Source of the DNA: Leisingera sp. ANG-Vp
Lineage (GTDB): Bacteria; Pseudomonadota; Alphaproteobacteria; Rhodobacterales; Rhodobacteraceae
Assembly: GCF_000813725.1 (NCBI RefSeq)
Contig: NZ_JWLD01000026.1
Span: 1 to 62,474 of the forward strand
Direction: 5' to 3'
DNA length: 62,474 nucleotides
This document shows, in pieces, positions 1-62,474 of this stretch (positions are counted from its first letter, which is position 1; every line of letters starts with the position of its first letter). Under the pieces are notes generated by a model, which saw only the letters and a list, made by a program, of their open reading frames with translations, had not been told where the DNA came from and did no database searches. The position numbers and the translations under genes are program-made.

Positions 1-78
1 ATTGCGGACGCGGCAGAGGTCCACGCCTCTTTCCGGACACAAAGCCCCCCGCAAGAGGCGCCGAATACAAACAAAGAA

Positions 79-1084
79 TTAAACTGCCCCGCCAGGCGGA
101 TGGCTCAGCAGCCGGGACCAGGCCTGGGCGGCGAAATCCTCTGTGCCCGGCTCCAGCAGGCGGCGCCGCAGAAACCAGTGAAGATACTGAGCATAGGGGA
201 AGCTGCGGAAATCCCCGGCAGCGCCGGCCAGGGCCTTGTGCAAGCCCTCCGCACTGCGGTAGACGGCGGTGGCGTGGTGGTAGTCGCTGCGGCCGCAGGT
301 GATCCGGCTTCTTCTGCATCAGGGCCTCAAACCCTACGGCCGAGTTTTGCGATATCACGGTGTCCGATGCTGCGATCAGGTCGTGCACGCTTGCAGCGCT
401 CAGCTGGGCATTGGCCAGACTGGCGCAATGCGCCTCAACCTTCTGCCGCGCGGCAGAATCCTGCAGCGGGTGCAGTTTTACATAGACCCGGCCCGGCGCC
501 GCGTCGCAGGCGGCAGTGATCATCTCCTCGGTCGTCAGGTAGTGCACAGGCGGCTTATAGCCTTCGATGTTCTGCACAAAGATGGCTGCGGCGGCCGGGG
601 GCAGGGGCTCATCGCTGCGCGGGTTTTGCGCCCGTTTCGACGTGTTGCGGCCGATGTATCTGTTGCGAAGGCTTTCAAGGAACCTCTCGGCAGCAGCCGC
701 ATCCGCCGGATCCGGGCGGAAGGCCTCTCCCGCCAGGCTGGAGTTCCAATAATACCCTTTGCGATCCAAGTACCAGAAACCCCGCAGGTAGCCAGGCTGG
801 GCGTGGAAGATGCGGGACCCTTGCGGCCGCTTGGGGCCGATGACAATCTGCAGATGGTCCGAGGCCATAAGCCCATAGGACAGGATATCCTCAGCATGCA
901 GCAGCAGAGGTTTGAAGCCGTGGCTGCTGGCGGCCGCGCCGATCTTTTCGAAGAACAGATTGGCGCCTTCCAGAATGTGGTGAAACCAGGCTTCCTCCGC
1001 GTGGACGATCAGCGGCTGCTTACGGCTGTCCAGCTGGCGCAGGTGATTGAGTTTCCGGAAGCTTCCCCGCTTGGGCCTGTCCAT
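79..1084 (-). pseudogene. capsule-polysaccharide-type glycan protein, frameshifted
   Basis: Read from an ATG at 1084, the minus strand gives a soluble protein with a late segment typical of capsular-polysaccharide/glycosyltransferase-like proteins: VYVKLHP, then a short stretch ending ISQNSAVGFEALMQKKP. At about position 300 the frame changes. Family members continue here as PVITCGRSDYHHATAVYRS, and that text is present only in another frame, running on to a TAA at 79-81. The total length is one base over a multiple of three, so two bases are missing or one is extra. In the unshifted frame no stop occurs before the window edge. With the frame restored the protein would be about 335 residues. 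Either the gene is broken or the sequence has an error here. The family name rests on motif resemblance only. Confidence 0.6.
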
Positions 1085-1422
1085 TGAAATCCCTGGCTGC
1101 TCTGATTGCGGTATTATCCCTCAGGGTTATTGTCTGGGCAGGGAAGCGCCCAAGGTCAAGCCGTGCGGGCCGCCTGGGACGGGAAAACTGTCCGGAGAAG
1201 GTTTGCGGCGGCCGGTTCACCGGGGGCGGCTCCCCGCCTTGCAAGGGCGGCCGGCTGGCGGCTTTTTCCTCCTTGCTGAATGGGGCGCTTGCCCATGCTT
1301 GGCCGGAGGCAGAAATGCGAGCAGGGAGAATGTGTCACTGACAGCCAGGGATACGCTGCGCAGATTGATAAACCGGGCCAGGCTCCGTGCAGCCTTGCCA
1401 AAAATGCCGCACTTCCTTGTCA
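1085..1422. other. intergenic spacer, no gene seen
   Basis: This GC-rich spacer lies between the start of the frameshifted glycan gene and the end of the DUF1272 gene. It carries short GC-rich inverted repeats around 1205-1260 followed by a run of T on the plus strand at about 1262-1267. No plus-strand gene ends here that would need a terminator. I see no convincing coding frame or RNA gene. Confidence 0.5.
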
Positions 1423-1692
1423 TCAGATCCGGCCGCGTTTTTGCAGGGCTTCGTACCACGGGGCGCCGGTGTTGACGAAAACCCTGTCTGACGGCGGGTT
1501 TTCTGCCAGCAGCGGGGCAGGGCGCACGGGCCGTCGCAGCAGTTCTCCGCCGCAGTTCGGGCACAGGCAGTCAAAGAAGGTTTCACTGCACTGAGCACAG
1601 AACGTGCATTCGAATGAACAGATGCGGGCATCGGTGTTATCGGGCGGCAAATCTTTCCCGCAGCATTCGCAATTCGGTTTGAGAAGAAGCAT
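1423..1692 (-). CDS. DUF1272 domain zinc-ribbon-like protein
   Basis: This 89-residue cysteine-rich protein starts at ATG 1692. Cysteines cluster at residues 8-11 (CECC), 25-35 (C-x3-C-x2-C-x2-C) and 42-47 (CLCPNC), the pattern of DUF1272 proteins, which are thought to bind zinc. Function is unknown. The conserved part is the first 50 residues; the tail ends with a WYEALQKRGR segment. It is transcribed divergently from the GlxA-type regulator, with 65 bp between the two starts, so a shared promoter region is likely. The family assignment is fairly secure. Confidence 0.85.
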   Translation of the reverse strand: MLLLKPNCECCGKDLPPDNTDARICSFECTFCAQCSETFFDCLCPNCGGELLRRPVRPAPLLAENPPSDRVFVNTGAPWYEALQKRGRI

Positions 1693-1757
1693 TTCATGTC
1701 TCCAGCAGTTGAGTTGCGCTCTAGACTACTGCAAACAATGCTGGCAGAAATGACGGT

Positions 1758-2741
1758 ATGCCCTCGAAAAAAGACAAGCAGCCGAAAACCATCCTCTTCG
1801 TTGTGTTCCCCGGAGTCATGCTCCTGGATATTGCGGGTGCCTTGCAGGTCTTCACCGAAGCCAATGATGCGGCGGAAGGCAGCTATGAGCTGATTGTGGC
1901 TGCGCCGGGCGGAGGGCTCATCAGCTCTGATACGGTTTTGCCGGTGCTCGCGCGTCCGCTGGAAGACTGCGCGGGGCGCTGCATCGATACGCTTATCGTT
2001 GCGGGCGGCGAAGGGGCTATTCCGGCGTCGAAGGATCCGGATTTCACCAGCGCAATCCGGCATTTGTCCGGCCTTAGCAGGCGTACCGGTTCTGTTTGCA
2101 CCGGGGCATTCATTCTGGCGGCGGCCGGGCTTGCCGACGGACACAGGATGGTGACGCACTGGAAAGACTGCGCGGCGCTGCAGGAGCAATATCCACAGGT
2201 TTCCGTGGAGCAGGACCCGGTCTTTATCGCCAGCGGGCCGGTCTGGTCGTCTGCGGGGGTCACGGCGGGTATCGACATGGCGCTTGCAATGGTGAGCGAG
2301 GACTGCGGCCGTCAGGTCTCTCTGGCGGTTGCCCGCACCTTGGTGGCCTATATGGTGCGCCCCGGCGGGCAATCCCAATTCAGCGCGGTTTTGAAAACCC
2401 AGACAAACGGTGCATCCGGCAAGTTCGACCAGCTTCACAATTGGATATCGGACAATTTGGCCGCTGAGATCCGGGTGGAAACACTTGCCTCTTTCATGAA
2501 CATGAGCCCCCGGAATTTCGCCCGGGTCTATACAAGGGAAATTGGCCAATCCCCGGCAAAAACCGTTGAGGTGATGCGGGTTGATGCAGTTTGCAGGATG
2601 CTGGAAGAAACCAGCCTGCCGGTGAAGTCGGTTGCTGTTCAAACCGGGTTTGGCGATGAGGAGCGGATGCGGCGGGCGCTGCACCGTCATCGCCATGTGT
2701 CTCCCAGCGAATACCGGCAGCGGTTCAGGACAACCGGCTAG
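1758..2741 (+). CDS. GlxA-family transcriptional regulator (DJ-1/PfpI plus AraC)
   Basis: The 327-residue protein has an N-terminal DJ-1/PfpI-like domain (about 10-185) with the nucleophile-elbow-like SVCTGAFILA, and a C-terminal AraC/XylS double helix-turn-helix (about 225-325) ending HVSPSEYRQRF. This is the architecture of GlxA-type regulators, which in known cases control catabolism of carnitine, glycine betaine, dimethylglycine or arginine. The amidase-like domain is normally a ligand-sensing module rather than an enzyme. The target is unknown; the divergent DUF1272 gene is the nearest candidate. The dimethylglycine dehydrogenase at 11573 and the Rieske oxygenase at 15877 could be distal targets, but that is inference. 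Confidence 0.9.
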   Translation: MPSKKDKQPKTILFVVFPGVMLLDIAGALQVFTEANDAAEGSYELIVAAPGGGLISSDTVLPVLARPLEDCAGRCIDTLIVAGGEGAIPASKDPDFTSAIRHLSGLSRRTGSVCTGAFILAAAGLADGHRMVTHWKDCAALQEQYPQVSVEQDPVFIASGPVWSSAGVTAGIDMALAMVSEDCGRQVSLAVARTLVAYMVRPGGQSQFSAVLKTQTNGASGKFDQLHNWISDNLAAEIRVETLASFMNMSPRNFARVYTREIGQSPAKTVEVMRVDAVCRMLEETSLPVKSVAVQTGFGDEERMRRALHRHRHVSPSEYRQRFRTTG

Positions 2742-2760
2742 ACGGCTACCTCGAAACAGG

Positions 2761-2790
2761 AACGCCCGGAGAAAACCCCGGGCGTTAGTT
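2761..2790. terminator. bidirectional terminator hairpin between glxA-like gene and icd
   Basis: Perfect 9-bp stem AACGCCCGG/CCGGGCGTT (2761-2769 with 2778-2786) and an 8-base loop, followed by T-rich sequence. It lies between two convergent genes and probably serves both. Confidence 0.75.
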
Positions 2791-2810
2791 GTTTGTCTGG
2801 CTAGATGGGA

Positions 2811-5024
2811 TCAGCCGATGATTGCGTTCAGCGCTGCAGAGGGGCGCATCACCTTGGCCTTCAGCTCGACGCTGGGACGGTAGTAGCCGCCGATCTCGGC
2901 TGCCGGGCCTTGCGCCGCGGCCAGTTCACCCAGGATCTGCTCTTCTTTGGCGCCCAGCTCTTCGGCAATGGGGGCAAAGAAGGCCGCGATTTCTGCGTCG
3001 TCACCCTGTGCCGCCAGCGCTTCGGCCCAGTAGCGGGCAAACCAGTAGTGGCTGTCGCGGTTGTCCGGCTGGCCAACCTTGCGCGAGGGCGAGCGGTTGT
3101 GGTCGAGGATGCCTTGCGTTGCATCCTCGGCTGCCGCGCCCAGCACGCCCGCCTTGGCGTTGCCTTTGCTGTCGGCCAGGAAGTTCAGGCTTTCCCCCAG
3201 TGCGCAGAACTCACCCATGGAGTCCCAGCGCAGGTGGTTTTCTTCAACCAGCTGCTGCACGTGTTTGGGAGCCGAGCCGCCAGCGCCGGTTTCAAACAGG
3301 CCGCCGCCGTTCATCAGCTTCACGATGGACAGCATCTTGGCCGAGGTGCCCAGCTCCAGGATCGGGAACAGGTCGGTCAGGTAGTCGCGCAGCACGTTGC
3401 CGGTGATGGCGATGCTGTCATTGCCTGCGGTGATGGTCTTCAGCGACTGCGCGGTGGCTTCGCGCGGGGCGAGGGTCACGAATTTGTCCGCCACACCGGC
3501 GGCTTCCAGCGCGGGCTGCACGTATTTGATAAGCTCTGCGTCATGGGCGCGGTTTGCGTCCAGCCAGAAGATCGCTTCCGAGCCGGTCAGGCGCTGACGG
3601 TCCATGGCCAGCTGAATCCAGTTCTCGATCGGGGCTTTTTTCACGGTGCAGGAACGCCAGATGTCGCCTGCTTCCACGTCGTGGGAGTGCAGGGTCTCGC
3701 CGTTTGCCAGAACCACACGGATGGTGCCGTCTGCCGGCGCCTCGAAGGTGGTCGGGTGGGAGCCGTATTCCTCAGCCTTCTGGGCCATCAGGCCAACGTT
3801 GGCCACCGCACCGGCGGTGGTCACGTCCAGCGCGCCATTGGCTTTGAAGAAATTGATGGTCTCGTCATAGACCGAGGCATAGCAGCGATCGGGGATCACG
3901 CAGTTGGTGTCGCCCTTCTGGCCTGCCGCATCCCAGCCCTTGCCGCCGGCGCGGATCACCGCAGGCATCGAGGCGTCGATGATCACGTCAGACGGGACAT
4001 GCAGGTTGGTGATGCCCTTGTCGCTGTCGACCATGTACATGGCAGGGCGTTCGGCAGTCACAGCCTCAATCGCGGCCATGATTTCGGCGTTGCCTGCAAC
4101 GCGGTCCAGCAGGTCGCCCATGCCGGAGTTCGGGTTCACGCCAGCTGCATCCAGCTCGGCGCCGAATTTGTCGAACACCGGTGCCAGCCAGGCCTTCACT
4201 GCGTGGCCAAAGATGATCGGGTCGGAGACCTTCATCATGGTGGCCTTCATGTGCAGCGAGAACATGGTGCCGTCGGCCTTGGTGTCTTCGATGGCACCGG
4301 CCAGGAAGGACGCGAGCGCCTTGGCGGACATGAAGGTGGCATCCGCAACGGTGCCTTCTTCCAGCGGCCAGGCGTCTTTCAGAACGGTAACCGAGCCGTC
4401 CTTGGCAACGAATTCGATCTTCGCGTCACCGGCCTGGGCGGCGCTGATGGTCGCGGATTTTTCGTTGGCATAGAAGTCGTTGCCCGGCATCGACGAGACT
4501 TTGGTCTTGCTGTCGGATGCCCAAGCGCCCATCGAATGCGGGTTGGCTTTGGCGTAGTTTTTCACGGCCTTGGCGGCGCGGCGATCGGAGTTGCCTTCGC
4601 GCAGAACCGGGTTCACCGCCGAGCCTTTGATGGCGTCGTAGCGGGCGCGGACGGCCTTTTCGGCGTCATTGGCAGGCTCTTCCGGGTAGTTCGGAATGTC
4701 GTAGCCCTGGCCCTGCAGTTCGGTGATGGCAGCCACCAGCTGCGGCACCGAGGCGGAGATGTTGGGCAGCTTGATGACGTTTGCGTCGGGGGTCTTCACC
4801 AGCTGGCCCAGCTCGGCCAGGTCGTCGTTCTGGCGCTGATTCTCAGACAGATTCTCCGGGAAGGCGGCGATGATGCGGCCAGCCAGCGAAATATCCTTGG
4901 TGCCGACCGAAACACCGGCGGCGGACGCGAACTTGCGGATGATCGGCAGGAAGGATGCCGATGCCAGTTCGGGCGCTTCGTCTACAATGGTATACAATAT
5001 ATCCGGGTTTTTGTTTTCTGCCAT
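2811..5024 (-). CDS. icd: monomeric NADP-dependent isocitrate dehydrogenase
   Basis: The 737-residue protein matches the large monomeric NADP isocitrate dehydrogenase (Idh-II class), which oxidatively decarboxylates isocitrate to 2-oxoglutarate in the TCA cycle. It has the expected length (about 740) and family segments including the N-terminal [14 protein letters not shown], the [14 protein letters not shown] region, and the C-terminal [13 protein letters not shown]. The ATG at 5024, giving [11 protein letters not shown], is preferred over an upstream in-frame non-ATG codon at 5033. It is transcribed alone and convergent with the GlxA-type regulator, with a terminator between them. It is unrelated in fold family to the common dimeric Icd; many marine alphaproteobacteria carry this form. 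Confidence 0.97.
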
Positions 5025-5240
5025 GTTCCACAACCTTTCAGCGATCTCGGAGGCGTTTATGACGTCAGCGCAGGACAGGCCCGCGCCGGAGGGTTATTCC
5101 ATTGATGTCCCGGCGCAGCCAAACGGGGCCCGGACAGGCTTGGGAAGCCATTGGTATCGCCCCCATGTAGAACAGGATTGCTGCAGGTGCAATGGTGCGG
5201 TGCATTTGGCTGCCCGCGCGGATTGCCGCGGGCGGCACGG

Positions 5241-5302
5241 GAGGGGCGCTGCCCCTCTTGGCCTTTGGCCAGTTCACCCCGGAGTATTTCCGGCAAGATG
5301 AA
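5241..5302 (-). repeat. three-hairpin 3' element with GGAGTATTTCCGGCAAGATG core
   Basis: Immediately downstream of the SH3-like gene on the minus strand are three consecutive small hairpins: CCGGA/TCCGG (5279-5293), TGGCC/GGCCA (5259-5271) and GAGGGGC/GCCCCTC (5241-5257). From memory, near-identical text (CATCTTGCCGGAAATACTCC on the minus strand) recurs downstream of many genes in Roseobacter-group genomes. There is only one copy in this window, so its repeat status is recalled rather than seen. A transcript-end or mRNA-stability role is plausible. Confidence 0.5.
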
Positions 5303-5313
5303 AGCGCTGGCGG

Positions 5314-5811
5314 TTATTCGCGCAGCTCGTCCGGGGCGACGCCCCAGAGCTTTTTCTTCGGCGCCCAGCCGCTGTAGCCGCCGGCCGAGATTTCGCACCA
5401 CTCGCTGCCGCATTCCCCAAGGCGGGCCACCACGCCGAGCTCAAAGGCTGCGCTGACCGGGGAACGGGCATCGGGGCGGGCGTGCACGGTCAGCATGTCT
5501 TCTTCAATCAGCACCGTGCGCACGCCGGACAGAAGCGCGTAGTGCACCCAGCCGCCAGCGCCGTCGCGGTCCTGCACCCGGCGCCAGTGGCCGTATTCAG
5601 CTGTGATCTCCAGCGGCATGCCGCGGCGCTTGAACACCCAGTCGATCTTGTGGGTCAGTGACGGGCCGCGGCGCACGTTGCCTTTTGCGGCTTTCATCGA
5701 GACATAACGGGGCAAGGGCAGGTTGGTGACAGGGCCGCGGGATTCGGCGGCACAGACTGCTCCCGCCAGCGCCAGGGATACCGCTGCCGCTGCCAGATGG
5801 CGCATTGCCAT
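5314..5811 (-). CDS. secreted SH3-like (YgiM/SH3b) domain protein
   Basis: This 165-residue exported protein has a signal peptide of about 22 residues (MAMRHLAAAAVSLALAGAVC-AA). Two bacterial SH3-like stretches follow. The first, about residues 38-90, reads VSMKAAKGNVRRGPS, then WVFKRRGMPLEI and GHWRRVQDRDGAGGWVH. The second, about 100-155, ends GYSGWAPKKKLWGV. Such domains usually bind peptidoglycan or envelope partners, so a periplasmic role is likely. The frame is open further upstream, but that part overlaps the opposite gene and the signal peptide fixes the start near 5811 (or ATG 5805). It is divergent from the hydroxyacid dehydrogenase at 6025. Confidence 0.85.
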   Translation of the reverse strand: MAMRHLAAAAVSLALAGAVCAAESRGPVTNLPLPRYVSMKAAKGNVRRGPSLTHKIDWVFKRRGMPLEITAEYGHWRRVQDRDGAGGWVHYALLSGVRTVLIEEDMLTVHARPDARSPVSAAFELGVVARLGECGSEWCEISAGGYSGWAPKKKLWGVAPDELRE

Positions 5812-6024
5812 TGCCGCTTTTCTCACTGCCTGCTCGCCTCTTCGTTGCCCAGCCGGGTTGTGCCCAGCCTCTTTTCCGGTCTTGCGCCCGTGTTTTGCCC
5901 CCTGGTGCTCCGGCAAATTTCCGGTTGCGGCCAAGGGAATGCGCGCGGGTTCTTGTGCCTGCCCGCGTCCTGCGCCACGATGCCATGGAGACGCGGCATT
6001 TGAAAAGCCCGAGGGAGAGCGCAA

Positions 6025-7011
6025 ATGGCAAGAGACAGGCTGAGTGTTGTCGTTACGCGACGGTTGCCGGAACCGGTGGAGACGCGGCTGAGCGAGCTGT
6101 TCGACGTGCGGCTGCGCGAGGATGATACGCCGATGACCAAGGCGGAGCTGGTCGAGGCGGTGAAAGAGGCGGATGTGCTGGTGCCCACCGTCACCGACAG
6201 CATCGATGCGGGCCTTCTGGGCCAGGCGGGAGAGCAGCTGCGGCTGATTGCCAATTACGGGGCCGGGGTGGATCACATCGACGTGGCCACAGCGCGGCAG
6301 CGGGGCATCCTGGTCTCCAACACGCCGGGGGTTCTAACCGATGACACCGCCGATATGGCGATGGCGCTGATCATGGCGGTTGTTCGGCGGATGCCCGAAG
6401 GCCTGGCCGTGATGCAGAAGGGCGATTGGCAGGGCTGGGCGCCGACCGCATTGCTGGGCGGGCGGATCGCCGGGCGGCGTCTTGGCATCCTTGGCATGGG
6501 CCGCATCGGCCAGGCAGTGGCCAAACGTGCCGCGGCCTTTGGCATGCAGGTGCATTACCACAACCGCCGCCGGTTGCGCGCCGAGACCGAAGCTGCGCTG
6601 GAGGCGACCTATTGGGAGAGCCTCGACCAGATGGTGGCGCGGATGGATGTGATCTCGGTGAACTGCCCGTCGACACCCTCGACCTTCCACCTGCTGAACG
6701 CGCGGCGGCTGAAGCTGATGAAACCCTCAGCGGTGGTGGTGAACACCTCGCGCGGCGAGGTGATCGATGAACACGCGCTGACCCGGATGCTGCGCGCGGG
6801 CGAGATCGCCGGGGCGGGCCTCGACGTCTATGAGCACGGCACCGACATCAACCCGCGCCTGCGCGAGCTGCCCAATGTGGTGCTGCTGCCGCATATGGGG
6901 TCGGCAACGCTGGAAGGGCGGATTGAGATGGGCGAGAAAGTGCTCCTCAATATCAAGACTTTCGAAGACGGCCACCGGCCGCCGGATCAGGTTGTGCCAT
7001 CGATGCTGTAA
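6025..7011 (+). CDS. 2-hydroxyacid dehydrogenase, glyoxylate/hydroxypyruvate reductase-like
   Basis: The 328-residue protein belongs to the D-isomer-specific 2-hydroxyacid dehydrogenases, which reduce glyoxylate or hydroxypyruvate with NAD(P)H. The nucleotide-binding motif GMGRIG is at 157-162, the substrate segment NYGAGVDHID at 78-86, the catalytic Arg is in NTSRGEVID (R243), and the catalytic His in LLPHMGSAT (H290). The usual catalytic Glu comes from an EP pair following GLDVxxx; here the segment reads LDVYEHGTD, so the EP position appears to be GT. This clade-like change is noted separately. A good gagagcgcaa precedes the ATG. It is upstream of ggt but separated enough for independent transcription. 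Confidence 0.92.
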   Translation: MARDRLSVVVTRRLPEPVETRLSELFDVRLREDDTPMTKAELVEAVKEADVLVPTVTDSIDAGLLGQAGEQLRLIANYGAGVDHIDVATARQRGILVSNTPGVLTDDTADMAMALIMAVVRRMPEGLAVMQKGDWQGWAPTALLGGRIAGRRLGILGMGRIGQAVAKRAAAFGMQVHYHNRRRLRAETEAALEATYWESLDQMVARMDVISVNCPSTPSTFHLLNARRLKLMKPSAVVVNTSRGEVIDEHALTRMLRAGEIAGAGLDVYEHGTDINPRLRELPNVVLLPHMGSATLEGRIEMGEKVLLNIKTFEDGHRPPDQVVPSML

Positions 7012-7052
7012 GCGTCCGCGGGCCGGGCCGGAATTTGAGAAAGGGAATTTCC

Positions 7053-8828
7053 ATGAGACATCTGATTCTGGCCTGCCTCGCTTTTGCAGGCGCGGCCAAT
7101 GCACAGGAAGCCGCGGATTCCGTGGCACCCGAGGCGGCAACCGCCGGCAGCTTTGAAGCGATCTCAGAGCAGGTGGCCGCCGCGCTAGAGGCCAGGAACG
7201 CTGGCCAGCCGGTCGAGGCGGAAAACTGGATGGTGGCGGCGGCCAACCCGCATGCGGTGGAGGCCGGAGCGGCGGTGCTGCGCGCGGGCGGCACGGCTGC
7301 GGATGCGATGGTGGCGGTGCAGACCGTGCTGGGGCTGGTGGAGCCGCAATCCTCGGGCCTGGGCGGCGGCGCTTTCCTGGTCTGGTATGACGGTGCCACT
7401 GGCGAGCTGACCACGCTGGACGGGCGCGAGACCGCGCCGCTGGCCGCCACGCCGACGCTGTTCCAGGATGAAAACGGCGAGCCCTTGCAGTTCTTTGATG
7501 CGGTGGTCGGCGGTCGTTCGGTGGGGACGCCGGGCACGCCTGCGCTGCTGGAGGCCGCGCACCGGCGCTGGGGCCGCGCCAATTGGCCGTCGCTGTTTGA
7601 ACCGGCGATCGCCCTGGCCGAGGGCGGTTTTGCGGTTTCCCCGCGCCTCGCCGGGCTGGTGGAGCGTGACGCCGAACGGCTGGCGCGCTTCCCGTCCACC
7701 GCCGCGTATTTTCTTCCTGGCGGCGATCCCATCCAAGCCGGCACCGTTCTGCTGAACCCGGATTATGCGGCCACCTTGCGGGCCTTGGCCGAGGGTGGGG
7801 CAGGGGCGTTTTACTCCGGTCCCGTCGCGGCAGAGATCATCCGCACTGTGACCACCGCTGAAGGCAACCCAGGCGTGCTGTCGGCCACCGACCTGGCGCT
7901 CTATCAGGTCAAGGAACGCCCGGCTGTCTGTGCTGCTTACCGCGATTTCGAGGCTTGCGGCATGGGTCCGCCGTCCTCCGGAGCGCTGACGGTGGGGCAA
8001 ATCCTGGGGATGCTTGGGAACTATGATCTCGCTGAAATGGGCGCCGGAAGCGCTGAAGCCTGGCGGCTGATCGGCGATGCTTCGCGCCTCGCCTTTGCCG
8101 ACCGCGGGCGCTACATGGCCGACAGTGATTTTGTTCCGGTGCCCACGCATGGGCTGGTGGCGGCGGATTACCTGGCCAGCCGGGCCGAACTGCTGCAAGG
8201 CGATGATGCGCTGCCCGAGGTGGCACCGGGATCGCCCGAGTTCGACCATGCGCTGCTGGCGGATGATGAGTCGATTGAACTGCCCTCGACCTCCCACATC
8301 TCGATCGTGGACCAGTACGGCAACGTCCTGTCGATGACCACAACCATCGAGAACGCCTTTGGCTCCCGTCTGATGGCTGGCGGCTTCCTGCTGAACAACG
8401 AACTCACTGACTTTTCCTTCCGTACTCATGTGAACGGCGTGCCGATTGCCAACCGTCTGGAGCCGGGCAAGCGGCCGCGGTCTTCGATGGCACCGGCAAT
8501 CGTGCTGAAGGACGGCAAGCCGGTGCTGGCCATCGGCTCCCCCGGCGGCAGCCGGATCATTGGCTATGTGGCAAAGTCGATTGTTGCTTGGGCTGATTGG
8601 GGGCTGAATATCCAGGAAGCGCTGGCGCTGCCGCATCTCGTCAACCGCTTCGGCACCTATGACTTGGAAGCCGGCACCAGTGCGGAAGGCTTTGAAGAGG
8701 CGCTCTCCGGCATGGGGTTCGAGGTGAATATCCGCGATCTCAACTCCGGTCTGCACGCGATTGAGATTGGCGATGTGCTGAAAGGCGCTGCCGATCCGCG
8801 CCGCGAAGGGATTGCCCTGGGGGGGTAA
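7053..8828 (+). CDS. ggt: gamma-glutamyltransferase
   Basis: The 591-residue precursor transfers or hydrolyses gamma-glutamyl groups of glutathione in the periplasm. A signal peptide (MRHLILACLAFAGAANA) opens the protein, so the ATG at 7053, preceded by AGAAAGGGA, is chosen over an in-frame TTG at 7035. The autocleavage and nucleophile Thr is T413 in PSTSHISIVD, equivalent to T391 of the E. coli enzyme. The glycine-rich oxyanion loop is GSPGGSR near residue 504. Large- and small-subunit halves are both complete, so processing into a heterodimer is expected. It lies 41 bp after the hydroxyacid dehydrogenase and may be cotranscribed with it. Confidence 0.95.
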   Translation: MRHLILACLAFAGAANAQEAADSVAPEAATAGSFEAISEQVAAALEARNAGQPVEAENWMVAAANPHAVEAGAAVLRAGGTAADAMVAVQTVLGLVEPQSSGLGGGAFLVWYDGATGELTTLDGRETAPLAATPTLFQDENGEPLQFFDAVVGGRSVGTPGTPALLEAAHRRWGRANWPSLFEPAIALAEGGFAVSPRLAGLVERDAERLARFPSTAAYFLPGGDPIQAGTVLLNPDYAATLRALAEGGAGAFYSGPVAAEIIRTVTTAEGNPGVLSATDLALYQVKERPAVCAAYRDFEACGMGPPSSGALTVGQILGMLGNYDLAEMGAGSAEAWRLIGDASRLAFADRGRYMADSDFVPVPTHGLVAADYLASRAELLQGDDALPEVAPGSPEFDHALLADDESIELPSTSHISIVDQYGNVLSMTTTIENAFGSRLMAGGFLLNNELTDFSFRTHVNGVPIANRLEPGKRPRSSMAPAIVLKDGKPVLAIGSPGGSRIIGYVAKSIVAWADWGLNIQEALALPHLVNRFGTYDLEAGTSAEGFEEALSGMGFEVNIRDLNSGLHAIEIGDVLKGAADPRREGIALGG

Positions 8829-8956
8829 AAGCCGCGCCTTTCCTTTGCATTCCGCTTTGGCCTACCGGCTTGTGGGTATTGCGGCACAACCTTTGCGGGG
8901 CGTAGGTTAACACGTAAACTTCCTGAACGGATGCCCGACGCCCAAGGAGACCCGCC

Positions 8957-10360
8957 ATGGTGCAAGCCACCTCACTGCCGCGCAACGAAGCCGGAATCGA
9001 GGCTGCCATCGAGACGCTGAAACAGCGTTTCGGCGACCAGTTGCAGACGGGCCAGGCGGTCTGCGAGCAGCACGGCCACACAACCACCTGGATTGTCAAT
9101 CAGGCGCCTGATGCGGTGATCTTCCCAACCTCTACTGAGGAAGTTTCGGAGGTTATCAAAGTCTGCGCCGAGTTCGGCGTGCCGGTCATTCCCTTCGGCA
9201 CCGGCACCTCGCTGGAGGGCCATGTGAACGCGCCCGCTGGCGGCATCTGCGTCGACATGATGCGGATGGACAAGATCCTGGCGGTCCATGCCGAGGACCT
9301 CGACGTGGTGGTGCAGCCCGGCGTCACCCGTGAACAGCTCAACACCTACCTGCGCGACCAGGGCCTGTTTTTTCCGATCGACCCCGGCGCCAATGCCTCG
9401 CTTGGCGGCATGGCGGCGACACGCGCTTCCGGCACCAACGCAGTGCGCTACGGCACCATGAAGGACAACGTGCTAAGCTTAGAGGCGGTGATGGCCGATG
9501 GCGGCGTGATCCGCACCGCGCAGCGGGCTAAGAAATCCTCGGCCGGCTATGACATGACCCGGCTGCTGGTCGGCAGCGAAGGCACGCTTGGCCTGATCAC
9601 CGAGCTGACCCTGAAACTGCAGGGTATCCCCGAGGCAGTCCGCTCTGCCCGCTGCTCCTTCGGCTCAGTGGACGACGCTTGCCGCGCGGTGATGATGACC
9701 ATTCAATACGGCATCCCCGTTGCCCGCATCGAACTGCTGGATGCGCTCAGCGTGCGCGCTGCCAATGCCTATTCCGGCCTCGACCTGCCGGAGAACCCGC
9801 TCCTCTTGCTGGAGTTCCACGGCTCGGACGCAGGTGTGGTCGAGCAGGCAGACATGTTTGCCTCCATCGCGGAAGAGTTCGGGGGTTTTGATATTGAGGC
9901 GACCTCGACAGCAGAAGAGCGCAACAAGCTCTGGCAGGCGCGCCACGACATGTACTGGGCCAGCCTGCAGCTGCGCCCCGGCGCCAAGGGGATCTCCACC
10001 GACGTCTGCGTGCCGATCTCGCGGCTGGCGGAATGCGTCGGTGCCGCCCGCGAGAAGGCCGAGAGCATGGGGCTGATGGCTCCGATGGTGGGCCACGTGG
10101 GCGACGGCAATTTCCACGCTTTGCTTCTCATTGACATGGACAGCGAAATCGAGCGGCAGAAGGCGGATGACTTCGTGGGCTGGCTGAATGAACTGGCGAT
10201 TTCGATGGACGGCACCTGTACCGGCGAGCACGGCATCGGCCAGGGCAAGCGTCCCTATCTGCAACAGGAGCTGGGCGAAGCCACCCGCTACATGGCGGCC
10301 ATCAAGGCGGCGCTGGACCCGGAGAACATCATGAATCCGGGGAAAATCCTGGAGATGTGA
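8957..10360 (+). CDS. FAD-linked D-lactate dehydrogenase (LDHD/GlcD-type)
   Basis: The 467-residue flavoprotein carries the PCMH-type FAD domain (about 35-215) with the pyrophosphate loop IPFGTGTSLEGH and PGANASLGGMAATRASG. The C-terminal FAD-oxidase domain has the metal-site motif VGHVGDGNFH near 375 and ends with the family's GEHGIGQGKR and NPGKILEM. It resembles mitochondrial-type D-lactate dehydrogenase (cytochrome) more than the three-subunit glycolate oxidase, since no glcE/glcF neighbours are present. Expected reaction: D-lactate or a related D-2-hydroxyacid to the 2-oxoacid. AAGGAG lies 8 bases before the ATG. A structured repeat follows directly downstream. Confidence 0.93.
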   Translation: MVQATSLPRNEAGIEAAIETLKQRFGDQLQTGQAVCEQHGHTTTWIVNQAPDAVIFPTSTEEVSEVIKVCAEFGVPVIPFGTGTSLEGHVNAPAGGICVDMMRMDKILAVHAEDLDVVVQPGVTREQLNTYLRDQGLFFPIDPGANASLGGMAATRASGTNAVRYGTMKDNVLSLEAVMADGGVIRTAQRAKKSSAGYDMTRLLVGSEGTLGLITELTLKLQGIPEAVRSARCSFGSVDDACRAVMMTIQYGIPVARIELLDALSVRAANAYSGLDLPENPLLLLEFHGSDAGVVEQADMFASIAEEFGGFDIEATSTAEERNKLWQARHDMYWASLQLRPGAKGISTDVCVPISRLAECVGAAREKAESMGLMAPMVGHVGDGNFHALLLIDMDSEIERQKADDFVGWLNELAISMDGTCTGEHGIGQGKRPYLQQELGEATRYMAAIKAALDPENIMNPGKILEM

Positions 10361-11013
10361 GCTGCAGGCGGCCGCGAGAGTCGAAAGGAAATTCTCCCGC
10401 CCGTCGCAAGGCGCATCATAGATGCGCCCGCTTCCGTTGGGCCGGGCGCCGCGCTGGCGCGCGGCGCGGCGCCCCTGACAGCCGTCGGATCAAGGGCCGC
10501 ACAGCGGCGCTGCGCGAGCACCGCTCCCCCTTGCGCTGCGCAAGCAGCGCCCGGCCCAAGGCTGTAATATGATCCCGCAGGGATCATCTTCAGGCGCGGG
10601 AGCGCGCCGTTCGCCTGAAGGCGCGCCGTTGCAGAACCGGCGCACGCCCCGCTCACGCCAGGTTAAGCCGAATTTGCGATGATACCTCCCGGTCGCGATC
10701 ATCAGCCGGGCCTGACATCCCCGGCTCCCAGGAACAGGGCCCTCAGGACGAGGGCACGCAGAGACAACGTTCAGCGTGCGGGAGGACCCTTCCGTCCCGC
10801 CTCCGCCCCTTGGCGGCGCCGCCATTCCTTTCGCTATGGACAGCACACAAGGATCAGCAGTTCAGAAACCGCAGCAACCGGCAGGGCAGGGCCCGGGCCG
10901 GATAGAGCGCATTGCTCCGAACCTCCCTCGAAATGCCGGAAATCCGCCGCAATTGCGCGCCAGGATTTAAGCTGAGGTAAAGACCGGTCAATTCGCAGAT
11001 CTGGAGAGCGGCC
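10361..11013. other. 653-bp spacer dominated by inverted repeats
   Basis: The first half holds repeat copy A and three further hairpins: the long-range pair 10437-10449 with 10547-10559, ATGATCCC/GGGATCAT (10569-10587) and CTTCAGGCG/CGCCTGAAG (10588-10620). The second half (about 10640-11000) shows no convincing gene. A possible 45-codon frame from ATG 10836 has no ribosome-binding site and was not called. Confidence 0.6.
10394..10559 (+). repeat. dispersed structured element, copy A
   Basis: Begins CTCCCGCCCGTC (10394-10405). Hairpin 1 is GGCGCATC-ata-GATGCGCC (10410-10428). The block TTCCGTTGGGCC follows. Hairpin 2 is a long-range 13-bp perfect pair, TTGGGCCGGGCGC (10437-10449) with GCGCCCGGCCCAA (10547-10559), enclosing further GC-rich stems. 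It lies directly downstream of the D-lactate dehydrogenase gene, and three other copies occur in this window. Confidence 0.8.
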
Positions 11014-11358
11014 ATGGGATTGAAAAAGGCAGTGGGCATTGTGGTGTTCTGCACCCAGGGTGTGGTTGGCGCGGATTACTATTTCCAGACGCGTGATGCG
11101 GGTCTGGGCTGGGGCCAGCTGAGCGGTGCGCAATACGCCGAAATCGTGCGCGAGCGCATCAGCCGGGTGCGCGCCGAGCGGGCCGGATTGCACGCCGGGC
11201 AGGTGCCTAAGAGTGCCGCGGGCGGCAGCACCGTATGGGGCGAAATGGCCAGCTACGGCAAGAGCCTGCTTTCAGGCGGCGAGCAAGTTGCAGAAGCGCC
11301 GCAGCCCGAGGCGCCGCAACCCATTTGCATCCGCCGCGGCAACGTCGCCGACTGCTGA
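11014..11358 (+). CDS. hypothetical protein, possible N-terminal membrane/export segment
   Basis: This 114-residue protein starts at an ATG preceded by CTGGAGAG. The N-terminus MGLKKAVGIVVFCTQGVVGADYYF could be a short membrane anchor or signal. The middle (GAQYAEIVRERISRVRAERAG) is a predicted helix, and the end carries EAPQPEAPQPICIRRGNVADC with two cysteines that could pair. I do not recognise a family. A clear terminator follows at 11389, which supports a real single-gene transcript. Confidence 0.65.
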   Translation: MGLKKAVGIVVFCTQGVVGADYYFQTRDAGLGWGQLSGAQYAEIVRERISRVRAERAGLHAGQVPKSAAGGSTVWGEMASYGKSLLSGGEQVAEAPQPEAPQPICIRRGNVADC

Positions 11359-11388
11359 CACAGCCGCCGGCAGACAGGAAAACCAGCA

Positions 11389-11410
11389 GGGGGCAGCGGC
11401 CCCCTTTTTG
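11389..11410 (+). terminator. intrinsic terminator
   Basis: GGGGGC-agcg-GCCCCC followed by TTTTT. It ends the hypothetical gene at 11014 and insulates the dehydrogenase gene downstream. Confidence 0.8.
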
Positions 11411-11572
11411 CTGCCGGAAAATGCGATTTCCGGCAAAACCGGCGTGAATTCCCTCCATCGGCGACGCAGCAGGTCGGTTTTTGCGGTTTTTGCGTCGGAT
11501 GGATTTTGCGCGCTTCTTTCCGCTCCGGCATAAACCAAAGCCAAGAATCTCATTAAGCTGGAGAGCCGGAGA

Positions 11573-14080
11573 ATGAAAACCCAAGTCAAAGCACTTGTTG
11601 TTGGCGGCGGCGCCGTCGGCACCTCGATTGCCTATCACCTGGCCAAGGCCGGCTGGGACGACGTCATGCTGATCGAGCGTGACGAGCTGACCTCCGGCTC
11701 GACCTGGCACGCAGCCGGCCTGCTGCCGCTGTTCAACATGTCCTACGCGACAACCCACATCCACAAGTACTCGGTCGACTTCTACAAGACCCTGGAAGAG
11801 GAAACCGGCCTGAACGCAGGTTTCGCCGTGGTGGGCAACCTGCGCATGGCGCAGACCCAGGAGCGCATGGACGAGTACATGCTGTACGCCTCCACCGCCG
11901 AGACCTGCGACGTGGACTATGAGTGGCTGACCCCGGACCAGATCAAAGAGCGCTGGCCGCTGATCGAGACCGGCGATCTGAAAGGTGCGATCTACCACAC
12001 CGAAGACGGCTACATTAACCCGGCCGACGTGACCCAGGCGATGGCCAAGGGCGCCCGTCAGCGCGGTGTTGAAATCGTCCGCAAGATGCAGGCCGATGCC
12101 TTCCATTGGACCGGCACCCACTGGGAAGTCACCTGCACCAAGATGGTCGAAAAAGGCGGCAACCTGGTTCCTTCCGACGAGCAGGTGGTGATCACCGCCG
12201 AGCACGTCGTGACCGCATCGGGCAACCACGCGCAGCGCACCGCGAAAATGCTGGGCATCAAAATGCCTGCAATCCCGGTCGAGCACACCTTCATCGTCAT
12301 GGACAAAGATCCCGAGCTGGTCAAATGGCGTGAAGCCGGCAACCCCGAGCACCCCGTTGTGCGCGACGCCGACAATGAATCCTATGCCCGCGAAGAGCGC
12401 GGCGGCTGGATCCTCGGCATCTACGAGCGCGGCGCACCGGCGCAGTTCGAGCACGGCGTGCCGGACAGCTTCCGCGCCGACCTGTTCCCGCTGGATCTGG
12501 ACCGGATCGCCGAGCAGTACATGGCAATGGCAGAGCGCGTTCCCTCCTGTGCCGAATCCGGCCTGAAGGACGACTTCAACGGCCCGATCTGCTACACCCC
12601 CGACGGCAACCCGCTGGTCGGCCCGGCGCCGGGCCTGCGCAACATGTGGCTGGCGGAAGGCTTCTCCTTCGGCATCACCGCTGCTGGCGGCACCGGCTAC
12701 TACCTGGCGCAGATGATGGTCGACGGCGAAGCCGAGATCGACATGGCGTCGCTGGACCCGAAACGCTACTCCTCCAACTGGATGACCACCGAGTTCGCGG
12801 CCCGCAAGAACGAAGAGTGCTATGAGCACGTCTACATCCTGCACCACCCGGACGAAGAGCGCGAAGCCTGCCGTCCGCTGCGCACCGCGCCTGCTTACGA
12901 CCGCCAGAAGGCCCGCGGCGCACAGTTCGGCTGGGTCAACGGCTGGGAACGCCCGAACTACTTCGGCCCCGTCGATGCGCCTGACAACTATGACCACGAC
13001 GCCCGCTCCTTCCGCCGCGGCGGCTGGTGGCAGCACGCCGTGGAAGAGGCGAAAGCCGTGCGTGAAGGCGTTGGCCTGATCGACGCAACCGCCTTCACCA
13101 AACATGTCGTCAAAGGCCCCGGTGCCACCCAGTTCCTGGACTGGTTCACCTGCAACAAACTGCCGAAGGTCGGCCGCATCAACCTGACCTACGCGCTGAC
13201 TGTTTTCGGCACCACCCGCACCGAGTACACCATCGTCCGCAACGGCGAGAACAACTACTATCTGGTCTCCGCCGGCGCCTGGTCCGAGTATGACGCCGAC
13301 TTCCTGCGCAAGGCGGCCGAAGACAAGATGGAAGAGTTCGGCTACATCGAGATCCAGGACGTGACCAGCCAGTGGGGCGTCTTCGCCATCGCAGGCCCCA
13401 AGTCCCGCGATGTGCTGAAAGAGGTGATCGTCGACGCTGATCCGGAAACCGCTCTGTCCAACAAGCGCTTCCCCTGGCTGTCGGCCAAGCAGATCGAACT
13501 GGGCATGTGCCCGGTCAACGCGATCCGCGTGGCCTACACCGGTGAACTGGGCTGGGAACTGCATCACCCGATCGAGATGCAGAACTACCTGTTCGACCTG
13601 CTGGAGAAAGCCGGCGGGAAGCACGGCATGAAGCTGGTCGGCGCCCGCGCCCAGAACTGGCTGCGCCAGGAGAAATCCTACCGTGCCTTCGGCAACGAAC
13701 TGGGCCGCGACGCGACCCCGCTGGAAGCCGACCTGCCGCGTTTCATCGACATGTCCAAGGACTTCCACGGCAAGGACAAGCTGGAAGAGACCGGCGTCCG
13801 CGTGAAGTGCTGCACTTTGCTGATCGACGGTCCGTCCGACGCCGATCCCTGGGGCCGCGAGGCGCTCTATGCCGCAGACGGCACCCGTGTGGGCCGCCTG
13901 ACCTCCGGCGGCTACTCGGTGGCCTTCGAGAAGTCGATCGGCATGGGCTACGTGAAGCCTGAGTACGCGGTGGAAGGCACCAAGCTGCAGGTCAAGATCC
14001 AGGACAAGCTGTGGGATGCAGTCGTCACCTGCGACAGCCCCTACGATCCGAAGAACGAGACCATCCGCCAGAACGGCTAA
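11573..14080 (+). CDS. GcvT-family FAD dehydrogenase (dimethylglycine/sarcosine dehydrogenase type)
   Basis: The 835-residue enzyme has an N-terminal DAO-type FAD domain (about 1-390; VVGGGAVGTSIAYHLAKAG at 9-27) and C-terminal GcvT/aminomethyltransferase folate domains (about 430-830). The motif GSTWHAAGLL includes H46, equivalent to the histidine that carries covalent FAD in dimethylglycine and sarcosine dehydrogenases. Known members demethylate N-methylglycines and pass the one-carbon unit to tetrahydrofolate. GGAGAGCCGGAGA precedes the ATG. Codon choice is strongly biased to C-ending codons, as expected for a highly expressed gene. The exact substrate cannot be fixed, since roseobacters carry several paralogues. 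A Rieske oxygenase for quaternary amines lies 1.8 kb downstream. Confidence 0.92.
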   Translation: MKTQVKALVVGGGAVGTSIAYHLAKAGWDDVMLIERDELTSGSTWHAAGLLPLFNMSYATTHIHKYSVDFYKTLEEETGLNAGFAVVGNLRMAQTQERMDEYMLYASTAETCDVDYEWLTPDQIKERWPLIETGDLKGAIYHTEDGYINPADVTQAMAKGARQRGVEIVRKMQADAFHWTGTHWEVTCTKMVEKGGNLVPSDEQVVITAEHVVTASGNHAQRTAKMLGIKMPAIPVEHTFIVMDKDPELVKWREAGNPEHPVVRDADNESYAREERGGWILGIYERGAPAQFEHGVPDSFRADLFPLDLDRIAEQYMAMAERVPSCAESGLKDDFNGPICYTPDGNPLVGPAPGLRNMWLAEGFSFGITAAGGTGYYLAQMMVDGEAEIDMASLDPKRYSSNWMTTEFAARKNEECYEHVYILHHPDEEREACRPLRTAPAYDRQKARGAQFGWVNGWERPNYFGPVDAPDNYDHDARSFRRGGWWQHAVEEAKAVREGVGLIDATAFTKHVVKGPGATQFLDWFTCNKLPKVGRINLTYALTVFGTTRTEYTIVRNGENNYYLVSAGAWSEYDADFLRKAAEDKMEEFGYIEIQDVTSQWGVFAIAGPKSRDVLKEVIVDADPETALSNKRFPWLSAKQIELGMCPVNAIRVAYTGELGWELHHPIEMQNYLFDLLEKAGGKHGMKLVGARAQNWLRQEKSYRAFGNELGRDATPLEADLPRFIDMSKDFHGKDKLEETGVRVKCCTLLIDGPSDADPWGREALYAADGTRVGRLTSGGYSVAFEKSIGMGYVKPEYAVEGTKLQVKIQDKLWDAVVTCDSPYDPKNETIRQNG

Positions 14081-14101
14081 ACCCTGACGGAAGAGATGAA
14101 G

Positions 14102-14130
14102 AAGCCCCGGTCAATGTGCCGGGGCTTTTT
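14102..14130 (+). terminator. intrinsic terminator
   Basis: AAGCCCCGG-tcaatgtg-CCGGGGCTT followed by TTT. It ends the GcvT-family dehydrogenase gene. Confidence 0.9.
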
Positions 14131-14257
14131 CGTGGGAACTGCAAAAAGGGTTCAATAGTACAAGTTGCGTAGCTGTTTCAACGATGCTGCGGGGAATCCA
14201 CAGCGACTCGTGATCTTGCTCTGGAAGCGTTTCCGGTGACTTGGGGGAAGCAGACCC

Positions 14258-14809
14258 TTATTCGATAAGCTCGAGCTGTGTTTGAGACAGGTGCAATCCA
14301 AGCAAATTCTTGTCTTGGTCATACAGATTGTAGTTGGCGTAGATTTGGAACTTGATTCCACCCTTAACCCATACATCCAGGCTCTTTTTCCTGCCTAGGC
14401 GCACTTTGCCTGGACGGAAACCGGCTTTTCGAAGAGCACCAGTAACAAGCTCGTAAGCTTTAGCCGCGCTGATACCTTCGGCCAGCCTGCTCATTTTGCA
14501 ATCCAAACGCTGGTTGGGCGGTTTGTCGAATTCCATGAGCATCGAGCCTCTGTTGGGCCGCCCAGGGTAATTGTGCCGCTCGTATTTAACGATTCTTCTC
14601 GTTTCCCGTTTGAGGGTGTAGCCCCTGTTTTGCATGCGAGCAGTATCCAAGCTGCCCTCTGCTGCAGATGCGCAAACTCTAGTAAATTCAATGATATCAG
14701 AATTTGACGGCAGAAATGGTGCGGTTTCCGCTGATGCCAATCCCGCCCAGGATACAAGCGCCGATAGCGCAAGAGTTCGACGAAGCCGAAGAGAGATAAA
14801 AAATTTCAT
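14258..14809 (-). CDS. secreted protein of unknown function
   Basis: This protein of about 183 residues has a signal peptide (MKFFISLRLRRTLALSALVSWAGLASA). The mature part contains two cysteines (in TRVCASAAE and RLDCKMSR) and a C-terminal region rich in beta-type alternation (KSLDVWVKGGIKFQIYANYNLYD). An in-frame GTG at 14818 is an alternative start; no strong ribosome-binding site is seen before either. The base composition is visibly AT-richer and the codon use less GC-biased than in the genes on both sides, suggesting acquisition by transfer. No family recognised; periplasmic location inferred from the signal. Confidence 0.7.
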   Translation of the reverse strand: MKFFISLRLRRTLALSALVSWAGLASAETAPFLPSNSDIIEFTRVCASAAEGSLDTARMQNRGYTLKRETRRIVKYERHNYPGRPNRGSMLMEFDKPPNQRLDCKMSRLAEGISAAKAYELVTGALRKAGFRPGKVRLGRKKSLDVWVKGGIKFQIYANYNLYDQDKNLLGLHLSQTQLELIE

Positions 14810-15197
14810 TTTTGTCACTGAACAAGTTTCGGGTAGGCTAGGCTTATTCGACAGCCTGTTAATAGATCAACCGGATTTACTGGATCTGGAGAGGGTTTTG
14901 TGCGTTGCCTTTTGAACATGCAGCCTGGCTGCAGAAACCGCTGAGAAGTCACTTACACGGTGGCTGCGGCTTGATGCCGGGTGGCGGGCTGTAAGGGTTC
15001 GCTTAGGGCAGACGGCTGGGGCGATCCAAATCAAAACCCTCCCGCCCGTCACCGTTCGGATGTGAAATCCGAAGGTTCCCGTTGGGCCAGGCAGGCCGCG
15101 CCGGAGGCGCGGCCTGCCTGGCCCCCGTGGCGGCGCACAGCGTGCGGCGCAAGGCTTCCTTTGAACCTTGCCGCGGGGCACCGCTCGGCAGCGGAGG
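14810..15197. other. spacer with repeat copy B
   Basis: Between two minus-strand genes. The first 130 bp are AT-richer and probably carry the promoter of the secreted protein. The rest holds structured repeat copy B (15039-15124) and GC-rich sequence. No gene seen. Confidence 0.55.
15039..15124 (+). repeat. dispersed structured element, copy B
   Basis: Begins CTCCCGCCCGTC (15039-15050). Hairpin 1 is TTCGGAT-gtgaa-ATCCGAA (15055-15073), whose sequence is unrelated to hairpin 1 of copy A. TTCCCGTTGGGCC follows. Hairpin 2 is a perfect 19-bp stem (15084-15102 with 15106-15124), loop GGA, starting GGGCCAGG and closing CCTGGCCC. It lies downstream of the EF-hand gene, on the opposite strand to it. 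Confidence 0.85.
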
Positions 15198-15620
15198 TCA
15201 GCCGCTGTTCTTACTGCGCAGCGAGCGGAAGTCGCTGCGGGTCAGCTCGCCGTTGCCGTCGGCGTCGACGCGGGTGAAAAACTGCTGGGCGATCAAACGG
15301 AATTCCTCCTTGGAGATGCTGCCGCTGCCGTCCGCGTCGGTGAAGGCAAAGGGATCGGCGTCGCCCGCGCGCTTGCCGCTGCCGCCGCGTTTGCGCTGGC
15401 TTTTCAGGGCCTCCAGCATCGCCGTATGCTCTGCCTTGTCCAGGCTGCCATTGCCGTCGGTGTCGGCACTGTCGAATGTGGCCACCCGGGCCTCCACCGC
15501 CTCGGAGACGGTTACCTTGCCATCGCCGTTCAGGTCCATTGCCTTGAGGCGGCCGCCGCCGGCATAGGCGGGCAGGGCAACGGCGGTGATCATGGCTGTG
15601 ATGAGGATTTGCGTCTTCAT
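15198..15620 (-). CDS. secreted protein with four EF-hand motifs
   Basis: The 140-residue protein has a signal peptide (MKTQILITAMITAVALPAYA) and four calcium-binding loops: DLNGDGKVTVSE, DTDGNGSLDKAE, DADGSGSISKEE and DADGNGELTRSD. Each has Asp/Asn/Ser at positions 1, 3 and 5 and an acidic residue at 12, so all look able to bind calcium. EF-hands 1-2 and 3-4 are separated by a basic linker (KSQRKRGGSGKRAG). A periplasmic calcium-binding or buffering role is inferred; no partner is evident. The ATG at 15620 is preceded by AAAGGACCTGACC. Confidence 0.9.
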   Translation of the reverse strand: MKTQILITAMITAVALPAYAGGGRLKAMDLNGDGKVTVSEAVEARVATFDSADTDGNGSLDKAEHTAMLEALKSQRKRGGSGKRAGDADPFAFTDADGSGSISKEEFRLIAQQFFTRVDADGNGELTRSDFRSLRSKNSG

Positions 15621-15876
15621 GGTCAGGTCCTTTGGTCAAATCTCTGCGACGGTGTGTCCCTACTGAAACGGAGCGGATGCGGATTTCCGGCGCAAAAATC
15701 CCGGGGATCTCACGCAGGCGTCATTGGATCTCTCAAGCTGTTGATTCCGGGATCTAAAACCGGCGCACATGCCGGAAACAGGTCTTCTGTTTCCGACCCG
15801 CAGGGCGGGAATGAAGGCGAAACCCTCTGCCCAGGCGGCATCTTTTCCCTCAGCCAGGTTGCCCGGAGGAGGACAG

Positions 15877-16980
15877 ATGGGGGAAATGAGCTTTGCCGGC
15901 GGTGTCTACACCACCCTTCCGGCCCGCAGCTACACCGATGAGGCGCTTTTTGCCGAGGAGAGGGCGAAGATCTTCCGCCGGTCCTGGCAGCTGATCGGGC
16001 ATGCGAATGATATTCCGGGTGCGGGCGATTACGTGGTGGAGGATGTCTCGGGCACCTCCGTCATTGTGATGCGCGGCCAGGACGGGGAGATCCGGGCGTT
16101 TTACAATGTCTGCATCCACCGCGGCCACGAGCTTCTGGAAGGCAAGGGCTGCGCCAGGAAGATGACCTGCCCGTACCACGCCTGGACCTACGACACGACG
16201 GGCCAATTGCGCGCGGCGCCCAATGCGGCGAATTTCCCGGGCTTCGACAAGTCGCGGCACAAGCTGCGGCAGGTGCGGGTGGAGGTGTTCTTTGGCCTGG
16301 TGCTGGTCAACCTGGATGCAGAGGCGATGCCCTTTGCAGAGCTGGCAGCAGAAGCCATTCCGGAGATCCAGGACTATGCCCCCAATCTTGCCGGCTACCG
16401 CCACGCGGCGCGGACCGAACGGCTGGCCAGCGCAAACTGGAAGGTTGTCGCCGAGAATTTCAACGAATGCTACCACTGCGCGGTGGTGCACAAGACGCTG
16501 ACCACGGGGGTGGTGGATCCGGACGCATACCGCACCCGCGGCTATGACTACGGCATCCGCCATGTCTCGCCCGCGCGGCCCGACGAGAAGAAAAGCTATT
16601 CCTATGTTGCGGACCCGGAGGCGAAGACCGACAGGTTCCTGACCTGGTGGTTTTTCCCGCTGGTGGCGCTGCAGGTTTATCCCGGCGGCATCGTGAATAC
16701 CTACCGCTGGAAGCCAATGGGGGTGAACAGGACCAAGATCGAAGTTGACTGGTGGCTGCCGGATTCAGCTCCGAACCCGGTTGAGGAGGAAATCATCCTG
16801 CAGCACCGGACCACCACCTTTTCCGAGGACGGGCCGATCGTGGATTCGGTGCAGCGCGGGCTGGAATCCGGCGGTTTCGACACTGGGCCGCTGGTGGTGG
16901 ATGCCATCTGCTCCTCTCAGTCGGAACATCCGATCATGGCGTTTCTGGAGCACTACCAGGCCGCCATGGCACGCAGCTGA
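15877..16980 (+). CDS. Rieske ring-hydroxylating-type oxygenase, quaternary-ammonium subgroup
   Basis: The 367-residue oxygenase has a Rieske [2Fe-2S] site C79-x-H81 and C98-x2-H101 and a mononuclear iron site in NECYHCAVVH (H200, H205). The residue bridging the two metal centres is E197 rather than the Asp of aromatic dioxygenases, as reported for carnitine monooxygenase CntA. Likely substrates are therefore choline, carnitine, glycine betaine or proline betaine. A start at 15877 is chosen because CCCGGAGGAGGACAG lies just upstream; the frame is open back to 15769. No reductase subunit is adjacent, so electrons must come from a partner elsewhere. With the N-methylglycine dehydrogenase at 11573, a betaine-demethylation route is plausible. 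Confidence 0.88.
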   Translation: MGEMSFAGGVYTTLPARSYTDEALFAEERAKIFRRSWQLIGHANDIPGAGDYVVEDVSGTSVIVMRGQDGEIRAFYNVCIHRGHELLEGKGCARKMTCPYHAWTYDTTGQLRAAPNAANFPGFDKSRHKLRQVRVEVFFGLVLVNLDAEAMPFAELAAEAIPEIQDYAPNLAGYRHAARTERLASANWKVVAENFNECYHCAVVHKTLTTGVVDPDAYRTRGYDYGIRHVSPARPDEKKSYSYVADPEAKTDRFLTWWFFPLVALQVYPGGIVNTYRWKPMGVNRTKIEVDWWLPDSAPNPVEEEIILQHRTTTFSEDGPIVDSVQRGLESGGFDTGPLVVDAICSSQSEHPIMAFLEHYQAAMARS

Positions 16981-17414
16981 TGCTTTTTCCCCAGCAGCCT
17001 GCGTGAACCCTGCCGCTCCGGATGCCCGTCCGGGGCGGCTTTTCCTGCACCGGAAAGCCAGCGGCGGCGTGCCGGAAGGCTTACGCTGGGGAAGCTTGGA
17101 CAAGCGGATCTCCCCTGGATTGTTTTTGGTGGTTGGTTTGGCAATCAGTGGCTGATTTTCTGGTAGCTGATTGTAGTGCAGAACTGCTACAATCCTAGGG
17201 GAATGGCCAAGATTATTTCCCGCAGAATCATGGATTTCATCCATTCCTTTTTTGGAATGCCTCTGCCTAAGCTGGTGTTATGAGAAACTCAGGTGTCAGA
17301 AGGCAGCTCCGGATCAGGGCTTTACGGGATGTGTTGCCCGGCCGGCGCTGCAGAAGTTTCGCTCCTGCAGGAGGCGGATTGCCAAAGCAGGCTGCACCAG
17401 GTTCGGGTGCGGCT
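16981..17414. other. 434-bp spacer, inverted repeats but no gene
   Basis: After the terminator at 17012 comes AT-richer sequence with two inverted repeats: GATTGTAG/CTACAATC (17169-17194, 10-base spacer) and CATTCC-tttttt-GGAATG (17242-17259). The first could be an operator, but no start codon with a ribosome-binding site follows either. No coding frame looked real. Confidence 0.5.
17012..17043 (+). terminator. intrinsic terminator after Rieske gene
   Basis: GCCGCTCCGGA-tgcccg-TCCGGGGCGGC (one G-T pair) followed by TTTT. Confidence 0.85.
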
Positions 17415-17600
17415 TCAGTTTTGGGGTCCCGGCGGCTGATCAAAGCTGCTCAGCGCCGTTTCGATCCAGCGCATGGCAGCGGCAATCGCTGCCTCGGCGG
17501 CAGCGCGCTCTTCGCGGCAGCCGGCGGTGAAGTAATGCTCCTGCAGCCGGTGCAGGTTTTCGGAAATCTTCTTGAAATCTGCCGGTACGAACTGGCGCAT
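17415..17600 (-). CDS. small hypothetical protein
   Basis: A 61-residue protein starting MRQFVPADFKKISENLHRL, then a helical segment REERAAAEAAIAAAMRWIE and a short Pro-rich tail. It has one Cys and no membrane segment. The ATG at 17600 has only a weak GGA upstream. The frame is open further upstream to 17777, but that part is compositionally unconvincing and overlaps the divergent LytTR gene. No family recognised; it may be a small helical regulator or accessory protein. Confidence 0.5.
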   Translation of the reverse strand: MRQFVPADFKKISENLHRLQEHYFTAGCREERAAAEAAIAAAMRWIETALSSFDQPPGPQN

Positions 17601-17786
17601 GGGAAATCCATTTATCGATACGCGAGGTGCCTGATGACAGAGCGGGATTGAGCGCGGAGGCAATCTCTTCTTGTGCGGCAATACAAGGAATGAAGAAACC
17701 GCCCCCGGCCACTCTTGAAAAATGCAACCATTTACACGGGGCTGATAAGTTTGGGGACTATCAAGGACAATCTCCAAAGCCGCGAA

Positions 17787-18716
17787 ATGCAGCTGTTTGA
17801 CATGTTCGGTGAGCCGCCGCAGTTCACGTCACATGAAATGAAGCTGGTTTTGCGCAATGGGATCTTTCTGAAATACGCTGCAGCGGTGGTGTTTCTGCTG
17901 ACCGCGTTTGACACGCACGGTTACCGCGAGGCGGGTATGCCATTGTTCGCGAATGTAATGCTTTGGGCGGTTTGCGTGGCGGGTTTCATTCTCGTTTATG
18001 TTGGAATGCTGCTGGCGTGGTTTGTGCTGGCACCGGGCGGGCCAGTGGTGCGGATGCTTCGGGCGGTGCCAAATGCGACGGCTATGGTGCTGGTGTCGGT
18101 TCTGGTGGTGGCTGTGGCCTCCAGCTATACCGACATGGAGTTCAACAGGCAGGCCTTGCTGCAGCATTTGCCGTATAACATCGTTCTGAGCTACGCCTTC
18201 GAAACGCTGCTGTTCGTGTTCGTTCTTCCGCATGTCGACGCGAGCCTGAAGCTCGGGTTGTACCGGCGCGGCAGCGGACGCAGCGGCTTGCCTTTGCAGG
18301 CGGAGGAAACCGCGGCGCAGATCAAACAGGCGGATAGCGGCCCTGCCGCGGATGCGGAGCCTGAAGCGCCAAGCGATGCAGCGGCCTCCCGGCCAGTGGT
18401 GCTGAGCGGCAAGACTTTTGCCCTGGAGGAACTGCGCTATGCAAAATCGGAGGAGCATTACCTGCGGATCGCGACACGTTCCGGCCAGCAGACCTTGCGC
18501 GGCCGGCTTGGGGACCTGATTGCACAGATGCCGGAAGGTGCAGGCATTCAGCCGCACCGGTCCTGGTGGGTCGCCCGCACCGCCGTGGCGGGGCTGAAAC
18601 GCGGGAGCCAGGGGGATGTTCTGCTGCTTGAGGAGGGCATCCGGGTGCCAGTCGCACGGGGGCGGCGTGCGCAGGTGCGCGAGATTGCCAGGCACTGGCA
18701 GATCGAAGAGCATTAG
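17787..18716 (+). CDS. membrane-anchored LytTR DNA-binding regulator
   Basis: A protein of about 309 residues with four predicted membrane helices in the first 165 residues (around FLKYAAAVVFLLTAFD, MLWAVCVAGFILVYVGMLLA, AMVLVSVLVVAVASS and YAFETLLFVFVLP). A linker rich in Ala/Glu follows, then a C-terminal LytTR domain (about 205-300) with the typical LEELRYAKSEEHYLRIATRSGQ and HRSWWVARTAV. LytTR domains bind DNA through beta strands. There is no receiver domain and no adjacent histidine kinase, so sensing is probably by the membrane part itself. The start is uncertain: ATG 17787 has a weak ribosome-binding site and a TTG at 17715 is in frame. Confidence 0.85.
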   Translation: MQLFDMFGEPPQFTSHEMKLVLRNGIFLKYAAAVVFLLTAFDTHGYREAGMPLFANVMLWAVCVAGFILVYVGMLLAWFVLAPGGPVVRMLRAVPNATAMVLVSVLVVAVASSYTDMEFNRQALLQHLPYNIVLSYAFETLLFVFVLPHVDASLKLGLYRRGSGRSGLPLQAEETAAQIKQADSGPAADAEPEAPSDAAASRPVVLSGKTFALEELRYAKSEEHYLRIATRSGQQTLRGRLGDLIAQMPEGAGIQPHRSWWVARTAVAGLKRGSQGDVLLLEEGIRVPVARGRRAQVREIARHWQIEEH

Positions 18717-18748
18717 GCAGGCGCCCAGAGGCTGATCGCCAGCAGAAA

Positions 18749-18778
18749 CGCCCCTCCAGCGGAGAGCCGGGAGGGGCG
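18749..18778 (-). terminator. terminator hairpin between convergent genes
   Basis: CGCCCCTC (18749-18756) pairs with GAGGGGCG (18771-18778). On the minus strand it is followed by TTTCTGCT, so it best fits the end of the HD-domain gene. Confidence 0.6.
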
Positions 18779-18833
18779 CAGCCTGGTCCATGCCAGGCGG
18801 GGCGCGGAGAGGATGCGCCCCGGTGTCTTGGCG

Positions 18834-19424
18834 TCAGTCGTTGGCGGTTTCGGCCAGCTCCATATGGCCCCATCCGCGCGACAGAACCTTGCGCAGGATC
18901 GGCTCGAAGAATTCCAGAGGCTTGGTCGGGTAATCCGGGTCAAAGGCGCATTGGTCGTATTTCTCGCAGAAATACCGGCAGTCTTCCCAATAGGGGCTGT
19001 CGCGGTACTTGTCCCGCGCGTTGCGGTCGCCGCCGAAGTGGTGGTTGTAGTAGAAGCCCTGGAACACGCAGTGGTGCTTGAGGATCCAATAGGTCTTCTC
19101 GCTGACATAGGGCTTCATCATCGCCGCCGACAATTCGCCGTGGTTATAGGGGGACAGGATGTCGCCGGTGTCATGCACCAGGGCGGCCACGATGATCTCA
19201 TCATCGGCGCCGTCCTCATAGGCGCGGGTCGCGGCCTGCAGGCTGTGCTGGTAACGGTTCACCGGGTAGGGGGTCCAATCCTCGTCCAGCGAGCGGATTG
19301 CGTCTAGGATACGGTCGGGCAGGGCGGCGTTATAGGCCTCCTCATAGGCTTCCACCGCGGCCCAGTCCTCGGGCGTGGCTTCTTCGAAACTGGTCCAGGT
19401 TGGCTTGTGGCTTTTGTCCAGCAT
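18834..19424 (-). CDS. HD-domain protein (COG4341-like; PhnZ/TmpB/MIOX-type candidate)
   Basis: The 196-residue protein has an HD-type metal site: H60 (YQHSL), H84-D85 (LVHDTGD), H95 (NHGEL), H117-H118 (LKHH) and D157 (KYDQCAFDP). The order H...HD...H...H...D is shared by HD phosphohydrolases and by the mixed-valence di-iron oxygenases PhnZ, TmpB and MIOX. The KYDxxAxDP segment resembles the latter. It may therefore oxidatively cleave a small phosphonate or polyol rather than hydrolyse a phosphate ester, which is inference. AAGGA precedes the ATG. The gene is divergent from a LysR regulator that probably controls it. Confidence 0.8.
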   Translation of the reverse strand: MLDKSHKPTWTSFEEATPEDWAAVEAYEEAYNAALPDRILDAIRSLDEDWTPYPVNRYQHSLQAATRAYEDGADDEIIVAALVHDTGDILSPYNHGELSAAMMKPYVSEKTYWILKHHCVFQGFYYNHHFGGDRNARDKYRDSPYWEDCRYFCEKYDQCAFDPDYPTKPLEFFEPILRKVLSRGWGHMELAETAND

Positions 19425-19487
19425 GTCGCGAGTCCTTTGGTTGATCTGAGCAGGAGGGTAGCGGAAGCAGGGTGATCAGGAAAACGA

Positions 19488-19502
19488 ATTGATTTGCTCA
19501 AT
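19488..19502. promoter_or_regulatory. candidate LysR box
   Basis: ATTGA-tttgc-TCAAT, a perfect dyad fitting the T-N11-A consensus. It sits 22 bases before the LysR start in the divergent spacer shared with the HD-domain gene, the usual position for an autoregulating, divergently acting LysR site. Confidence 0.55.
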
Positions 19503-19523
19503 CTGACCAGAAATAATGATCAC

Positions 19524-20375
19524 ATGCAGATCAACGCTTTTGAGACTTTTCTGGCGATCGAGGCCGCGGGCAGCTTTCACGGTGCAGCGCGGGCGCTGAA
19601 CATTACCCAGACCGCGGTCAGTGCCCGGATCAAGGCGCTGGAAGAGGCGCTGGGCGCCAGCCTGTTCGAACGCGGCCCCGGCGGTACGCGGCTGAGTGCG
19701 GCGGGGCGGCAGTTCCTGCCTTATGCCGAGCAGATGATCCGCACCTGGGAGTTTGTTTCCGGCGATTTGCGGGCAAGCCTGGCAGGCCGCATGTCGCTGC
19801 GGCTGGGGGCGCAGCTGTCGGTCTGGGATCCGCTGCTGGTGGATGTGGCCGTCTGGCTGGAGCAGGCGCAGGGCGCGGTGCCGTTTACGCTGAACTACGA
19901 CCATGGGCTCAACATGGCAGAGGCGGTGGCGCGCAGGCTGCTGGACCTGGCAATTGTGAATGAAGCGCCGGCAGGCACCAGGCTGGGGGTGGAGGAGCTG
20001 CCGCCGGAGAAGCTGGTGCTGGTCTCGGACCGGCCCGTCCGGCTGGGCCAGGATGAGCTGCCGCTGTTCATCAATCTGGAATTCGGCAACGAGTATTCCG
20101 CCCAGCTGCAGCAGGTCCTGCCGCAGCGCAGCCGTCAGCACATCGTGCTGGGCAATGCGCCGATGGGCCTGCGCTATTTGATGAAACGCGGCGGCATGGG
20201 GTATTTTCCGGCCTATATGGCGGCAGAGGCGCTGGCAGCGGGGCAGATCCACGCAGTGGAGGATGCGCCGCAGATCCAGCTCGGCTGCAAGGTTCTGTAT
20301 CTGCCGGACAACCCGGCACTGGAGCAGATCCGTCAGGTGCTGCAAGGCCTCAGGGAGGTGCGCGCCGGCGTTTAG
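19524..20375 (+). CDS. LysR-family transcriptional regulator
   Basis: The 283-residue regulator has an N-terminal winged helix-turn-helix (about 1-60; FETFLAIEAAGSFHGAARALNI then TAVSARIKALEEALG) and a C-terminal periplasmic-binding-protein-like effector domain (about 85-280). The ATG at 19524 (MQINAFETFL) is the normal start of this family; an upstream in-frame codon at 19494 is rejected. It is divergent from the HD-domain gene, with a candidate LysR box between them, so that gene is the likely target. The inducer is unknown. Confidence 0.92.
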   Translation: MQINAFETFLAIEAAGSFHGAARALNITQTAVSARIKALEEALGASLFERGPGGTRLSAAGRQFLPYAEQMIRTWEFVSGDLRASLAGRMSLRLGAQLSVWDPLLVDVAVWLEQAQGAVPFTLNYDHGLNMAEAVARRLLDLAIVNEAPAGTRLGVEELPPEKLVLVSDRPVRLGQDELPLFINLEFGNEYSAQLQQVLPQRSRQHIVLGNAPMGLRYLMKRGGMGYFPAYMAAEALAAGQIHAVEDAPQIQLGCKVLYLPDNPALEQIRQVLQGLREVRAGV

Positions 20376-20426
20376 CGGCAAATCCGTGCCGGAACTCTGC
20401 AGCTTCTGGAGGAAAGGGAGGAGAGA

Positions 20427-20849
20427 ATGACCAAGCTGAGCGGCCGCTGCCAATGCGGCGCAATTTCCTGGGAAACAGACGGGCCGGTGCTGTGGGCAGG
20501 CCATTGCCACTGCGACAGCTGCCGCCGGGCCAGTTCTGCTGCTTTCACCAGCTTTTTCGGGGTGCCGCGCGACGGTGTTGCCTGGACCGGCACGCCCGCG
20601 GTTAACCGGTCTTCCGCCGCGGTGGAGCGGGGGTTCTGCCCGTCCTGCGGAGCGCAGGTGTTCTACCGCTCCACCCGCTGGCCGGCGGAGACCCATCTTT
20701 TTGCGGCAACCTTGGATGACCTGGCACAGTTTGAACCCCAGGCTCATTTCCACTGGGCCGAACGGGTTGCCTGGACTCAGGTCTCGGACGGCTTGCCAAA
20801 ATATGCCGCGTCGGCAGAGGGCGCGGAGCCGGTCGAGAATGGCGGCTGA
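20427..20849 (+). CDS. GFA-family protein
   Basis: The 140-residue zinc protein of the GFA/CENP-V fold has the conserved cysteines CQCGAI (9-11), CHCDSCRR (about 31-36) and CPSCGAQVF (about 73-76), plus the ending HFHWAERVAW. The family takes its name from a glutathione-dependent formaldehyde-activating enzyme, but most members have unknown substrates. A strong AGGAAAGGGAGGAG precedes the ATG. It follows the LysR gene by 51 bp and converges on the DUF938 gene with only a 6-bp gap. Confidence 0.9.
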   Translation: MTKLSGRCQCGAISWETDGPVLWAGHCHCDSCRRASSAAFTSFFGVPRDGVAWTGTPAVNRSSAAVERGFCPSCGAQVFYRSTRWPAETHLFAATLDDLAQFEPQAHFHWAERVAWTQVSDGLPKYAASAEGAEPVENGG

Positions 20850-20855
20850 ACCCGC

Positions 20856-21509
20856 TCAGGCAGGTTTGCCAGTTACCAGCGCCAGGTTGTTGGCGGGCAT
20901 CTCCACCGCCTGAACCAGCTCCAGACCGGCGGCCTGCAGCCAGGTGATGGTATCGAAGTCGTCCTTGTAGCCTATTGCCGGGTCATGGCCGGATAAGGCC
21001 GCGTGGAAATTGCGGTCGCCGTCGCTGGTCAGCTCGCCGCCGCGCATGAAGGGGCCATAGATCACGAACCGCCCGCCGGGGGCGAGAGCGGCGGCGGCCT
21101 CGCGGATCAGGGTTCTGGCCTCGCTTTCGCTGATCAGGTGCAGGAGGTTCACCAGCATGATCAGATCCTGGCCCGCGTGATCCGCGCTCCAGCCGGGGGC
21201 GGTAGCGTCGAGCGGCAGGGGCGGGGAAATGTTGCTGAGCCCGCTTTCTGCGGCATAGGCTTGAATGCTGGCGCGGCGGATTTCGTCCACTTCGGTCGGC
21301 TGCCAGCACAGGCCGGGCAGGCGGGCGGCATAGGCAACCGCGTGCTGGCCGGTGCCGCTGGCGAGTTCCAGCGCCTTGCCTTGCTCTGGGGCAACCTCTG
21401 CCAGCAGATCGCACAGCACCTCTGCATTGCGGGCGGCGGCCGGGGCAAAGAGCTTGCCGTCCTGGGGCGCGGCGACGGACGCTGCGCCGGGAACTGACCG
21501 CACCGGCAT
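20856..21509 (-). CDS. DUF938 protein, predicted SAM-dependent methyltransferase
   Basis: The 217-residue protein of the DUF938 family has a class I methyltransferase fold, with the SAM motif LELASGTGQHAVAYA (about 48-62) and a second segment QDLIMLVNLLHLISE. The substrate is unknown. Its ATG overlaps the TGA of the upstream FAD oxidoreductase as TGATG, so translation is probably coupled. It is the last gene of a three-gene operon with an aldo/keto reductase and a DAO-type oxidoreductase. Confidence 0.9.
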   Translation of the reverse strand: MPVRSVPGAASVAAPQDGKLFAPAAARNAEVLCDLLAEVAPEQGKALELASGTGQHAVAYAARLPGLCWQPTEVDEIRRASIQAYAAESGLSNISPPLPLDATAPGWSADHAGQDLIMLVNLLHLISESEARTLIREAAAALAPGGRFVIYGPFMRGGELTSDGDRNFHAALSGHDPAIGYKDDFDTITWLQAAGLELVQAVEMPANNLALVTGKPA

Positions 21510-22579
21510 CAGCGCAGCCTCGCAGGCGACAAGGCAGTTACGGTGGCCGCGTCCAGCTCCGTCTGGCGGCCGGCCACCAGATCCGCAACCAGCTGCGCCG
21601 CGGCGGGAGAGGTCTGCACGCCATAGCCGCCCTGGCCGGCGCTCCAGATGAAACCGGGATGGGCCGGGTCGGGGCCCAGCAGCAGCGCCCCGTCCGGGGC
21701 AAAGCTGCGCAGGCCTGCCCAGTTGCTTTCAACGCGGGTGACCGGCTCGGTCACGTTTTCCTCATATCGGGCCAGGCCTTCGGCCAGCACCATGTCGTCG
21801 GCATAGGCATCATGCGGATCAACCGGGTCGGCTTCGGCCGGAGAGACCAGCAGCTTGCCGGCATCCGGTTTGGCGTACCAGGTCTCGCCTGCACCCATGA
21901 TCATCGGCCAGGACGTGACGTCATGGCCGCCCGGGGCGGGCAGCCGTGCCATCGAGCGGCGTTTGGGCTGCAGCCCGATCGGCGCGGCGCCTGCCATCAC
22001 GGCGACCCGGTCGGCCCAGGCGCCTGCGGCATTGACCAGTTGCCTGGCTTCATAGGTTTCACCGCCTGCGGTCACCTGCCAGCCGGCGGCGGTGCGGGTA
22101 ATGGCGGTGACGGGCGCACGGGTCTGGACTACGGCACCATTGGCGCGTGCCGCCTTGGCAAAGCCCTGCAGCAGCAGATCGGCGTCGAGGTCCTGGGCCT
22201 CAGCATGAAAACCCGCCATGGTGACCCGTTCGGGATGCAGGATCGGCACCTTGTCGCGGGCTTCCGCGCCGGAAATGGGCTCCAGATCCAGCTCCTTCAG
22301 CCCGTGAGCAAAGACCTCGGCGTTCTGCGGCCCGCCCACCAGCATGAAGCCGCGCGGCGACAGGCAGCCCTGTGCCTGATGATGGGCAGCACTTGCGCGG
22401 GAAAGTTCCACCACCGGCGGCGGCCCGTAGGTTTCGGCAAACATCGCGGCAGAACGGCCCGAGGCGTGATAGCCAAGCGCGTCTTCCATCTCCAGCAGAG
22501 TGACGCTGCCGAGCTCTGAAAGCTTGGCTGCGGCGCCGGTGCCCGCCAGCCCGCCGCCGATGATAAGGAAGTCCTGCAT
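21509..22579 (-). CDS. FAD-dependent oxidoreductase (DAO family)
   Basis: The 356-residue protein has an N-terminal FAD motif MQDFLIIGGGLAGTGAAAKL and the DAO-family C-terminal GYGVQTSPAAAQLVADLV. It resembles amino-acid or sarcosine-type oxidases and dehydrogenases that act on C-N bonds; the substrate is unknown. The internal segment GYHASGRSAAMFAE fits this family. GGAGAGC precedes ATG 22579, four bases after the aldo/keto reductase stop; the open frame extends upstream inside that gene and is ignored. Confidence 0.88.
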   Translation of the reverse strand: MQDFLIIGGGLAGTGAAAKLSELGSVTLLEMEDALGYHASGRSAAMFAETYGPPPVVELSRASAAHHQAQGCLSPRGFMLVGGPQNAEVFAHGLKELDLEPISGAEARDKVPILHPERVTMAGFHAEAQDLDADLLLQGFAKAARANGAVVQTRAPVTAITRTAAGWQVTAGGETYEARQLVNAAGAWADRVAVMAGAAPIGLQPKRRSMARLPAPGGHDVTSWPMIMGAGETWYAKPDAGKLLVSPAEADPVDPHDAYADDMVLAEGLARYEENVTEPVTRVESNWAGLRSFAPDGALLLGPDPAHPGFIWSAGQGGYGVQTSPAAAQLVADLVAGRQTELDAATVTALSPARLR

Positions 22580-22583
22580 GAGG

Positions 22584-23525
22584 TTAGCTCTCCTGTTCTT
22601 CCAGCCGGTCGGTGGCTGGGGCCGGGCGGGGGCTGAGGGCTTCGACCGCCTGGTACAGCTCCGCGTCCATGCCAAAGGCCAGTGCCGAAAGCGAGGGCTG
22701 CAGCTGTTCTGCATTGCGGGCCGAGATGATCGGCATCGGTGCGGCAGGATGGGCGGCGGCCCAGGCCACGGCAAGGGTGGCTGGATCAACCCCGCGCTGG
22801 GCGGCCAGATCTGCCAGGGCCTTGGCGGTTTCATGCATGACGGCGGGGCTGTAACGGGTGCTGTAGCCCTTGTCCTCGGTGATGCGGCCGGTGCCGCCTG
22901 CGGCGTATTTTCCGGTCAGCAATCCGCCGCCGAGGGGAGAGTACGGTGCGGCCGCGATGCCCTGATCGGCGCACATCGGCAGAATCTCGACCTCGGCCTG
23001 GCGCTTCACCAGCGAGTACATCGGCTGCAGGATGTCCACGCAGATGCCGGAGGCCAGACCGGCCATCTGCGCCTTCATCACCTGCCAGGCGGCAAAGTTC
23101 GACAGACCGGCATAGCGGATCCTGCCCTCGTCCTTGAGGGCGGCAAAACAGTCCATGGTTTCGCGCAGATCGGTGTCGGGATCGAACCTGTGCAGATAGA
23201 GCACATCCACCATGTCCAGCTGCAAACGCTGCAAGCTGGCGTCCAGCTGAGCGCGCATGTTGGCTGCACCGGCGCCGCCTTCGTAGCCTGCTTTGGTGGC
23301 GATCAGAAGCTGATCGCGCTCCGCCTTGATCAGGCTGCCCAGAATCTGTTCCGAGCGGCCCTCGGTATAGACCCAGGCGGTGTCGAAATGGGTGATGCCG
23401 GCGGCGCGGCTGGCAGCGTACATCTCTGCCGATTGGCGCTCACCGGCGCGGCCGCCGAACTGCATGCAGCCAAAGGCAAAGCGGCTGGCCGGGGTTCCGT
23501 CGGGGCTGGTCAGAATCTGGGTCAT
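22584..23525 (-). CDS. aldo/keto reductase
   Basis: The 313-residue NADPH-dependent oxidoreductase has the AKR TIM barrel. Catalytic residues appear as D and Y in HFDTAWVYTEGRSEQILG (about 44-61), K in LIATKAGY and H in LYLHRFDPDTDL. The C-terminal cofactor loop is PIISARNAEQLQPSL. The start ATG 23525 gives MTQILTSPDGTPASRFAFGCMQFGG, the standard N-terminus. It is the first gene of the operon with the FAD oxidoreductase and DUF938 protein and is divergent from the lipoprotein at 23655, with 129 bp between them for both promoters. Confidence 0.93.
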   Translation of the reverse strand: MTQILTSPDGTPASRFAFGCMQFGGRAGERQSAEMYAASRAAGITHFDTAWVYTEGRSEQILGSLIKAERDQLLIATKAGYEGGAGAANMRAQLDASLQRLQLDMVDVLYLHRFDPDTDLRETMDCFAALKDEGRIRYAGLSNFAAWQVMKAQMAGLASGICVDILQPMYSLVKRQAEVEILPMCADQGIAAAPYSPLGGGLLTGKYAAGGTGRITEDKGYSTRYSPAVMHETAKALADLAAQRGVDPATLAVAWAAAHPAAPMPIISARNAEQLQPSLSALAFGMDAELYQAVEALSPRPAPATDRLEEQES

Positions 23526-23654
23526 GGCGCGGAGCTTGGCATAGGGGCAGGCGGCTGGAAAGGCGGTTTTGCCGGCATGGTGTTTGTTCTGCTGGCTGCC
23601 ACAATGCCGCCCGCTTTTTCTGCCAGGATGCGGCAAGCGGAATGGAGAGTGAAT

Positions 23655-24239
23655 GTGAAACAGTTTCTGATGATCGGGGCCGCGGCGCTGCTGGCGGCCT
23701 GCTCTGCGCCGGAGCAGACGGACTATTGGTCGGCAACCCGGACCGGATACGGCACCCAGGCTGCGGTGCAGACGGCTGCGCCGGGCACGCCGGACTACCG
23801 CACGGCAGCTTTGGCGGAGGCCGGGGTTTACACCACGGCCATGCGGCCTGGTCTGCACAAGACCCGGACCGGAGCGCCCTGGCTGGTCACCCATACCGCC
23901 CGCTACCAGGCAGGCGGCGCACCTTCCGCCGGGCGTGCGGCGGCACAGACGGCGATGGGGTATATGAGCTCAAAGCGGAAGTCGCCCTATGCAGCGCAAA
24001 CCCACCTGGGCAAGTCGAGAGCCAGGTTCCGGATTGTCACGGTCGACGGCAGCAGCTTTGCAGTGCTGTTCAAGATCAGCCTGCAGCTGAAGTATCTGGT
24101 GGCGTCCGACAAGGAGGCGCTGAAGCAGCTTTACACCCATGTGGCAGAGCTGTCGGGCTGCCAGGTGACTGGGCCTGCGCTGATCAAGCGGCAGGATGGT
24201 GTTGCGGTGCAGCTTGCGGCTCCGGTTGCCTGCTCCTGA
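23655..24239 (+). CDS. lipoprotein of unknown function
   Basis: A 194-residue protein starting at GTG 23655, with GGAGAG spaced correctly upstream. The N-terminus VKQFLMIGAAALLAACSAP carries a lipobox (LAAC), so it should be lipidated and envelope-anchored. The mature part has repeated short Tyr/Thr-containing segments and a C-terminal region with a Cys pair candidate (SGCQVTG and PVACS end). No family recognised. The frame is open far upstream, but that is antisense to the aldo/keto reductase operon. Confidence 0.8.
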   Translation: MKQFLMIGAAALLAACSAPEQTDYWSATRTGYGTQAAVQTAAPGTPDYRTAALAEAGVYTTAMRPGLHKTRTGAPWLVTHTARYQAGGAPSAGRAAAQTAMGYMSSKRKSPYAAQTHLGKSRARFRIVTVDGSSFAVLFKISLQLKYLVASDKEALKQLYTHVAELSGCQVTGPALIKRQDGVAVQLAAPVACS

Positions 24240-24257
24240 CCCTGTGGCGCAGAGAGG

Positions 24258-24280
24258 CCGCGGCTTGTGAACAGCCGCGG
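24258..24280. terminator. hairpin between convergent lipoprotein and VOC genes
   Basis: CCGCGGCT-tgtgaac-AGCCGCGG, a perfect 8-bp stem. There is no T run on either side, so termination efficiency is uncertain. Confidence 0.5.
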
Positions 24281-24301
24281 TGCCTCCAGAAGATTAAGGG
24301 G

Positions 24302-24652
24302 CTAGTCCGAGAAGCAGAGTTTGTTACGGTCCAGATCCCGGACATATGCTGAAAACCGCGGTCCGCGCCGGCCTGGAGCCCCTTCGCAGGTGCCGCCCAG
24401 GCTGAGCGCCTTTTCATAGAGGCGTGTTACCTCTTCAGCCGATCCGGTGCTGAACCCCACCATGGTTCCATTGCCATTGGCGGCCGGTTGACCATCAAAG
24501 GGCAGGGCGGTTGCAAAGGCAAAATCGTCCCGCAGCCAGTAGGTCATTCTTTCGCTGGGGCGGACGTTTGTAAATCCTTTGTCTTCAAACAGCGCGCCGT
24601 AGAACCTGACCGAGGCGTCCATGTCATTGGTTCCAACAACGAAGTAATTCAT
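24302..24652 (-). CDS. VOC-family (glyoxalase/bleomycin-resistance fold) protein
   Basis: The 116-residue protein opens MNYFVVGTNDMDASVRFYGALFED, typical of the vicinal-oxygen-chelate fold, and ends DLDRNKLCFSD. Members include glyoxalases, dioxygenases and binding proteins, and no substrate can be named. A GTG at 24658 is an alternative start with slightly better spacing to GGAGA. It is convergent with the lipoprotein gene. Confidence 0.85.
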   Translation of the reverse strand: MNYFVVGTNDMDASVRFYGALFEDKGFTNVRPSERMTYWLRDDFAFATALPFDGQPAANGNGTMVGFSTGSAEEVTRLYEKALSLGGTCEGAPGRRGPRFSAYVRDLDRNKLCFSD

Positions 24653-24784
24653 TTTCACGGGCAATCTCCAATCCGCTGGTGCAACTGCCGGCCAAAATGC
24701 AGCCGGCTGATTACAGGGCGGGTCTAACTGCAAGCAGTGACAGGGTGTGTCAGCAGTCCGCCGGGAAAATCAGTGCTTTACCCA

Positions 24785-24815
24785 CAAAAAAAGGCCCGCC
24801 GGATGGCGGGCCTTT
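24785..24815 (-). terminator. strong intrinsic terminator of the xdh-BMP transporter operon
   Basis: On the minus strand, AAAGGCCCGCC-atcc-GGCGGGCCTTT is followed by more T, giving a T7 tract. It lies 22 bases after the BMP protein stop. Confidence 0.92.
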
Positions 24816-24837
24816 CAATGTTCGCGAACCGCAAAGA

Positions 24838-25911
24838 TTACTGCGGGATGTCGCCTTCCAGGCCTTCGACATAGAAGTTCATGCCGGCCAGGGTGCCGTC
24901 ATCGGCGGTTTCGCCGTCTGCCAGCCAGTCGGAGCCGTCCTGCTTTTTCAGCGGGCCGGTGAAGGCGTGGTAAGAGCCGTCTGCCAGCGAGGCCTTGATT
25001 GCCAGGGCAGCTTCCTTGACGTCAGCCGGAACCGCGTCGGAGATCTCGCCGATGCCCACCATGCCGGCGCCAATGCCGTCCCAGGTGTCTTTGCTTTCCC
25101 AGGTGCCGTCCATCACGGCCCTGGTGCGGGCGATGTAGTAGGGCGCCCAGTCATCGATGATGGAGGACACGCGCGGCTTGGGGCCATACTCGGCCATGTC
25201 GGAGGCCTGGCCGAAGGTGATCACGTTGCCGGCGGCCTGCGCAGCTGCCTGCGGCGCGGTGGAGTCGGTGTGCTGTAGGATCACGTCGGCGCCCTGTTCA
25301 ATCAGAACCTTGGCGGCGTCGGCTTCCTTCGCCGGGTCGAACCAGGTGAAGGCCCAGACGATCTTGAACTGGACGTCGGGGTTCACTTTTTTGGCGTGGA
25401 TATAGGCAGAGTTGATGCCGCGCACCACTTCCGGGATCGGGTAGGAGCCGATGTAGCCGACGATGTTCGACTCAGTCATGTGGCCCGCGATGGTGCCCTG
25501 CACAGCGCGGCCTTCATAGAAACGGGCGGAATAGGTCGAGACGTTGTCGGCGCGCTTGTAGCCGGTGGCGTGCTCGAATTTCACGTTGGGGAATTTCTTG
25601 GCGACGTTGATGGTCGGATCCATGTAGCCGAAGGAGGTGGTGAAGATCAGGTCCGCGCCTTCCAGCGCCATCTGGGTCATCACGCGCTCGGCGTCCGGGC
25701 CTTCAGCGACGTTTTCAACGTAAACGGTTTCGACCTTGTCGCCGAATTCGGCTTCAACCGCCTTGCGGCCCTGGTCGTGCTCATAGGTCCAGCCGCCGTC
25801 GCCGACGGGGCCGACATAAACAAAGCCCACTTTGGTGGTGTCGGCCATCGCCGCACTTGCGGCCAGGCCAAGCGCCACGGCGGCGCTGGTCAGAAGATTG
25901 GTCAGTTTCAT
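24838..25911 (-). CDS. BMP-family ABC transporter substrate-binding protein (purine/nucleoside type)
   Basis: The 357-residue periplasmic binding protein has a signal peptide (MKLTNLLTSAAVALGLAASAAMA) and the Med/BMP (PnrA-like) fold: VGFVYVGPVGDGGWTYEHDQG, TTSFGYMDP, VGYIGSYPIPEVVRG and HTDSTAPQAAA. Characterised BMP proteins bind nucleosides or related ligands. As the last gene of an operon with xanthine dehydrogenase, it most likely captures a purine or purine nucleoside. The start ATG 25911 is preceded by GGGGAG. It ends at a strong terminator. Confidence 0.93.
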   Translation of the reverse strand: MKLTNLLTSAAVALGLAASAAMADTTKVGFVYVGPVGDGGWTYEHDQGRKAVEAEFGDKVETVYVENVAEGPDAERVMTQMALEGADLIFTTSFGYMDPTINVAKKFPNVKFEHATGYKRADNVSTYSARFYEGRAVQGTIAGHMTESNIVGYIGSYPIPEVVRGINSAYIHAKKVNPDVQFKIVWAFTWFDPAKEADAAKVLIEQGADVILQHTDSTAPQAAAQAAGNVITFGQASDMAEYGPKPRVSSIIDDWAPYYIARTRAVMDGTWESKDTWDGIGAGMVGIGEISDAVPADVKEAALAIKASLADGSYHAFTGPLKKQDGSDWLADGETADDGTLAGMNFYVEGLEGDIPQ

Positions 25912-25969
25912 CAGGTTCTCCCCAGTTGGATCTATTGGCCCCGGGCGGGGGGCAGTGAAAAGCCCCCCG

Positions 25970-26890
25970 CTAGCGGGAGGCGTGGAAGTTGCGGCCAAGC
26001 GAGGCAGGTGCGCTGCTTTTGTCCGCAGAAAGGATAACAAGCACAATGATTGTAATCAGATAGGGCGACATTGCCAGATACTCGACCGGAATGGCAACGC
26101 CTGCCGCCTGCAGATTGAGCTGCACCACGGTGACGCCGCCGAAGAGATAGGCACCCAAGAGTGCGCGCCAGGGTTTCCAGCTGGCAAAGACCACCAGTGC
26201 CAGGGCAATCCAGCCGATGCCGGCGGTCATGCCTTCGGTCCATTGCGGGACGCGGATCAGGCTGATGTAGGCGCCGCCAAGGCCCGCGCAGGCGCCGCCG
26301 AACATGATGGCAGCGATGCGGATCCGGATCACCTTGTAGCCGAGCGCATGGGCGGCATCGTGGTTTTCCCCCACTGCCCGCAGCACCAGGCCGATGCGGG
26401 AATATTTCAGCACCCACCAGACCGCGGCGGTCAAGGCGATGCCGAAGTAGAGGATGATGTCATGGCCGAAGATAATCGGGCCGACAACGGGCAGGTCGCT
26501 CAGGACGGGGATGTGGATGTCCCCCATCTGCGGCGGCTTGATGCCGACATAGGACTGCCCCATCAGTGCCGACAGGCCCAGCCCGAACAGCGTTAGCGAC
26601 AGTCCCGAGGCCACCTGGTTGGCCTGGGCAAACTGGGTGAGGATGGCAAACAGGATCGACAGCGCCGCGCCGGCAAAGGCGGCAGCGATGAAGCCTAGGA
26701 GCGGCGAGCCGCTTTCCACAGCCGTGGCAAAGCCAGCGATGGCGCCGGTGATCATCATCCCCTCAACGCCGAGGTTCAAAACGCCGGACTTCTCGACCAC
26801 CAGCTCGCCAATTGCCGCCAGCAGAAGCGGGGTCGCCGCCACCATCAGCGAAGCGATGAGCAGGACCGGGTTGATTGCAGAAAGATCCAT
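25970..26890 (-). CDS. ABC transporter permease (nucleoside/BMP type)
   Basis: The 306-residue integral membrane protein has about eight helices, of the branched-chain-like permease family paired with BMP proteins. It opens MDLSAINPVLLIASLMVAATPLLLAAIGE and has the conserved EKSGVLNLGVEGMM and the cytoplasmic coupling segment LRAVGENHDAAHALGY. The start ATG 26890 is one base after the TAA of the preceding permease gene. It forms the channel with the neighbouring permease. Confidence 0.93.
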   Translation of the reverse strand: MDLSAINPVLLIASLMVAATPLLLAAIGELVVEKSGVLNLGVEGMMITGAIAGFATAVESGSPLLGFIAAAFAGAALSILFAILTQFAQANQVASGLSLTLFGLGLSALMGQSYVGIKPPQMGDIHIPVLSDLPVVGPIIFGHDIILYFGIALTAAVWWVLKYSRIGLVLRAVGENHDAAHALGYKVIRIRIAAIMFGGACAGLGGAYISLIRVPQWTEGMTAGIGWIALALVVFASWKPWRALLGAYLFGGVTVVQLNLQAAGVAIPVEYLAMSPYLITIIVLVILSADKSSAPASLGRNFHASR

Positions 26891-26891
26891 G

Positions 26892-27974
26892 TTACGCCAC
26901 CTCCGGCTTGCCAATTGCGATGCGGAAGTTTGTGAGCAGGTCAAACGCCAGCAGGAAGAACAGCAGCATCCCCTGGAAGACCTGGATCGCCGCGGCGGGC
27001 AGCTGCAGGTTCGACTGCGCGATGTCGCCGCCAATATAGGTCAGTGCCATCAGCCCGCCTGCCAGCAGAATGCCGACCGGATGCAGGCGGCCCAGGAAGG
27101 CGACGATGATCGCGGTAAAGCCATAACCCACGTTGAAGTCGATGGTGATCTGGCCGGAGGGGCCGGAAACCTCAAACAGCCCGGCAAGCCCTGCCAGAGC
27201 GCCGGAGGTGCCCAGGCAGAACAGCACCAGCCGGGTGGGGTTCACGCCGGCAAACTTGGCCGCCCGCGGTGCCTCGCCAGTCAGGCGGATGTGATAGCCG
27301 GTCATGTGGCGGTTCAGCAGCACATAGGCAAAGATCACCGCAATCAGCGCCGCCACCACGCCCCAATGCATGCCGGAACCTGCGATCAGCTCGGCGTTAT
27401 GGGCGCTGTCCCAGGACTGCAGGTTGCGCGAGCCGGGGAAACCGAAGCCCTCCGGGTTCTTCAGCAGGCCCAATGAGACCGAGGCGAGGAACTGCTCGGC
27501 GACATAGACCAGCATCAGAGAGACCAGGATCTCATTGGTGCCGAAACGGGTTTTCAGCACCGCAGGGATCATCGCCCAGGCCCAGCCGCCCAGCGCGCCG
27601 GCCACCACCATCAGCGGGAAGATCAGAAAGGACACGGCCGGGTAGAAGGCAAGGCCGGCCCCGGCGCCGCAAATGGCGCCCATGATGTACTGGCCCTCGG
27701 CGCCGATGTTCCAGATGCCCGCGCGGAAGCCCAGCGACAGGCCGATGGCGATCAGCACCAGCGGCGCGCCTTTGACCAGCAGCTGCGGCCGGTAGTAGAA
27801 GGCGAACTCGCCAAACAGCGGCTCCCAGAAAATGGTGCGGATCGCCTCTACCGGCGGTTTGCCGAGTGCTGCGAACAAAAGCCCGCCAAACAGCATCGTC
27901 GCCAGCACCGCCACCAGCGGCGTTGCCATCGACCAGGCGCGCGACGGCTGCGGCCGTTTCTCAAGCCGGATCAT
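26892..27974 (-). CDS. ABC transporter permease (nucleoside/BMP type)
   Basis: The 360-residue membrane protein is the second permease. After a cytoplasmic start (MIRLEKRPQPSRAWS) it has the family's GLSLGFRAGIWNIGAEGQYIMGAI and the coupling loop RLTGEAPRAAKFAGVNPTR. The gene begins 42 bp after the ATPase gene ends. Together the two permeases and the ATPase make an importer of the RbsC/YufPQ class. Confidence 0.93.
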   Translation of the reverse strand: MIRLEKRPQPSRAWSMATPLVAVLATMLFGGLLFAALGKPPVEAIRTIFWEPLFGEFAFYYRPQLLVKGAPLVLIAIGLSLGFRAGIWNIGAEGQYIMGAICGAGAGLAFYPAVSFLIFPLMVVAGALGGWAWAMIPAVLKTRFGTNEILVSLMLVYVAEQFLASVSLGLLKNPEGFGFPGSRNLQSWDSAHNAELIAGSGMHWGVVAALIAVIFAYVLLNRHMTGYHIRLTGEAPRAAKFAGVNPTRLVLFCLGTSGALAGLAGLFEVSGPSGQITIDFNVGYGFTAIIVAFLGRLHPVGILLAGGLMALTYIGGDIAQSNLQLPAAAIQVFQGMLLFFLLAFDLLTNFRIAIGKPEVA

Positions 27975-28016
27975 GAAGCGGCTCCCTGTTTCATCTTTTG
28001 ATTTATGTTGCGGAGG

Positions 28017-29534
28017 TCAGACATGCGCCACCTCCATGCCGTGGGCCCCGCCCATCATCAGGCCGATTTCGTCCACGGTCAGGCCCATGGCCTCGCGCGG
28101 GGCGCTGAGACGGCCTTCGTTCAGGGCAGCAAAACTGTCGGAGATTTCCATCAGCTCATCCAGATCCTGGCTGATGCAGATCACAGCGGCGCCCTTGGCG
28201 GCCAGATCCAGCAGCGACTGGCGGATGGAAGCGGCGGCTGCAGCATCAACGCCCCAGGTCGGCTGGTTCACCACCAGTACGTCGGGGTCCTGCAGCACTT
28301 CGCGGCCAATCACGAATTTCTGCAGGTTGCCGCCGGACAGCGACCGCGCCGCATTGCCGGGACCCGGGGTGCGGACGTCAAAAGCCTTGATGATGCGCTC
28401 GGCAAACTCCTTGGTCTTGCCCCAGTCGAGAAAGCCGTTCTTCTCCAGCCCCTCGCGCACCGAACCGGTGAGCATGGCGTTTTCCGTCAGGCTCATATCT
28501 GGGGCGGCGGCGTGGCCGAGGCGTTCCTCGGGCGCGGCCAGCACTCCCAGATGGCGCCGCGCGGTGGGGCCCAGCTTGCCGATTGGCTGCCCATGCAGTT
28601 TCACCGCATCGGCTTCCGTCAGGGTTTCGCCGGACAAAACCCCGAGCAGCTCGTCCTGGCCGTTGCCTGCGACACCGCCGATGCCGAGGATCTCGCCCTT
28701 GCGCACGGTCAGATGCACATTCTTGAGCGCCGTGCCAAAGGCCGAAGGCGCAGGCACCGACAGGCCGGAGATATCCATCGCCACATCACCGAACTCGCGG
28801 CTCGCGCGCTGCGGCGTCTGCAGGGTGCTGCCCACCATCATCTCGGCCATGTCGCGGGCCGAGGTCTCAGAGGGGGTGCATTCGCCCACGTTCTTGCCCA
28901 GGCGCAGGATGGTGGCGTGGTCGCACAGAGTGCGGATTTCCTCAAGCTTGTGCGAGATGTAGAGGATCGAGGTGCCTTCGGAGCGCAGTTTCTGCAGCGT
29001 TTCGAACAGGATATCGACTTCCTGCGGGGTCAGAACCGAGGTCGGCTCATCCATGATCAGGAGCTTCGGGTCCTGCAGCAGGCAGCGGATGATCTCAACC
29101 CGCTGGCGCTCGCCTGCGGACAGGTCGCCGACGGTGCGAAACGGGTCCAAGGGCAGGCCGTAGGTCTCGGACACCTCGCGGATGCGGGCCGCGAGATCGC
29201 GCATCTCGGGCGGGTTCTCCATCCCCAGGGCGATATTCTCGGCCACATTCAGCGCGTCAAACAGCGAGAAATGCTGGAACACCATGGCGATGCCGTCAGC
29301 ACGGGCCTGGCGCGGCTCGGCGGGGGCAAAGGGCTGGCCGCGCAGCAGCATCTGGCCGCTGTCGGGTTTCACGAGGCCGTAGATCATCTTGACCAGCGTC
29401 GATTTCCCGGCGCCGTTTTCGCCGAGGAGCGCATGCACCTCGCCTTCACCGATGTCAAAGGAGACAGTGTCATTGGCCACCACTCCGGGGTAGGCCTTGG
29501 TCAGGCCCTGCAGGCTCAGCAATGGTACAGTCAC
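28017..29534 (-). CDS. ABC transporter ATP-binding protein, two ATPase domains
   Basis: The 505-residue protein has two ABC domains. The first has Walker A GENGAGKST (about 38-46), the signature DLSAGERQRVEI and Walker B LLIMDEPTSVL. The second has a degenerate Walker A (GGVAGNGQDE), the signature RSLSGGNLQK and VLVVNQPTWGVD, as usual for RbsA/MglA/YufO-type sugar and nucleoside importers. The start is GTG 29534, which overlaps the xdhC stop as GTGA, so it is coupled to xdhC translation. This overlap ties the transporter to the xanthine dehydrogenase genes. Confidence 0.93.
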   Translation of the reverse strand: MTVPLLSLQGLTKAYPGVVANDTVSFDIGEGEVHALLGENGAGKSTLVKMIYGLVKPDSGQMLLRGQPFAPAEPRQARADGIAMVFQHFSLFDALNVAENIALGMENPPEMRDLAARIREVSETYGLPLDPFRTVGDLSAGERQRVEIIRCLLQDPKLLIMDEPTSVLTPQEVDILFETLQKLRSEGTSILYISHKLEEIRTLCDHATILRLGKNVGECTPSETSARDMAEMMVGSTLQTPQRASREFGDVAMDISGLSVPAPSAFGTALKNVHLTVRKGEILGIGGVAGNGQDELLGVLSGETLTEADAVKLHGQPIGKLGPTARRHLGVLAAPEERLGHAAAPDMSLTENAMLTGSVREGLEKNGFLDWGKTKEFAERIIKAFDVRTPGPGNAARSLSGGNLQKFVIGREVLQDPDVLVVNQPTWGVDAAAAASIRQSLLDLAAKGAAVICISQDLDELMEISDSFAALNEGRLSAPREAMGLTVDEIGLMMGGAHGMEVAHV

Positions 29535-30478
29535 GCGCGTGCGCCCTCTCTCTGTTCGTCTCTTACACCGTGCCGCAGCAGCTGGGCTGCCACGCCGACC
29601 GCAATCATTTGCGGATGTTTCCCAAGCTGCGGATCGCCGATCGGGCAGGTGATCCTTGCGATGTGCCCGGGCGCATGCCCCAGGGCGGCAAGACGCGAGC
29701 GGAACCGCGCCCATTTGGTCTTGGAGCCGATCAGCCCGGCGAATGCAAAGCGATGACTCAACAGCGCGTGGCATAGCGCCAGATCCAGCGCATGGGAATA
29801 GGTCAGCACCAAATGTGCCGCGTTTTCAGGCGCATGGGATACCAGTAACGCTGGGTCAGAAGCCGGGACCGCGGTGAGGGCCGGCGGGATTTCCGACGGG
29901 AACCGGTCCGCACCGGTGTCTGCCCAGGTGATCTCCAGATCCGGCAGCGGTGCCAGCACATCGACCAGCGCCCGCCCGACATGGCCTGCGCCCCAGATCC
30001 AGACCGGGCTGCAGGGGCGGTGAACCGGCTCGATCATCCAGCCGTCCGCCAGCTGCGGCGCGGGCGCGAGCCCCTGGCTGCGGGCGCTGGCGAGGATGCG
30101 TTTCACGGACATCGGTGTTGCTGGCGGCATCGGCGCCGGAGCAGCGGGGCGGGCAATAACCTCGCTGCCCAGTGCCGCCATGTCCGCGGCTTCATAAACT
30201 TCGCTCAGCAGCGTGACCGCACCGCCGCAGCACTGGCCCAGGTCCGGGCCCAGCGCATGCGTGCTGAGCCGTTTTGGTTCCGTTTGGCTGCGCGCCGCTT
30301 CAGCGGCCTCAAATTCCAGTGTGCCGCCGCCGATGGTGCCGCTTTGGCCATCCTGCCAGACCAGCATTGCGGTGCCCGTCTCGCGCGGGGAGGAGCCGCG
30401 GACGGAGGCGATCACCACCCGTACCACGCGGCCATGCCGTGCAACCGCCTCGCGGAGGGTTTGGACGTCAAACCCCAT
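29531..30478 (-). CDS. xdhC: xanthine dehydrogenase accessory protein XdhC
   Basis: The 315-residue XdhC binds the molybdenum cofactor, promotes its sulfuration and inserts it into XdhB. The N-terminal part has VVIASVRGSSPRETGTAMLV and GTIGGGTLE, with the conserved CCGG in GQCCGGAVTLL (about 81-85). The C-terminal Rossmann-like domain has VWIWGAGHVGRALVD. The start overlaps the end of xdhB by 11 bp and its stop overlaps the ATPase start by 4 bp. It acts in the cytoplasm on apo-XdhAB. Confidence 0.94.
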   Translation of the reverse strand: MGFDVQTLREAVARHGRVVRVVIASVRGSSPRETGTAMLVWQDGQSGTIGGGTLEFEAAEAARSQTEPKRLSTHALGPDLGQCCGGAVTLLSEVYEAADMAALGSEVIARPAAPAPMPPATPMSVKRILASARSQGLAPAPQLADGWMIEPVHRPCSPVWIWGAGHVGRALVDVLAPLPDLEITWADTGADRFPSEIPPALTAVPASDPALLVSHAPENAAHLVLTYSHALDLALCHALLSHRFAFAGLIGSKTKWARFRSRLAALGHAPGHIARITCPIGDPQLGKHPQMIAVGVAAQLLRHGVRDEQREGARA

Positions 30479-32762
30479 CCCGCACCCTCCGGATTGCGCG
30501 CCAGACCTCTTCAGCCGTCGCGGGCGCGTTCAGCGCCGGGTAGGTCTCGCCAAAGGCAGAGACCGCATCGCTGAGGGCCAGCCAGGCGGAGATGCCCAGC
30601 ATGAAGGGCGGCTCGCCCACTGCCTTGGAGCGGTAGATGGTGTCTTCGCGGTTCTGCCCGTCATAGAGCGCGACGTTGAACACATCGGGCCGGTCGGAGC
30701 AGGCGGGAATCTTGTAGGTGGAAGGCGCATGGGTCCTGAGCCGCCCGGCGTCATCCCAGACCAGTTCTTCGGTAGTGAGCCAGCCTGCGCCCTGCACATA
30801 GCCGCCTTCGATCTGGCCGGTGTCGAGCGCGGGGTTCAGCGAGGCACCGGCATCATGCAGGATATCGGCGCGCAGGATGCGGTTCTCGCCGGTCAGCGCA
30901 TCCACCGCCACTTCGGTCACTGCGGCGCCATAGGCGAAGTAATAGAACGGGCGGCCATGGCCCTTGATCCGGTCCCATTCCACTTTGGGGGTCTTGTAGA
31001 AACCGGTGGCCGACAGGCTGACACGGCCCTGGTAACAAGCGGCTGCGGCCTGATCGAAGGTCATCTCATCCTGACCGATGCGCACCATTCCGTTCTCAAA
31101 CACCACATCCGAAGGCCGGGCCTGATGCTGCAGCGCCAGATGTTCGGCCATCCGGGTGCGGATGGTGTCGCAGGCGGCCTGCACCGCCATGCCGTTGAGA
31201 TCCGAGCCTGAGGACGCCGCCGTGGCCGAGGTATTGGGCACTTTGCCGGTGTCTGTAGCGGTGATCTTTACCTTCTCCAGCGGGACGGCAAAGCGGCTGG
31301 CTGCGACCTGCGCCACTTTCTGGAACAGCCCCTGGCCCATTTCGGTGCCGCCGTGGTTCAGATGCACAGAGCCGTCCTGGTAGACATGCACCAGGGCGCC
31401 GGCCTGATTGAGGTGGGTAAGGGTAAAGGAAATGCCGAACTTTACCGGGGAAAAGGCGATACCGCGTTTCAGATGTGTCTGCCCTTCATTCCACTTGGAA
31501 ATCGCCGCCTTGCGGGCTGCATAATCCGAAGAGGCGAGAAGATCTGCTGTTATGCCATGCAGTTCAAAGTCGGTGACTTCCATTCCGTAAGGCGTGGTGT
31601 TTTCCGCTTTCGCTTCTGCCGGTGCCGCGTAGTAGTTCCGCCGCCGCAGTTCTGCGGGGTCCATTGCAAGGTCATGGGCAATGTGGTCCATCACCCGCTC
31701 TATCCCGACCATGCCCTGCGGGCCGCCAAAGCCGCGGTAGGCGGTGGCGCTTTGCCGGTTGGTGCGCAGGCGGTGGCTTTCGATGCGGATATTGGGGATC
31801 AGATAGGCGTTGTCGCTGTGCAGCATGGCGCGGTCGGCAACCGGCAGCGACAGATCCTGCGCCCAGCCGCAATCGGCCAGATGCAGAAACTCGACCCCCT
31901 GCAGGCGGCCTTCGTCATCAAAACCGGCGCGGTAGGAGATGCGGAAGGCGTGGCGCTTTCCGGTGATCACCATGTCGTCGTCGCGGTCATAGCGCATCTT
32001 GCAGGGCTTGCCGGTCAGCCGCGCCGCAACGGCACAGGCGACAGCCAGTGCATTGCCCTGGCTTTCCTTGCCGCCGAATCCGCCGCCCATGCGTCGGGTC
32101 TCGACCCGGACGGCATGCATCGGCAGGCCGATGGCATCCGCTACCTTGTGCTGGATTTCGGTCGGGTGCTGGGTAGAGGAGAAGACATGCATGCCGCCGT
32201 CCTCCTGCGGCCAGGCCATTGCTGCCTGGCCTTCGAGATAGAAATGCTCCTGCCCGCCGAGTTCAAACGTGCCCTCAACTGTGCGCGGGGCGGCGCTGAT
32301 GGCAGCGGCGGCATCGCCTTTCTGATAGATGCGCGGGCCTTCTTCAAACCGGCTGTCTGCAGCCATTGCCGCGTCGAGGGTGAGGAGGGCGGGCTCTTCC
32401 TCATAATCCACCTGGCCCTTGCGGGCGGCGACACGGGCGTTCTTGTGGCTGTCGGCCACAACCAGGAACACCGGCTGGCCGACATAGTTGACGGTGCCGG
32501 CCGCCAGCAGCGGCTCGTCATGGATTGAAGGCGAGACGTCATTGGAAAACGGCAGCCCCTTGGCGGTCATCACCGCCGCCACGCCGGGGCTGTGCTGCAC
32601 GCCGGTCAGATGCATGCCGGTGATATGGCCGCGGGCAATGGGGGAGAGGCCAAAGGCCAGATGCAGCGTTCCGGCGGGAGAGGGGATGTCGTCCACATAC
32701 CGCGCGGCACCGGTCACATGCAGTTCGGCGGCGTCATGGGGGAGGGGTTTGGAGACGCTCAT
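30468..32762 (-). CDS. xdhB: xanthine dehydrogenase molybdopterin-binding subunit
   Basis: The 764-residue large subunit holds the molybdopterin and oxidises hypoxanthine and xanthine to urate. It opens [19 protein letters not shown] and has [23 protein letters not shown] and [12 protein letters not shown]. The C-terminal AVGEPPFML includes the catalytic Glu equivalent to E730 of the Rhodobacter capsulatus enzyme. ATG 32762 overlaps the xdhA stop as ATGA. An open frame upstream inside xdhA is ignored. Confidence 0.96.
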
Positions 32763-34120
32763 GGGCGGACCCCCAGCACCGAGACCGGCTGGCCGCTCTG
32801 CTCGGCGTAATAGCGCCATAGCATGTTGCGCGCGGTTTCCAGCCGGTATTCGGCAGAGGCCCGCATGTCGCTCATCGGGGTGAAGTCCTGATCCAAGGCC
32901 GCGGCGGCGGATTGGATCGTGGCCTCGTTCCAGGGCTGGCCGATGAGTGCGGCTTCCACATGGGCTGCGCGCTTGGGGATACCCGCCATGCCGCCGAATG
33001 CGATGCGGGCGGCTGCGATCTGGCCGTTTTCAGCCGTCACACTGAAGGCACCGAGCACGGCGGAGATATCCTGGTCAAAACGTTTCGACAGTTTGTAGAC
33101 CTTCAGCACGTCGGGCTGGCGCGGGAAGCAGACCGCCTCGACAAATTCGCCGGGCTGGCGGTCCTGTTTGCCGTAATCGAGGAAGAAGTCTTCCAGCGGC
33201 AGTTCGCGGCGGCTGTTCCCCTTGCGCAGGTGCAGTGTGGCGCCAAGCGTGATCAGGGCAGGCGGTGTGTCGCCGATGGGGGAGCCGTTGGCGATGTTGC
33301 CGCCGACGGTGGCGGCAGCGCGCACCTGCTGGGAAGCGAAGCGGCGCAGCATTTCGGCGAGTGAGTGGTGCAGCGGTTCCATTGCGGCGCGCAGGGCGTT
33401 CATATCGGCCATGGCACCGATGCGGACGGTGCTGTCCGTGATCTCGATGCCCTTAAGATCCGTGCATCCGTCGAGGAAGATCATCTTCGGCAGATGGCGC
33501 AGCTGTTTGGTGACCCAGAGGCCCACATCGGTGGCGCCGGCGATCAGGGTTGCGTCCGGGTGCTCTTGATAGAGATCCGCGAGTTCATCTGCTGACTGCG
33601 GCAACAGCGGCTGGATGCCGGGTTCAACCGGGCGGTCGCGGGTGATCCAGTCTGGCACCGGGGCGTCTTGGGCGGCTTCGGCCGCGCGGATGATCGGGGC
33701 GTAGCCGGTGCAGCGGCACAGGTTGCCTGCGAGCTGGTCGTCGAAATCGGTGGCGCCGTTGGCATGGGCCGTCACCATCGACATGATGAAACCGGGCGTG
33801 CAGAAGCCGCATTGGCTGCCGTGGTGATCCACCATCGCCTGCTGCACCGGGTGCAGGCTGCCGTCCGGGCCAGCGGCGCCCTCGACGGTGCGGACGGATT
33901 TACCGTTGAGCTGGGGCAGGAACAGGATGCAGGCGTTCAAGGCCTTGGAACCATGCGCGCCGGTGACCATAACGGTGCAGGCACCGCAATCGCCTTCGTT
34001 GCAGCCTTCCTTGGTGCCGGTAAGCCCTCTTTCCTCGCGCAGCCAGTCCAGCAATGTTGCCGACGGATCTGCGTCCGGAATGCGGACTTCTTCACCATTC
34101 AGACGAAAGGTGAGTGCCAT
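32759..34120 (-). CDS. xdhA: xanthine dehydrogenase iron-sulfur/FAD subunit
   Basis: The 453-residue small subunit begins with a plant-type ferredoxin domain (C40, C45, C48, C64) and a second [2Fe-2S] domain (C104, C107, C135, C137). A FAD domain of the CO-dehydrogenase flavoprotein type follows (about 180-440; [13 protein letters not shown], then [20 protein letters not shown]). It passes electrons from the molybdenum site to NAD. It is the first gene of the operon; the promoter must lie in the 361-bp spacer shared with dnaE. Confidence 0.96.
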
Positions 34121-34481
34121 CTTCCCGATACCGCCGCTTTACCCTGTTGGCCCGAAGTGCCGCCCCCTCGATGCGGCGCAGAGGGGGAAGCGGGCTGAAT
34201 TATTGCTTGCTGCCAACAGCCTAGGGAGCGGGCCGTTGCCAAAGCAAGGAAAACCGGTGCTGCAGTGCAGTATTCCGCGGCGCAAGAAAATTGCCCACTG
34301 TTTGGGTAGGGCATTAATATTTATGCGTTTTATCCGCATCTTTGCGGCAGCTTTACGCGCCATCCGCGAAAGAGTTTCAACAAAATGGATAAAATCAAGG
34401 CTTCACCGCAGCGGTTTTGGCGGGTGTTCGGGGCGCAGATCGCCCTTTCACCCTGCCGCGCCAATAATATAGCGTGGCGGC
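34121..34481. other. divergent promoter region of xdhA and dnaE
   Basis: A 361-bp spacer with no gene. It has GC-rich sequence next to xdhA and an AT-richer central part (about 34250-34400) with a sigma-70-like promoter for dnaE at 34291. I saw no clear operator for a purine repressor. Confidence 0.55.
34291..34320 (+). promoter_or_regulatory. candidate sigma-70 promoter for dnaE
   Basis: TTGCCC (34291-34296), an 18-bp spacer and TAATAT (34315-34320), in the AT-rich centre of the divergent spacer. Predicted by eye. Confidence 0.4.
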
Positions 34482-37400
34482 ATGACAAGCTCTCCCCGAT
34501 TCATTCACCTGCGCACCCATACTGAATACTCTCTGCTGGAGGGCGCACTGCGGCTGAAGAAGCTGCCGGACCTGTGCAAGAAACACGAGATGCCCGCAAT
34601 TGCGGTGACAGACAGCAACAACCTGTTTTCGGCGCTGGAGTTTTCCGTTTCGGCAAGCGGTGCAGGCGTGCAGCCGATCATGGGCTGCCAGGTGGACCTG
34701 CGGTTTACCGAACCGGCACCGGGGGAGCGGCCGAAACCGCCCGCACCCTTGGTGCTTCTGGCGCAGAGCGAGGCGGGGTACGAGCATCTGATGAAGCTGA
34801 ACTCCTGCCTCTACCTGCGGCAGGGGGGCGAGCTGCCTTATGTGACGCTGGAGGAGCTGGAGGCGAATTCCGGCGATGTGATCTGCCTCAGCGGCGGGCC
34901 GGACGGGCCGGTTGGACGGCTGCTGCAGATGGGGCAGCGTCCGGCGGCTGAGGCGCTGATGCAGCGGCTGAAGGCGATTTTCCCGGACCGCCTGTATGTG
35001 GAGCTGCAGCGCCATCCGGGAGAGCACGGCCAGCCGGAGGCGGAGAAGGCGACCGAGCGCGGCCATGTGGAGATGGCCTATGCCCTGGACCTGCCGCTGG
35101 TCGCCACCAATGACGTCTATTTCCCCAACACGGAAATGTACGAGGCCCATGATGCGATGATCTGCATCGCCGAAGGTGCTTATGTCGACCAGGTGGAGCC
35201 GCGCCGCCGCCTGACCGCGCAGCATTACTTCAAAAGCCAGGAGGAGATGGTCGCGCTGTTTGCCGACCTGCCCGAGGCGATTGAAAACACCGTGGAAATC
35301 GCCAAGCGCTGCGCCTTCATGGCGTACCGGCGCGACCCGATCCTGCCGAAGTTCGCCGATGACGAGGTGGCCGAACTGCGCCGCATCGCCAATGACGGTC
35401 TGCAGCGGCGTCTGGCGGTGATCCCGCACGCGGTGAGCGTTGAGGAATACCAGGAACGGCTCGATTTCGAGCTGGGCATCATCGAGGGGATGGGGTTTCC
35501 GGGCTACTTCCTGATCGTTGCCGACTTTATCCAATGGGCCAAGGACCACGACATCCCGGTGGGGCCGGGGCGGGGCTCGGGTGCGGGTAGCCTCGTGGCT
35601 TATGCGTTGACCATCACCGACCTTGACCCGCTGCGTTATTCGCTGCTGTTTGAACGCTTCCTGAACCCGGAACGGGTTTCGATGCCCGACTTCGACATCG
35701 ACTTCTGCATGGACCGCCGCGAAGAGGTGATCAAATACGTGCAGGAGAAATACGGCCGCGACAAGGTTGGCCAGATCATCACCTTTGGCGCGCTTCTGTC
35801 CAAGGCGGCGGTGCGCGACATGGGGCGGGTTTTGCAGATGCCCTATGGCCAGGTGGACCGGCTGTCCAAGCTGATCCCGGTCGAGGGTGTGAAGCCGATG
35901 TCCATCGTGGACTCGCTGAAGGAAGAGCCGCGCCTGCGCGAGGAGGCCGAGAACGAGGAAGTCGTTGATCGCCTTTTGAAATACGGCATGCAGGTGGAGG
36001 GGCTGCTGCGCTCTGCCGGTACCCACGCGGCGGGCGTGGTGATCGGCGACCGGCCGCTGGACGCGCTGGTGCCGCTCTACCGCGATCCGCGTTCGGACAT
36101 GCCGGCCACCCAGTTCAACATGAAATGGGTGGAGCAGGCGGGGCTGGTGAAGTTCGACTTCCTGGGCCTGAAGACGCTGACCGTCATTCAGAACGCGATG
36201 GATCTGATTTTCCAGTCTGGCCGCGATCTGCATATCGCCGAGGACGGCACCCAGCTCTATGATCCGCCGGAAGGGGCGGAGAACCAGATCAACGCCATTC
36301 CGCTGGACGACAAGGTCACCTACGACCTCTACTCCCGCGCCAAGACCGTGGCGGTGTTCCAGGTGGAATCCACCGGCATGATGGATGCGCTGAAGCGCAT
36401 GAAGCCCACCTGCATCGAGGACATCGTGGCGCTGGTGGCGCTGTACCGGCCCGGCCCGATGGAGAACATCCCGGTCTACTGCGAGGTGAAGAACGGGATG
36501 CGCGAGATCACCTCGGTGCATCCGCTGATCGACCACATCCTGGAGGAAACCCAGGGCATCATCGTCTATCAGGAACAGGTGATGCAGATCGCCCAGGTGA
36601 TGGCGAACTACACCCTTGGCGGCGCGGACCTGCTGCGCCGGGCGATGGGTAAGAAGATCAAGGAGGCGATGGACGCCGAGCGCCCGAAATTCGAGAAGGG
36701 CGCGGCGGAAAACGGCGTCGACAAGAAGAAGGCCTCCGAGGTCTTCGACCTTCTGGAGAAATTCGCCAACTACGGCTTCAACAAGTCCCACGCGGCGGCC
36801 TATGCAGTTGTGTCCTATCAGACCGGCTGGCTGAAGGCGAACCACCCGGTGGAGTTCATGGCCGGCGTCATGAACTGCGATATCCATCTGACCGACAAGC
36901 TGGCGATCTACTTCGAAGAGGTGAAGAAGGGGCTGAAGCTGAAATACGTGCCGCCCTGCGTCAACCGGTCGATGGCGACGTTCAATGTGGTCAAGGGCGA
37001 ACTGGTCTATGCGCTGGGCGCGCTGAAAAACGTCGGCGTTGACGTGATGCGGCTGGTGACCGAGGCGCGCAATGAGGATGGCAACGAGCGCGTCTTTGTG
37101 AACCTCTTCGACTTTGCCCGCCGGGTGAACCTCAAGAAGGTCGGCAAGCGGCCCTTGGAGATGATGGCGCGGGCCGGGGCCTTTGACCAGCTCGACCAGA
37201 ATCGCCGCCGGGTGTTTGAAAGTCTTGGCGCGCTGGTGGATTACTCTGCCGCAGTGCATGACCAGCGCGCCTCCAGCCAGGTGTCGCTGTTCGGCGAGGC
37301 GGGCGAGGACCTACCGGAGCCGCGCCTGCCGTCGGTGCCGGACTGGCTGCCGGCCGAGCGTCTGTCTGAGGAATTCAAGGCGATTGGCTTTTACCTCTCA

Positions 37401-37994
37401 GGCCATCCGCTGGACGATTACATGCCCGCGCTCAAGCGCAAGGATGTGATGACGCTGGACGAAGTCACCGCCAAAGCCGAGCGCGGCGCCTGCATTGCCA
37501 AGATGGCAGGCGTGGTGGCTGGCCGGCAGGAGCGCAAGTCGGCCCGCGGCAACCGCTTTGCCTTTGCCCAGCTGTCGGACCCCTCCGGCGCCTTTGAGGT
37601 GACGCTGTTCTCTGAGGTGCTGGAGAAGTCCCGCGAGTATCTGGAGACCGGCTCCAAGGTGGTGATCACCGCCGAGGCGACGATGGAGAGCGACCAGCTG
37701 AAACTGCTGGTGCGCTCGGTTGGTCCGGTGGACAGCGCCATTGCCGATGCCGGGCGCAGTTCCCTGCGGGTCTATGTGAGTGACGCCGCTGCCGTGGGCA
37801 CCGTGGCTCAGGTGCTGGAGGACGCCAAATCCGCCGCCCGAAATGCGTCCCGCGGCGAGGTCTATATGTACCTGCAGGACCCGGCGCTGCCCGGCGATGT
37901 GGAGATGGACCTGGGCCAGGCCTTCCCGATCAACCCGCAGATCAAGGGCGCCCTGAAGTCGCTGGAAGGCGTGCTGGATGTGGAGGAGATCTAG
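34482..37994 (+). CDS. dnaE: DNA polymerase III subunit alpha
   Basis: The 1170-residue replicative polymerase has an N-terminal PHP domain (FIHLRTHTEYSLLEGAL), the polymerase core with catalytic aspartates D403 and D405 in PDFDIDFCMD, and KFDFLGLKTL near 559. Next come the helix-hairpin-helix part (RPGPMENIP; YNFNKSH-like YGFNKSHAAAYA) and a C-terminal OB-fold (about 1000-1080; VAGVVAGRQERKSARGNRFAF). Length and order match DnaE1 rather than the shorter mutagenesis-type DnaE2. The ATG at 34482 has a weak GGCGG upstream. It is transcribed alone and is essential. Confidence 0.98.
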   Translation: MTSSPRFIHLRTHTEYSLLEGALRLKKLPDLCKKHEMPAIAVTDSNNLFSALEFSVSASGAGVQPIMGCQVDLRFTEPAPGERPKPPAPLVLLAQSEAGYEHLMKLNSCLYLRQGGELPYVTLEELEANSGDVICLSGGPDGPVGRLLQMGQRPAAEALMQRLKAIFPDRLYVELQRHPGEHGQPEAEKATERGHVEMAYALDLPLVATNDVYFPNTEMYEAHDAMICIAEGAYVDQVEPRRRLTAQHYFKSQEEMVALFADLPEAIENTVEIAKRCAFMAYRRDPILPKFADDEVAELRRIANDGLQRRLAVIPHAVSVEEYQERLDFELGIIEGMGFPGYFLIVADFIQWAKDHDIPVGPGRGSGAGSLVAYALTITDLDPLRYSLLFERFLNPERVSMPDFDIDFCMDRREEVIKYVQEKYGRDKVGQIITFGALLSKAAVRDMGRVLQMPYGQVDRLSKLIPVEGVKPMSIVDSLKEEPRLREEAENEEVVDRLLKYGMQVEGLLRSAGTHAAGVVIGDRPLDALVPLYRDPRSDMPATQFNMKWVEQAGLVKFDFLGLKTLTVIQNAMDLIFQSGRDLHIAEDGTQLYDPPEGAENQINAIPLDDKVTYDLYSRAKTVAVFQVESTGMMDALKRMKPTCIEDIVALVALYRPGPMENIPVYCEVKNGMREITSVHPLIDHILEETQGIIVYQEQVMQIAQVMANYTLGGADLLRRAMGKKIKEAMDAERPKFEKGAAENGVDKKKASEVFDLLEKFANYGFNKSHAAAYAVVSYQTGWLKANHPVEFMAGVMNCDIHLTDKLAIYFEEVKKGLKLKYVPPCVNRSMATFNVVKGELVYALGALKNVGVDVMRLVTEARNEDGNERVFVNLFDFARRVNLKKVGKRPLEMMARAGAFDQLDQNRRRVFESLGALVDYSAAVHDQRASSQVSLFGEAGEDLPEPRLPSVPDWLPAERLSEEFKAIGFYLSGHPLDDYMPALKRKDVMTLDEVTAKAERGACIAKMAGVVAGRQERKSARGNRFAFAQLSDPSGAFEVTLFSEVLEKSREYLETGSKVVITAEATMESDQLKLLVRSVGPVDSAIADAGRSSLRVYVSDAAAVGTVAQVLEDAKSAARNASRGEVYMYLQDPALPGDVEMDLGQAFPINPQIKGALKSLEGVLDVEEI

Positions 37995-38162
37995 ATTTCC
38001 CGCACAGATTGACAGCGGAGCTGCGCATTGTTAGCGGTGAAAGCATGAAACAGGTAATGCAGAAACTATTTTGCCACCACGCTCTTTTGCGGGGCAAACA
38101 CCATTGATGCTTCCGGCATGACTTTGACGACCCTTCGTACTGTCATACCGGAGTAAAAAACT

Positions 38163-38741
38163 ATGAGCATTCCAGAAGTATTGCATGGCCGTGTCTTTGA
38201 GGCGGCTGAGTTTGTATCTGTTGATTTCTGCAAAGAAATGATCGCGAAGGCCCAAAGTGTTGGGTTCGAGAAGGCGACGATCAGCACTGAACGTGGAATC
38301 GAGGCGGTTCCGGAAATCCGGAACAATGATCGGGTAATCTTTGATGATCCGGGGCTTGCCGATTCCATGTGGTGCAAAATTAAACCTTCCTTCTCCGCGC
38401 CGTTCAAAGATTCAGTGGCGGTCCGGCTGAACGAGCGTTTTCGGCTGTACCGCTATCATCCTGGTCAATTTTTTGATTGGCATCAGGATGGTGAGTACTG
38501 CAGCGCTGACGGGGCCGTCAGCCGTTTCACCATGATGGTGTATCTTAATGAAGGGTTTGAGGGCGGCGGCACCAGTTTTGCGGATGTGTTCTCGCCATTC
38601 CGCTTTTCTGACTTCACAATAAGGCCTGCAACTGGCAAGGCATTGTTCTTTCATCATCAGTTGTCCCACAGGGGCGATCCCGTGCGATCTGGCGTTAAAT
38701 ACGTCTTGCGCACGGATGTGATGTTTGAGGCCGCAGGATAG
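38163..38741 (+). CDS. 2-oxoglutarate/Fe(II) dioxygenase, prolyl-4-hydroxylase-like
   Basis: The 192-residue oxygenase of the P4Hc/2OG-FeII superfamily has Fe ligands in FDWHQDGEY (H and D), a distal His in LFFHHQLSHRGDPV, and the 2-oxoglutarate-binding Arg or Lys in GVKYVLRTDVMF. The segment LYRYHPGQFFDWHQD is typical of small bacterial members that hydroxylate proteins or free residues; the target is unknown. CCGGAG precedes the ATG. The gene is less GC-rich than dnaE and nearby genes, so it may have arrived by transfer. Confidence 0.9.
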   Translation: MSIPEVLHGRVFEAAEFVSVDFCKEMIAKAQSVGFEKATISTERGIEAVPEIRNNDRVIFDDPGLADSMWCKIKPSFSAPFKDSVAVRLNERFRLYRYHPGQFFDWHQDGEYCSADGAVSRFTMMVYLNEGFEGGGTSFADVFSPFRFSDFTIRPATGKALFFHHQLSHRGDPVRSGVKYVLRTDVMFEAAG

Positions 38742-38780
38742 ACCTTAACCTTGAGTAACGGCGCGGAGCGCACCTGGCCT

Positions 38781-38808
38781 GTGTCAGCCCGTTCGGGAGG
38801 GCTGACAC
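38781..38808. terminator. 10-bp perfect hairpin after 2OG oxygenase gene
   Basis: GTGTCAGCCC-gttcggga-GGGCTGACAC. There is no U tract, so it may act as an mRNA 3' stabiliser or a rho-assisted end. It lies between convergent genes. Confidence 0.55.
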
Positions 38809-38929
38809 AATGGTGAGGCAATACGCTCCGCCGAAGAGTATCTGCAGGCTTGACCGGGATAAACTGCCCCGAACAGCCGTTGAAGTGTCATCCCACGGGC
38901 TGTCGCAGGCCCGTTCCTGAGGGGGAGGG

Positions 38930-39553
38930 TCAGGCCTCCTTCGGCACTGGCAGCTTGGCGACGTCTTTCAGCAGGCGGATGGCCTCTTTCATTTCCAGCC
39001 GCAGGGTTTTCACCACCTTTTTCAGCATCCCTTTCACCTTCTTCACGCCGCCCAGGATCGTGGTCAGCTCCTTGATCCAGCCAAAGACGATCTGCAGCAC
39101 CGAGGCAAAGCGGTTCAGGATCGACAGCGCGGTGTCGAGCACGCCGATCTGCTCCCAGATCTCCTGCACCCAGCCCCAGACCTGGCGGAACATCTCGACG
39201 TATTTGCGGACCACGGTTTTCAGCACCCGGACCAGGCGGGAGCGGTCGGTGTTCTTGCGGATTGTGTCGAGGATGCGCTGGCCCAGCTTGATCATGCTCT
39301 TCAGCATCTGCTCCACCCGGTCCAGCAGATTGAGCACTGTCTGCCCGGCGGAGGTGACCTGCGAGACTGCCTTCTTGCCGGCGGTTTTGGCGATGGACTT
39401 GGCCGCCGAGAGCATCTTCTTCATGAACTTGCGCAGCGGCATCAGCAGCGAGCGGACGCGCTTCCAGACCTTCTTGAGGTAGAAGATCACCCGGGTATGA
39501 AGCTTATCGATGCCCTTTTCGACGAATTCCACCGGGTCGTTGGATGGTGCCAT
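38930..39553 (-). CDS. basic, helix-rich protein of unknown function
   Basis: The 207-residue protein is almost entirely amphipathic helix and strongly basic. It runs from VEFVEKGIDKLHTRVIFYLKK through KKMLSAAKSIAKTAGKKAV to KKVKGMLKKVVKTLRLEMKEA, with a Trp-rich centre (FRQVWGWVQEIWEQIG). It has no cysteine, no signal peptide and no long uninterrupted membrane helix. Such composition suits membrane-surface or nucleic-acid association, or a coat or apolipoprotein-like role. ATG 39553 is preceded by GGGGGA; a TTG at 39568 is in frame. No family recognised. Confidence 0.7.
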   Translation of the reverse strand: MAPSNDPVEFVEKGIDKLHTRVIFYLKKVWKRVRSLLMPLRKFMKKMLSAAKSIAKTAGKKAVSQVTSAGQTVLNLLDRVEQMLKSMIKLGQRILDTIRKNTDRSRLVRVLKTVVRKYVEMFRQVWGWVQEIWEQIGVLDTALSILNRFASVLQIVFGWIKELTTILGGVKKVKGMLKKVVKTLRLEMKEAIRLLKDVAKLPVPKEA

Positions 39554-39651
39554 GGCTGTGTCCCCCAATCACTTGTCACAAAATACCTGGGTGACAGCCT
39601 GCGCGGGGCAAGCGTTTGGATCAAGGAAAACCGTGGGTTTCAGGGGCGGCG

Positions 39652-39846
39652 TCAGTAATGCGGCGGGCGTTCGTCGGCAAAAACCACTCCGCCGCCGCCC
39701 TCCTGCTCGCGGGTGGCTTCGCGCTGCATCAGCATGGCGACACGGCGGGTCAGCACGTCGATCTCCTGCTGCTGTCGGGCGATCACGTCGCTCATCTCCT
39801 CCACGCTGCGGGTCAGATGGGCGATTTGCTCTTCCAGATGCTGCAT
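39652..39846 (-). CDS. slyX: SlyX family protein
   Basis: The 64-residue coiled coil MQHLEEQIAHLTRSVEEMSDVIARQQ ends with the SlyX hallmark RPPHY. Function is unknown; SlyX proteins form helical oligomers. It is divergent from hisS, with a GC-rich spacer containing the hairpin GGCTGGCGC-gaac-GCGCCAGCC (39940-39961). Confidence 0.9.
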   Translation of the reverse strand: MQHLEEQIAHLTRSVEEMSDVIARQQQEIDVLTRRVAMLMQREATREQEGGGGVVFADERPPHY

Positions 39847-39939
39847 GGGTCAGGCCTTTGGTTGCGGATGCGCTTAGATAGGCGTGTTGGCGGTCAAGGT
39901 CCATGGTTTCCGCGTGGAAATGAGGGCTGGGACTGCCTG

Positions 39940-39961
39940 GGCTGGCGCGAACGCGCCAGCC
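39940..39961. repeat. GC-rich inverted repeat in the slyX-hisS spacer
   Basis: GGCTGGCGC-gaac-GCGCCAGCC, a perfect 9-bp stem, flanked by CTGCC and GGCAG that could extend it. It could end up in the hisS leader or mark the slyX promoter; its role is unknown. Confidence 0.5.
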
Positions 39962-40116
39962 GGGGGGGCAGGCAGGCGCGGCCCGGCCTTTCGGCCCGGT
40001 GAATCTTCGGCATTTGCTTCCTGCGTCATTGCCTCCCGCGGCTCTGTCTTGCCGTTGTGACCTGCTTCCGTTAGACCGCCACGCGAGTGAAACCGCTACC
40101 CGTGAGGAGGCCTCAG

Positions 40117-41604
40117 ATGGCCAAAGTGAAGAAACAGCCCCGCCCCAAGGCGCAAACGCCAAAGGGGTTCCGTGACTATTTCGGTGCGGAGGTGACCCAG
40201 CGCAGCGAGATGCTGCGGGCCATCGCGGGTGTGTATCATCATTACGGGTTCGAGGCGCTGGAAAGTTCGGCGGTGGAAACCGTTGAAGCGCTGGGCAAGT
40301 TCCTGCCCGATGTGGACCGCCCGAACGAAGGCGTGTTTGCCTGGCAGGAGACCGAGGACGACGGCAACGGCGACTGGATGGCGCTGCGCTATGACCTGAC
40401 GGCGCCTTTGGCACGGGTCTATGCCCAGCACCGCAACGATCTGCCGACGCCCTACCGCCGCTATGCGATGGGACCGGTCTGGCGCAACGAAAAGCCGGGC
40501 CCGGGCCGCTTCCGCCAGTTCTATCAGTGCGATGCGGATACCGTGGGTACTGCCTCCATGGCCGCTGATGCCGAAATCTGCGCGATGCTGTCCGACACGC
40601 TGGAGACCGTCGGCATCCCGCGCGGCGACTATCTGGTTCGGGTGAACAACCGCAAGGTTCTGAACGGCGTGCTGGAAGCGATGGGGCTTGGCGAGGATCA
40701 AGCCGCCAAAGACAACGTGCTGCGCACCATCGACAAGTTCGACAAGGTGGGCGAAAGCGGTGTGCGTGAACTGCTTGGCAAAGGCCGCCTGGATGCCTCT
40801 GGCGCATTTATTGATGGCGTTGGCCTGTCGGATGATCAGGCGGCGCCGGTGCTGGCATTCCTCACCTCCAAGGCGGCAGATGCGGCGGGAACCATTGCCA
40901 ACCTGCGCGCGGCTGTTGGTGACAGCAAGGTGGGCCAGGACGGCATTGCCGAGCTGGAGCAGATCGGTGAGCTGCTGGCTGCGGGCGGCTATGGCAAGGA
41001 ACGGATCGAGATCGACCCCTCGGTGGTGCGCGGTCTGGGTTACTACACCGGGCCGGTGTTTGAGGCAGAGCTTACTTTCGAGATCCTCGATGAGAAAGGC
41101 CGCAAGCGGCAGTTCGGTTCGGTCTCGGGCGGCGGGCGCTATGACGGGCTGGTGAAACGCTTCACCGGGCAGGAAGTGCCTGCGGTGGGTGTCTCGGTCG
41201 GTGTCGACCGGCTGCTGGCGGCGCTGCATGCCAAGGGCCGTTTGAGCGCTGAGGCCACTGGCCCCGTGGTCGTCACCGTGATGGACCGCGACCGGATGGC
41301 GGACTACCAGGCGATGGTGGCGGAGCTGCGCAATGCGGGCATCCGCGCCGAGGTTTACCTGGGCAATCCGAAAAACTTCGGCAACCAGCTGAAATATGCG
41401 GACAAGCGGAATTCCCCGGTCGCCGTGATTGAAGGCGGCGACGAGAAGGCCAATGGCGTGGTGCAGATCAAGGACCTGATCCTGGGCGCCAAGATCGCCG
41501 AAAGCGCGACGCTGGAAGAGTGGAAAGAGCGCCCCAGCCAATTTGAAGTGCCGCGCACGGAACTGGTTGCCAAAGTGCGCGAAATCCTGGACGGGCAGGG
41601 CTGA
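40117..41604 (+). CDS. hisS: histidyl-tRNA synthetase
   Basis: The 495-residue class II synthetase charges tRNA-His. Motif 1 is near PKGFRDYFG, motif 2 near [22 protein letters not shown], the HisA-type signature is [15 protein letters not shown] (about 305-319), and motif 3 is the [12 protein letters not shown] and [10 protein letters not shown] segments. The C-terminal anticodon domain runs from about 385. ATG 40117 after GTGAGGAGG is chosen over an upstream in-frame GTG. It starts the hisS-hisZ-hisG operon, with hisZ two bases downstream. Confidence 0.97.
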
Positions 41605-41606
41605 TC

Positions 41607-42695
41607 ATGGCGCTTCGTTCTGACATTCAGGCCCGCGCAGCAATGCTGCGGGTCCGCTTCGAGGCCGCGGGCGGGCAGGTGGTGGATACGCCTTTGCTGC
41701 AGCCGGCGGGCACTTTGCTGGATCTTTACGGCGAGGATATCCGGGCCCGTGCCTATGTGACCACGGACGCACTGCGCGGCGAGCAGATGCTGCGCCCCGA
41801 CTTCACCGTGCCGGTGGTGGAGGCGCATATGCGCCATGGTGCCGAGCCTGCGCGCTATACCTATTCCGGCGAGGTGTTCCGGCGCCAGGAGATGGACCCT
41901 GACCGGCCGAATGAATACCTTCAGGTCGGTTATGAGGTGTTCGAGCGTGATGACGCCGCTGCGGCGGATGCCGAGGTGTTTTCGCTGTTTGCCCTGCAGG
42001 TGCGCGGGCTGCCCTTGCGGGCGGCAACCGGTGACATCGGTATTCTGATGGCGGCGGTGCAGGGGCTGAACACCACGGAAAAACGCAAGGCGGCCTTGAT
42101 GCGCCATATCTGGCGGCCGCGGCGGTTCCGGGCTTTGCTGGACCGGTTCGCAGGTCGGGCAGCGGTGCCGGAAAGCCGCAGGAAACTGCTGGAGACCGAG
42201 GGCGATCTGACCGGGTCTGCGGTGGAAATCGGCAAGCGCCGGGCGTCGGAAGTGCAGGCGCGGATTGACGCTTTGCGCGAGGACGCCAAGGCACCTCCTA
42301 TTGCGGAAAATGAACTGCTGGCGCTGGAGGCTTTGATGGCCGTGCGTGAAACCGTGCCCTATGCCAGCGAGCAGATGCGCGACATCGCGGTGGACCTGCC
42401 GCAGATCAACCCGGCGCTGGACCGGCTGGATGCGCGCACCGCGGCGATGAAGGCGCGCGGGGTGGATGTGGAGAACCTTGATTTCGAGGCCTCCTATGGC
42501 CGCACCTCGATGGAGTACTACGACGGCTTTGTCTTTGGCTTCTACGCCGAGGCGCGCCCTGATCTGCCGCCCATCGCCAGCGGCGGGCGCTATGATGCGC
42601 TGACCCGGCAGCTGGGGGACGGCGAAGAAATTCCGGCTGTTGGCGGCGTGATCCGACCCGACCTGATGCTGCAGCTTGAGGAGGCCCGGGCATGA
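41607..42695 (+). CDS. hisZ: ATP phosphoribosyltransferase regulatory subunit
   Basis: The 362-residue HisZ is a catalytically dead HisS paralogue that pairs with short-form HisG to give an active, histidine-regulated enzyme. Retained synthetase-like parts are VVDTPLLQPAGTLLDLYGED, RPDFTVPVVEAHM, YSGEVFRRQ and ASGGRYDALTRQLG. The start lies two bases after hisS and its stop overlaps hisG as ATGA, so the three genes are translated together. Confidence 0.95.
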   Translation: MALRSDIQARAAMLRVRFEAAGGQVVDTPLLQPAGTLLDLYGEDIRARAYVTTDALRGEQMLRPDFTVPVVEAHMRHGAEPARYTYSGEVFRRQEMDPDRPNEYLQVGYEVFERDDAAAADAEVFSLFALQVRGLPLRAATGDIGILMAAVQGLNTTEKRKAALMRHIWRPRRFRALLDRFAGRAAVPESRRKLLETEGDLTGSAVEIGKRRASEVQARIDALREDAKAPPIAENELLALEALMAVRETVPYASEQMRDIAVDLPQINPALDRLDARTAAMKARGVDVENLDFEASYGRTSMEYYDGFVFGFYAEARPDLPPIASGGRYDALTRQLGDGEEIPAVGGVIRPDLMLQLEEARA

Positions 42696-43390
42696 CCTTG
42701 AAGCTGGGGGTGCCGTCCAAGGGGCGGCTGATGGAAAAGACCTTTGACTGGTTCGCCAAGCGCGGTGTGACCTTGTCGCGCACCGGCTCCGACCGGGAGT
42801 ATGCCGGAGCGGTCGAGGGCGTGTCGAACATGGAGCTGGTGCTGCTGTCGGCGGGGGAGATCCCGCGCGAACTGGCAGCCGGCCGCATTCACCTGGGTGT
42901 CACCGGCACCGATCTGGTGCAGGAGAAACTGCCGCGGTTCGAACAGCAGGTGGAAGGCCTGGCGGAGATGGGGTTCGGCCATGCCGACCTGATCCTGGCA
43001 GTGCCGCAGTTCTGGATCGACGTGGATACGCTGGACGATCTGGATGCGGCGGCTTCGGCCTTCCGCGTGCAGCACGGCCACCGCTTGCGGATCGCCACCA
43101 AGTACCACCGGCTGGTGCGGGAGTTCCTGACCGATGCCGGGGTGGCGGACTACCAGCTGGTGGACAGCCAGGGCGCCACTGAGGGCACGGTGAAGAACGA
43201 GACTGCTGAAATGGTCGCGGACATCACCTCGACCGGCGAGACGCTGCGCGCCAACCACCTGAAGCTGCTGAGCGACGGTCTGGTGCTGAAGTCGCAGGCA
43301 ACTCTGTGGCGCAGCCGGGTTGCGAAATACGCAGCGGATGAAAAGGCTGCGCTGAACACGCTGCTGGATCTGCTGGAAGCCCGCAAGTAG
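42692..43390 (+). CDS. hisG: ATP phosphoribosyltransferase, short form
   Basis: The 232-residue HisG catalyses the first step of histidine synthesis (ATP + PRPP). It lacks the C-terminal regulatory domain, consistent with its need for HisZ. Motifs include LGVPSKGRLME, AAGRIHLGVTGTDLV, RIATKYHRLVREFL and the PRPP loop region LVDSQGATEGTVKN. The 4-bp overlap with hisZ indicates coupling. An inverted pair of structured repeats follows. Confidence 0.96.
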   Translation: MTLKLGVPSKGRLMEKTFDWFAKRGVTLSRTGSDREYAGAVEGVSNMELVLLSAGEIPRELAAGRIHLGVTGTDLVQEKLPRFEQQVEGLAEMGFGHADLILAVPQFWIDVDTLDDLDAAASAFRVQHGHRLRIATKYHRLVREFLTDAGVADYQLVDSQGATEGTVKNETAEMVADITSTGETLRANHLKLLSDGLVLKSQATLWRSRVAKYAADEKAALNTLLDLLEARK

Positions 43391-43398
43391 CCGGTGCC

Positions 43399-43469
43399 GC
43401 CCGCGCGGCAGCGCGGGCTGGGCCCAACGCGGAGCAAGCATCTGCGATGCGCAGCCTCCGGGGCGGGAG
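43399..43469 (-). repeat. dispersed structured element, copy C (minus strand)
   Basis: On the minus strand CTCCCGCCC (43469-43461) is followed by hairpin 1 GCATC-gca-GATGC (43438-43450), then CGTTGGGCCC (43420-43429) and hairpin 2 GCCCGCGC-tgcc-GCGCGGGC (43399-43418). It starts just 8 bp beyond hisG and is arranged head-to-head with copy D. Confidence 0.75.
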
Positions 43470-43519
43470 AGCACGTTCTGCAGCCTTGGCGAAGCCCGGT
43501 GGAGATTGGCAGGGCGGGG

Positions 43520-43590
43520 CTCCCGCCCGTCGCTGGAGGCATCAAAGATGCCGCCGCTCCCGTTGGGCCGGCCGCCGGGCTGCGCCCGGC
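43520..43590 (+). repeat. dispersed structured element, copy D
   Basis: CTCCCGCCCGTC (43520-43531), hairpin 1 GGCATC-aaa-GATGCC (43538-43552), CTCCCGTTGGGCC, then hairpin 2 GCCGGGC-tgc-GCCCGGC (43574-43590). An extra stem GGGCGGG/CCCGCCC (43512-43528) pairs the 5' block. It lies 50 bp from copy C, which is in opposite orientation. Confidence 0.85.
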
Positions 43591-43627
43591 GCAATCAGCG
43601 CACGCTTCAAATTCAGGGGAACGGGCC

Positions 43628-44059
43628 TCAGATCACCCCGATTTCGGCCAGGGCTTGGGACAGCTCCAGGGGCAGCGGGTCTTCCTGGCCTTTGCCGGCC
43701 GGCAGATCGGCGGGCGAGTCTTCCGTTTTCAGGTACCGCCAGCCTTGGAAGGGGCGTTTCGGCGCCGTGTGGGTGCGGTGCAGTTCCGGATCCAGAATGA
43801 TGGCGCAGCGGCGGATGCCGTCTTCGCCCATAACTTCATCCATCCGCAGCACCCGCTGGCGGCATTGGATCAGCCCCTTGATCACCCAGTAGATCGAGCC
43901 GCCATTGAGGATTTCCGCTTCGCGCTTGGGCCACATGCGGGTGACATGGCGCGGCAGACCCTCCGGCAGTTCGCGCCGCCGCATCTCCTGCCAGGCCATC
44001 AGGCCGTCGACACTTTCAGTGCCCACTGAAAGCTTCACAAGGTTCACGCGCTTATCCAC
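43628..44059 (-). CDS. DUF1489 family protein
   Basis: The 143-residue protein matches DUF1489, found almost only in Alphaproteobacteria: VNLVKLSVGTESVDGLMAWQ, HVTRMWPKREAEILNGGSIYWVIKG, RRCAIILDPELHRTHTAPKRPFQGWRYLK. Function is unknown. The start is a GTG at 44059 (or GTG 44047), and the codon region overlaps a perfect DnaA box. It is divergent from nrdJ. Confidence 0.9.
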   Translation of the reverse strand: MDKRVNLVKLSVGTESVDGLMAWQEMRRRELPEGLPRHVTRMWPKREAEILNGGSIYWVIKGLIQCRQRVLRMDEVMGEDGIRRCAIILDPELHRTHTAPKRPFQGWRYLKTEDSPADLPAGKGQEDPLPLELSQALAEIGVI

Positions 44060-44060
44060 A
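44052..44060 (+). promoter_or_regulatory. DnaA box (perfect TTATCCACA)
   Basis: Exact match to the consensus DnaA box at the divergent DUF1489/nrdJ boundary. A second, one-mismatch box TTATCCACG lies 83 bp further on at 44135-44143, inside the nrdJ promoter region. Confidence 0.55.
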
Positions 44061-44103
44061 GGTTCCCCACAGAGTCGTCCATAGTTTCGTCATTATATAG
44101 TAG

Positions 44104-44132
44104 TTTACGGATCCCTGACTTCAAGGTATTGT
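44104..44132 (+). promoter_or_regulatory. candidate promoter of nrdJ
   Basis: TTTACG (44104-44109), a 17-bp spacer and TATTGT (44127-44132), followed immediately by the second DnaA-like box. No cobalamin riboswitch or clear NrdR box seen in the leader. Confidence 0.35.
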
Positions 44133-44134
44133 GT

Positions 44135-44143
44135 TTATCCACG
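44135..44143 (+). promoter_or_regulatory. DnaA-like box TTATCCACG
   Basis: One mismatch from the consensus TTATCCACA, same orientation as the box at 44052, just downstream of the proposed -10 of nrdJ. Confidence 0.45.
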
Positions 44144-44257
44144 CTTTTGCTGCAAGAAAGCCTTAACGAATGGCGGATTCGCTGCCGGGGGATCTCCGGT
44201 GCAGCGCTTCTGCTGTTTGCGACCCATAGACGCCTAAACGACTCAAAGGACCACGAC

Positions 44258-46543
44258 ATGAGCCGCTTTGCCGCCCCCATCGCCGAGCAGATCTGGGATA
44301 TGAAATACCGTTTCAAGCAGGCCGACGGCACGCCGATCGACGTGACTGTCGAAGACAGCTGGCGGCGGATTGCCCGGGACCTGGCGCGGGCGGAGAGTGA
44401 TCCGGCGGCCTGGGAAGACAAATTCTTTGGCGCGCTGGAAGATTTCAAATACCTGCCTGCCGGCCGGATCACCGCAGGTGCCGGCACCGCGCGGCAGGTC
44501 ACCCTGTTCAACTGCTTTGTGATGGGCACGGTGCCGGACAGCATGTCGGGCATTTTCGATATGCTGAAAGAAGCGGCGCTGACCATGCAGCAGGGCGGCG
44601 GCATCGGGTATGACTTCTCCACCATTCGGCCGCGCGGCGCCGATGTGAAAGGCGTGGCGGCGGATGCCTCCGGCCCGCTGTCGTTCATGGATGTCTGGGA
44701 CGCGATGTGCCGCACTATCATGTCGGCAGGCTCGCGCCGCGGCGCAATGATGGCGACCATGCGCTGCGACCACCCGGATATCGAGCAGTTCATCACCGCC
44801 AAATCCGACCCGGCGCGCCTGCGGATGTTCAACATGTCGGTGCTGGTCACCGATGATTTCATGGAAGCAGTGAAGGCGGACGGTTCCTGGGAGCTGCAAT
44901 TCGACGGCAAGGTATATCACACTGTTGAAGCGCGCGATCTGTGGAATAAGATCATGCAGGCGACCTATGATTACGCCGAGCCGGGCGTGATCTTCATCGA
45001 CCGTATCAACAAGGCCAACAATCTGAGCTACGTTGAAAACATCTGCGCCACCAACCCTTGCGGCGAGCAGCCGCTGCCTCCCTACGGCGCTTGCCTGCTG
45101 GGCTCGATCAATATGGCGCGGCTGGTAGCGGATCCGTTTGAGAAGGGCGCGCATCTGGACCAGTCCGCAATGCAGGAGCTGGTCGCCACCGCTGTGCGGA
45201 TGATGGACAATGTTGTCGATGTGTCGAAATTCCCGCTGGAAGCGCAGGCACAGGAAGCCAAGAACAAGCGCCGGATCGGCCTGGGTGTCACCGGCCTTGC
45301 TGATGCGCTGCTGATGCTGGGGCTGGAATACGGCTCCGACGAGGCGGCGCGTCAGACCGACGAGTGGCTGCACGGTATCGCTCGCGCCGCTTATCTGGCG
45401 TCGGTGGAGCTTGCCAAGGAGAAGGGCGCCTTCCCGCTGTTTGATGCCGAGGCGTATCTGAACTCCGGAAACATGCTGAACATGGACGACGATGTGCGCG
45501 ACGCCATCCGCGAGCATGGCATCCGCAACGCGCTGCTGACGTCGATCGCACCGACCGGCACCATCTCTCTCTACGCAGGCAATGTGTCTTCAGGCATCGA
45601 GCCGGTGTTTGCCTATGCTTACACCCGCAAGGTTCTGCAGAAAGACGGCTCGCGCACCGAGGAGGAAGTAGTTGACTACGCGGTGCAGATGTACCGCGAG
45701 AAATTCGGCGCCGACGCCAAACTGCCTGACTACTTCGTCAACGCCCAGACCCTGTCCCCCGCGGCCCATGTCAAGATGCAGGCGGCGGCGCAGAAGTGGA
45801 TCGATTCGTCGATCTCCAAGACCATCAACTGCCCGGAAGACATCTCCTTCGATGACTTCAAGGATGTCTACATGCAGGCCTGGGACCAGGGCTGCAAAGG
45901 CTGCACCACCTACCGCCCGAACGACGTGACCGGCTCGGTCCTGTCTGTGAGCGAAAGCGCCGACACTGCGCCGGGCGAGACCGCGCAGGCGCCGCATGAG
46001 AGCGACAGCGCCGAGGTCGTCTACATGTCCGAGCCGCTGGACCGCCCGCAGTCGCTGGAGGGCCATACCTACAAGCTGAAGTGGCCGGACAGCGAGCACG
46101 CGATCTACCTCACCATCAACGACATCATCATCAACGGCCACCGCCGTCCGTTCGAGGTGTTCATCAATTCCAAGAACATGGAGCATTACGCCTGGACGCT
46201 GGCGCTGACACGGATGATCTCGGCCGTGTTCCGCCGCGGCGGCGATGTTTCCTTTGTGGTGGAAGAGCTGAAAGCGGTGTTCGACCCGCGCGGCGGTGCC
46301 TGGGTGCAGGGCAAATACATCCCCTCGATCCTAGCGGCGATCGGCGGCGTGATCGAGACCCATATGGTCAAGACAGGCTTCCTGGAAGGCGAAGGCATGG
46401 GCCTGAAGTCCGATCCGCAGGCGGAGGTGGTGAACCTGAACGCCCCGCGCGGCAAGGCCTGCCCCAGCTGCGGCCAGTTCGACATGCAGATGGTCGAAGG
46501 CTGCATGACCTGCCGCAGCTGCGGCCACAGCAAGTGCGGGTGA
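44258..46543 (+). CDS. nrdJ: adenosylcobalamin-dependent ribonucleotide reductase (class II)
   Basis: The 761-residue enzyme reduces ribonucleotides to deoxyribonucleotides using adenosylcobalamin, independent of oxygen. Active-site cysteines lie in LFNCFVMGTV and in ENICATNPCGEQPLPPYG. Substrate and structural motifs include QQGGGIGYDFSTIRP and SIAPTGTISLYAGNVSSGIEPVF (here split by two turns). The C-terminal tail CPSCGQFDMQMVEGCMTCRSCGHSKCG-like region carries six cysteines for zinc binding and re-reduction. ATG 44258 follows AAAGGACCACGAC; upstream codons in frame are ignored. DnaA boxes lie in the promoter. Confidence 0.96.
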   Translation: MSRFAAPIAEQIWDMKYRFKQADGTPIDVTVEDSWRRIARDLARAESDPAAWEDKFFGALEDFKYLPAGRITAGAGTARQVTLFNCFVMGTVPDSMSGIFDMLKEAALTMQQGGGIGYDFSTIRPRGADVKGVAADASGPLSFMDVWDAMCRTIMSAGSRRGAMMATMRCDHPDIEQFITAKSDPARLRMFNMSVLVTDDFMEAVKADGSWELQFDGKVYHTVEARDLWNKIMQATYDYAEPGVIFIDRINKANNLSYVENICATNPCGEQPLPPYGACLLGSINMARLVADPFEKGAHLDQSAMQELVATAVRMMDNVVDVSKFPLEAQAQEAKNKRRIGLGVTGLADALLMLGLEYGSDEAARQTDEWLHGIARAAYLASVELAKEKGAFPLFDAEAYLNSGNMLNMDDDVRDAIREHGIRNALLTSIAPTGTISLYAGNVSSGIEPVFAYAYTRKVLQKDGSRTEEEVVDYAVQMYREKFGADAKLPDYFVNAQTLSPAAHVKMQAAAQKWIDSSISKTINCPEDISFDDFKDVYMQAWDQGCKGCTTYRPNDVTGSVLSVSESADTAPGETAQAPHESDSAEVVYMSEPLDRPQSLEGHTYKLKWPDSEHAIYLTINDIIINGHRRPFEVFINSKNMEHYAWTLALTRMISAVFRRGGDVSFVVEELKAVFDPRGGAWVQGKYIPSILAAIGGVIETHMVKTGFLEGEGMGLKSDPQAEVVNLNAPRGKACPSCGQFDMQMVEGCMTCRSCGHSKCG

Positions 46544-46544
46544 G

Positions 46545-46562
46545 CTGTCACTGACAGTTTTT
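46545..46562 (+). terminator. short intrinsic terminator of nrdJ
   Basis: CTGTC-act-GACAG followed by TTTTT, directly at the nrdJ stop codon. Confidence 0.65.
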
Positions 46563-46638
46563 GTGCCGGGCACACCATGCCTTTCCGGAAATCAAACCAT
46601 CCGGTTTCCAGGCTGAAAAATGAGCCATAAAAACAAGA

Positions 46639-46657
46639 GCGGAGCACAATGCTCCGC
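46639..46657. terminator. hairpin in the nrdJ-cassette spacer
   Basis: GCGGAGCA-caa-TGCTCCGC, a perfect 8-bp stem. On the minus strand it is followed by TCTTGTTTTTA, on the plus strand by CCTTTGC. It may terminate minus-strand transcription or back up nrdJ termination. Confidence 0.55.
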
Positions 46658-47349
46658 CCTTTGCTGTTCAAGTGCGGACATTGGCCTAAGGTCCTACGTA
46701 CCGGCTCTTTCTCGCGCAGATAGCGGTTGCCATAGTTTGCTCCTACCGGTGAGAACGGTTCGATCACCCGGGCTCGAACCTCGGCGCTGATTACCCAGGT
46801 CTCCTGCATGTGAGCCCGGAGTATGTTCCGAAAAAGCGCGAAGTCAGGGTTGCCGCGATATTGGAACCCGGGGCCTTTCATACCGCAACGGGAAGGTTTG
46901 CTTGGGGCCGAAACGCAAAGGATTTGCTGTCATCTGGTGTGTTCAAAGGGGATCGCGGATCGCCTGCCCGCCGTCCTTCGCACTTCTGGCAGAGAAACCA
47001 TCAATTTCCCATGTTGCGGCCTGTTAGGGCAATTTCATGATGCGGTGCAAGCGTGTTGCCCAGCCCTCTGCCGCAGGGGAATGTAACAAAACACACGCAT
47101 TCGTAGAGGAACGTTAATTGCGACAACTTCTTGTTCTGTTTTAAGCCTCGGACAAGGGGAACTCCGTGGAGCCGGAGTTCATCAACTCCGAAAGGTGCCG
47201 GACGCATGAAACACTAGATCTCAGCTAGCACCGCTTCCGAACCAGGAAGCTCTGCACGCACCGTTGATTTCAATTTGCCAGCGCAATCTGCAGTGGAAGG
47301 CCTGCCTGTGGCCGCCCGTGGAGCTGCCTATACTTGACCGGATCACCAA

Positions 47350-49989
47350 ATGCCTGAAAACACGGAATACTCTGTTCACCTGAGCTGGGCGCATGAGGTT
47401 TACCGCGCCCTTGGCTGGACGCTGGAAGAGATTGACGCCGCCGAGGCGGCCCACGACCTGCAGCAAAATGGCGCTGTTACGGGCGGCAGTGCCCAGGCGG
47501 AACGGCAGGCCGTTGCCGGAACCGTGGCACAGGACATCCATGACAGCTTGCAGGGTGATACAACCGAAACGGACCTGAGCGAACTGGCTGCTGATCTTGC
47601 CGAACGCGGCGGGTTTGAGGAGACTGGCGATCATCAGCTGGCAGAACTGCTGGAGCGGCTGCTGGCGCGGGTCCGATCCGAGTTGCAGGCCGAACAGGCA
47701 CAGGTATCCTCCTTGGAGGAGGGAACGGAGGCAAGACCTGCCTTGGTGCAATCGGCAGCCCGGATCAGCCGCCTGCTGGAAAAGGCGGAGGCCGAAGGCA
47801 AGCTGGGCCGTTTCGATCCCGCGCAGGCCACCTTGGCCGAGGCCGAAGCCGCCCTTGGCGATCTGCGGGCGCTGCGCCTGTCGGTGCCGGCGCAGGATGC
47901 GCCGGCAGAGCCCGGTCCGGCGGTGCGCGCGCTTTGCGATGATGCGGACAAGGGCGCGTCTGCCTTGAGCGATGCCGGCTTCGGCGGTCCGGCGCGCGCG
48001 CTGGCCGCGGCGCGCGACGGCCTGCTTGCAGCACATTGCGCTGATGACGACCCGGCCTGGAAGTCGCTGCAGAAGGAAGCAGCGCTCGCGGTCAAATCGG
48101 CGGGCAAGTTCCGCTCCCTGGCGGCCCGGATCGGGGCATTTTGCACCAGCCTCAGCAATGAAGGCCTGGGAGACACCGCAGACAGTCTGCGCGACGATTT
48201 GGAAGAGATCCGCAACAGCACTGCGCGCTCGGTCATGGGCAGTTTCGGCGTGCTGGTTCAGCTTGATGCCCAGGCGGCGCAGAAGGACAAGTATGCCAAG
48301 CGCCAGGAGTGGACCGAAGCCGAATTCACCGAACGTTCCGAGGCCTTGCGGGATGCATTGAAAACTTTGTTCCGGACCGATGCGGAGGGCAGCATCCTGA
48401 CCCGCAAAGACGACAGCCGGGTGGAGAAACGGGCCGGTGACGTGGCGGGGCTGGACCATGACGTCTATGTGCAGATCCCGCGCCGCGCGGATAAGAAGAT
48501 CCCCCGCGCCACAATGGAAGCGCTGCTGGAAACCGTGACTTTCCTGGACGGTCTACGGGACGCAGGCGTGGCAGGGGTGGAAGACATCGCAGCGGAAGAA
48601 TTGCTCAAGGCCGAAGAGCTTCTGAAAGGTATTCAGGGCCAGACCAGTGAATACGAGCAGATGAAGAAGGGTTTGGCCAAGCTGGCAGAGAAAGTAGCCA
48701 AACTGGGAACCGGCAGCACCAAAGGCTATTACATCGAAGAACGCCTGCGCCTGACCGGAGAAATAGAGACGCTGTCCACCGCCTATTTGACCACCAACAT
48801 CAATCAGGCCCTGCGGCAGCTGACAGAGCTTGAAACCGGCCGCTACAAACCGCTCAAGAAGGATGCTGTGCTGGCGGTTGAAAAGCGCAAGCAGTTCGAC
48901 AAACACGCGGCCAAGGCGGATCCGTTGTTTGACGGCATTGCCAGAGCCATGGCGGACCTTGGTCATGCGGACGGGCTGCTGCAGTCCCTGGTTGACGCCG
49001 GATTGCTGGACAAGGAAGCCACCCGCTACAGCGGCGACCTGAGCCGCGCGCGTGATGAGGCGGTTCGGCTGGCAGATAATGCGGTCACCCACGAAGAGCT
49101 GACCGAGGCGGTTCTGAAAATCAGCAGTGTCGTTAGCAATTCCGAGCGGCAGCTGGCTGAACTGAAGGAATACGCAAAAATGAGCGCCGGAGACAGCGGT
49201 ACCAGTGATGCGCTGGAGACCTATTTCGGCAGAATGATCGAAGACTACAAAACGGGCCGGGACCGCTTCGAGCAGCAGCAGAAAGATGCCAGCGCGTTTG
49301 CAGCGGCAATGAAGCCGATGGTGCAGGAGCTGGAGGCGATGCTGCGCGGTAAATTCGATCTGAAACGAGTCCAGGACAAAAGCCGCGGTTTCAAGCGTGC
49401 GGATGCCGACAGTGTTGACCATGGCCGGCTGCGGGAGCTGGTGGCCGAGCTGCAGCTGTTGAAGAAGGAAAGCGCAGCCAGCCACAGCCACGCAGAGAAC
49501 ATGGACCGGCTGGCAGCAGTGGGCGAGTCCCTGGCTGCGATCCGCGGCGAGATCACTGGTTTCCGCGAGGACGTGGCCAAAAAGCTGCGCCTTTTCAGTG
49601 CCAATTGCACCGCACGGCTGAAACAGGCCGAAACTTATATCAGCGGGCAATTCGCTGCAGCCGTCGCCAAGGAGCAAGGAGACGGGCAGAACGTGCTGGA
49701 CGCCGCGGCTCTGCAAAGCTTCCTGGACACTGTCGCCGCGCCGCTGGCGCTGGACGGGCTGGACACGCAGGTGGAGGTCATCGCCGATGCCAAGAAGCCG
49801 CTGGAAGAGCGCAAGGCGGCGCGTGAAAAAGCGCTGCGCCTGGTGCGGCCGGTTCTGGCTGCGTTGGAAGGCAACCCTGCTGTGAAGCATTACCTTGCGC
49901 ATCCTTTCAGCCCGCCTCCCAAAGATCTGCGCATGGCGCAGACGGAACTCACCCAGCTTGAACTGCGGCTGCTGCAGCTCGCCTCCTGA
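47350..49989 (+). CDS. large helical/coiled-coil protein, first gene of caspase cassette
   Basis: An 879-residue, mostly helical and acidic protein with no signal peptide or membrane segment, so probably cytoplasmic. A compact start (NTEYSVHLSWAHEVYRALGWTLEEIDAAE) precedes long Ala/Glu/Leu/Lys helices. The heptad-like stretches include ELLERLLARVRSELQAEQAQV and LLEKAEAEGKLGRFDPAQATLAEAEAAL. A possible globular part occurs near 355-390 (TRKDDSRVEKRAGDVAGLDHDVYVQIP). No nuclease, ATPase or other catalytic motif was found and I recognise no family. The ribosome-binding site is weak. It is followed after 43 bp by the second large gene. A scaffold or structural role is inferred from composition only. 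Confidence 0.85.
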   Translation: MPENTEYSVHLSWAHEVYRALGWTLEEIDAAEAAHDLQQNGAVTGGSAQAERQAVAGTVAQDIHDSLQGDTTETDLSELAADLAERGGFEETGDHQLAELLERLLARVRSELQAEQAQVSSLEEGTEARPALVQSAARISRLLEKAEAEGKLGRFDPAQATLAEAEAALGDLRALRLSVPAQDAPAEPGPAVRALCDDADKGASALSDAGFGGPARALAAARDGLLAAHCADDDPAWKSLQKEAALAVKSAGKFRSLAARIGAFCTSLSNEGLGDTADSLRDDLEEIRNSTARSVMGSFGVLVQLDAQAAQKDKYAKRQEWTEAEFTERSEALRDALKTLFRTDAEGSILTRKDDSRVEKRAGDVAGLDHDVYVQIPRRADKKIPRATMEALLETVTFLDGLRDAGVAGVEDIAAEELLKAEELLKGIQGQTSEYEQMKKGLAKLAEKVAKLGTGSTKGYYIEERLRLTGEIETLSTAYLTTNINQALRQLTELETGRYKPLKKDAVLAVEKRKQFDKHAAKADPLFDGIARAMADLGHADGLLQSLVDAGLLDKEATRYSGDLSRARDEAVRLADNAVTHEELTEAVLKISSVVSNSERQLAELKEYAKMSAGDSGTSDALETYFGRMIEDYKTGRDRFEQQQKDASAFAAAMKPMVQELEAMLRGKFDLKRVQDKSRGFKRADADSVDHGRLRELVAELQLLKKESAASHSHAENMDRLAAVGESLAAIRGEITGFREDVAKKLRLFSANCTARLKQAETYISGQFAAAVAKEQGDGQNVLDAAALQSFLDTVAAPLALDGLDTQVEVIADAKKPLEERKAAREKALRLVRPVLAALEGNPAVKHYLAHPFSPPPKDLRMAQTELTQLELRLLQLAS

Positions 49990-50032
49990 TACCAGCGAAG
50001 CTCCGGCCTTGAAGCCGGAAGAAGGAATTGAA

Positions 50033-53000
50033 ATGGCATATACCGGCAAGCAGATCGAATGGCTCGAAACAGCCCAGGGCGGGGCTGCGGATTTTGCCGC
50101 CGCTGAACAGAAGGCGCAGAAAAAATCCGCCAAGCTCACAGGTATTCTGGACCAGCTGGAAGCGGACAAGGAGTTCATCGCCGGTGCGCAGCAGTTTCAG
50201 GTGGCACTGGCCCGCAACAGCTCCATCTTCAAGCTGCCTGGCAGCGGCAAGATGAAGTGGATGACCGGCGATATGAAGTCCGAGGTCGACACCTATGCGG
50301 ACATCTCGCACACCACCAAAATTGATGCGGAGGATTTGAAAAACCTGCACGAAGCCATGGCCAAGATCCTGGAGCGCCAGGACGAAATGCTGGTGGAGGA
50401 AGACGGCAAGCGCGTGTTCACCGATAGGGAGATCATGCAGGAACTTTGGACACCGCTGGTGCGTGAGGGCGTGATCCCGGCGAACCTGGTTCCGGACCGC
50501 TTCAGCGACTTCAAGCATATGTTCGACGGTGCGTCGAAGATCTATGAGGACAAGCTGGCGGAGCATAGCGCCGGAGCGTCCAAGTATGAAGCTGTGCTGG
50601 AGGGGATCGGAATTGCCAAGGACACAGTGGCGCTGGCAACCAGCATCGCCTCTGCAGGGATTACTTTTGGCAATCTGGACACTGCCGGCCGCAGCGTCGA
50701 GGAAACCCGCAACATCCAGGCCAAACAGGAAGTGCTGGGCGCCCGCCAGGGCGCCGCATTGGAGGAGGCCCGCACGGGGCTGAACCTGCCGGATGACGCC
50801 TCTACTGCTCAGGTTCTGGAGGCGGCGGCCGCCAGCAGCTCCCACAAGCATCTGGTTGCAGAATACAACAACCTGGATGCAGCGATCGGCGGCTTGTCGG
50901 ATCAGCTGTTCTCTGATCCGCGCTGGGTGGCCGAGCAGCGGGCGCTGCTGACGGCGTCTTCAGGACTGCTGTCGACCGGGCTGACGATCACCGAAAAGGG
51001 GATCAAATACGGCGAGGACGAAGACAAGACCAAAACCAAGACGCTGCAGTTTGCGTTGCAGACCAGCGATGCAGTGGCCAGCAACATTGTCGCTTCCGCC
51101 CTTAGCGCAGCCGGCTTGTCTGACCGTCAGCGCAACCAGGAAAGCGGCGGTTCCTTCGACCACCGCCAGGGGTTCGCCTCCGGCGGTGCAGTGCTGGATG
51201 CGCTGATCCAGGGCAACCGGCTCGCCGAGAAAATCGTGGCGGCGACCCAGGCCAAGACGCCGGAGGAGCGGGAGAAAGCGATCCTGACCATTGCCGCTTC
51301 GCTTGGGGATACATTTGCCGCGATGGCCGCCTCGACAACCCAGACCGTGGGCAATGTCAGCAGCGGTAATCCGGATAACCCGGTGACCGAACATACCGAT
51401 GAAAGCGTCGAAGGACGCGAACGCCCCGGCCTCTGGGCCGAGCATCCCGGCACTTCGGAACTGTTTGCCGAAGGCATCCGGGGTGTCTTTGTCCTGGGTC
51501 TCAACGTCCGCGGTGCTGCCAAGGCGCTGAAATCCGATCCCCCGGACATGACGGCCTTTGTCACCTCGCTGACCGCGGGACTGGCGCATCTGGGCACCGC
51601 TGCTGCGACCGGTGCAGGGCAGGACAGCCTGTTCACCAAGGAAACCTTGCTGAGCGAAGAGGAATCTGAAGAGCTGTCGAAGCTCAGCACAGAGGATCTG
51701 CTCCAGCGCCGGATCGAGCTGTCCGGATCGAACTTTTCGCGCACCGAAAGCGAGATGGGGCTCGCGGCCTTTGGCCACGCCGGGTATCTGGCGGATGTGA
51801 ACGCCGCAATCCGTTCAATTGTTGAAGGCCTGCAAGAAGCCGAGAAAGCGAAGGAAGACAGTGACGCAGTCAAGGCCAATACTCAGGCGGCGCTGGACAA
51901 GATCGAGCAGGAGAAAACCAGTGCGGCGCTGGATGAACTGAAGAAAAAACTGAGCGATCCCGAGGCGCGCGAGGCTTTTCTAGCGCAGATCAAGGCGGAG
52001 TCGGACGAGGAAATGATGCGGCTGGAGCAGGTCATCGAGGCCGCCAAGCCGCCTGCAAACCCGGATGACCCTGATGCGGTCAAGAAATCTGTGGCAGCCG
52101 TCGACGCGCTGATTGCGGATATCAAGGCTTCGGAAATGAAGCTCAAGCTGATCGAGACCATCGCCAAGGGCGGCACCAAGGTGCTGACCCGTATTTTCCC
52201 GGTGACAGGGCTCGCTGATGCACTGCGCCAGCTTGGTTCGGACGCGGTGGCACTGGCCCGCAAATCCGCCGAGGTGGACAAATGGCGCAAGAACGCTGCG
52301 CTGGCGGCCAGCAGCAATTCGATCTATGCAACGGCCATCAACGAGCGGCTTTACAATGCCGGGGTGCAGGTCAGCCAGCAGACTTTCAACACGTTCTTCT
52401 CGATTCTGGGCGTCGCCGCGGAATCGGCGCGGCTGGCTGATGCCACCGGTGCGGCTACCGGCATCAGCGCAGGCACCTCCATGGCCAAGGCGCTGACCGA
52501 TTTCGGCTATAAGATGCATGGCCGCGCCCGCATCGCCAATGGCTGGAAGAAGTACCTGGAAGCGCGGAAGAACCCGGCCAACCGCAAGGCGGCCCGGGCG
52601 GCGATCTCGGGCAACTCGACGCTGGCGAAATGCGTGCTGGCCTTTGGCATCGTCGAGGACAGGGATCCGGTGGCCCGCCAGGTAGCCCGCAACTGCGGCC
52701 TGACGCCCACCGTGCTGGCTTCGGACAGCGAGGTCTGCGCGGCAGTGGTGAAATACTTCGAAACCCTCTACAGCGACGACCCGGTGGTGCTGCGCCGGGT
52801 CCCGAAGAATGAGGACTGGCACCCGGGCCTTCCGGATCTGACGCTGAAATCCTGGATAACGTTCAAACGGGCGGCGGCGGATCATGCCTATCCGCGTCTG
52901 TCCAAGGACAGCTGCCTGACGCCCGAAGCGGATGCCGCTCTCAAATCCTTGCATCAGCTGTGCAGTGGCGACCCCTTCGGCTATCCCGCGGCCCGCGATG

Positions 53001-53233
53001 CTGTGACAGCTAGCAATCCCGAAGGTCCGGCGGCCTTCTGCCGCGAGGTCAGCAGCCAGCTGGAAGCGCTGATCAAGGCACTGAATGGCTACCGCCCCAA
53101 AACATCCGAACCGGAAAACCCGAAAGATCAGAAATGGACCGCCGGGATGCCGCACCATGAAATGGCGGCGGTTGCAGATGCCATGGCGGCGCAAGCCGAG
53201 CTGATCCTGCGCGACGTGCAGCTGGACCTGTAA
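50033..53233 (+). CDS. very large helical protein, second gene of caspase cassette
   Basis: A 1066-residue protein without signal peptide. The N-terminal 190 residues contain a distinctive block (MKWMTGDMKSEVDTYADISH, then VFTDREIMQELWTPLVREGV and IPANLVPDRFSDFKHMFDGA) that looks like a conserved domain. The middle alternates Ala/Gly/Ser-rich hydrophobic helices (IGIAKDTVALATSIASAGIT; EGIRGVFVLGLNVRGAAKAL) with charged coiled coils (about 620-720). The end has several cysteines. The hydrophobic helices could insert in or pack on a membrane. No catalytic motif recognised. AGAAGGA precedes the ATG; the open frame further upstream overlaps gene 1 and is ignored. Confidence 0.85.
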   Translation: MAYTGKQIEWLETAQGGAADFAAAEQKAQKKSAKLTGILDQLEADKEFIAGAQQFQVALARNSSIFKLPGSGKMKWMTGDMKSEVDTYADISHTTKIDAEDLKNLHEAMAKILERQDEMLVEEDGKRVFTDREIMQELWTPLVREGVIPANLVPDRFSDFKHMFDGASKIYEDKLAEHSAGASKYEAVLEGIGIAKDTVALATSIASAGITFGNLDTAGRSVEETRNIQAKQEVLGARQGAALEEARTGLNLPDDASTAQVLEAAAASSSHKHLVAEYNNLDAAIGGLSDQLFSDPRWVAEQRALLTASSGLLSTGLTITEKGIKYGEDEDKTKTKTLQFALQTSDAVASNIVASALSAAGLSDRQRNQESGGSFDHRQGFASGGAVLDALIQGNRLAEKIVAATQAKTPEEREKAILTIAASLGDTFAAMAASTTQTVGNVSSGNPDNPVTEHTDESVEGRERPGLWAEHPGTSELFAEGIRGVFVLGLNVRGAAKALKSDPPDMTAFVTSLTAGLAHLGTAAATGAGQDSLFTKETLLSEEESEELSKLSTEDLLQRRIELSGSNFSRTESEMGLAAFGHAGYLADVNAAIRSIVEGLQEAEKAKEDSDAVKANTQAALDKIEQEKTSAALDELKKKLSDPEAREAFLAQIKAESDEEMMRLEQVIEAAKPPANPDDPDAVKKSVAAVDALIADIKASEMKLKLIETIAKGGTKVLTRIFPVTGLADALRQLGSDAVALARKSAEVDKWRKNAALAASSNSIYATAINERLYNAGVQVSQQTFNTFFSILGVAAESARLADATGAATGISAGTSMAKALTDFGYKMHGRARIANGWKKYLEARKNPANRKAARAAISGNSTLAKCVLAFGIVEDRDPVARQVARNCGLTPTVLASDSEVCAAVVKYFETLYSDDPVVLRRVPKNEDWHPGLPDLTLKSWITFKRAAADHAYPRLSKDSCLTPEADAALKSLHQLCSGDPFGYPAARDAVTASNPEGPAAFCREVSSQLEALIKALNGYRPKTSEPENPKDQKWTAGMPHHEMAAVADAMAAQAELILRDVQLDL

Positions 53234-53283
53234 CCAACCGCCAGGGCTCCCACGCAGGGCTGCCGCAGATATGGAGAGGTAAA

Positions 53284-54312
53284 ATGGACGCTGAAAAGAT
53301 CAAAGAGCTGGAAACAGATCTGAACCTGGCCAAAACCAAGACGCTGAACTTCGCTTTTGCTGCCGCGGCAGGCAAGAAGGAAGACGCCTGCCTGCTGCAC
53401 AAAACCAGGGGGGCAGACAAACTGCGCCTGGCTGTCAAGCGCGAGGCTGGCGGTACAAAGATCATCAGCGGTCTGGCCAATGTTAAGGGGCCTCTGCTGA
53501 GCGTTACGTGCACGGAGCTCCCCGGAAAGAAAGTGGTGAAGCTTCTGCGCGATTTCCTGCGCAAGAATACGAAACTCAGCAAAGTGCAAGTCTTCGACGA
53601 GAGCGGCGCGCTGGTGATCAGCGACGAGGCGCTGGATTTGGACGACGACGCGCCGGCCCCGCCTATGGCGGGTGCCGAAGCGGACCCCGAGCTGGCCGAT
53701 CTGAAGCAGAAGTTCACCGCGCTGGTGCGCCGGGCCAAGAGTGCTATCAAACAGGATCCAAGCCGGAACGAGGAACTGTCCGCCCAGGCAAGCACCATTG
53801 GAAAATTGCTGGAACAAGGCAGCACCGCTCAGGCGCGCGAGGCCATGGTCAAGCTGCTGGCAGCACTCCAGCAACCGGCAGGTGCGGAACAATCCGCCTC
53901 GAACGGTGAAGCCAAGGGGGTTGCCGCCTCGATCAAGAAGCTGCTGACGCTGCGCACCGAGGTAGAGGCGGAATATGCACGGCTGCTGGCGGAGCTTTCT
54001 AAGCACAACGATGAACGGTTGCGCCGGATTTCCTCTGACGGCCACACAAAGGTCTTTGGCGGCTCGGGCGGGCTGCTGGACGGGCTGGACACGGCGCTTT
54101 TTGATGCGGTCAAGGCCTGGGGCAGCGCCGAGGGGGCAGACAGGCAAAAGGCGGCGCAGGACGTCAGGCAATGTGCGGACCGGCTGTCCGCGCATCTGGA
54201 AGCAAACAGGTTTATCAGCTTGATGGAAAACAACCCTCTGGGAGTTGCGGTGCAGATTAGCAAACCGCTGAAAGAAGCCTTGAGCGAGATCAGCCGCCAG
54301 ACTGCCGCCTGA
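53284..54312 (+). CDS. third protein of caspase cassette, small globular domain plus helices
   Basis: A 342-residue cytoplasmic protein. Residues about 15-110 look like one alpha/beta domain (NFAFAAAAGKKEDACLLHK, GTKIISGLANVKGPLLSVTCTE, PGKKVVKLLRDFLRKNTK). I have an impression that this occurs in other multi-gene bacterial clusters, but I cannot name it. An acidic Pro-rich linker (LDLDDDAPAPPMAGAEADPE) and a helical C-terminal half follow. GGAGAGGT lies before the ATG. Its stop codon lies in the loop of a 10-bp hairpin that precedes the caspase gene. Confidence 0.85.
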   Translation: MDAEKIKELETDLNLAKTKTLNFAFAAAAGKKEDACLLHKTRGADKLRLAVKREAGGTKIISGLANVKGPLLSVTCTELPGKKVVKLLRDFLRKNTKLSKVQVFDESGALVISDEALDLDDDAPAPPMAGAEADPELADLKQKFTALVRRAKSAIKQDPSRNEELSAQASTIGKLLEQGSTAQAREAMVKLLAALQQPAGAEQSASNGEAKGVAASIKKLLTLRTEVEAEYARLLAELSKHNDERLRRISSDGHTKVFGGSGGLLDGLDTALFDAVKAWGSAEGADRQKAAQDVRQCADRLSAHLEANRFISLMENNPLGVAVQISKPLKEALSEISRQTAA

Positions 54313-54323
54313 ACGGCAGTCTG
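54298..54323 (+). promoter_or_regulatory. hairpin spanning the stop codon before the caspase gene
   Basis: CAGACTGCCG-cctgaa-CGGCAGTCTG, a perfect 10-bp stem whose loop contains the TGA of the preceding gene. There is no U tract. It could attenuate or process the transcript so that the caspase is made at a different level from the three upstream proteins. Confidence 0.6.
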
Positions 54324-54352
54324 ATAAAGCGTCACCTGGAATACTGGCCACC

Positions 54353-55813
54353 GTGAAATACTTCCTGAAAATCCTGAGCAGCCTGGCCGGGCTGCTGCTG
54401 GCAACCATGGCCTGGGCCGAACCCAGGATCGCGCTGGTGATTGGCAACTCGGCCTATGACGGGGTTGCGCCGCTGGACAACCCGGTCAACGACGCCCGGC
54501 TGATGTCGGTCAAGCTGGCGGAACTGGGCTTTGACGTCACCAGGGTCACGGATGGCAGCCAGATCCAGATGAAACGGGCAATTGCCCAATTCGGCCGCAA
54601 GCTGCGCTCGGCAGGCAAGGATGCGACGGGGCTGTTCTACTATGCCGGCCATGGGGTGCAGAGCTTTGGCGCCAACTACTTGCTGCCAACCGATATTGCC
54701 TTGTCTGATGCCGCCGATCTGGATCTGCTCGCGATTGAGGCCAAATCCGTGCTGCACCAGATGGCGTCAGCGCAGAACACCACTAACATCGTGATCCTGG
54801 ATGCCTGCCGGGACAACCCGTTCCAGGGGCTGCCGGGACTGGACGACAATGGCCTGGCCGAGATGAAGGCGCCGGTTGGCACCTTCCTGGCCTATTCCAC
54901 GGAGCCGGGCGGGGTGGCATTGGATGGCGAGACGGGCAACAGCCCGTTCACAGCCAGCCTGGCCAGCCATTTGACCGCGCCGGGCCTGCCGGTCGAGCAG
55001 CTGTTCAAACGCGTGAGGGTTGAGGTGTTGCAGCAGACGAGCGGGTTGCAAATTCCTTGGGACACTTCATCCCTGGTGCGCAATTTCGCCTTCATGCCGC
55101 AGCTTGAGCCAATTGATGCCCAGGCCGAAGCGCTGGCCTGGCAAACCGTTTCCGCCGCGCGCGACGCGGTCCAGCTGATGCTTTTCCTGCGGGCCTACCC
55201 CAAGAGCAGCTTTGAACCCGAAGCCCGCAGCCTGCTGCAGACAGTGATTGCGGAGACGATGCACCCTTCCGCTCCGCCTGCACCGGTCAGTCCGCCGCCC
55301 CCTGCTGGCCAGCCCGGTCAGGCGGCTCAAGCCGATGAACAGGCGATTTTCGATATGGCTGCCCTGGACGATACGGTTGGGGCTTACCAAATGTATCTGG
55401 ACAGCTACCCGCAAGGCAGCTTTGCCGCCAAGGCAGCAGACCGCATTGCTGCCCTGCAGCAAACCCGGGCAGAGGCGCGGCGCCAAGCTATGGCGCAGCA
55501 GGAGGCCGAGGCACCGGTGCCAGTGTCTTTCACGTCCCGGCTTCTCCTGGGGAACCAGCATGTCCGCGGTCAATCCATCGCAGATCTGCTGCAGCAGAGC
55601 CCGCAGTTTCCGCCGGTCCCGGACCTGCCTGATGCGGCATGGAAGGAGAAGACGTGCGCCAGCTGCCACAAGTGGACGCCGGAGACACTGTGCGCGCAGG
55701 CCCGGACCTACATCGGCCGCCCTGCGGCTGTCAGCCTGGTGAAGGAGCATCCGTTTGGCGGAGGCTTGAAAGTCAACCTCAGACAGTGGGCGGTGAATGG
55801 CTGCCGGCAATAG
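54353..55813 (+). CDS. exported caspase-like (C14/metacaspase) protein with C-terminal CxxCH
   Basis: The 486-residue protein starts at GTG 54353 with a signal peptide (MKYFLKILSSLAGLLLATMAWA). A caspase domain follows (about 24-250) with the full dyad: H100 in FYYAGHGVQ and C152 in VILDACRDNPF. Residues 255-300 and 330-370 are two copies of a helical repeat with the signature fLxxYPxxSFxxxA. A Pro-rich linker lies between them. The C-terminal 60 residues contain C435-A-S-C438-H439, a CxxCH of cytochrome c type, plus further Cys at 447 and 484. The protein should act in the periplasm. It ends a four-gene co-directional cassette. The substrate of the protease is unknown; the usual specificity is for Arg/Lys or Asp. 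Confidence 0.92.
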   Translation: MKYFLKILSSLAGLLLATMAWAEPRIALVIGNSAYDGVAPLDNPVNDARLMSVKLAELGFDVTRVTDGSQIQMKRAIAQFGRKLRSAGKDATGLFYYAGHGVQSFGANYLLPTDIALSDAADLDLLAIEAKSVLHQMASAQNTTNIVILDACRDNPFQGLPGLDDNGLAEMKAPVGTFLAYSTEPGGVALDGETGNSPFTASLASHLTAPGLPVEQLFKRVRVEVLQQTSGLQIPWDTSSLVRNFAFMPQLEPIDAQAEALAWQTVSAARDAVQLMLFLRAYPKSSFEPEARSLLQTVIAETMHPSAPPAPVSPPPPAGQPGQAAQADEQAIFDMAALDDTVGAYQMYLDSYPQGSFAAKAADRIAALQQTRAEARRQAMAQQEAEAPVPVSFTSRLLLGNQHVRGQSIADLLQQSPQFPPVPDLPDAAWKEKTCASCHKWTPETLCAQARTYIGRPAAVSLVKEHPFGGGLKVNLRQWAVNGCRQ

Positions 55814-56309
55814 GCTCTGTCTTTGGATCCGGAAAATGCGCAGCCGCTATCAGAGGCCGAATAGGCGTGCTGTCCTCGGAGAGGAAAAATTTGGGCAGCG
55901 GCCGCAGCGGCTGGTCTCTTGCTTTGGGCTTGGAGGTCTTGCCGAAATCAGGCGTTAAGCATCTTCTCGGGACGGAGCTGCCGTTCGCCGCACTTGCAGC
56001 CTGGGTACCCTTACATGTCTGCTATGAGCAGGAACCCGACATTGCTGCCACATGCAGCAGACGGCAGGATCTTGAGCCATTTCTACCAATGCTGCGTTTT
56101 ATACGAAAGTCGGCTTCAGCGGACAGATTGCTTACTAGACGACCCGGTTTCCAACGTTTCTCAGTTCGTGATCTTCCTAGTTCGGGTAGAGTGCCGCGAA
56201 GATCAGATTCCCAGTAGAGCAGCTGAATGCGAATGATAAGGCACGGGCGAGCGACCAACTGGATGAACATCGTTATTTTGCCGGCGTCTCAAGAAAAGTG
56301 TGAGATGCG
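55814..56309. other. 496-bp spacer, no gene seen
   Basis: Between the convergent caspase and lipoprotein genes. The composition is less GC-rich than the surrounding operons. Short dyads occur (for example TGCTG-ccacatg-CAGCA near 56044), but there is no terminator with a T run. An 82-codon minus-strand frame (56022-56270) has no ribosome-binding site and odd composition and was not called. Confidence 0.5.
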
Positions 56310-56840
56310 TTAGCAACGAATCTGTAACCGGTCGAAATGAAACGCCTCCGGGGCCTCACAGCGTGATAGGCGATAAGGCACATTTCCGCTGGCCAATTTG
56401 AACGCATCCCCATTCAGGCGCGCAACAATCGCCTTCTGCGACAGCTCAAGTGGCTGGCACTGAAACGCTCCGCCTCGACGACTTGTTGCCGGGTTGCGGC
56501 TGTTGCTGGGATGGCGAAAACAAATCGATTTGGTCCCATTCACGCTATCCAACCTCCATTCTTCCGGAACGACCTTGCTGTTGCCGGGAAACCAAAGCCA
56601 GGCGCGCCCACCTGGTGCAATGTAGTTCACCTGAAAGCCGTGATACTTATTAAACGACAAGTAAGTGGTATTGGCCCGAGGGTAGTTTGGGAATGAATTC
56701 GGACGACTTGAAACCTCGGCGATGGCGGCCTGCACGCTTGTCCTTGGCACCTCAGGTGGTGCCTCGGACGTCATGCAGGCCGAAAGCAGAAGTGCGGCAC
56801 CCAAAATCGGCACCCGCGCCACCTGGCCGGACTTTAGCAT
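56310..56840 (-). CDS. lipoprotein of unknown function (second of pair)
   Basis: A 176-residue protein starting MLKSGQVARVPILGAALLLSACMTSEAPPEV with lipobox LSAC. The mature part has a Tyr/Asn-rich centre (NSFPNYPRANTTYLSFNKYHGFQVNY), a beta-rich segment, and four cysteines, the last being the final residue (LQIRC). It overlaps the preceding lipoprotein gene by 7 bp, indicating coupled translation. No family recognised. AT-richer than the core genes. Confidence 0.75.
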   Translation of the reverse strand: MLKSGQVARVPILGAALLLSACMTSEAPPEVPRTSVQAAIAEVSSRPNSFPNYPRANTTYLSFNKYHGFQVNYIAPGGRAWLWFPGNSKVVPEEWRLDSVNGTKSICFRHPSNSRNPATSRRGGAFQCQPLELSQKAIVARLNGDAFKLASGNVPYRLSRCEAPEAFHFDRLQIRC

Positions 56841-57214
56841 GACAGTGTCAAGCTCCAACGAAATGGCTTCCCGCGGTGTTTCACGATAGAAAGATCAGCG
56901 TCCGGACCGAAACCGCTAATCACGGCCAAGGCCCCAGCATTGAGCTTCGCGCGACAACCGGTTTGCGCGTGTGTCAGCGCCTCGATGTCGGCCACCGTGT
57001 ATTTGGAAGAATTGCTGGAAGCCTGCACGTAGGCGATCGGCTTTTCAGCGTTTCGTGCAAATTCAAAGGAATTGCCCTTGTATGTCACGGTTTTGCTTTC
57101 ACTCGCCGCCACTTCGATGGCGGGGGCGGCGGGTTGACTGGATGGCGAGCTTGGCGCCCCACCACAAGCCGAAAGAACGGCCAAAGCCGAAACAAAAAAG
57201 ACAATTTTTTTCAT
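56834..57214 (-). CDS. small lipoprotein of unknown function (first of pair)
   Basis: A 126-residue protein MKKIVFFVSALAVLSACGGAPS with lipobox LSAC, then a Ser/Ala/Pro linker and a small alpha/beta domain (YKGNSFEFARNAEKPIAYVQ, YTVADIEALTHAQTGCRAKLN, VISGFGPDADLSIVKHRGKPFRWSLTLSC). A Cys in TGC and the C-terminal Cys could pair. GGTGGAG precedes the ATG. It is followed by an overlapping lipoprotein gene. No family recognised; AT-richer than the neighbouring core genes. Confidence 0.8.
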   Translation of the reverse strand: MKKIVFFVSALAVLSACGGAPSSPSSQPAAPAIEVAASESKTVTYKGNSFEFARNAEKPIAYVQASSNSSKYTVADIEALTHAQTGCRAKLNAGALAVISGFGPDADLSIVKHRGKPFRWSLTLSC

Positions 57215-57672
57215 AAGAATTCTCCACCTTTATGAGTAAGCGCTCTATTTCACTATTGTTTCTGCGCTGCAATCCGGTCGCTAAGAAAATTGTCCTTTGG
57301 TGTTTGGTTTCCACAAGGCGCTCGCTGGATCGAAGCGGACATTGGCTCTTCGGAGGCCAGCGTCGGCTTCGTCTGCGTAGCGGTCTTGCCGGAACCAGGC
57401 GTTGAGTGTTCGCTATGCGCCGTTTGCGCGGTGCTGCAGGTGCGAGGGGTAACTGGCGGTCGAATGCGGCTGTGGGCTCGATCCGGCCGCCCGCTGCGGA
57501 GAGAACAGACGGGCGCGTCAACCTCCGCAAATGTGGCTGCTGGCTGGCCGCTCTCCCAAACCCATTGACCGCGTCTGCTCAAGGGCTGACGTTAAACAGG
57601 GTGGCGGACCAACCGGACAACGCGGCCTGGCCGTGCCGAGCGGAGGTCCGATGATCCGGCAGGAGGTTTCGA
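57215..57672. other. 458-bp spacer, promoter region, no gene seen
   Basis: Divergent spacer between the lipoprotein pair and the acyltransferase gene. AT-rich next to the lipoprotein start, GC-rich afterwards. Several overlapping open frames cross 57250-57640 on both strands, but none has a ribosome-binding site or a recognisable protein. It may contain decayed sequence. Confidence 0.5.
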
Positions 57673-58827
57673 ATGGCGAGAAGGCACGAACTCGACTGGC
57701 TCCGGATTATTCTCTTTGCATTGCTGGTTCCGCACCATGCCGCCGTTGGCTTTGTAGACTGGGGGGTAGGCATCTACCAATTCGTGAACGACCAGCTGGC
57801 GGGCGACGGGCTGACTCTGTTCATCTACTGGAGCCATAGTTGGCGGCTTCCGTCGCTCTTCATGATCGCCGGCGTCGGCACATGGTTTCTCACCTTGAGG
57901 GGCGCAGGGCCAGGCTTCATGAGCCGGAGATTCCTGCGGCTCGGGGCACCTCTCCTTTTCGGCACCTTCTTCATCAATGTCTTCGGCGGCTATGCCATCG
58001 CGGCCATGACGGGAGAGGCAGAGGCTTTTCCTTCCTTCTGGTGGAGCTGGGCGACGGAGCCGGAGCTGCAGCAGGTTCAGCACCTTTGGTTCCTGATCAA
58101 CCTCACGCTCTACACGGTGCTGTGCTGGCCAGTCTTCCTCGTTCGGCGGCGCCTTGGGCCGCGGGTGCCGCGGCCAGCTGCATTGCTGATGATTCTGGTC
58201 CTTCTGTCGGCGGCGGCCGTTGCTGTCCTTAAGCCCAATGCAGCCGCCCTGGCAGGAGACAATTATCAGTTTGTCCTCTACCTCCTGTTCTTCCTGGGCG
58301 GCTATCTGATCGGCGCCGATCATGTCCGTTTTCTGGACTGGGCGTGCCGGCGTGCCTGGTGGCTTCTGGCTTGCGCGGTCCTGCTTTTCGGAAGCAAGGC
58401 CGCGCTGCTCGCAATCGCGCTGCTGAAGGATCCCGCAGCGGGCCAGGCGCTTGCGGCTGGCGGCTGGCTCTCCGCGGGCTTAACCCCGCCGAACACGACT
58501 GCCTTTTCGGTAATTGAGGCGGCAACAGCCTGGTGCTGGTGCGTAGCCGCCCTGGGCTTGGCTGCACGGTATCTCAGCAGATCAGGTCTGCTGCTGCGCG
58601 AGTTAAACCGCGCAGTGTTTCCCTTTTATGTGCTGCACTTTCCGCTGACCTTGGTTGGGCTGGCGGTCGCGGCTCAGTTTCCGGCGCCCTGGTGGTTTGA
58701 ATTCATGCTCCTCGTTGCCGTTGTCTATTTCGGGACCTGGTTTCTTTGGAAGCTAGCAGACCACTGCGGGCCAGTGTCTTTCCTCGTCGGCGGCAGAAGA
58801 CCTGGCCGGGCGCCGCCTCCGGCATGA
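57673..58827 (+). CDS. acyltransferase-3 family membrane protein
   Basis: The 384-residue integral membrane protein has about ten helices. It opens ARRHELDWLRIILFALLVPHHAAVGF, the acyltransferase-3 signature with the conserved His, and has WSHSWRLPSLFMIAGVGTWF and HLWFLINLTLYTVLCWPVF. Family members O-acylate surface glycans or glucans (for example OpgC, OafA). The glycan here is unknown. GGCAGGAGG precedes the ATG. A basic cytoplasmic tail (GGRRPGRAPPPA) ends the protein. Confidence 0.88.
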   Translation: MARRHELDWLRIILFALLVPHHAAVGFVDWGVGIYQFVNDQLAGDGLTLFIYWSHSWRLPSLFMIAGVGTWFLTLRGAGPGFMSRRFLRLGAPLLFGTFFINVFGGYAIAAMTGEAEAFPSFWWSWATEPELQQVQHLWFLINLTLYTVLCWPVFLVRRRLGPRVPRPAALLMILVLLSAAAVAVLKPNAAALAGDNYQFVLYLLFFLGGYLIGADHVRFLDWACRRAWWLLACAVLLFGSKAALLAIALLKDPAAGQALAAGGWLSAGLTPPNTTAFSVIEAATAWCWCVAALGLAARYLSRSGLLLRELNRAVFPFYVLHFPLTLVGLAVAAQFPAPWWFEFMLLVAVVYFGTWFLWKLADHCGPVSFLVGGRRPGRAPPPA

Positions 58828-59017
58828 TGCGGGCTGACGGGACAAGGACCCATAGCGGCAGTGAGTATCTTGGATTGAGGGTATTCGGTCCGGTGCATTG
58901 GAGGCAGCGCATAAAATCAGACAACCGAAAAAAGTATGGTAGCACTTAGAGAACCAGCGCGAGGTCTCCTTGCACGGCTCCGCGCTGTCTCAGGGATAGT
59001 GGGCTGCGGAGCGCGAC

Positions 59018-60901
59018 ATGGAAACATTACAATTTACCAATGAAATGGCAGTTGTTCTTGGACTTCTTGGGTTTACCGTTTTTCTATTTGTCTCAGAAAT
59101 CATTCGAATTGACCTCGCCGCACTGCTTGTTCTCGTGCTTGTGGGAATCCTGAGCTACTTTCCAGGGCTTTCAAACCTGGCTGACGCAACCCGCCTGTTC
59201 GACGGCTTTGCCTCCAACGCAGTCATATCGATCATTGCGGTGATGATTGTCGGGGCCGGGCTGGACCGGACCGGGATCATGAACAAGGTTGCGGCAGCTA
59301 TCCTGAAACATGGCGGAACCACCGAAGCGCGCGTGCTTCCAATCGTGTCGGGAACGGTCGGCTTTATCTCCAGCTTTCTGCAGAATGTCGGTGCCGCGGC
59401 CCTGTTTCTGCCGGTCGTCAACCGGATTTCGGTGCGCTCGGGCATCGCGTCCAACCGTCTGCTGATGCCGATGGGCTTTTGCGCGATCCTTGGCGGCACG
59501 ATGACAATGGTCGGCTCCTCGCCGCTGATCCTGCTGAACGATCTGATCCTGACCGCAAACAAGGGGCTGCCGGAGGAGGCGCAAATCCCGGCTTTCGGAC
59601 TGTTCTCAGTCACGCCCATCGGTGCCGCGCTGGTGGCCACGGGCATCCTGTACTTCCTGCTTCTTGGCCGCTGGGTTCTGCCCGGGTCGCCGCAACAGTC
59701 CGAACCGGTATCCGGCGGCGGCACCGCCGAATATCTCGAACGCGTCTACGAGCTGCATGCCGATGTGTTCGAGGTGGACGTGCCGGCCGACAGCCCGCTG
59801 GTCGGGCAGATCCTGGCCGATATCAACAACGACAACAATCTCTACATCATCTCGACCTTTTATCACGGCAAAGTGTCGATGATCCAGATTCTGACCGCCG
59901 AGATCGCTGCTCCGTGCAGGCTGGCCATCATTGGCAACCAGCACGCCGTGCGGAGTTTTGCAGACCGCTACGGGCTGACGGTCCGTCCCGAACTGGACGT
60001 CTTTGTCGAGGAGTTCGCCCCCACAAACGCCGGTGTTGCCGAGCTGGTCATTCCGCCGGATTCCAAACTGATCGGCAAAAGCCCGCGCCAGCTGCTGCTG
60101 CGCAAGACCTACGGGTTGAGCCTCATGGCGATCCACCGGGGCGAAGAAACCCTGAGCCATGTGAAAACCGAAGAGCATGAGCCAACCCAGATCGGGCTGG
60201 TCCCGTTCAAGGCAGGCGACATGCTGGTTGCGCATACCCGCTGGGACAACCTGATGCGCATCAAACGGGACCGCGATTTTATCGTCGTGACCACTGATTT
60301 CCCGCAAGAGGAGCTCAGGCCGCACAAAGTCGGCTGGGCACTGCTGTTCTTTGCGGTTTCCCTGTCTCTGATCCTGTTCTCGGATGTGCGCCTGTCGCTC
60401 TGTCTGCTGACCGGTGCGGTGGGCATGCTGCTGAGCCGGGTTCTCAGCATTGATGAAGCCTACCGCGCAGTGGGCTGGAACACGGTTTTCCTGCTGGCAA
60501 GCCTGATCCCGCTCGGGCAGGCCGTCCAGAACACCGGAACTGCCGAATGGATTGCGCAGCATATTCTCCTGCTGCTTGACGGCTGGCCGGTCTGGTCGCT
60601 GCAGGTGGGCGTGGCCGTTTTGTCGACAGTGTTCTCATTGGTGATGTCAAACGTCGGCGCAACTGTTCTGCTTGTTCCGTTAGCCGTTTCGATTGCCGTG
60701 GCCGCGGGGGCAAGCCCGGCGCTCTTTGCCCTGACGGTCGCGATTTCGACATCGAATTCCTTCATCATTCCAACCCATCAGGTCAACGCGCTGATCATGG
60801 GCCCGGCCGGCTACAAGGTTACGGATTTTCTGAAGAGCGGCGGCATCATGACGGTTCTTTTCCTCGCTGTTTCCATCGTGATGCTCAATGTGATGTTCTG
60901 A
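59018..60901 (+). CDS. SLC13/DASS-type permease with two TrkA-C (RCK_C) domains
   Basis: The 627-residue transporter has an N-terminal membrane half (about 1-225), two soluble RCK_C domains (about 240-315, VFEVDVPADSPLVGQILADI; about 330-415, ELVIPPDSKLIGKSPRQLLL) and a C-terminal membrane half (about 430-627). SLC13-fold signature motifs are VSGTVGFISSFLQNVGAAALFLPV and the symmetric VVFSLVMSNVGATVLLVPLA-like segment. Members with this insert carry sulfate, other anions or carboxylates with Na+ or H+. The substrate cannot be fixed. The ribosome-binding site is weak. Confidence 0.92.
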   Translation: METLQFTNEMAVVLGLLGFTVFLFVSEIIRIDLAALLVLVLVGILSYFPGLSNLADATRLFDGFASNAVISIIAVMIVGAGLDRTGIMNKVAAAILKHGGTTEARVLPIVSGTVGFISSFLQNVGAAALFLPVVNRISVRSGIASNRLLMPMGFCAILGGTMTMVGSSPLILLNDLILTANKGLPEEAQIPAFGLFSVTPIGAALVATGILYFLLLGRWVLPGSPQQSEPVSGGGTAEYLERVYELHADVFEVDVPADSPLVGQILADINNDNNLYIISTFYHGKVSMIQILTAEIAAPCRLAIIGNQHAVRSFADRYGLTVRPELDVFVEEFAPTNAGVAELVIPPDSKLIGKSPRQLLLRKTYGLSLMAIHRGEETLSHVKTEEHEPTQIGLVPFKAGDMLVAHTRWDNLMRIKRDRDFIVVTTDFPQEELRPHKVGWALLFFAVSLSLILFSDVRLSLCLLTGAVGMLLSRVLSIDEAYRAVGWNTVFLLASLIPLGQAVQNTGTAEWIAQHILLLLDGWPVWSLQVGVAVLSTVFSLVMSNVGATVLLVPLAVSIAVAAGASPALFALTVAISTSNSFIIPTHQVNALIMGPAGYKVTDFLKSGGIMTVLFLAVSIVMLNVMF

Positions 60902-61110
60902 CCTCGCAACAGTCCGGAGCCCCGCAGAGGTGAACCGAGGGCAGGAGGGGGCGGCACCCCGCCGCGCTGAACAGCGGCCGCCTTTCAGCTCCCCGGGAAC
61001 GTTGTCCTGCTAAATTCGCGGCAGCTGCCTTCCGTGTTCCTAAGCAGCAGGCGGCCCGCCATCCGGGTGGCAGGCTGGAATTTTCAGTGGCGGACGAAAG
61101 GGGCTGCGCC

Positions 61111-61365
61111 TCAACTGGGAGGAATGGTTTTATACAGGCGCTTCAGCCATTCCTCCACCGACTGCGGTTTGCTGTTGGACCCGGTGAGAATGGAGTTAAA
61201 CAGGCTTTCCGCGGAATGAACGCCAAGTTCCCGGTAGGCTTCGAACTGTTGCTCGTCAAAGAACGGGTCCAGAGTGGACTGGTTCGGGAATGCCGGGTTC
61301 GCCCGGCGGTAGCCTTCAATCAGGCTTTCCTCGTCACCAGTCATCGATGTCTTGAAATAGAGCAT
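61111..61365 (-). CDS. small hypothetical protein
   Basis: An 84-residue soluble protein: MLYFKTSMTGDEESLIEGYRRANPAFPNQS, then FFDEQQFEAYRELG and a C-terminal helix VEEWLKRLYKTI. Acidic, no cysteine, no signal. AAGG lies five bases before the TTG/ATG pair; the ATG at 61365 is chosen. Codon use looks genuine. No family recognised. Confidence 0.7.
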   Translation of the reverse strand: MLYFKTSMTGDEESLIEGYRRANPAFPNQSTLDPFFDEQQFEAYRELGVHSAESLFNSILTGSNSKPQSVEEWLKRLYKTIPPS

Positions 61366-61589
61366 CAAGGCCTTAGTCCCCGGTTTGCCCTTGTGTTCCG
61401 GTTATGTGCTGGCGAATCTTGGTACAGACGGGGATTTCGACTTCTTCAATGCCCGCGGCCTGATCAATGGCGACAAGCATAGAAGCGGCGGCAGCCGGTA
61501 TCCCGGCCGGACCCAGGGCCAGGGGATCGCAGCCGTGGCCATGCGCTGCCTGAGGTACATCAACCGGGCCTGAGAAGCCCGCCGGCAGC

Positions 61590-62474
61590 TCAGGCCTGCA
61601 TGGCGCGCTCGATGCTGCGGGCGAACTGCAGCAGCCGGGCGTCCGACCCCTTGGGACCGGTGATGTGCAGCCCGACCGGCATGCCGTCCGACGAGGTTCC
61701 AAAGGGGATCGAGACCGAGGGCAGCTCCATCGGCGGAGTCAGTGTCACCGTACGCCAGTCCTCGGTGATCTCGCCGTCGCGCAGATCGGCGGAGAACGGC
61801 AGCCCCGTTGCCGTCGGCCATAGTGCAAAGTCGTAGCATTCAAAGAAGCTGCTGACCTCCGCCCAGACTTCGGCACGGGTTTTCTGGTATGCAATCAGGT
61901 CTCCCAGGCTGCGGCCCTCGGCCTGGGCACAGGCAGTGCGATAGCTTTCGCCGGCCTGTGCCATGTCCGGCTGCAGTGCCGCACGGACTTGCAGCGCGCA
62001 TTGGCCGCGGATGATGCCGCCATGCTCCAGCAGCGGCAACAGCCCCGGCGCATCCTCCGCCACTTGCCAGCCAAGATCGCGGCACAGTTGCTCCACCGGC
62101 GCAAGTGCTGCCTGGACGGACGCGTCAACATTTGCGCCGAAGGGTGCCAGCGCCAGCGCCACCCGGCCAGAAGCCTGTTCCGGCGCCCGGTCCAGCAGGG
62201 CCAGCTGCGGCAGCTCCTGCCAGAACCCCAGCGGCTGGCTGGCGGCATTGCCCTGCATCACCTCCAGCATCAGCACCAGATCGCTCACCGAGCGGGCCAT
62301 CGGCCCGGGCACCGACAGCCCGTCAAAAGGGGCCGGGTTCGGCTGGTATGGCACCAGCCCCGATGTCGGCCGGTACCCCACGATGCCGCACCAGGCGGCG
62401 GGCGTGCGGGTGCTGCCGCCGAGGTCCGATCCATCGGCCAGCGCCACCATGTTTGCGGCCAGCGCGGCGGCCGC
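61590..62474 (-). CDS. amidase (amidase-signature family), C-terminal part, cut by window edge
   Basis: About 295 residues are visible; the gene continues beyond the right edge. The amidase-signature core is present: ALADGSDLGGSTRTPAAWCGIVGYRPT, which includes the catalytic-Ser region of the Ser-cisSer-Lys triad (the Lys and first Ser lie outside the window). The C-terminal FALWPTATGLPFSA and PFGTSSDGMPVGLHITGPKGSDARLL are standard for aliphatic or aryl amidases and GatA-like hydrolases. The substrate is unknown. The full-length family size is about 450-500. Confidence 0.92.
   Translation of the reverse strand, partial: AAAALAANMVALADGSDLGGSTRTPAAWCGIVGYRPTSGLVPYQPNPAPFDGLSVPGPMARSVSDLVLMLEVMQGNAASQPLGFWQELPQLALLDRAPEQASGRVALALAPFGANVDASVQAALAPVEQLCRDLGWQVAEDAPGLLPLLEHGGIIRGQCALQVRAALQPDMAQAGESYRTACAQAEGRSLGDLIAYQKTRAEVWAEVSSFFECYDFALWPTATGLPFSADLRDGEITEDWRTVTLTPPMELPSVSIPFGTSSDGMPVGLHITGPKGSDARLLQFARSIERAMQA

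Follow-up and report, generated by a model that had tools for sequence, protein, structure and literature searches.

A four-gene cassette of Leisingera sp. ANG-Vp encoding large helical proteins and a caspase-fold protein is associated with type VI secretion

The cassette described here consists of four genes (A to D; Table 1) within a window of 62,474 nucleotides from contig NZ_JWLD01000026.1 of Leisingera sp. ANG-Vp, and its association with type VI secretion systems (T6SS) is well supported. We read it as an accessory T6SS island, gained by horizontal transfer, in which A and B would most likely be cargo, C an adaptor and D an envelope protease, an assignment of roles that we regard as about evenly balanced between right and wrong. 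The proteins A, B, and C constitute undescribed families, and their very strong co-occurrence with T6SS makes them concrete candidates for T6SS cargo or machine parts. The effectors of roseobacter T6SS are mostly predictions and, as of 2022, verified T6SS activity was unreported for any roseobacter according to the available part of a study of these systems (PMC9515649).

A first-pass annotation of this DNA, made from the sequence alone, had proposed four co-directional genes separated by 40–50 bp. The reading frames agree with this in size and orientation, and the gaps of 43, 50, and 40 bp suggest a single operon. The reading frame of B is open in the 5' direction as far as position 49895, and the methionine equivalent to 50033 is used in all 28 aligned members of the B family, the window's own B included. 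All four genes have homologs elsewhere and A-B is kept as a pair, so that the observation is not due to chance.

Table 1. Positions of the cassette genes, their notable segments and the bordering nrdJ gene in the window.
Feature	Position	Strand	Description
Gene A	47350..49989	+	879 aa; helical, modelled as modules of 3- and 4-helix bundles; family found directly 5' of B
Gene B	50033..53233	+	1066 aa; helical, no predicted transmembrane segment
Conserved C-terminal stretch of B	52073..52912	+	Residues 681–960, from the alignment
Gene C	53284..54312	+	342 aa; shares its N-terminal part with a protein of 281–320 aa encoded beside tssA in T6SS clusters
Gene D	54353..55813	+	486 aa; GTG start; putative exported caspase-fold protein (Peptidase_C14)
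Signal peptide of D	54353..54418	+	Residues 1–22, by eye and hydrophobicity
Caspase domain of D	54425..55087	+	Residues 25–245; His100, Cys152
C-terminal tail of D	55523..55810	+	CxxCH, two more conserved Cys and a conserved His; marks the T6SS-linked caspase group
nrdJ (class II ribonucleotide reductase)	44243..46543	+	Conserved left border; outside the module

The description of A, B, and C as unrecognised was borne out, in that none of them has a match above the curated cut-offs of Pfam or NCBIfam (the best Pfam matches, for B with E 0.002 and for C with E 0.004, are both below the cut-off) and their families recur together. No PADLOC model matched them at E 0.1 (A against PbeC, E 0.17), and the best PHROGs result for the three was a weak match of C to a tail tape-measure family (E 0.004). 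For A and B, the large helical proteins that had been anticipated are also seen in the AlphaFold models, which are nearly all helix (pLDDT 77 and 63, respectively). The longest conserved stretch of B is in its C-terminal part, where the mean column identity in 40-residue bins is 0.57–0.78 across residues 681–960; residues 121–160 are also well conserved (0.71).

TssK (PF05936) was detected in all 30 genomes carrying B (15 and 10 from two sets and five from the family panel), as against 36 of the 149 genomes of the family panel. Within the panel only, it is present in 8/8 B-positive and 28/141 B-negative genomes (Fisher p 6e-6), a comparison in which the inclusion of one genome per genus lessens shared ancestry, which is still present, and in which T6SS-positive genomes may have other traits in common. 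B is missing from 28 of the 36 T6SS-positive panel genomes. As B is found in 2 of 21 genomes of the genus and TssK in 20 of them (18 of these 20 being devoid of B), the module is accessory to the T6SS rather than part of its core. One case speaks against our reading: in Pseudovibrio sp. Ad37, A-B-B is retained at the end of a contig, and the single TssK found in this strain scores like the second TssK copy in the sister strains, unlike the TssK adjoining B.

The product of D is, judging from its sequence, a caspase-fold putative protease that is exported. It matches Pfam Peptidase_C14 (E 3e-38; 132 bits against a cut-off of 21.4), and the His100/Cys152 dyad, previously noted as intact, is invariant in eight aligned caspases. 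The EACC1-associated caspase family (NF047832) was rejected for D (54 bits against the NCBIfam cut-off of 140). The single segment of D above 1.6 (Kyte-Doolittle, 19 residues) is N-terminal, precedes AWA-E and looks by eye like a signal peptide, whereas A, B, and C have no segment above this value; the earlier contrast between cytoplasmic-looking proteins and an exported caspase is upheld. D shares with the bacterial caspases of Peptidase_C14 the fold and the His/Cys pair but differs from them in its export signal, its CxxCH tail and its linkage to T6SS. This tail was found in 16 of the 149 panel genomes, 15 of which are T6SS-positive (p 5e-10), and in eight panel genomes it shares a contig with tssK at a distance of 19–31 kb; in one genome (G101) the tail is present and no TssK was found. 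In Ruegeria, Leisingera, and Parasedimentitalea, T6SS clusters contain full-length orthologs of D (three records examined of the 20 matches listed), and its nearest relative among the compared sequences is a Ruegeria T6SS caspase. This group of exported, CxxCH-tailed caspases connects caspases with a contractile injection machine, and among the listings of our literature searches no paper joined the two.

Physical linkage to T6SS genes was also observed. T6SS core genes are present in the fetched stretch of 7 of the 30 B loci inspected and absent in 23, some stretches ending at contig ends. In four Pseudovibrio loci (L003, L004, L006, and L007) tssM lies directly 5' of A-B-B, and in a fifth (L005) directly 5' of B (tssM being called by Pfam for L003 and L005 and by phmmer for all five). 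One locus (L074) has the order tssK-icmH-tssM-...-PP2C-A-B, and in another (L080) C-A-B-OmpA-D is found about 4 kb from tssA/tssB, with ExbB, ExbD, and DUF4384 in between. The protein that C resembles in its N-terminal part is encoded beside tssA in all three T6SS clusters seen from the tssA side (L019, L021, and L073). One of these (L073) belongs to the window genome's own T6SS, which is located on other contigs and also carries a TssCL-like protein of 1743 aa; A and B are absent from this cluster in the fetched stretch. In the window we found no tss gene and no vgrG, hcp or PAAR gene. The window genome encodes a second CxxCH-tailed D, at a contig end, which apparently belongs to its T6SS cluster.

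From these observations we infer a physical connection with the T6SS, in which A and B would form the core of the module, either as a large two-protein helical cargo in the cytoplasm or as a cargo and its carrier. C, a further copy of a protein encoded in T6SS clusters, would most likely be a dedicated adaptor docking A/B onto the T6SS in the cytoplasm, and D would act in the periplasm, on the path of the needle, cutting the cargo or the apparatus or limiting self-damage. Because neither a known delivery domain nor a fusion to Hcp, VgrG or PAAR was found in A to D (Pfam, NCBIfam, PADLOC, and PHROGs), and with hcp, vgrG, and PAAR missing from the window, we do not file the module as a T6SS effector. 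No recurring small immunity-like gene was seen beside B by eye on the maps of the 30 loci; eukaryote-directed T6SS effectors need no immunity gene. In an elaborated version, which we think rather improbable and which would be a novel type of T6SS-linked module, a giant two-protein helical cargo (A and B) and its docking protein C would be kept in check by D as a periplasmic caspase with haem c. The CxxCH and the conserved His of the D tail would hold covalent haem c, making proteolysis dependent on the redox state or on the passage of the needle; if true, D would be the first caspase to work with a contractile injection machine within the envelope of its own cell.

It is possible, if somewhat unlikely, that A, B, and C are instead accessory parts of the T6SS machine, serving in scaffolding or assembly with TssM and the C-like protein, and that the task of D is to remodel the envelope so that the needle can pass. 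The position of A-B or B behind tssM in the five Pseudovibrio loci, the adjoining PP2C or OmpA genes (L074 and L080), the C-like protein beside tssA, the C-terminal location of B's longest conserved stretch, the weak tape-measure match of C and the failure to detect a toxin or delivery domain are all in keeping with this, but most T6SS-positive genomes do without these genes (28/36 in the panel, 18/20 in the genus), and the 23 stretches devoid of T6SS core genes also argue against it.

The conserved unit among the 30 B loci is A-B, often C-A-B, and the gene order elsewhere is mostly C-A-B, in contrast to A-B-C in this window. The caspase had been taken as the defining, last member of a system; however, a D-type caspase is present near B in 2 of the 30 loci, so that, by the criterion set in that annotation, the four genes are rarely together, and the order varies. 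A caspase-centred reading is not supported. Among T6SS-positive panel genomes B and D show no association (D in 5/8 with B and 10/28 without; p 0.17), and C-A-B-OmpA-D is adjacent in one other genome (G089, locus L080).

The nrdJ gene is directly 5' of the cassette. In the 17 genus mates (of 20) whose nrdJ flank was compared, the cassette genes are missing there in every case, which agrees with the accessory insertion suggested previously, and the flank behind nrdJ in the window is common to none of the 17. B groups with Pseudovibrio B proteins (100/100), apart from the B of a genus mate; the nearest sequences to A-B among those compared are metagenome proteins, followed by Pseudovibrio. The differing gene order, the lack of association between B and D among T6SS-positive genomes, the unshared flank and the different closest relatives of D and A-B could mean that A-B, C, and D were acquired separately and are neighbors devoid of joint function in this genome. 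We consider this improbable in view of the independent T6SS links of all four genes, the short gaps pointing to one operon and the side-by-side genes in G089. A caspase-centred defense or suicide system, with A to C sensing phage or stress and an exported D killing or remodeling the cell, is very improbable: bacterial caspases are found in defense systems and the general caspase model of PADLOC matches D (E 4e-13), but D-type caspases seldom accompany B, A to C match no PADLOC model, and D has an export signal and belongs to a group that occurs with T6SS. The phage-response option put forward in the first-pass annotation likewise found no tie to phage-defense genes in the PADLOC scan of the four proteins; particle assembly was among its options, whereas the T6SS link that now appears was not.

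Auxiliary (orphan) T6SS effector islands, e.g., those linked to vgrG or hcp, are known. The cassette resembles them in being accessory, patchy and mostly off the core cluster, in its presence so far in T6SS-positive genomes only and in having relatives of cluster-encoded accessory proteins. It differs from them in that its protein families are undescribed and that the window has no vgrG, hcp, PAAR, known adaptor or immunity gene. Clusters of the kind of the Roseobacter/Leisingera group-3 T6SS (PMC9515649) hold relatives of C (beside tssA) and of D, and the window genome has such a cluster, but devoid of A and B as fetched; "caspase" is not a word in the text of that paper. The Pseudovibrio T6SS clusters, with A-B-B directly 3' of tssM and, unlike the window, no C or D adjoining in the fetched stretches, belong to the closest named genomes to the window's A and B. 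In the available parts of their published accounts (PMC4811931, PMC3806328) A and B are not described, and a figure legend there assigns gray to unassigned cluster genes.

The four genes A to D were present in the order that the first-pass annotation had claimed, with gaps of 43, 50 and 40 bp, and its identification of D as a caspase with a His100/Cys152 pair also stands; this pair was invariant in eight aligned caspases. D contains a caspase fold, as detected by domain search, and an N-terminal hydrophobic segment. For A, B and C, no match over the curated threshold was obtained in Pfam or NCBIfam, nor any PADLOC match at E 0.1; their PHROGs matches were all weak, the top one being that of C to a tail tape-measure family (E 0.004). 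The AlphaFold models of A (mean pLDDT 77, pTM 0.41) and B (mean pLDDT 63, pTM 0.43) are helical, neither gave a significant match in structure comparison with the PDB, and the model of B supports no fold claim.

Coordinates of the cassette, its surroundings and features of fetched loci (L-numbers)
Stretch	Positions	Strand	Feature
Window	44243..46543	+	nrdJ, left border gene
Window	46544 onward		nrdJ flank common to 0/17 genus mates (L097-L113); gene maps differ among mates
Window	47350..55813	+	Genes A, B, C, D (879, 1066, 342, 486 aa)
Window	55523..55810	+	C-terminal tail of D with CxxCH
Window	56310-57214	-	Two small putatively exported genes separating cassette from acyltransferase gene; one with lipoprotein attachment match slightly below cut-off
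L007 (JCM 12308 assembly)	3600-16442		tssM and both B frames broken
L008 (Limibaculum)	14284-15876		ExbB-like and ExbD-like genes shortly 3' of A-B
L011 (Sulfitobacter sp. M05)	1001-3790; 11755-15069		Chemoreceptor and SAM-cyclase-AAA protein on either side of C-A-B
L020	11992-15060		B homologue labelled VapC-family toxin in public plasmid record; label probably wrong
L036 (own genome, contig C115)	4896-10127		1743-aa VipA + VipB domain protein between tssH and vgrG
L038 (genus mate G542)	8645-9157		IS110-type transposase adjoining C-A-B
L088	13920-19500		After C-A-B, 1157-aa protein (no Pfam match at E 0.01) and second C-family gene

A large protein set yielded at least 28 B homologues, including that of the window. 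A scan of genome contigs with their alignment identified 13 loci (six Pseudovibrio, Limibaculum, two Sulfitobacter, Gemmobacter, Szabonella and two Rhodobacteraceae MAGs), while none was confirmed using the B sequence alone. In genome searches, B was found in 2/21 genomes of the genus, 18/394 of the family and 1/385 of a class-wide draw, and among 72,556 plasmid records it was present on one, from Qingshengfaniella. When duplicates with equal coordinates were merged (L009 = G131, L010 = G026, L020 = G094), the mapped set comprised 30 B loci in 30 genomes (the window, L002-L014, L020, L038, L074 and the 13 loci L076-L088).

Directly 5' of B a large gene was observed in 29 of the 30 loci, the exception being L005, where tssM occupies this position. 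Five of these genes, all from Pseudovibrio, match A by tblastn. The other 24 fall into three subgroups, within which leave-one-out profile testing was passed by 23 (all except L076); the three A subgroups match each other with probabilities of 99.3-99.9 in profile comparison. A C-family gene lies within two genes of A-B in 20/30 loci, 16 of which show C-A-B directly and on one strand, and a D-tailed caspase was present in the fetched stretch of two (the window and L080), these counts being lower bounds because some stretches stop at contig ends. Searches of the fetched stretches detected no C-family gene in L008, L074, L085, L086 or any of the six Pseudovibrio loci. The T6SS locus of genome G803 (L075) carries a caspase of another type.

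TssK was detected in all 30 B genomes (15/15 and 10/10 in two sets, and panel genomes G044, G077, G089, G094 and G108), compared with 36 of the 149 genomes of the family panel (one per genus); within this panel, it was present in 8/8 B-positive versus 28/141 B-negative genomes (p 6e-6). In L003, L004, L006 and L007, tssM is directly followed by A-B-B, and in L005 by B; in L074, A-B is downstream of tssK-icmH-tssM and PP2C. In L080, the order is C-A-B-OmpA-D, and an interval of about 4 kb containing ExbB, two ExbD, DUF4384 and a hypothetical gene separates it from tssA and tssB. A C profile built without T6SS-cluster members matched proteins of 281-320 aa adjoining tssA on Leisingera and Parasedimentitalea plasmids, and a search with an alignment including these two retrieved at least 68 proteins (65 of the 68 matches listed, at 259-318 aa). 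In Pseudovibrio sp. Ad37 (L002), A-B-B is at a contig end and the single TssK found scores like the second type of its sisters; this lone TssK could reflect either natural loss or an assembly gap.

D is likewise linked to T6SS. By tblastn, caspase matches were obtained in 268 plasmid records, and in 22 of them the match extended over 80% or more of D, the best being from Ruegeria, Leisingera and Parasedimentitalea; T6SS genes were present in all three records examined out of the 20 listed. The 95-residue D tail was found in 16/149 panel genomes, 15 of which possess TssK (p 5e-10; exception G101). In G005, G007, G013, G092, G106, G108, G128 and G137, the tail and tssK share a contig and are 19-31 kb apart; in G089 the tail is near tssA/tssB, and in G004, G044, G068, G077, G083 and the own genome it is on a different contig. 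CxxCH and a later His and Cys were present in 12/12 tails inspected, among 18 loci. Other data argue against A-D being a tight four-gene system: in the panel genomes with T6SS, no association of B with D was observed (D in 5/8 B-positive and 10/28 B-negative genomes, p 0.17), and in G044, G077 and G108 they are on separate contigs.

No T6SS core genes occur within the window. The own-genome T6SS is on contig C115, which starts within the ExbD region and encodes a C-family protein beside tssA (L073). Eight caspase matches including D were found in this genome, six to the caspase part only; a second tailed caspase, which shares about 52-55% identity with D across most of D's length, is at the end of contig C96, downstream of parA-parB-OmpA, the order that precedes T6SS on the Leisingera plasmid. 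Based upon this order and the start of C115, we infer that the C96 caspase is the D of the T6SS cluster; hence, the window's C is, and its D would be, a second copy of a T6SS-cluster protein.

In the B tree, whose branches are long (most notably those of L076 and L014), the window's B falls into one cluster with four metagenome proteins and the B proteins of Pseudovibrio (support 100/100), and that of genus mate G542 sits apart, grouping with that of G089. The nrdJ flank was fetched for 17/20 genus mates (15 of about 9 kb, one of 3.5 kb, one of 0.5 kb); DNA similarity to the window stops at the nrdJ stop, or in two mates within 250 bp of it, and none of these flanks was found to contain A-D genes. 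Together with the B tree, this indicates acquisition of the cassette at a variable site, with a Pseudovibrio-like T6SS lineage as the probable source of A-B. Some genus mates carry a gene of about 365-381 aa downstream of nrdJ, and this position may be an integration site.

Several features favour A/B being cargo with a dedicated adaptor: the patchy presence of these genes among T6SS-positive strains, their mobility, the tandem Pseudovibrio B and the presence of own C and D copies. Alternatively, A-B-C may be parts of the T6SS machine, a reading compatible with the location of A-B behind tssM and with searches in which no toxin or delivery domain was found. D would be located in the envelope due to its predicted export. 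The CxxCH tail could be a haem c site, in which case the second conserved His would serve as ligand; alternatively, its four Cys could form disulphides or coordinate metal.

The literature considered comprises PMC9515649, PMC4811931, PMC5959193, PMC4337385, PMC4933709 and PMC3806328. The word "caspase" has no occurrence in PMC9515649, PMC4337385 or PMC5959193, and no publication on a T6SS-linked exported caspase surfaced in a search of literature listings, which most subscription papers lie outside. According to PMC9515649, verified T6SS activity was as yet unreported in roseobacters; the paper also describes TssCL, a sheath fusion known from these bacteria, which the 1743-aa own-genome protein looks like.
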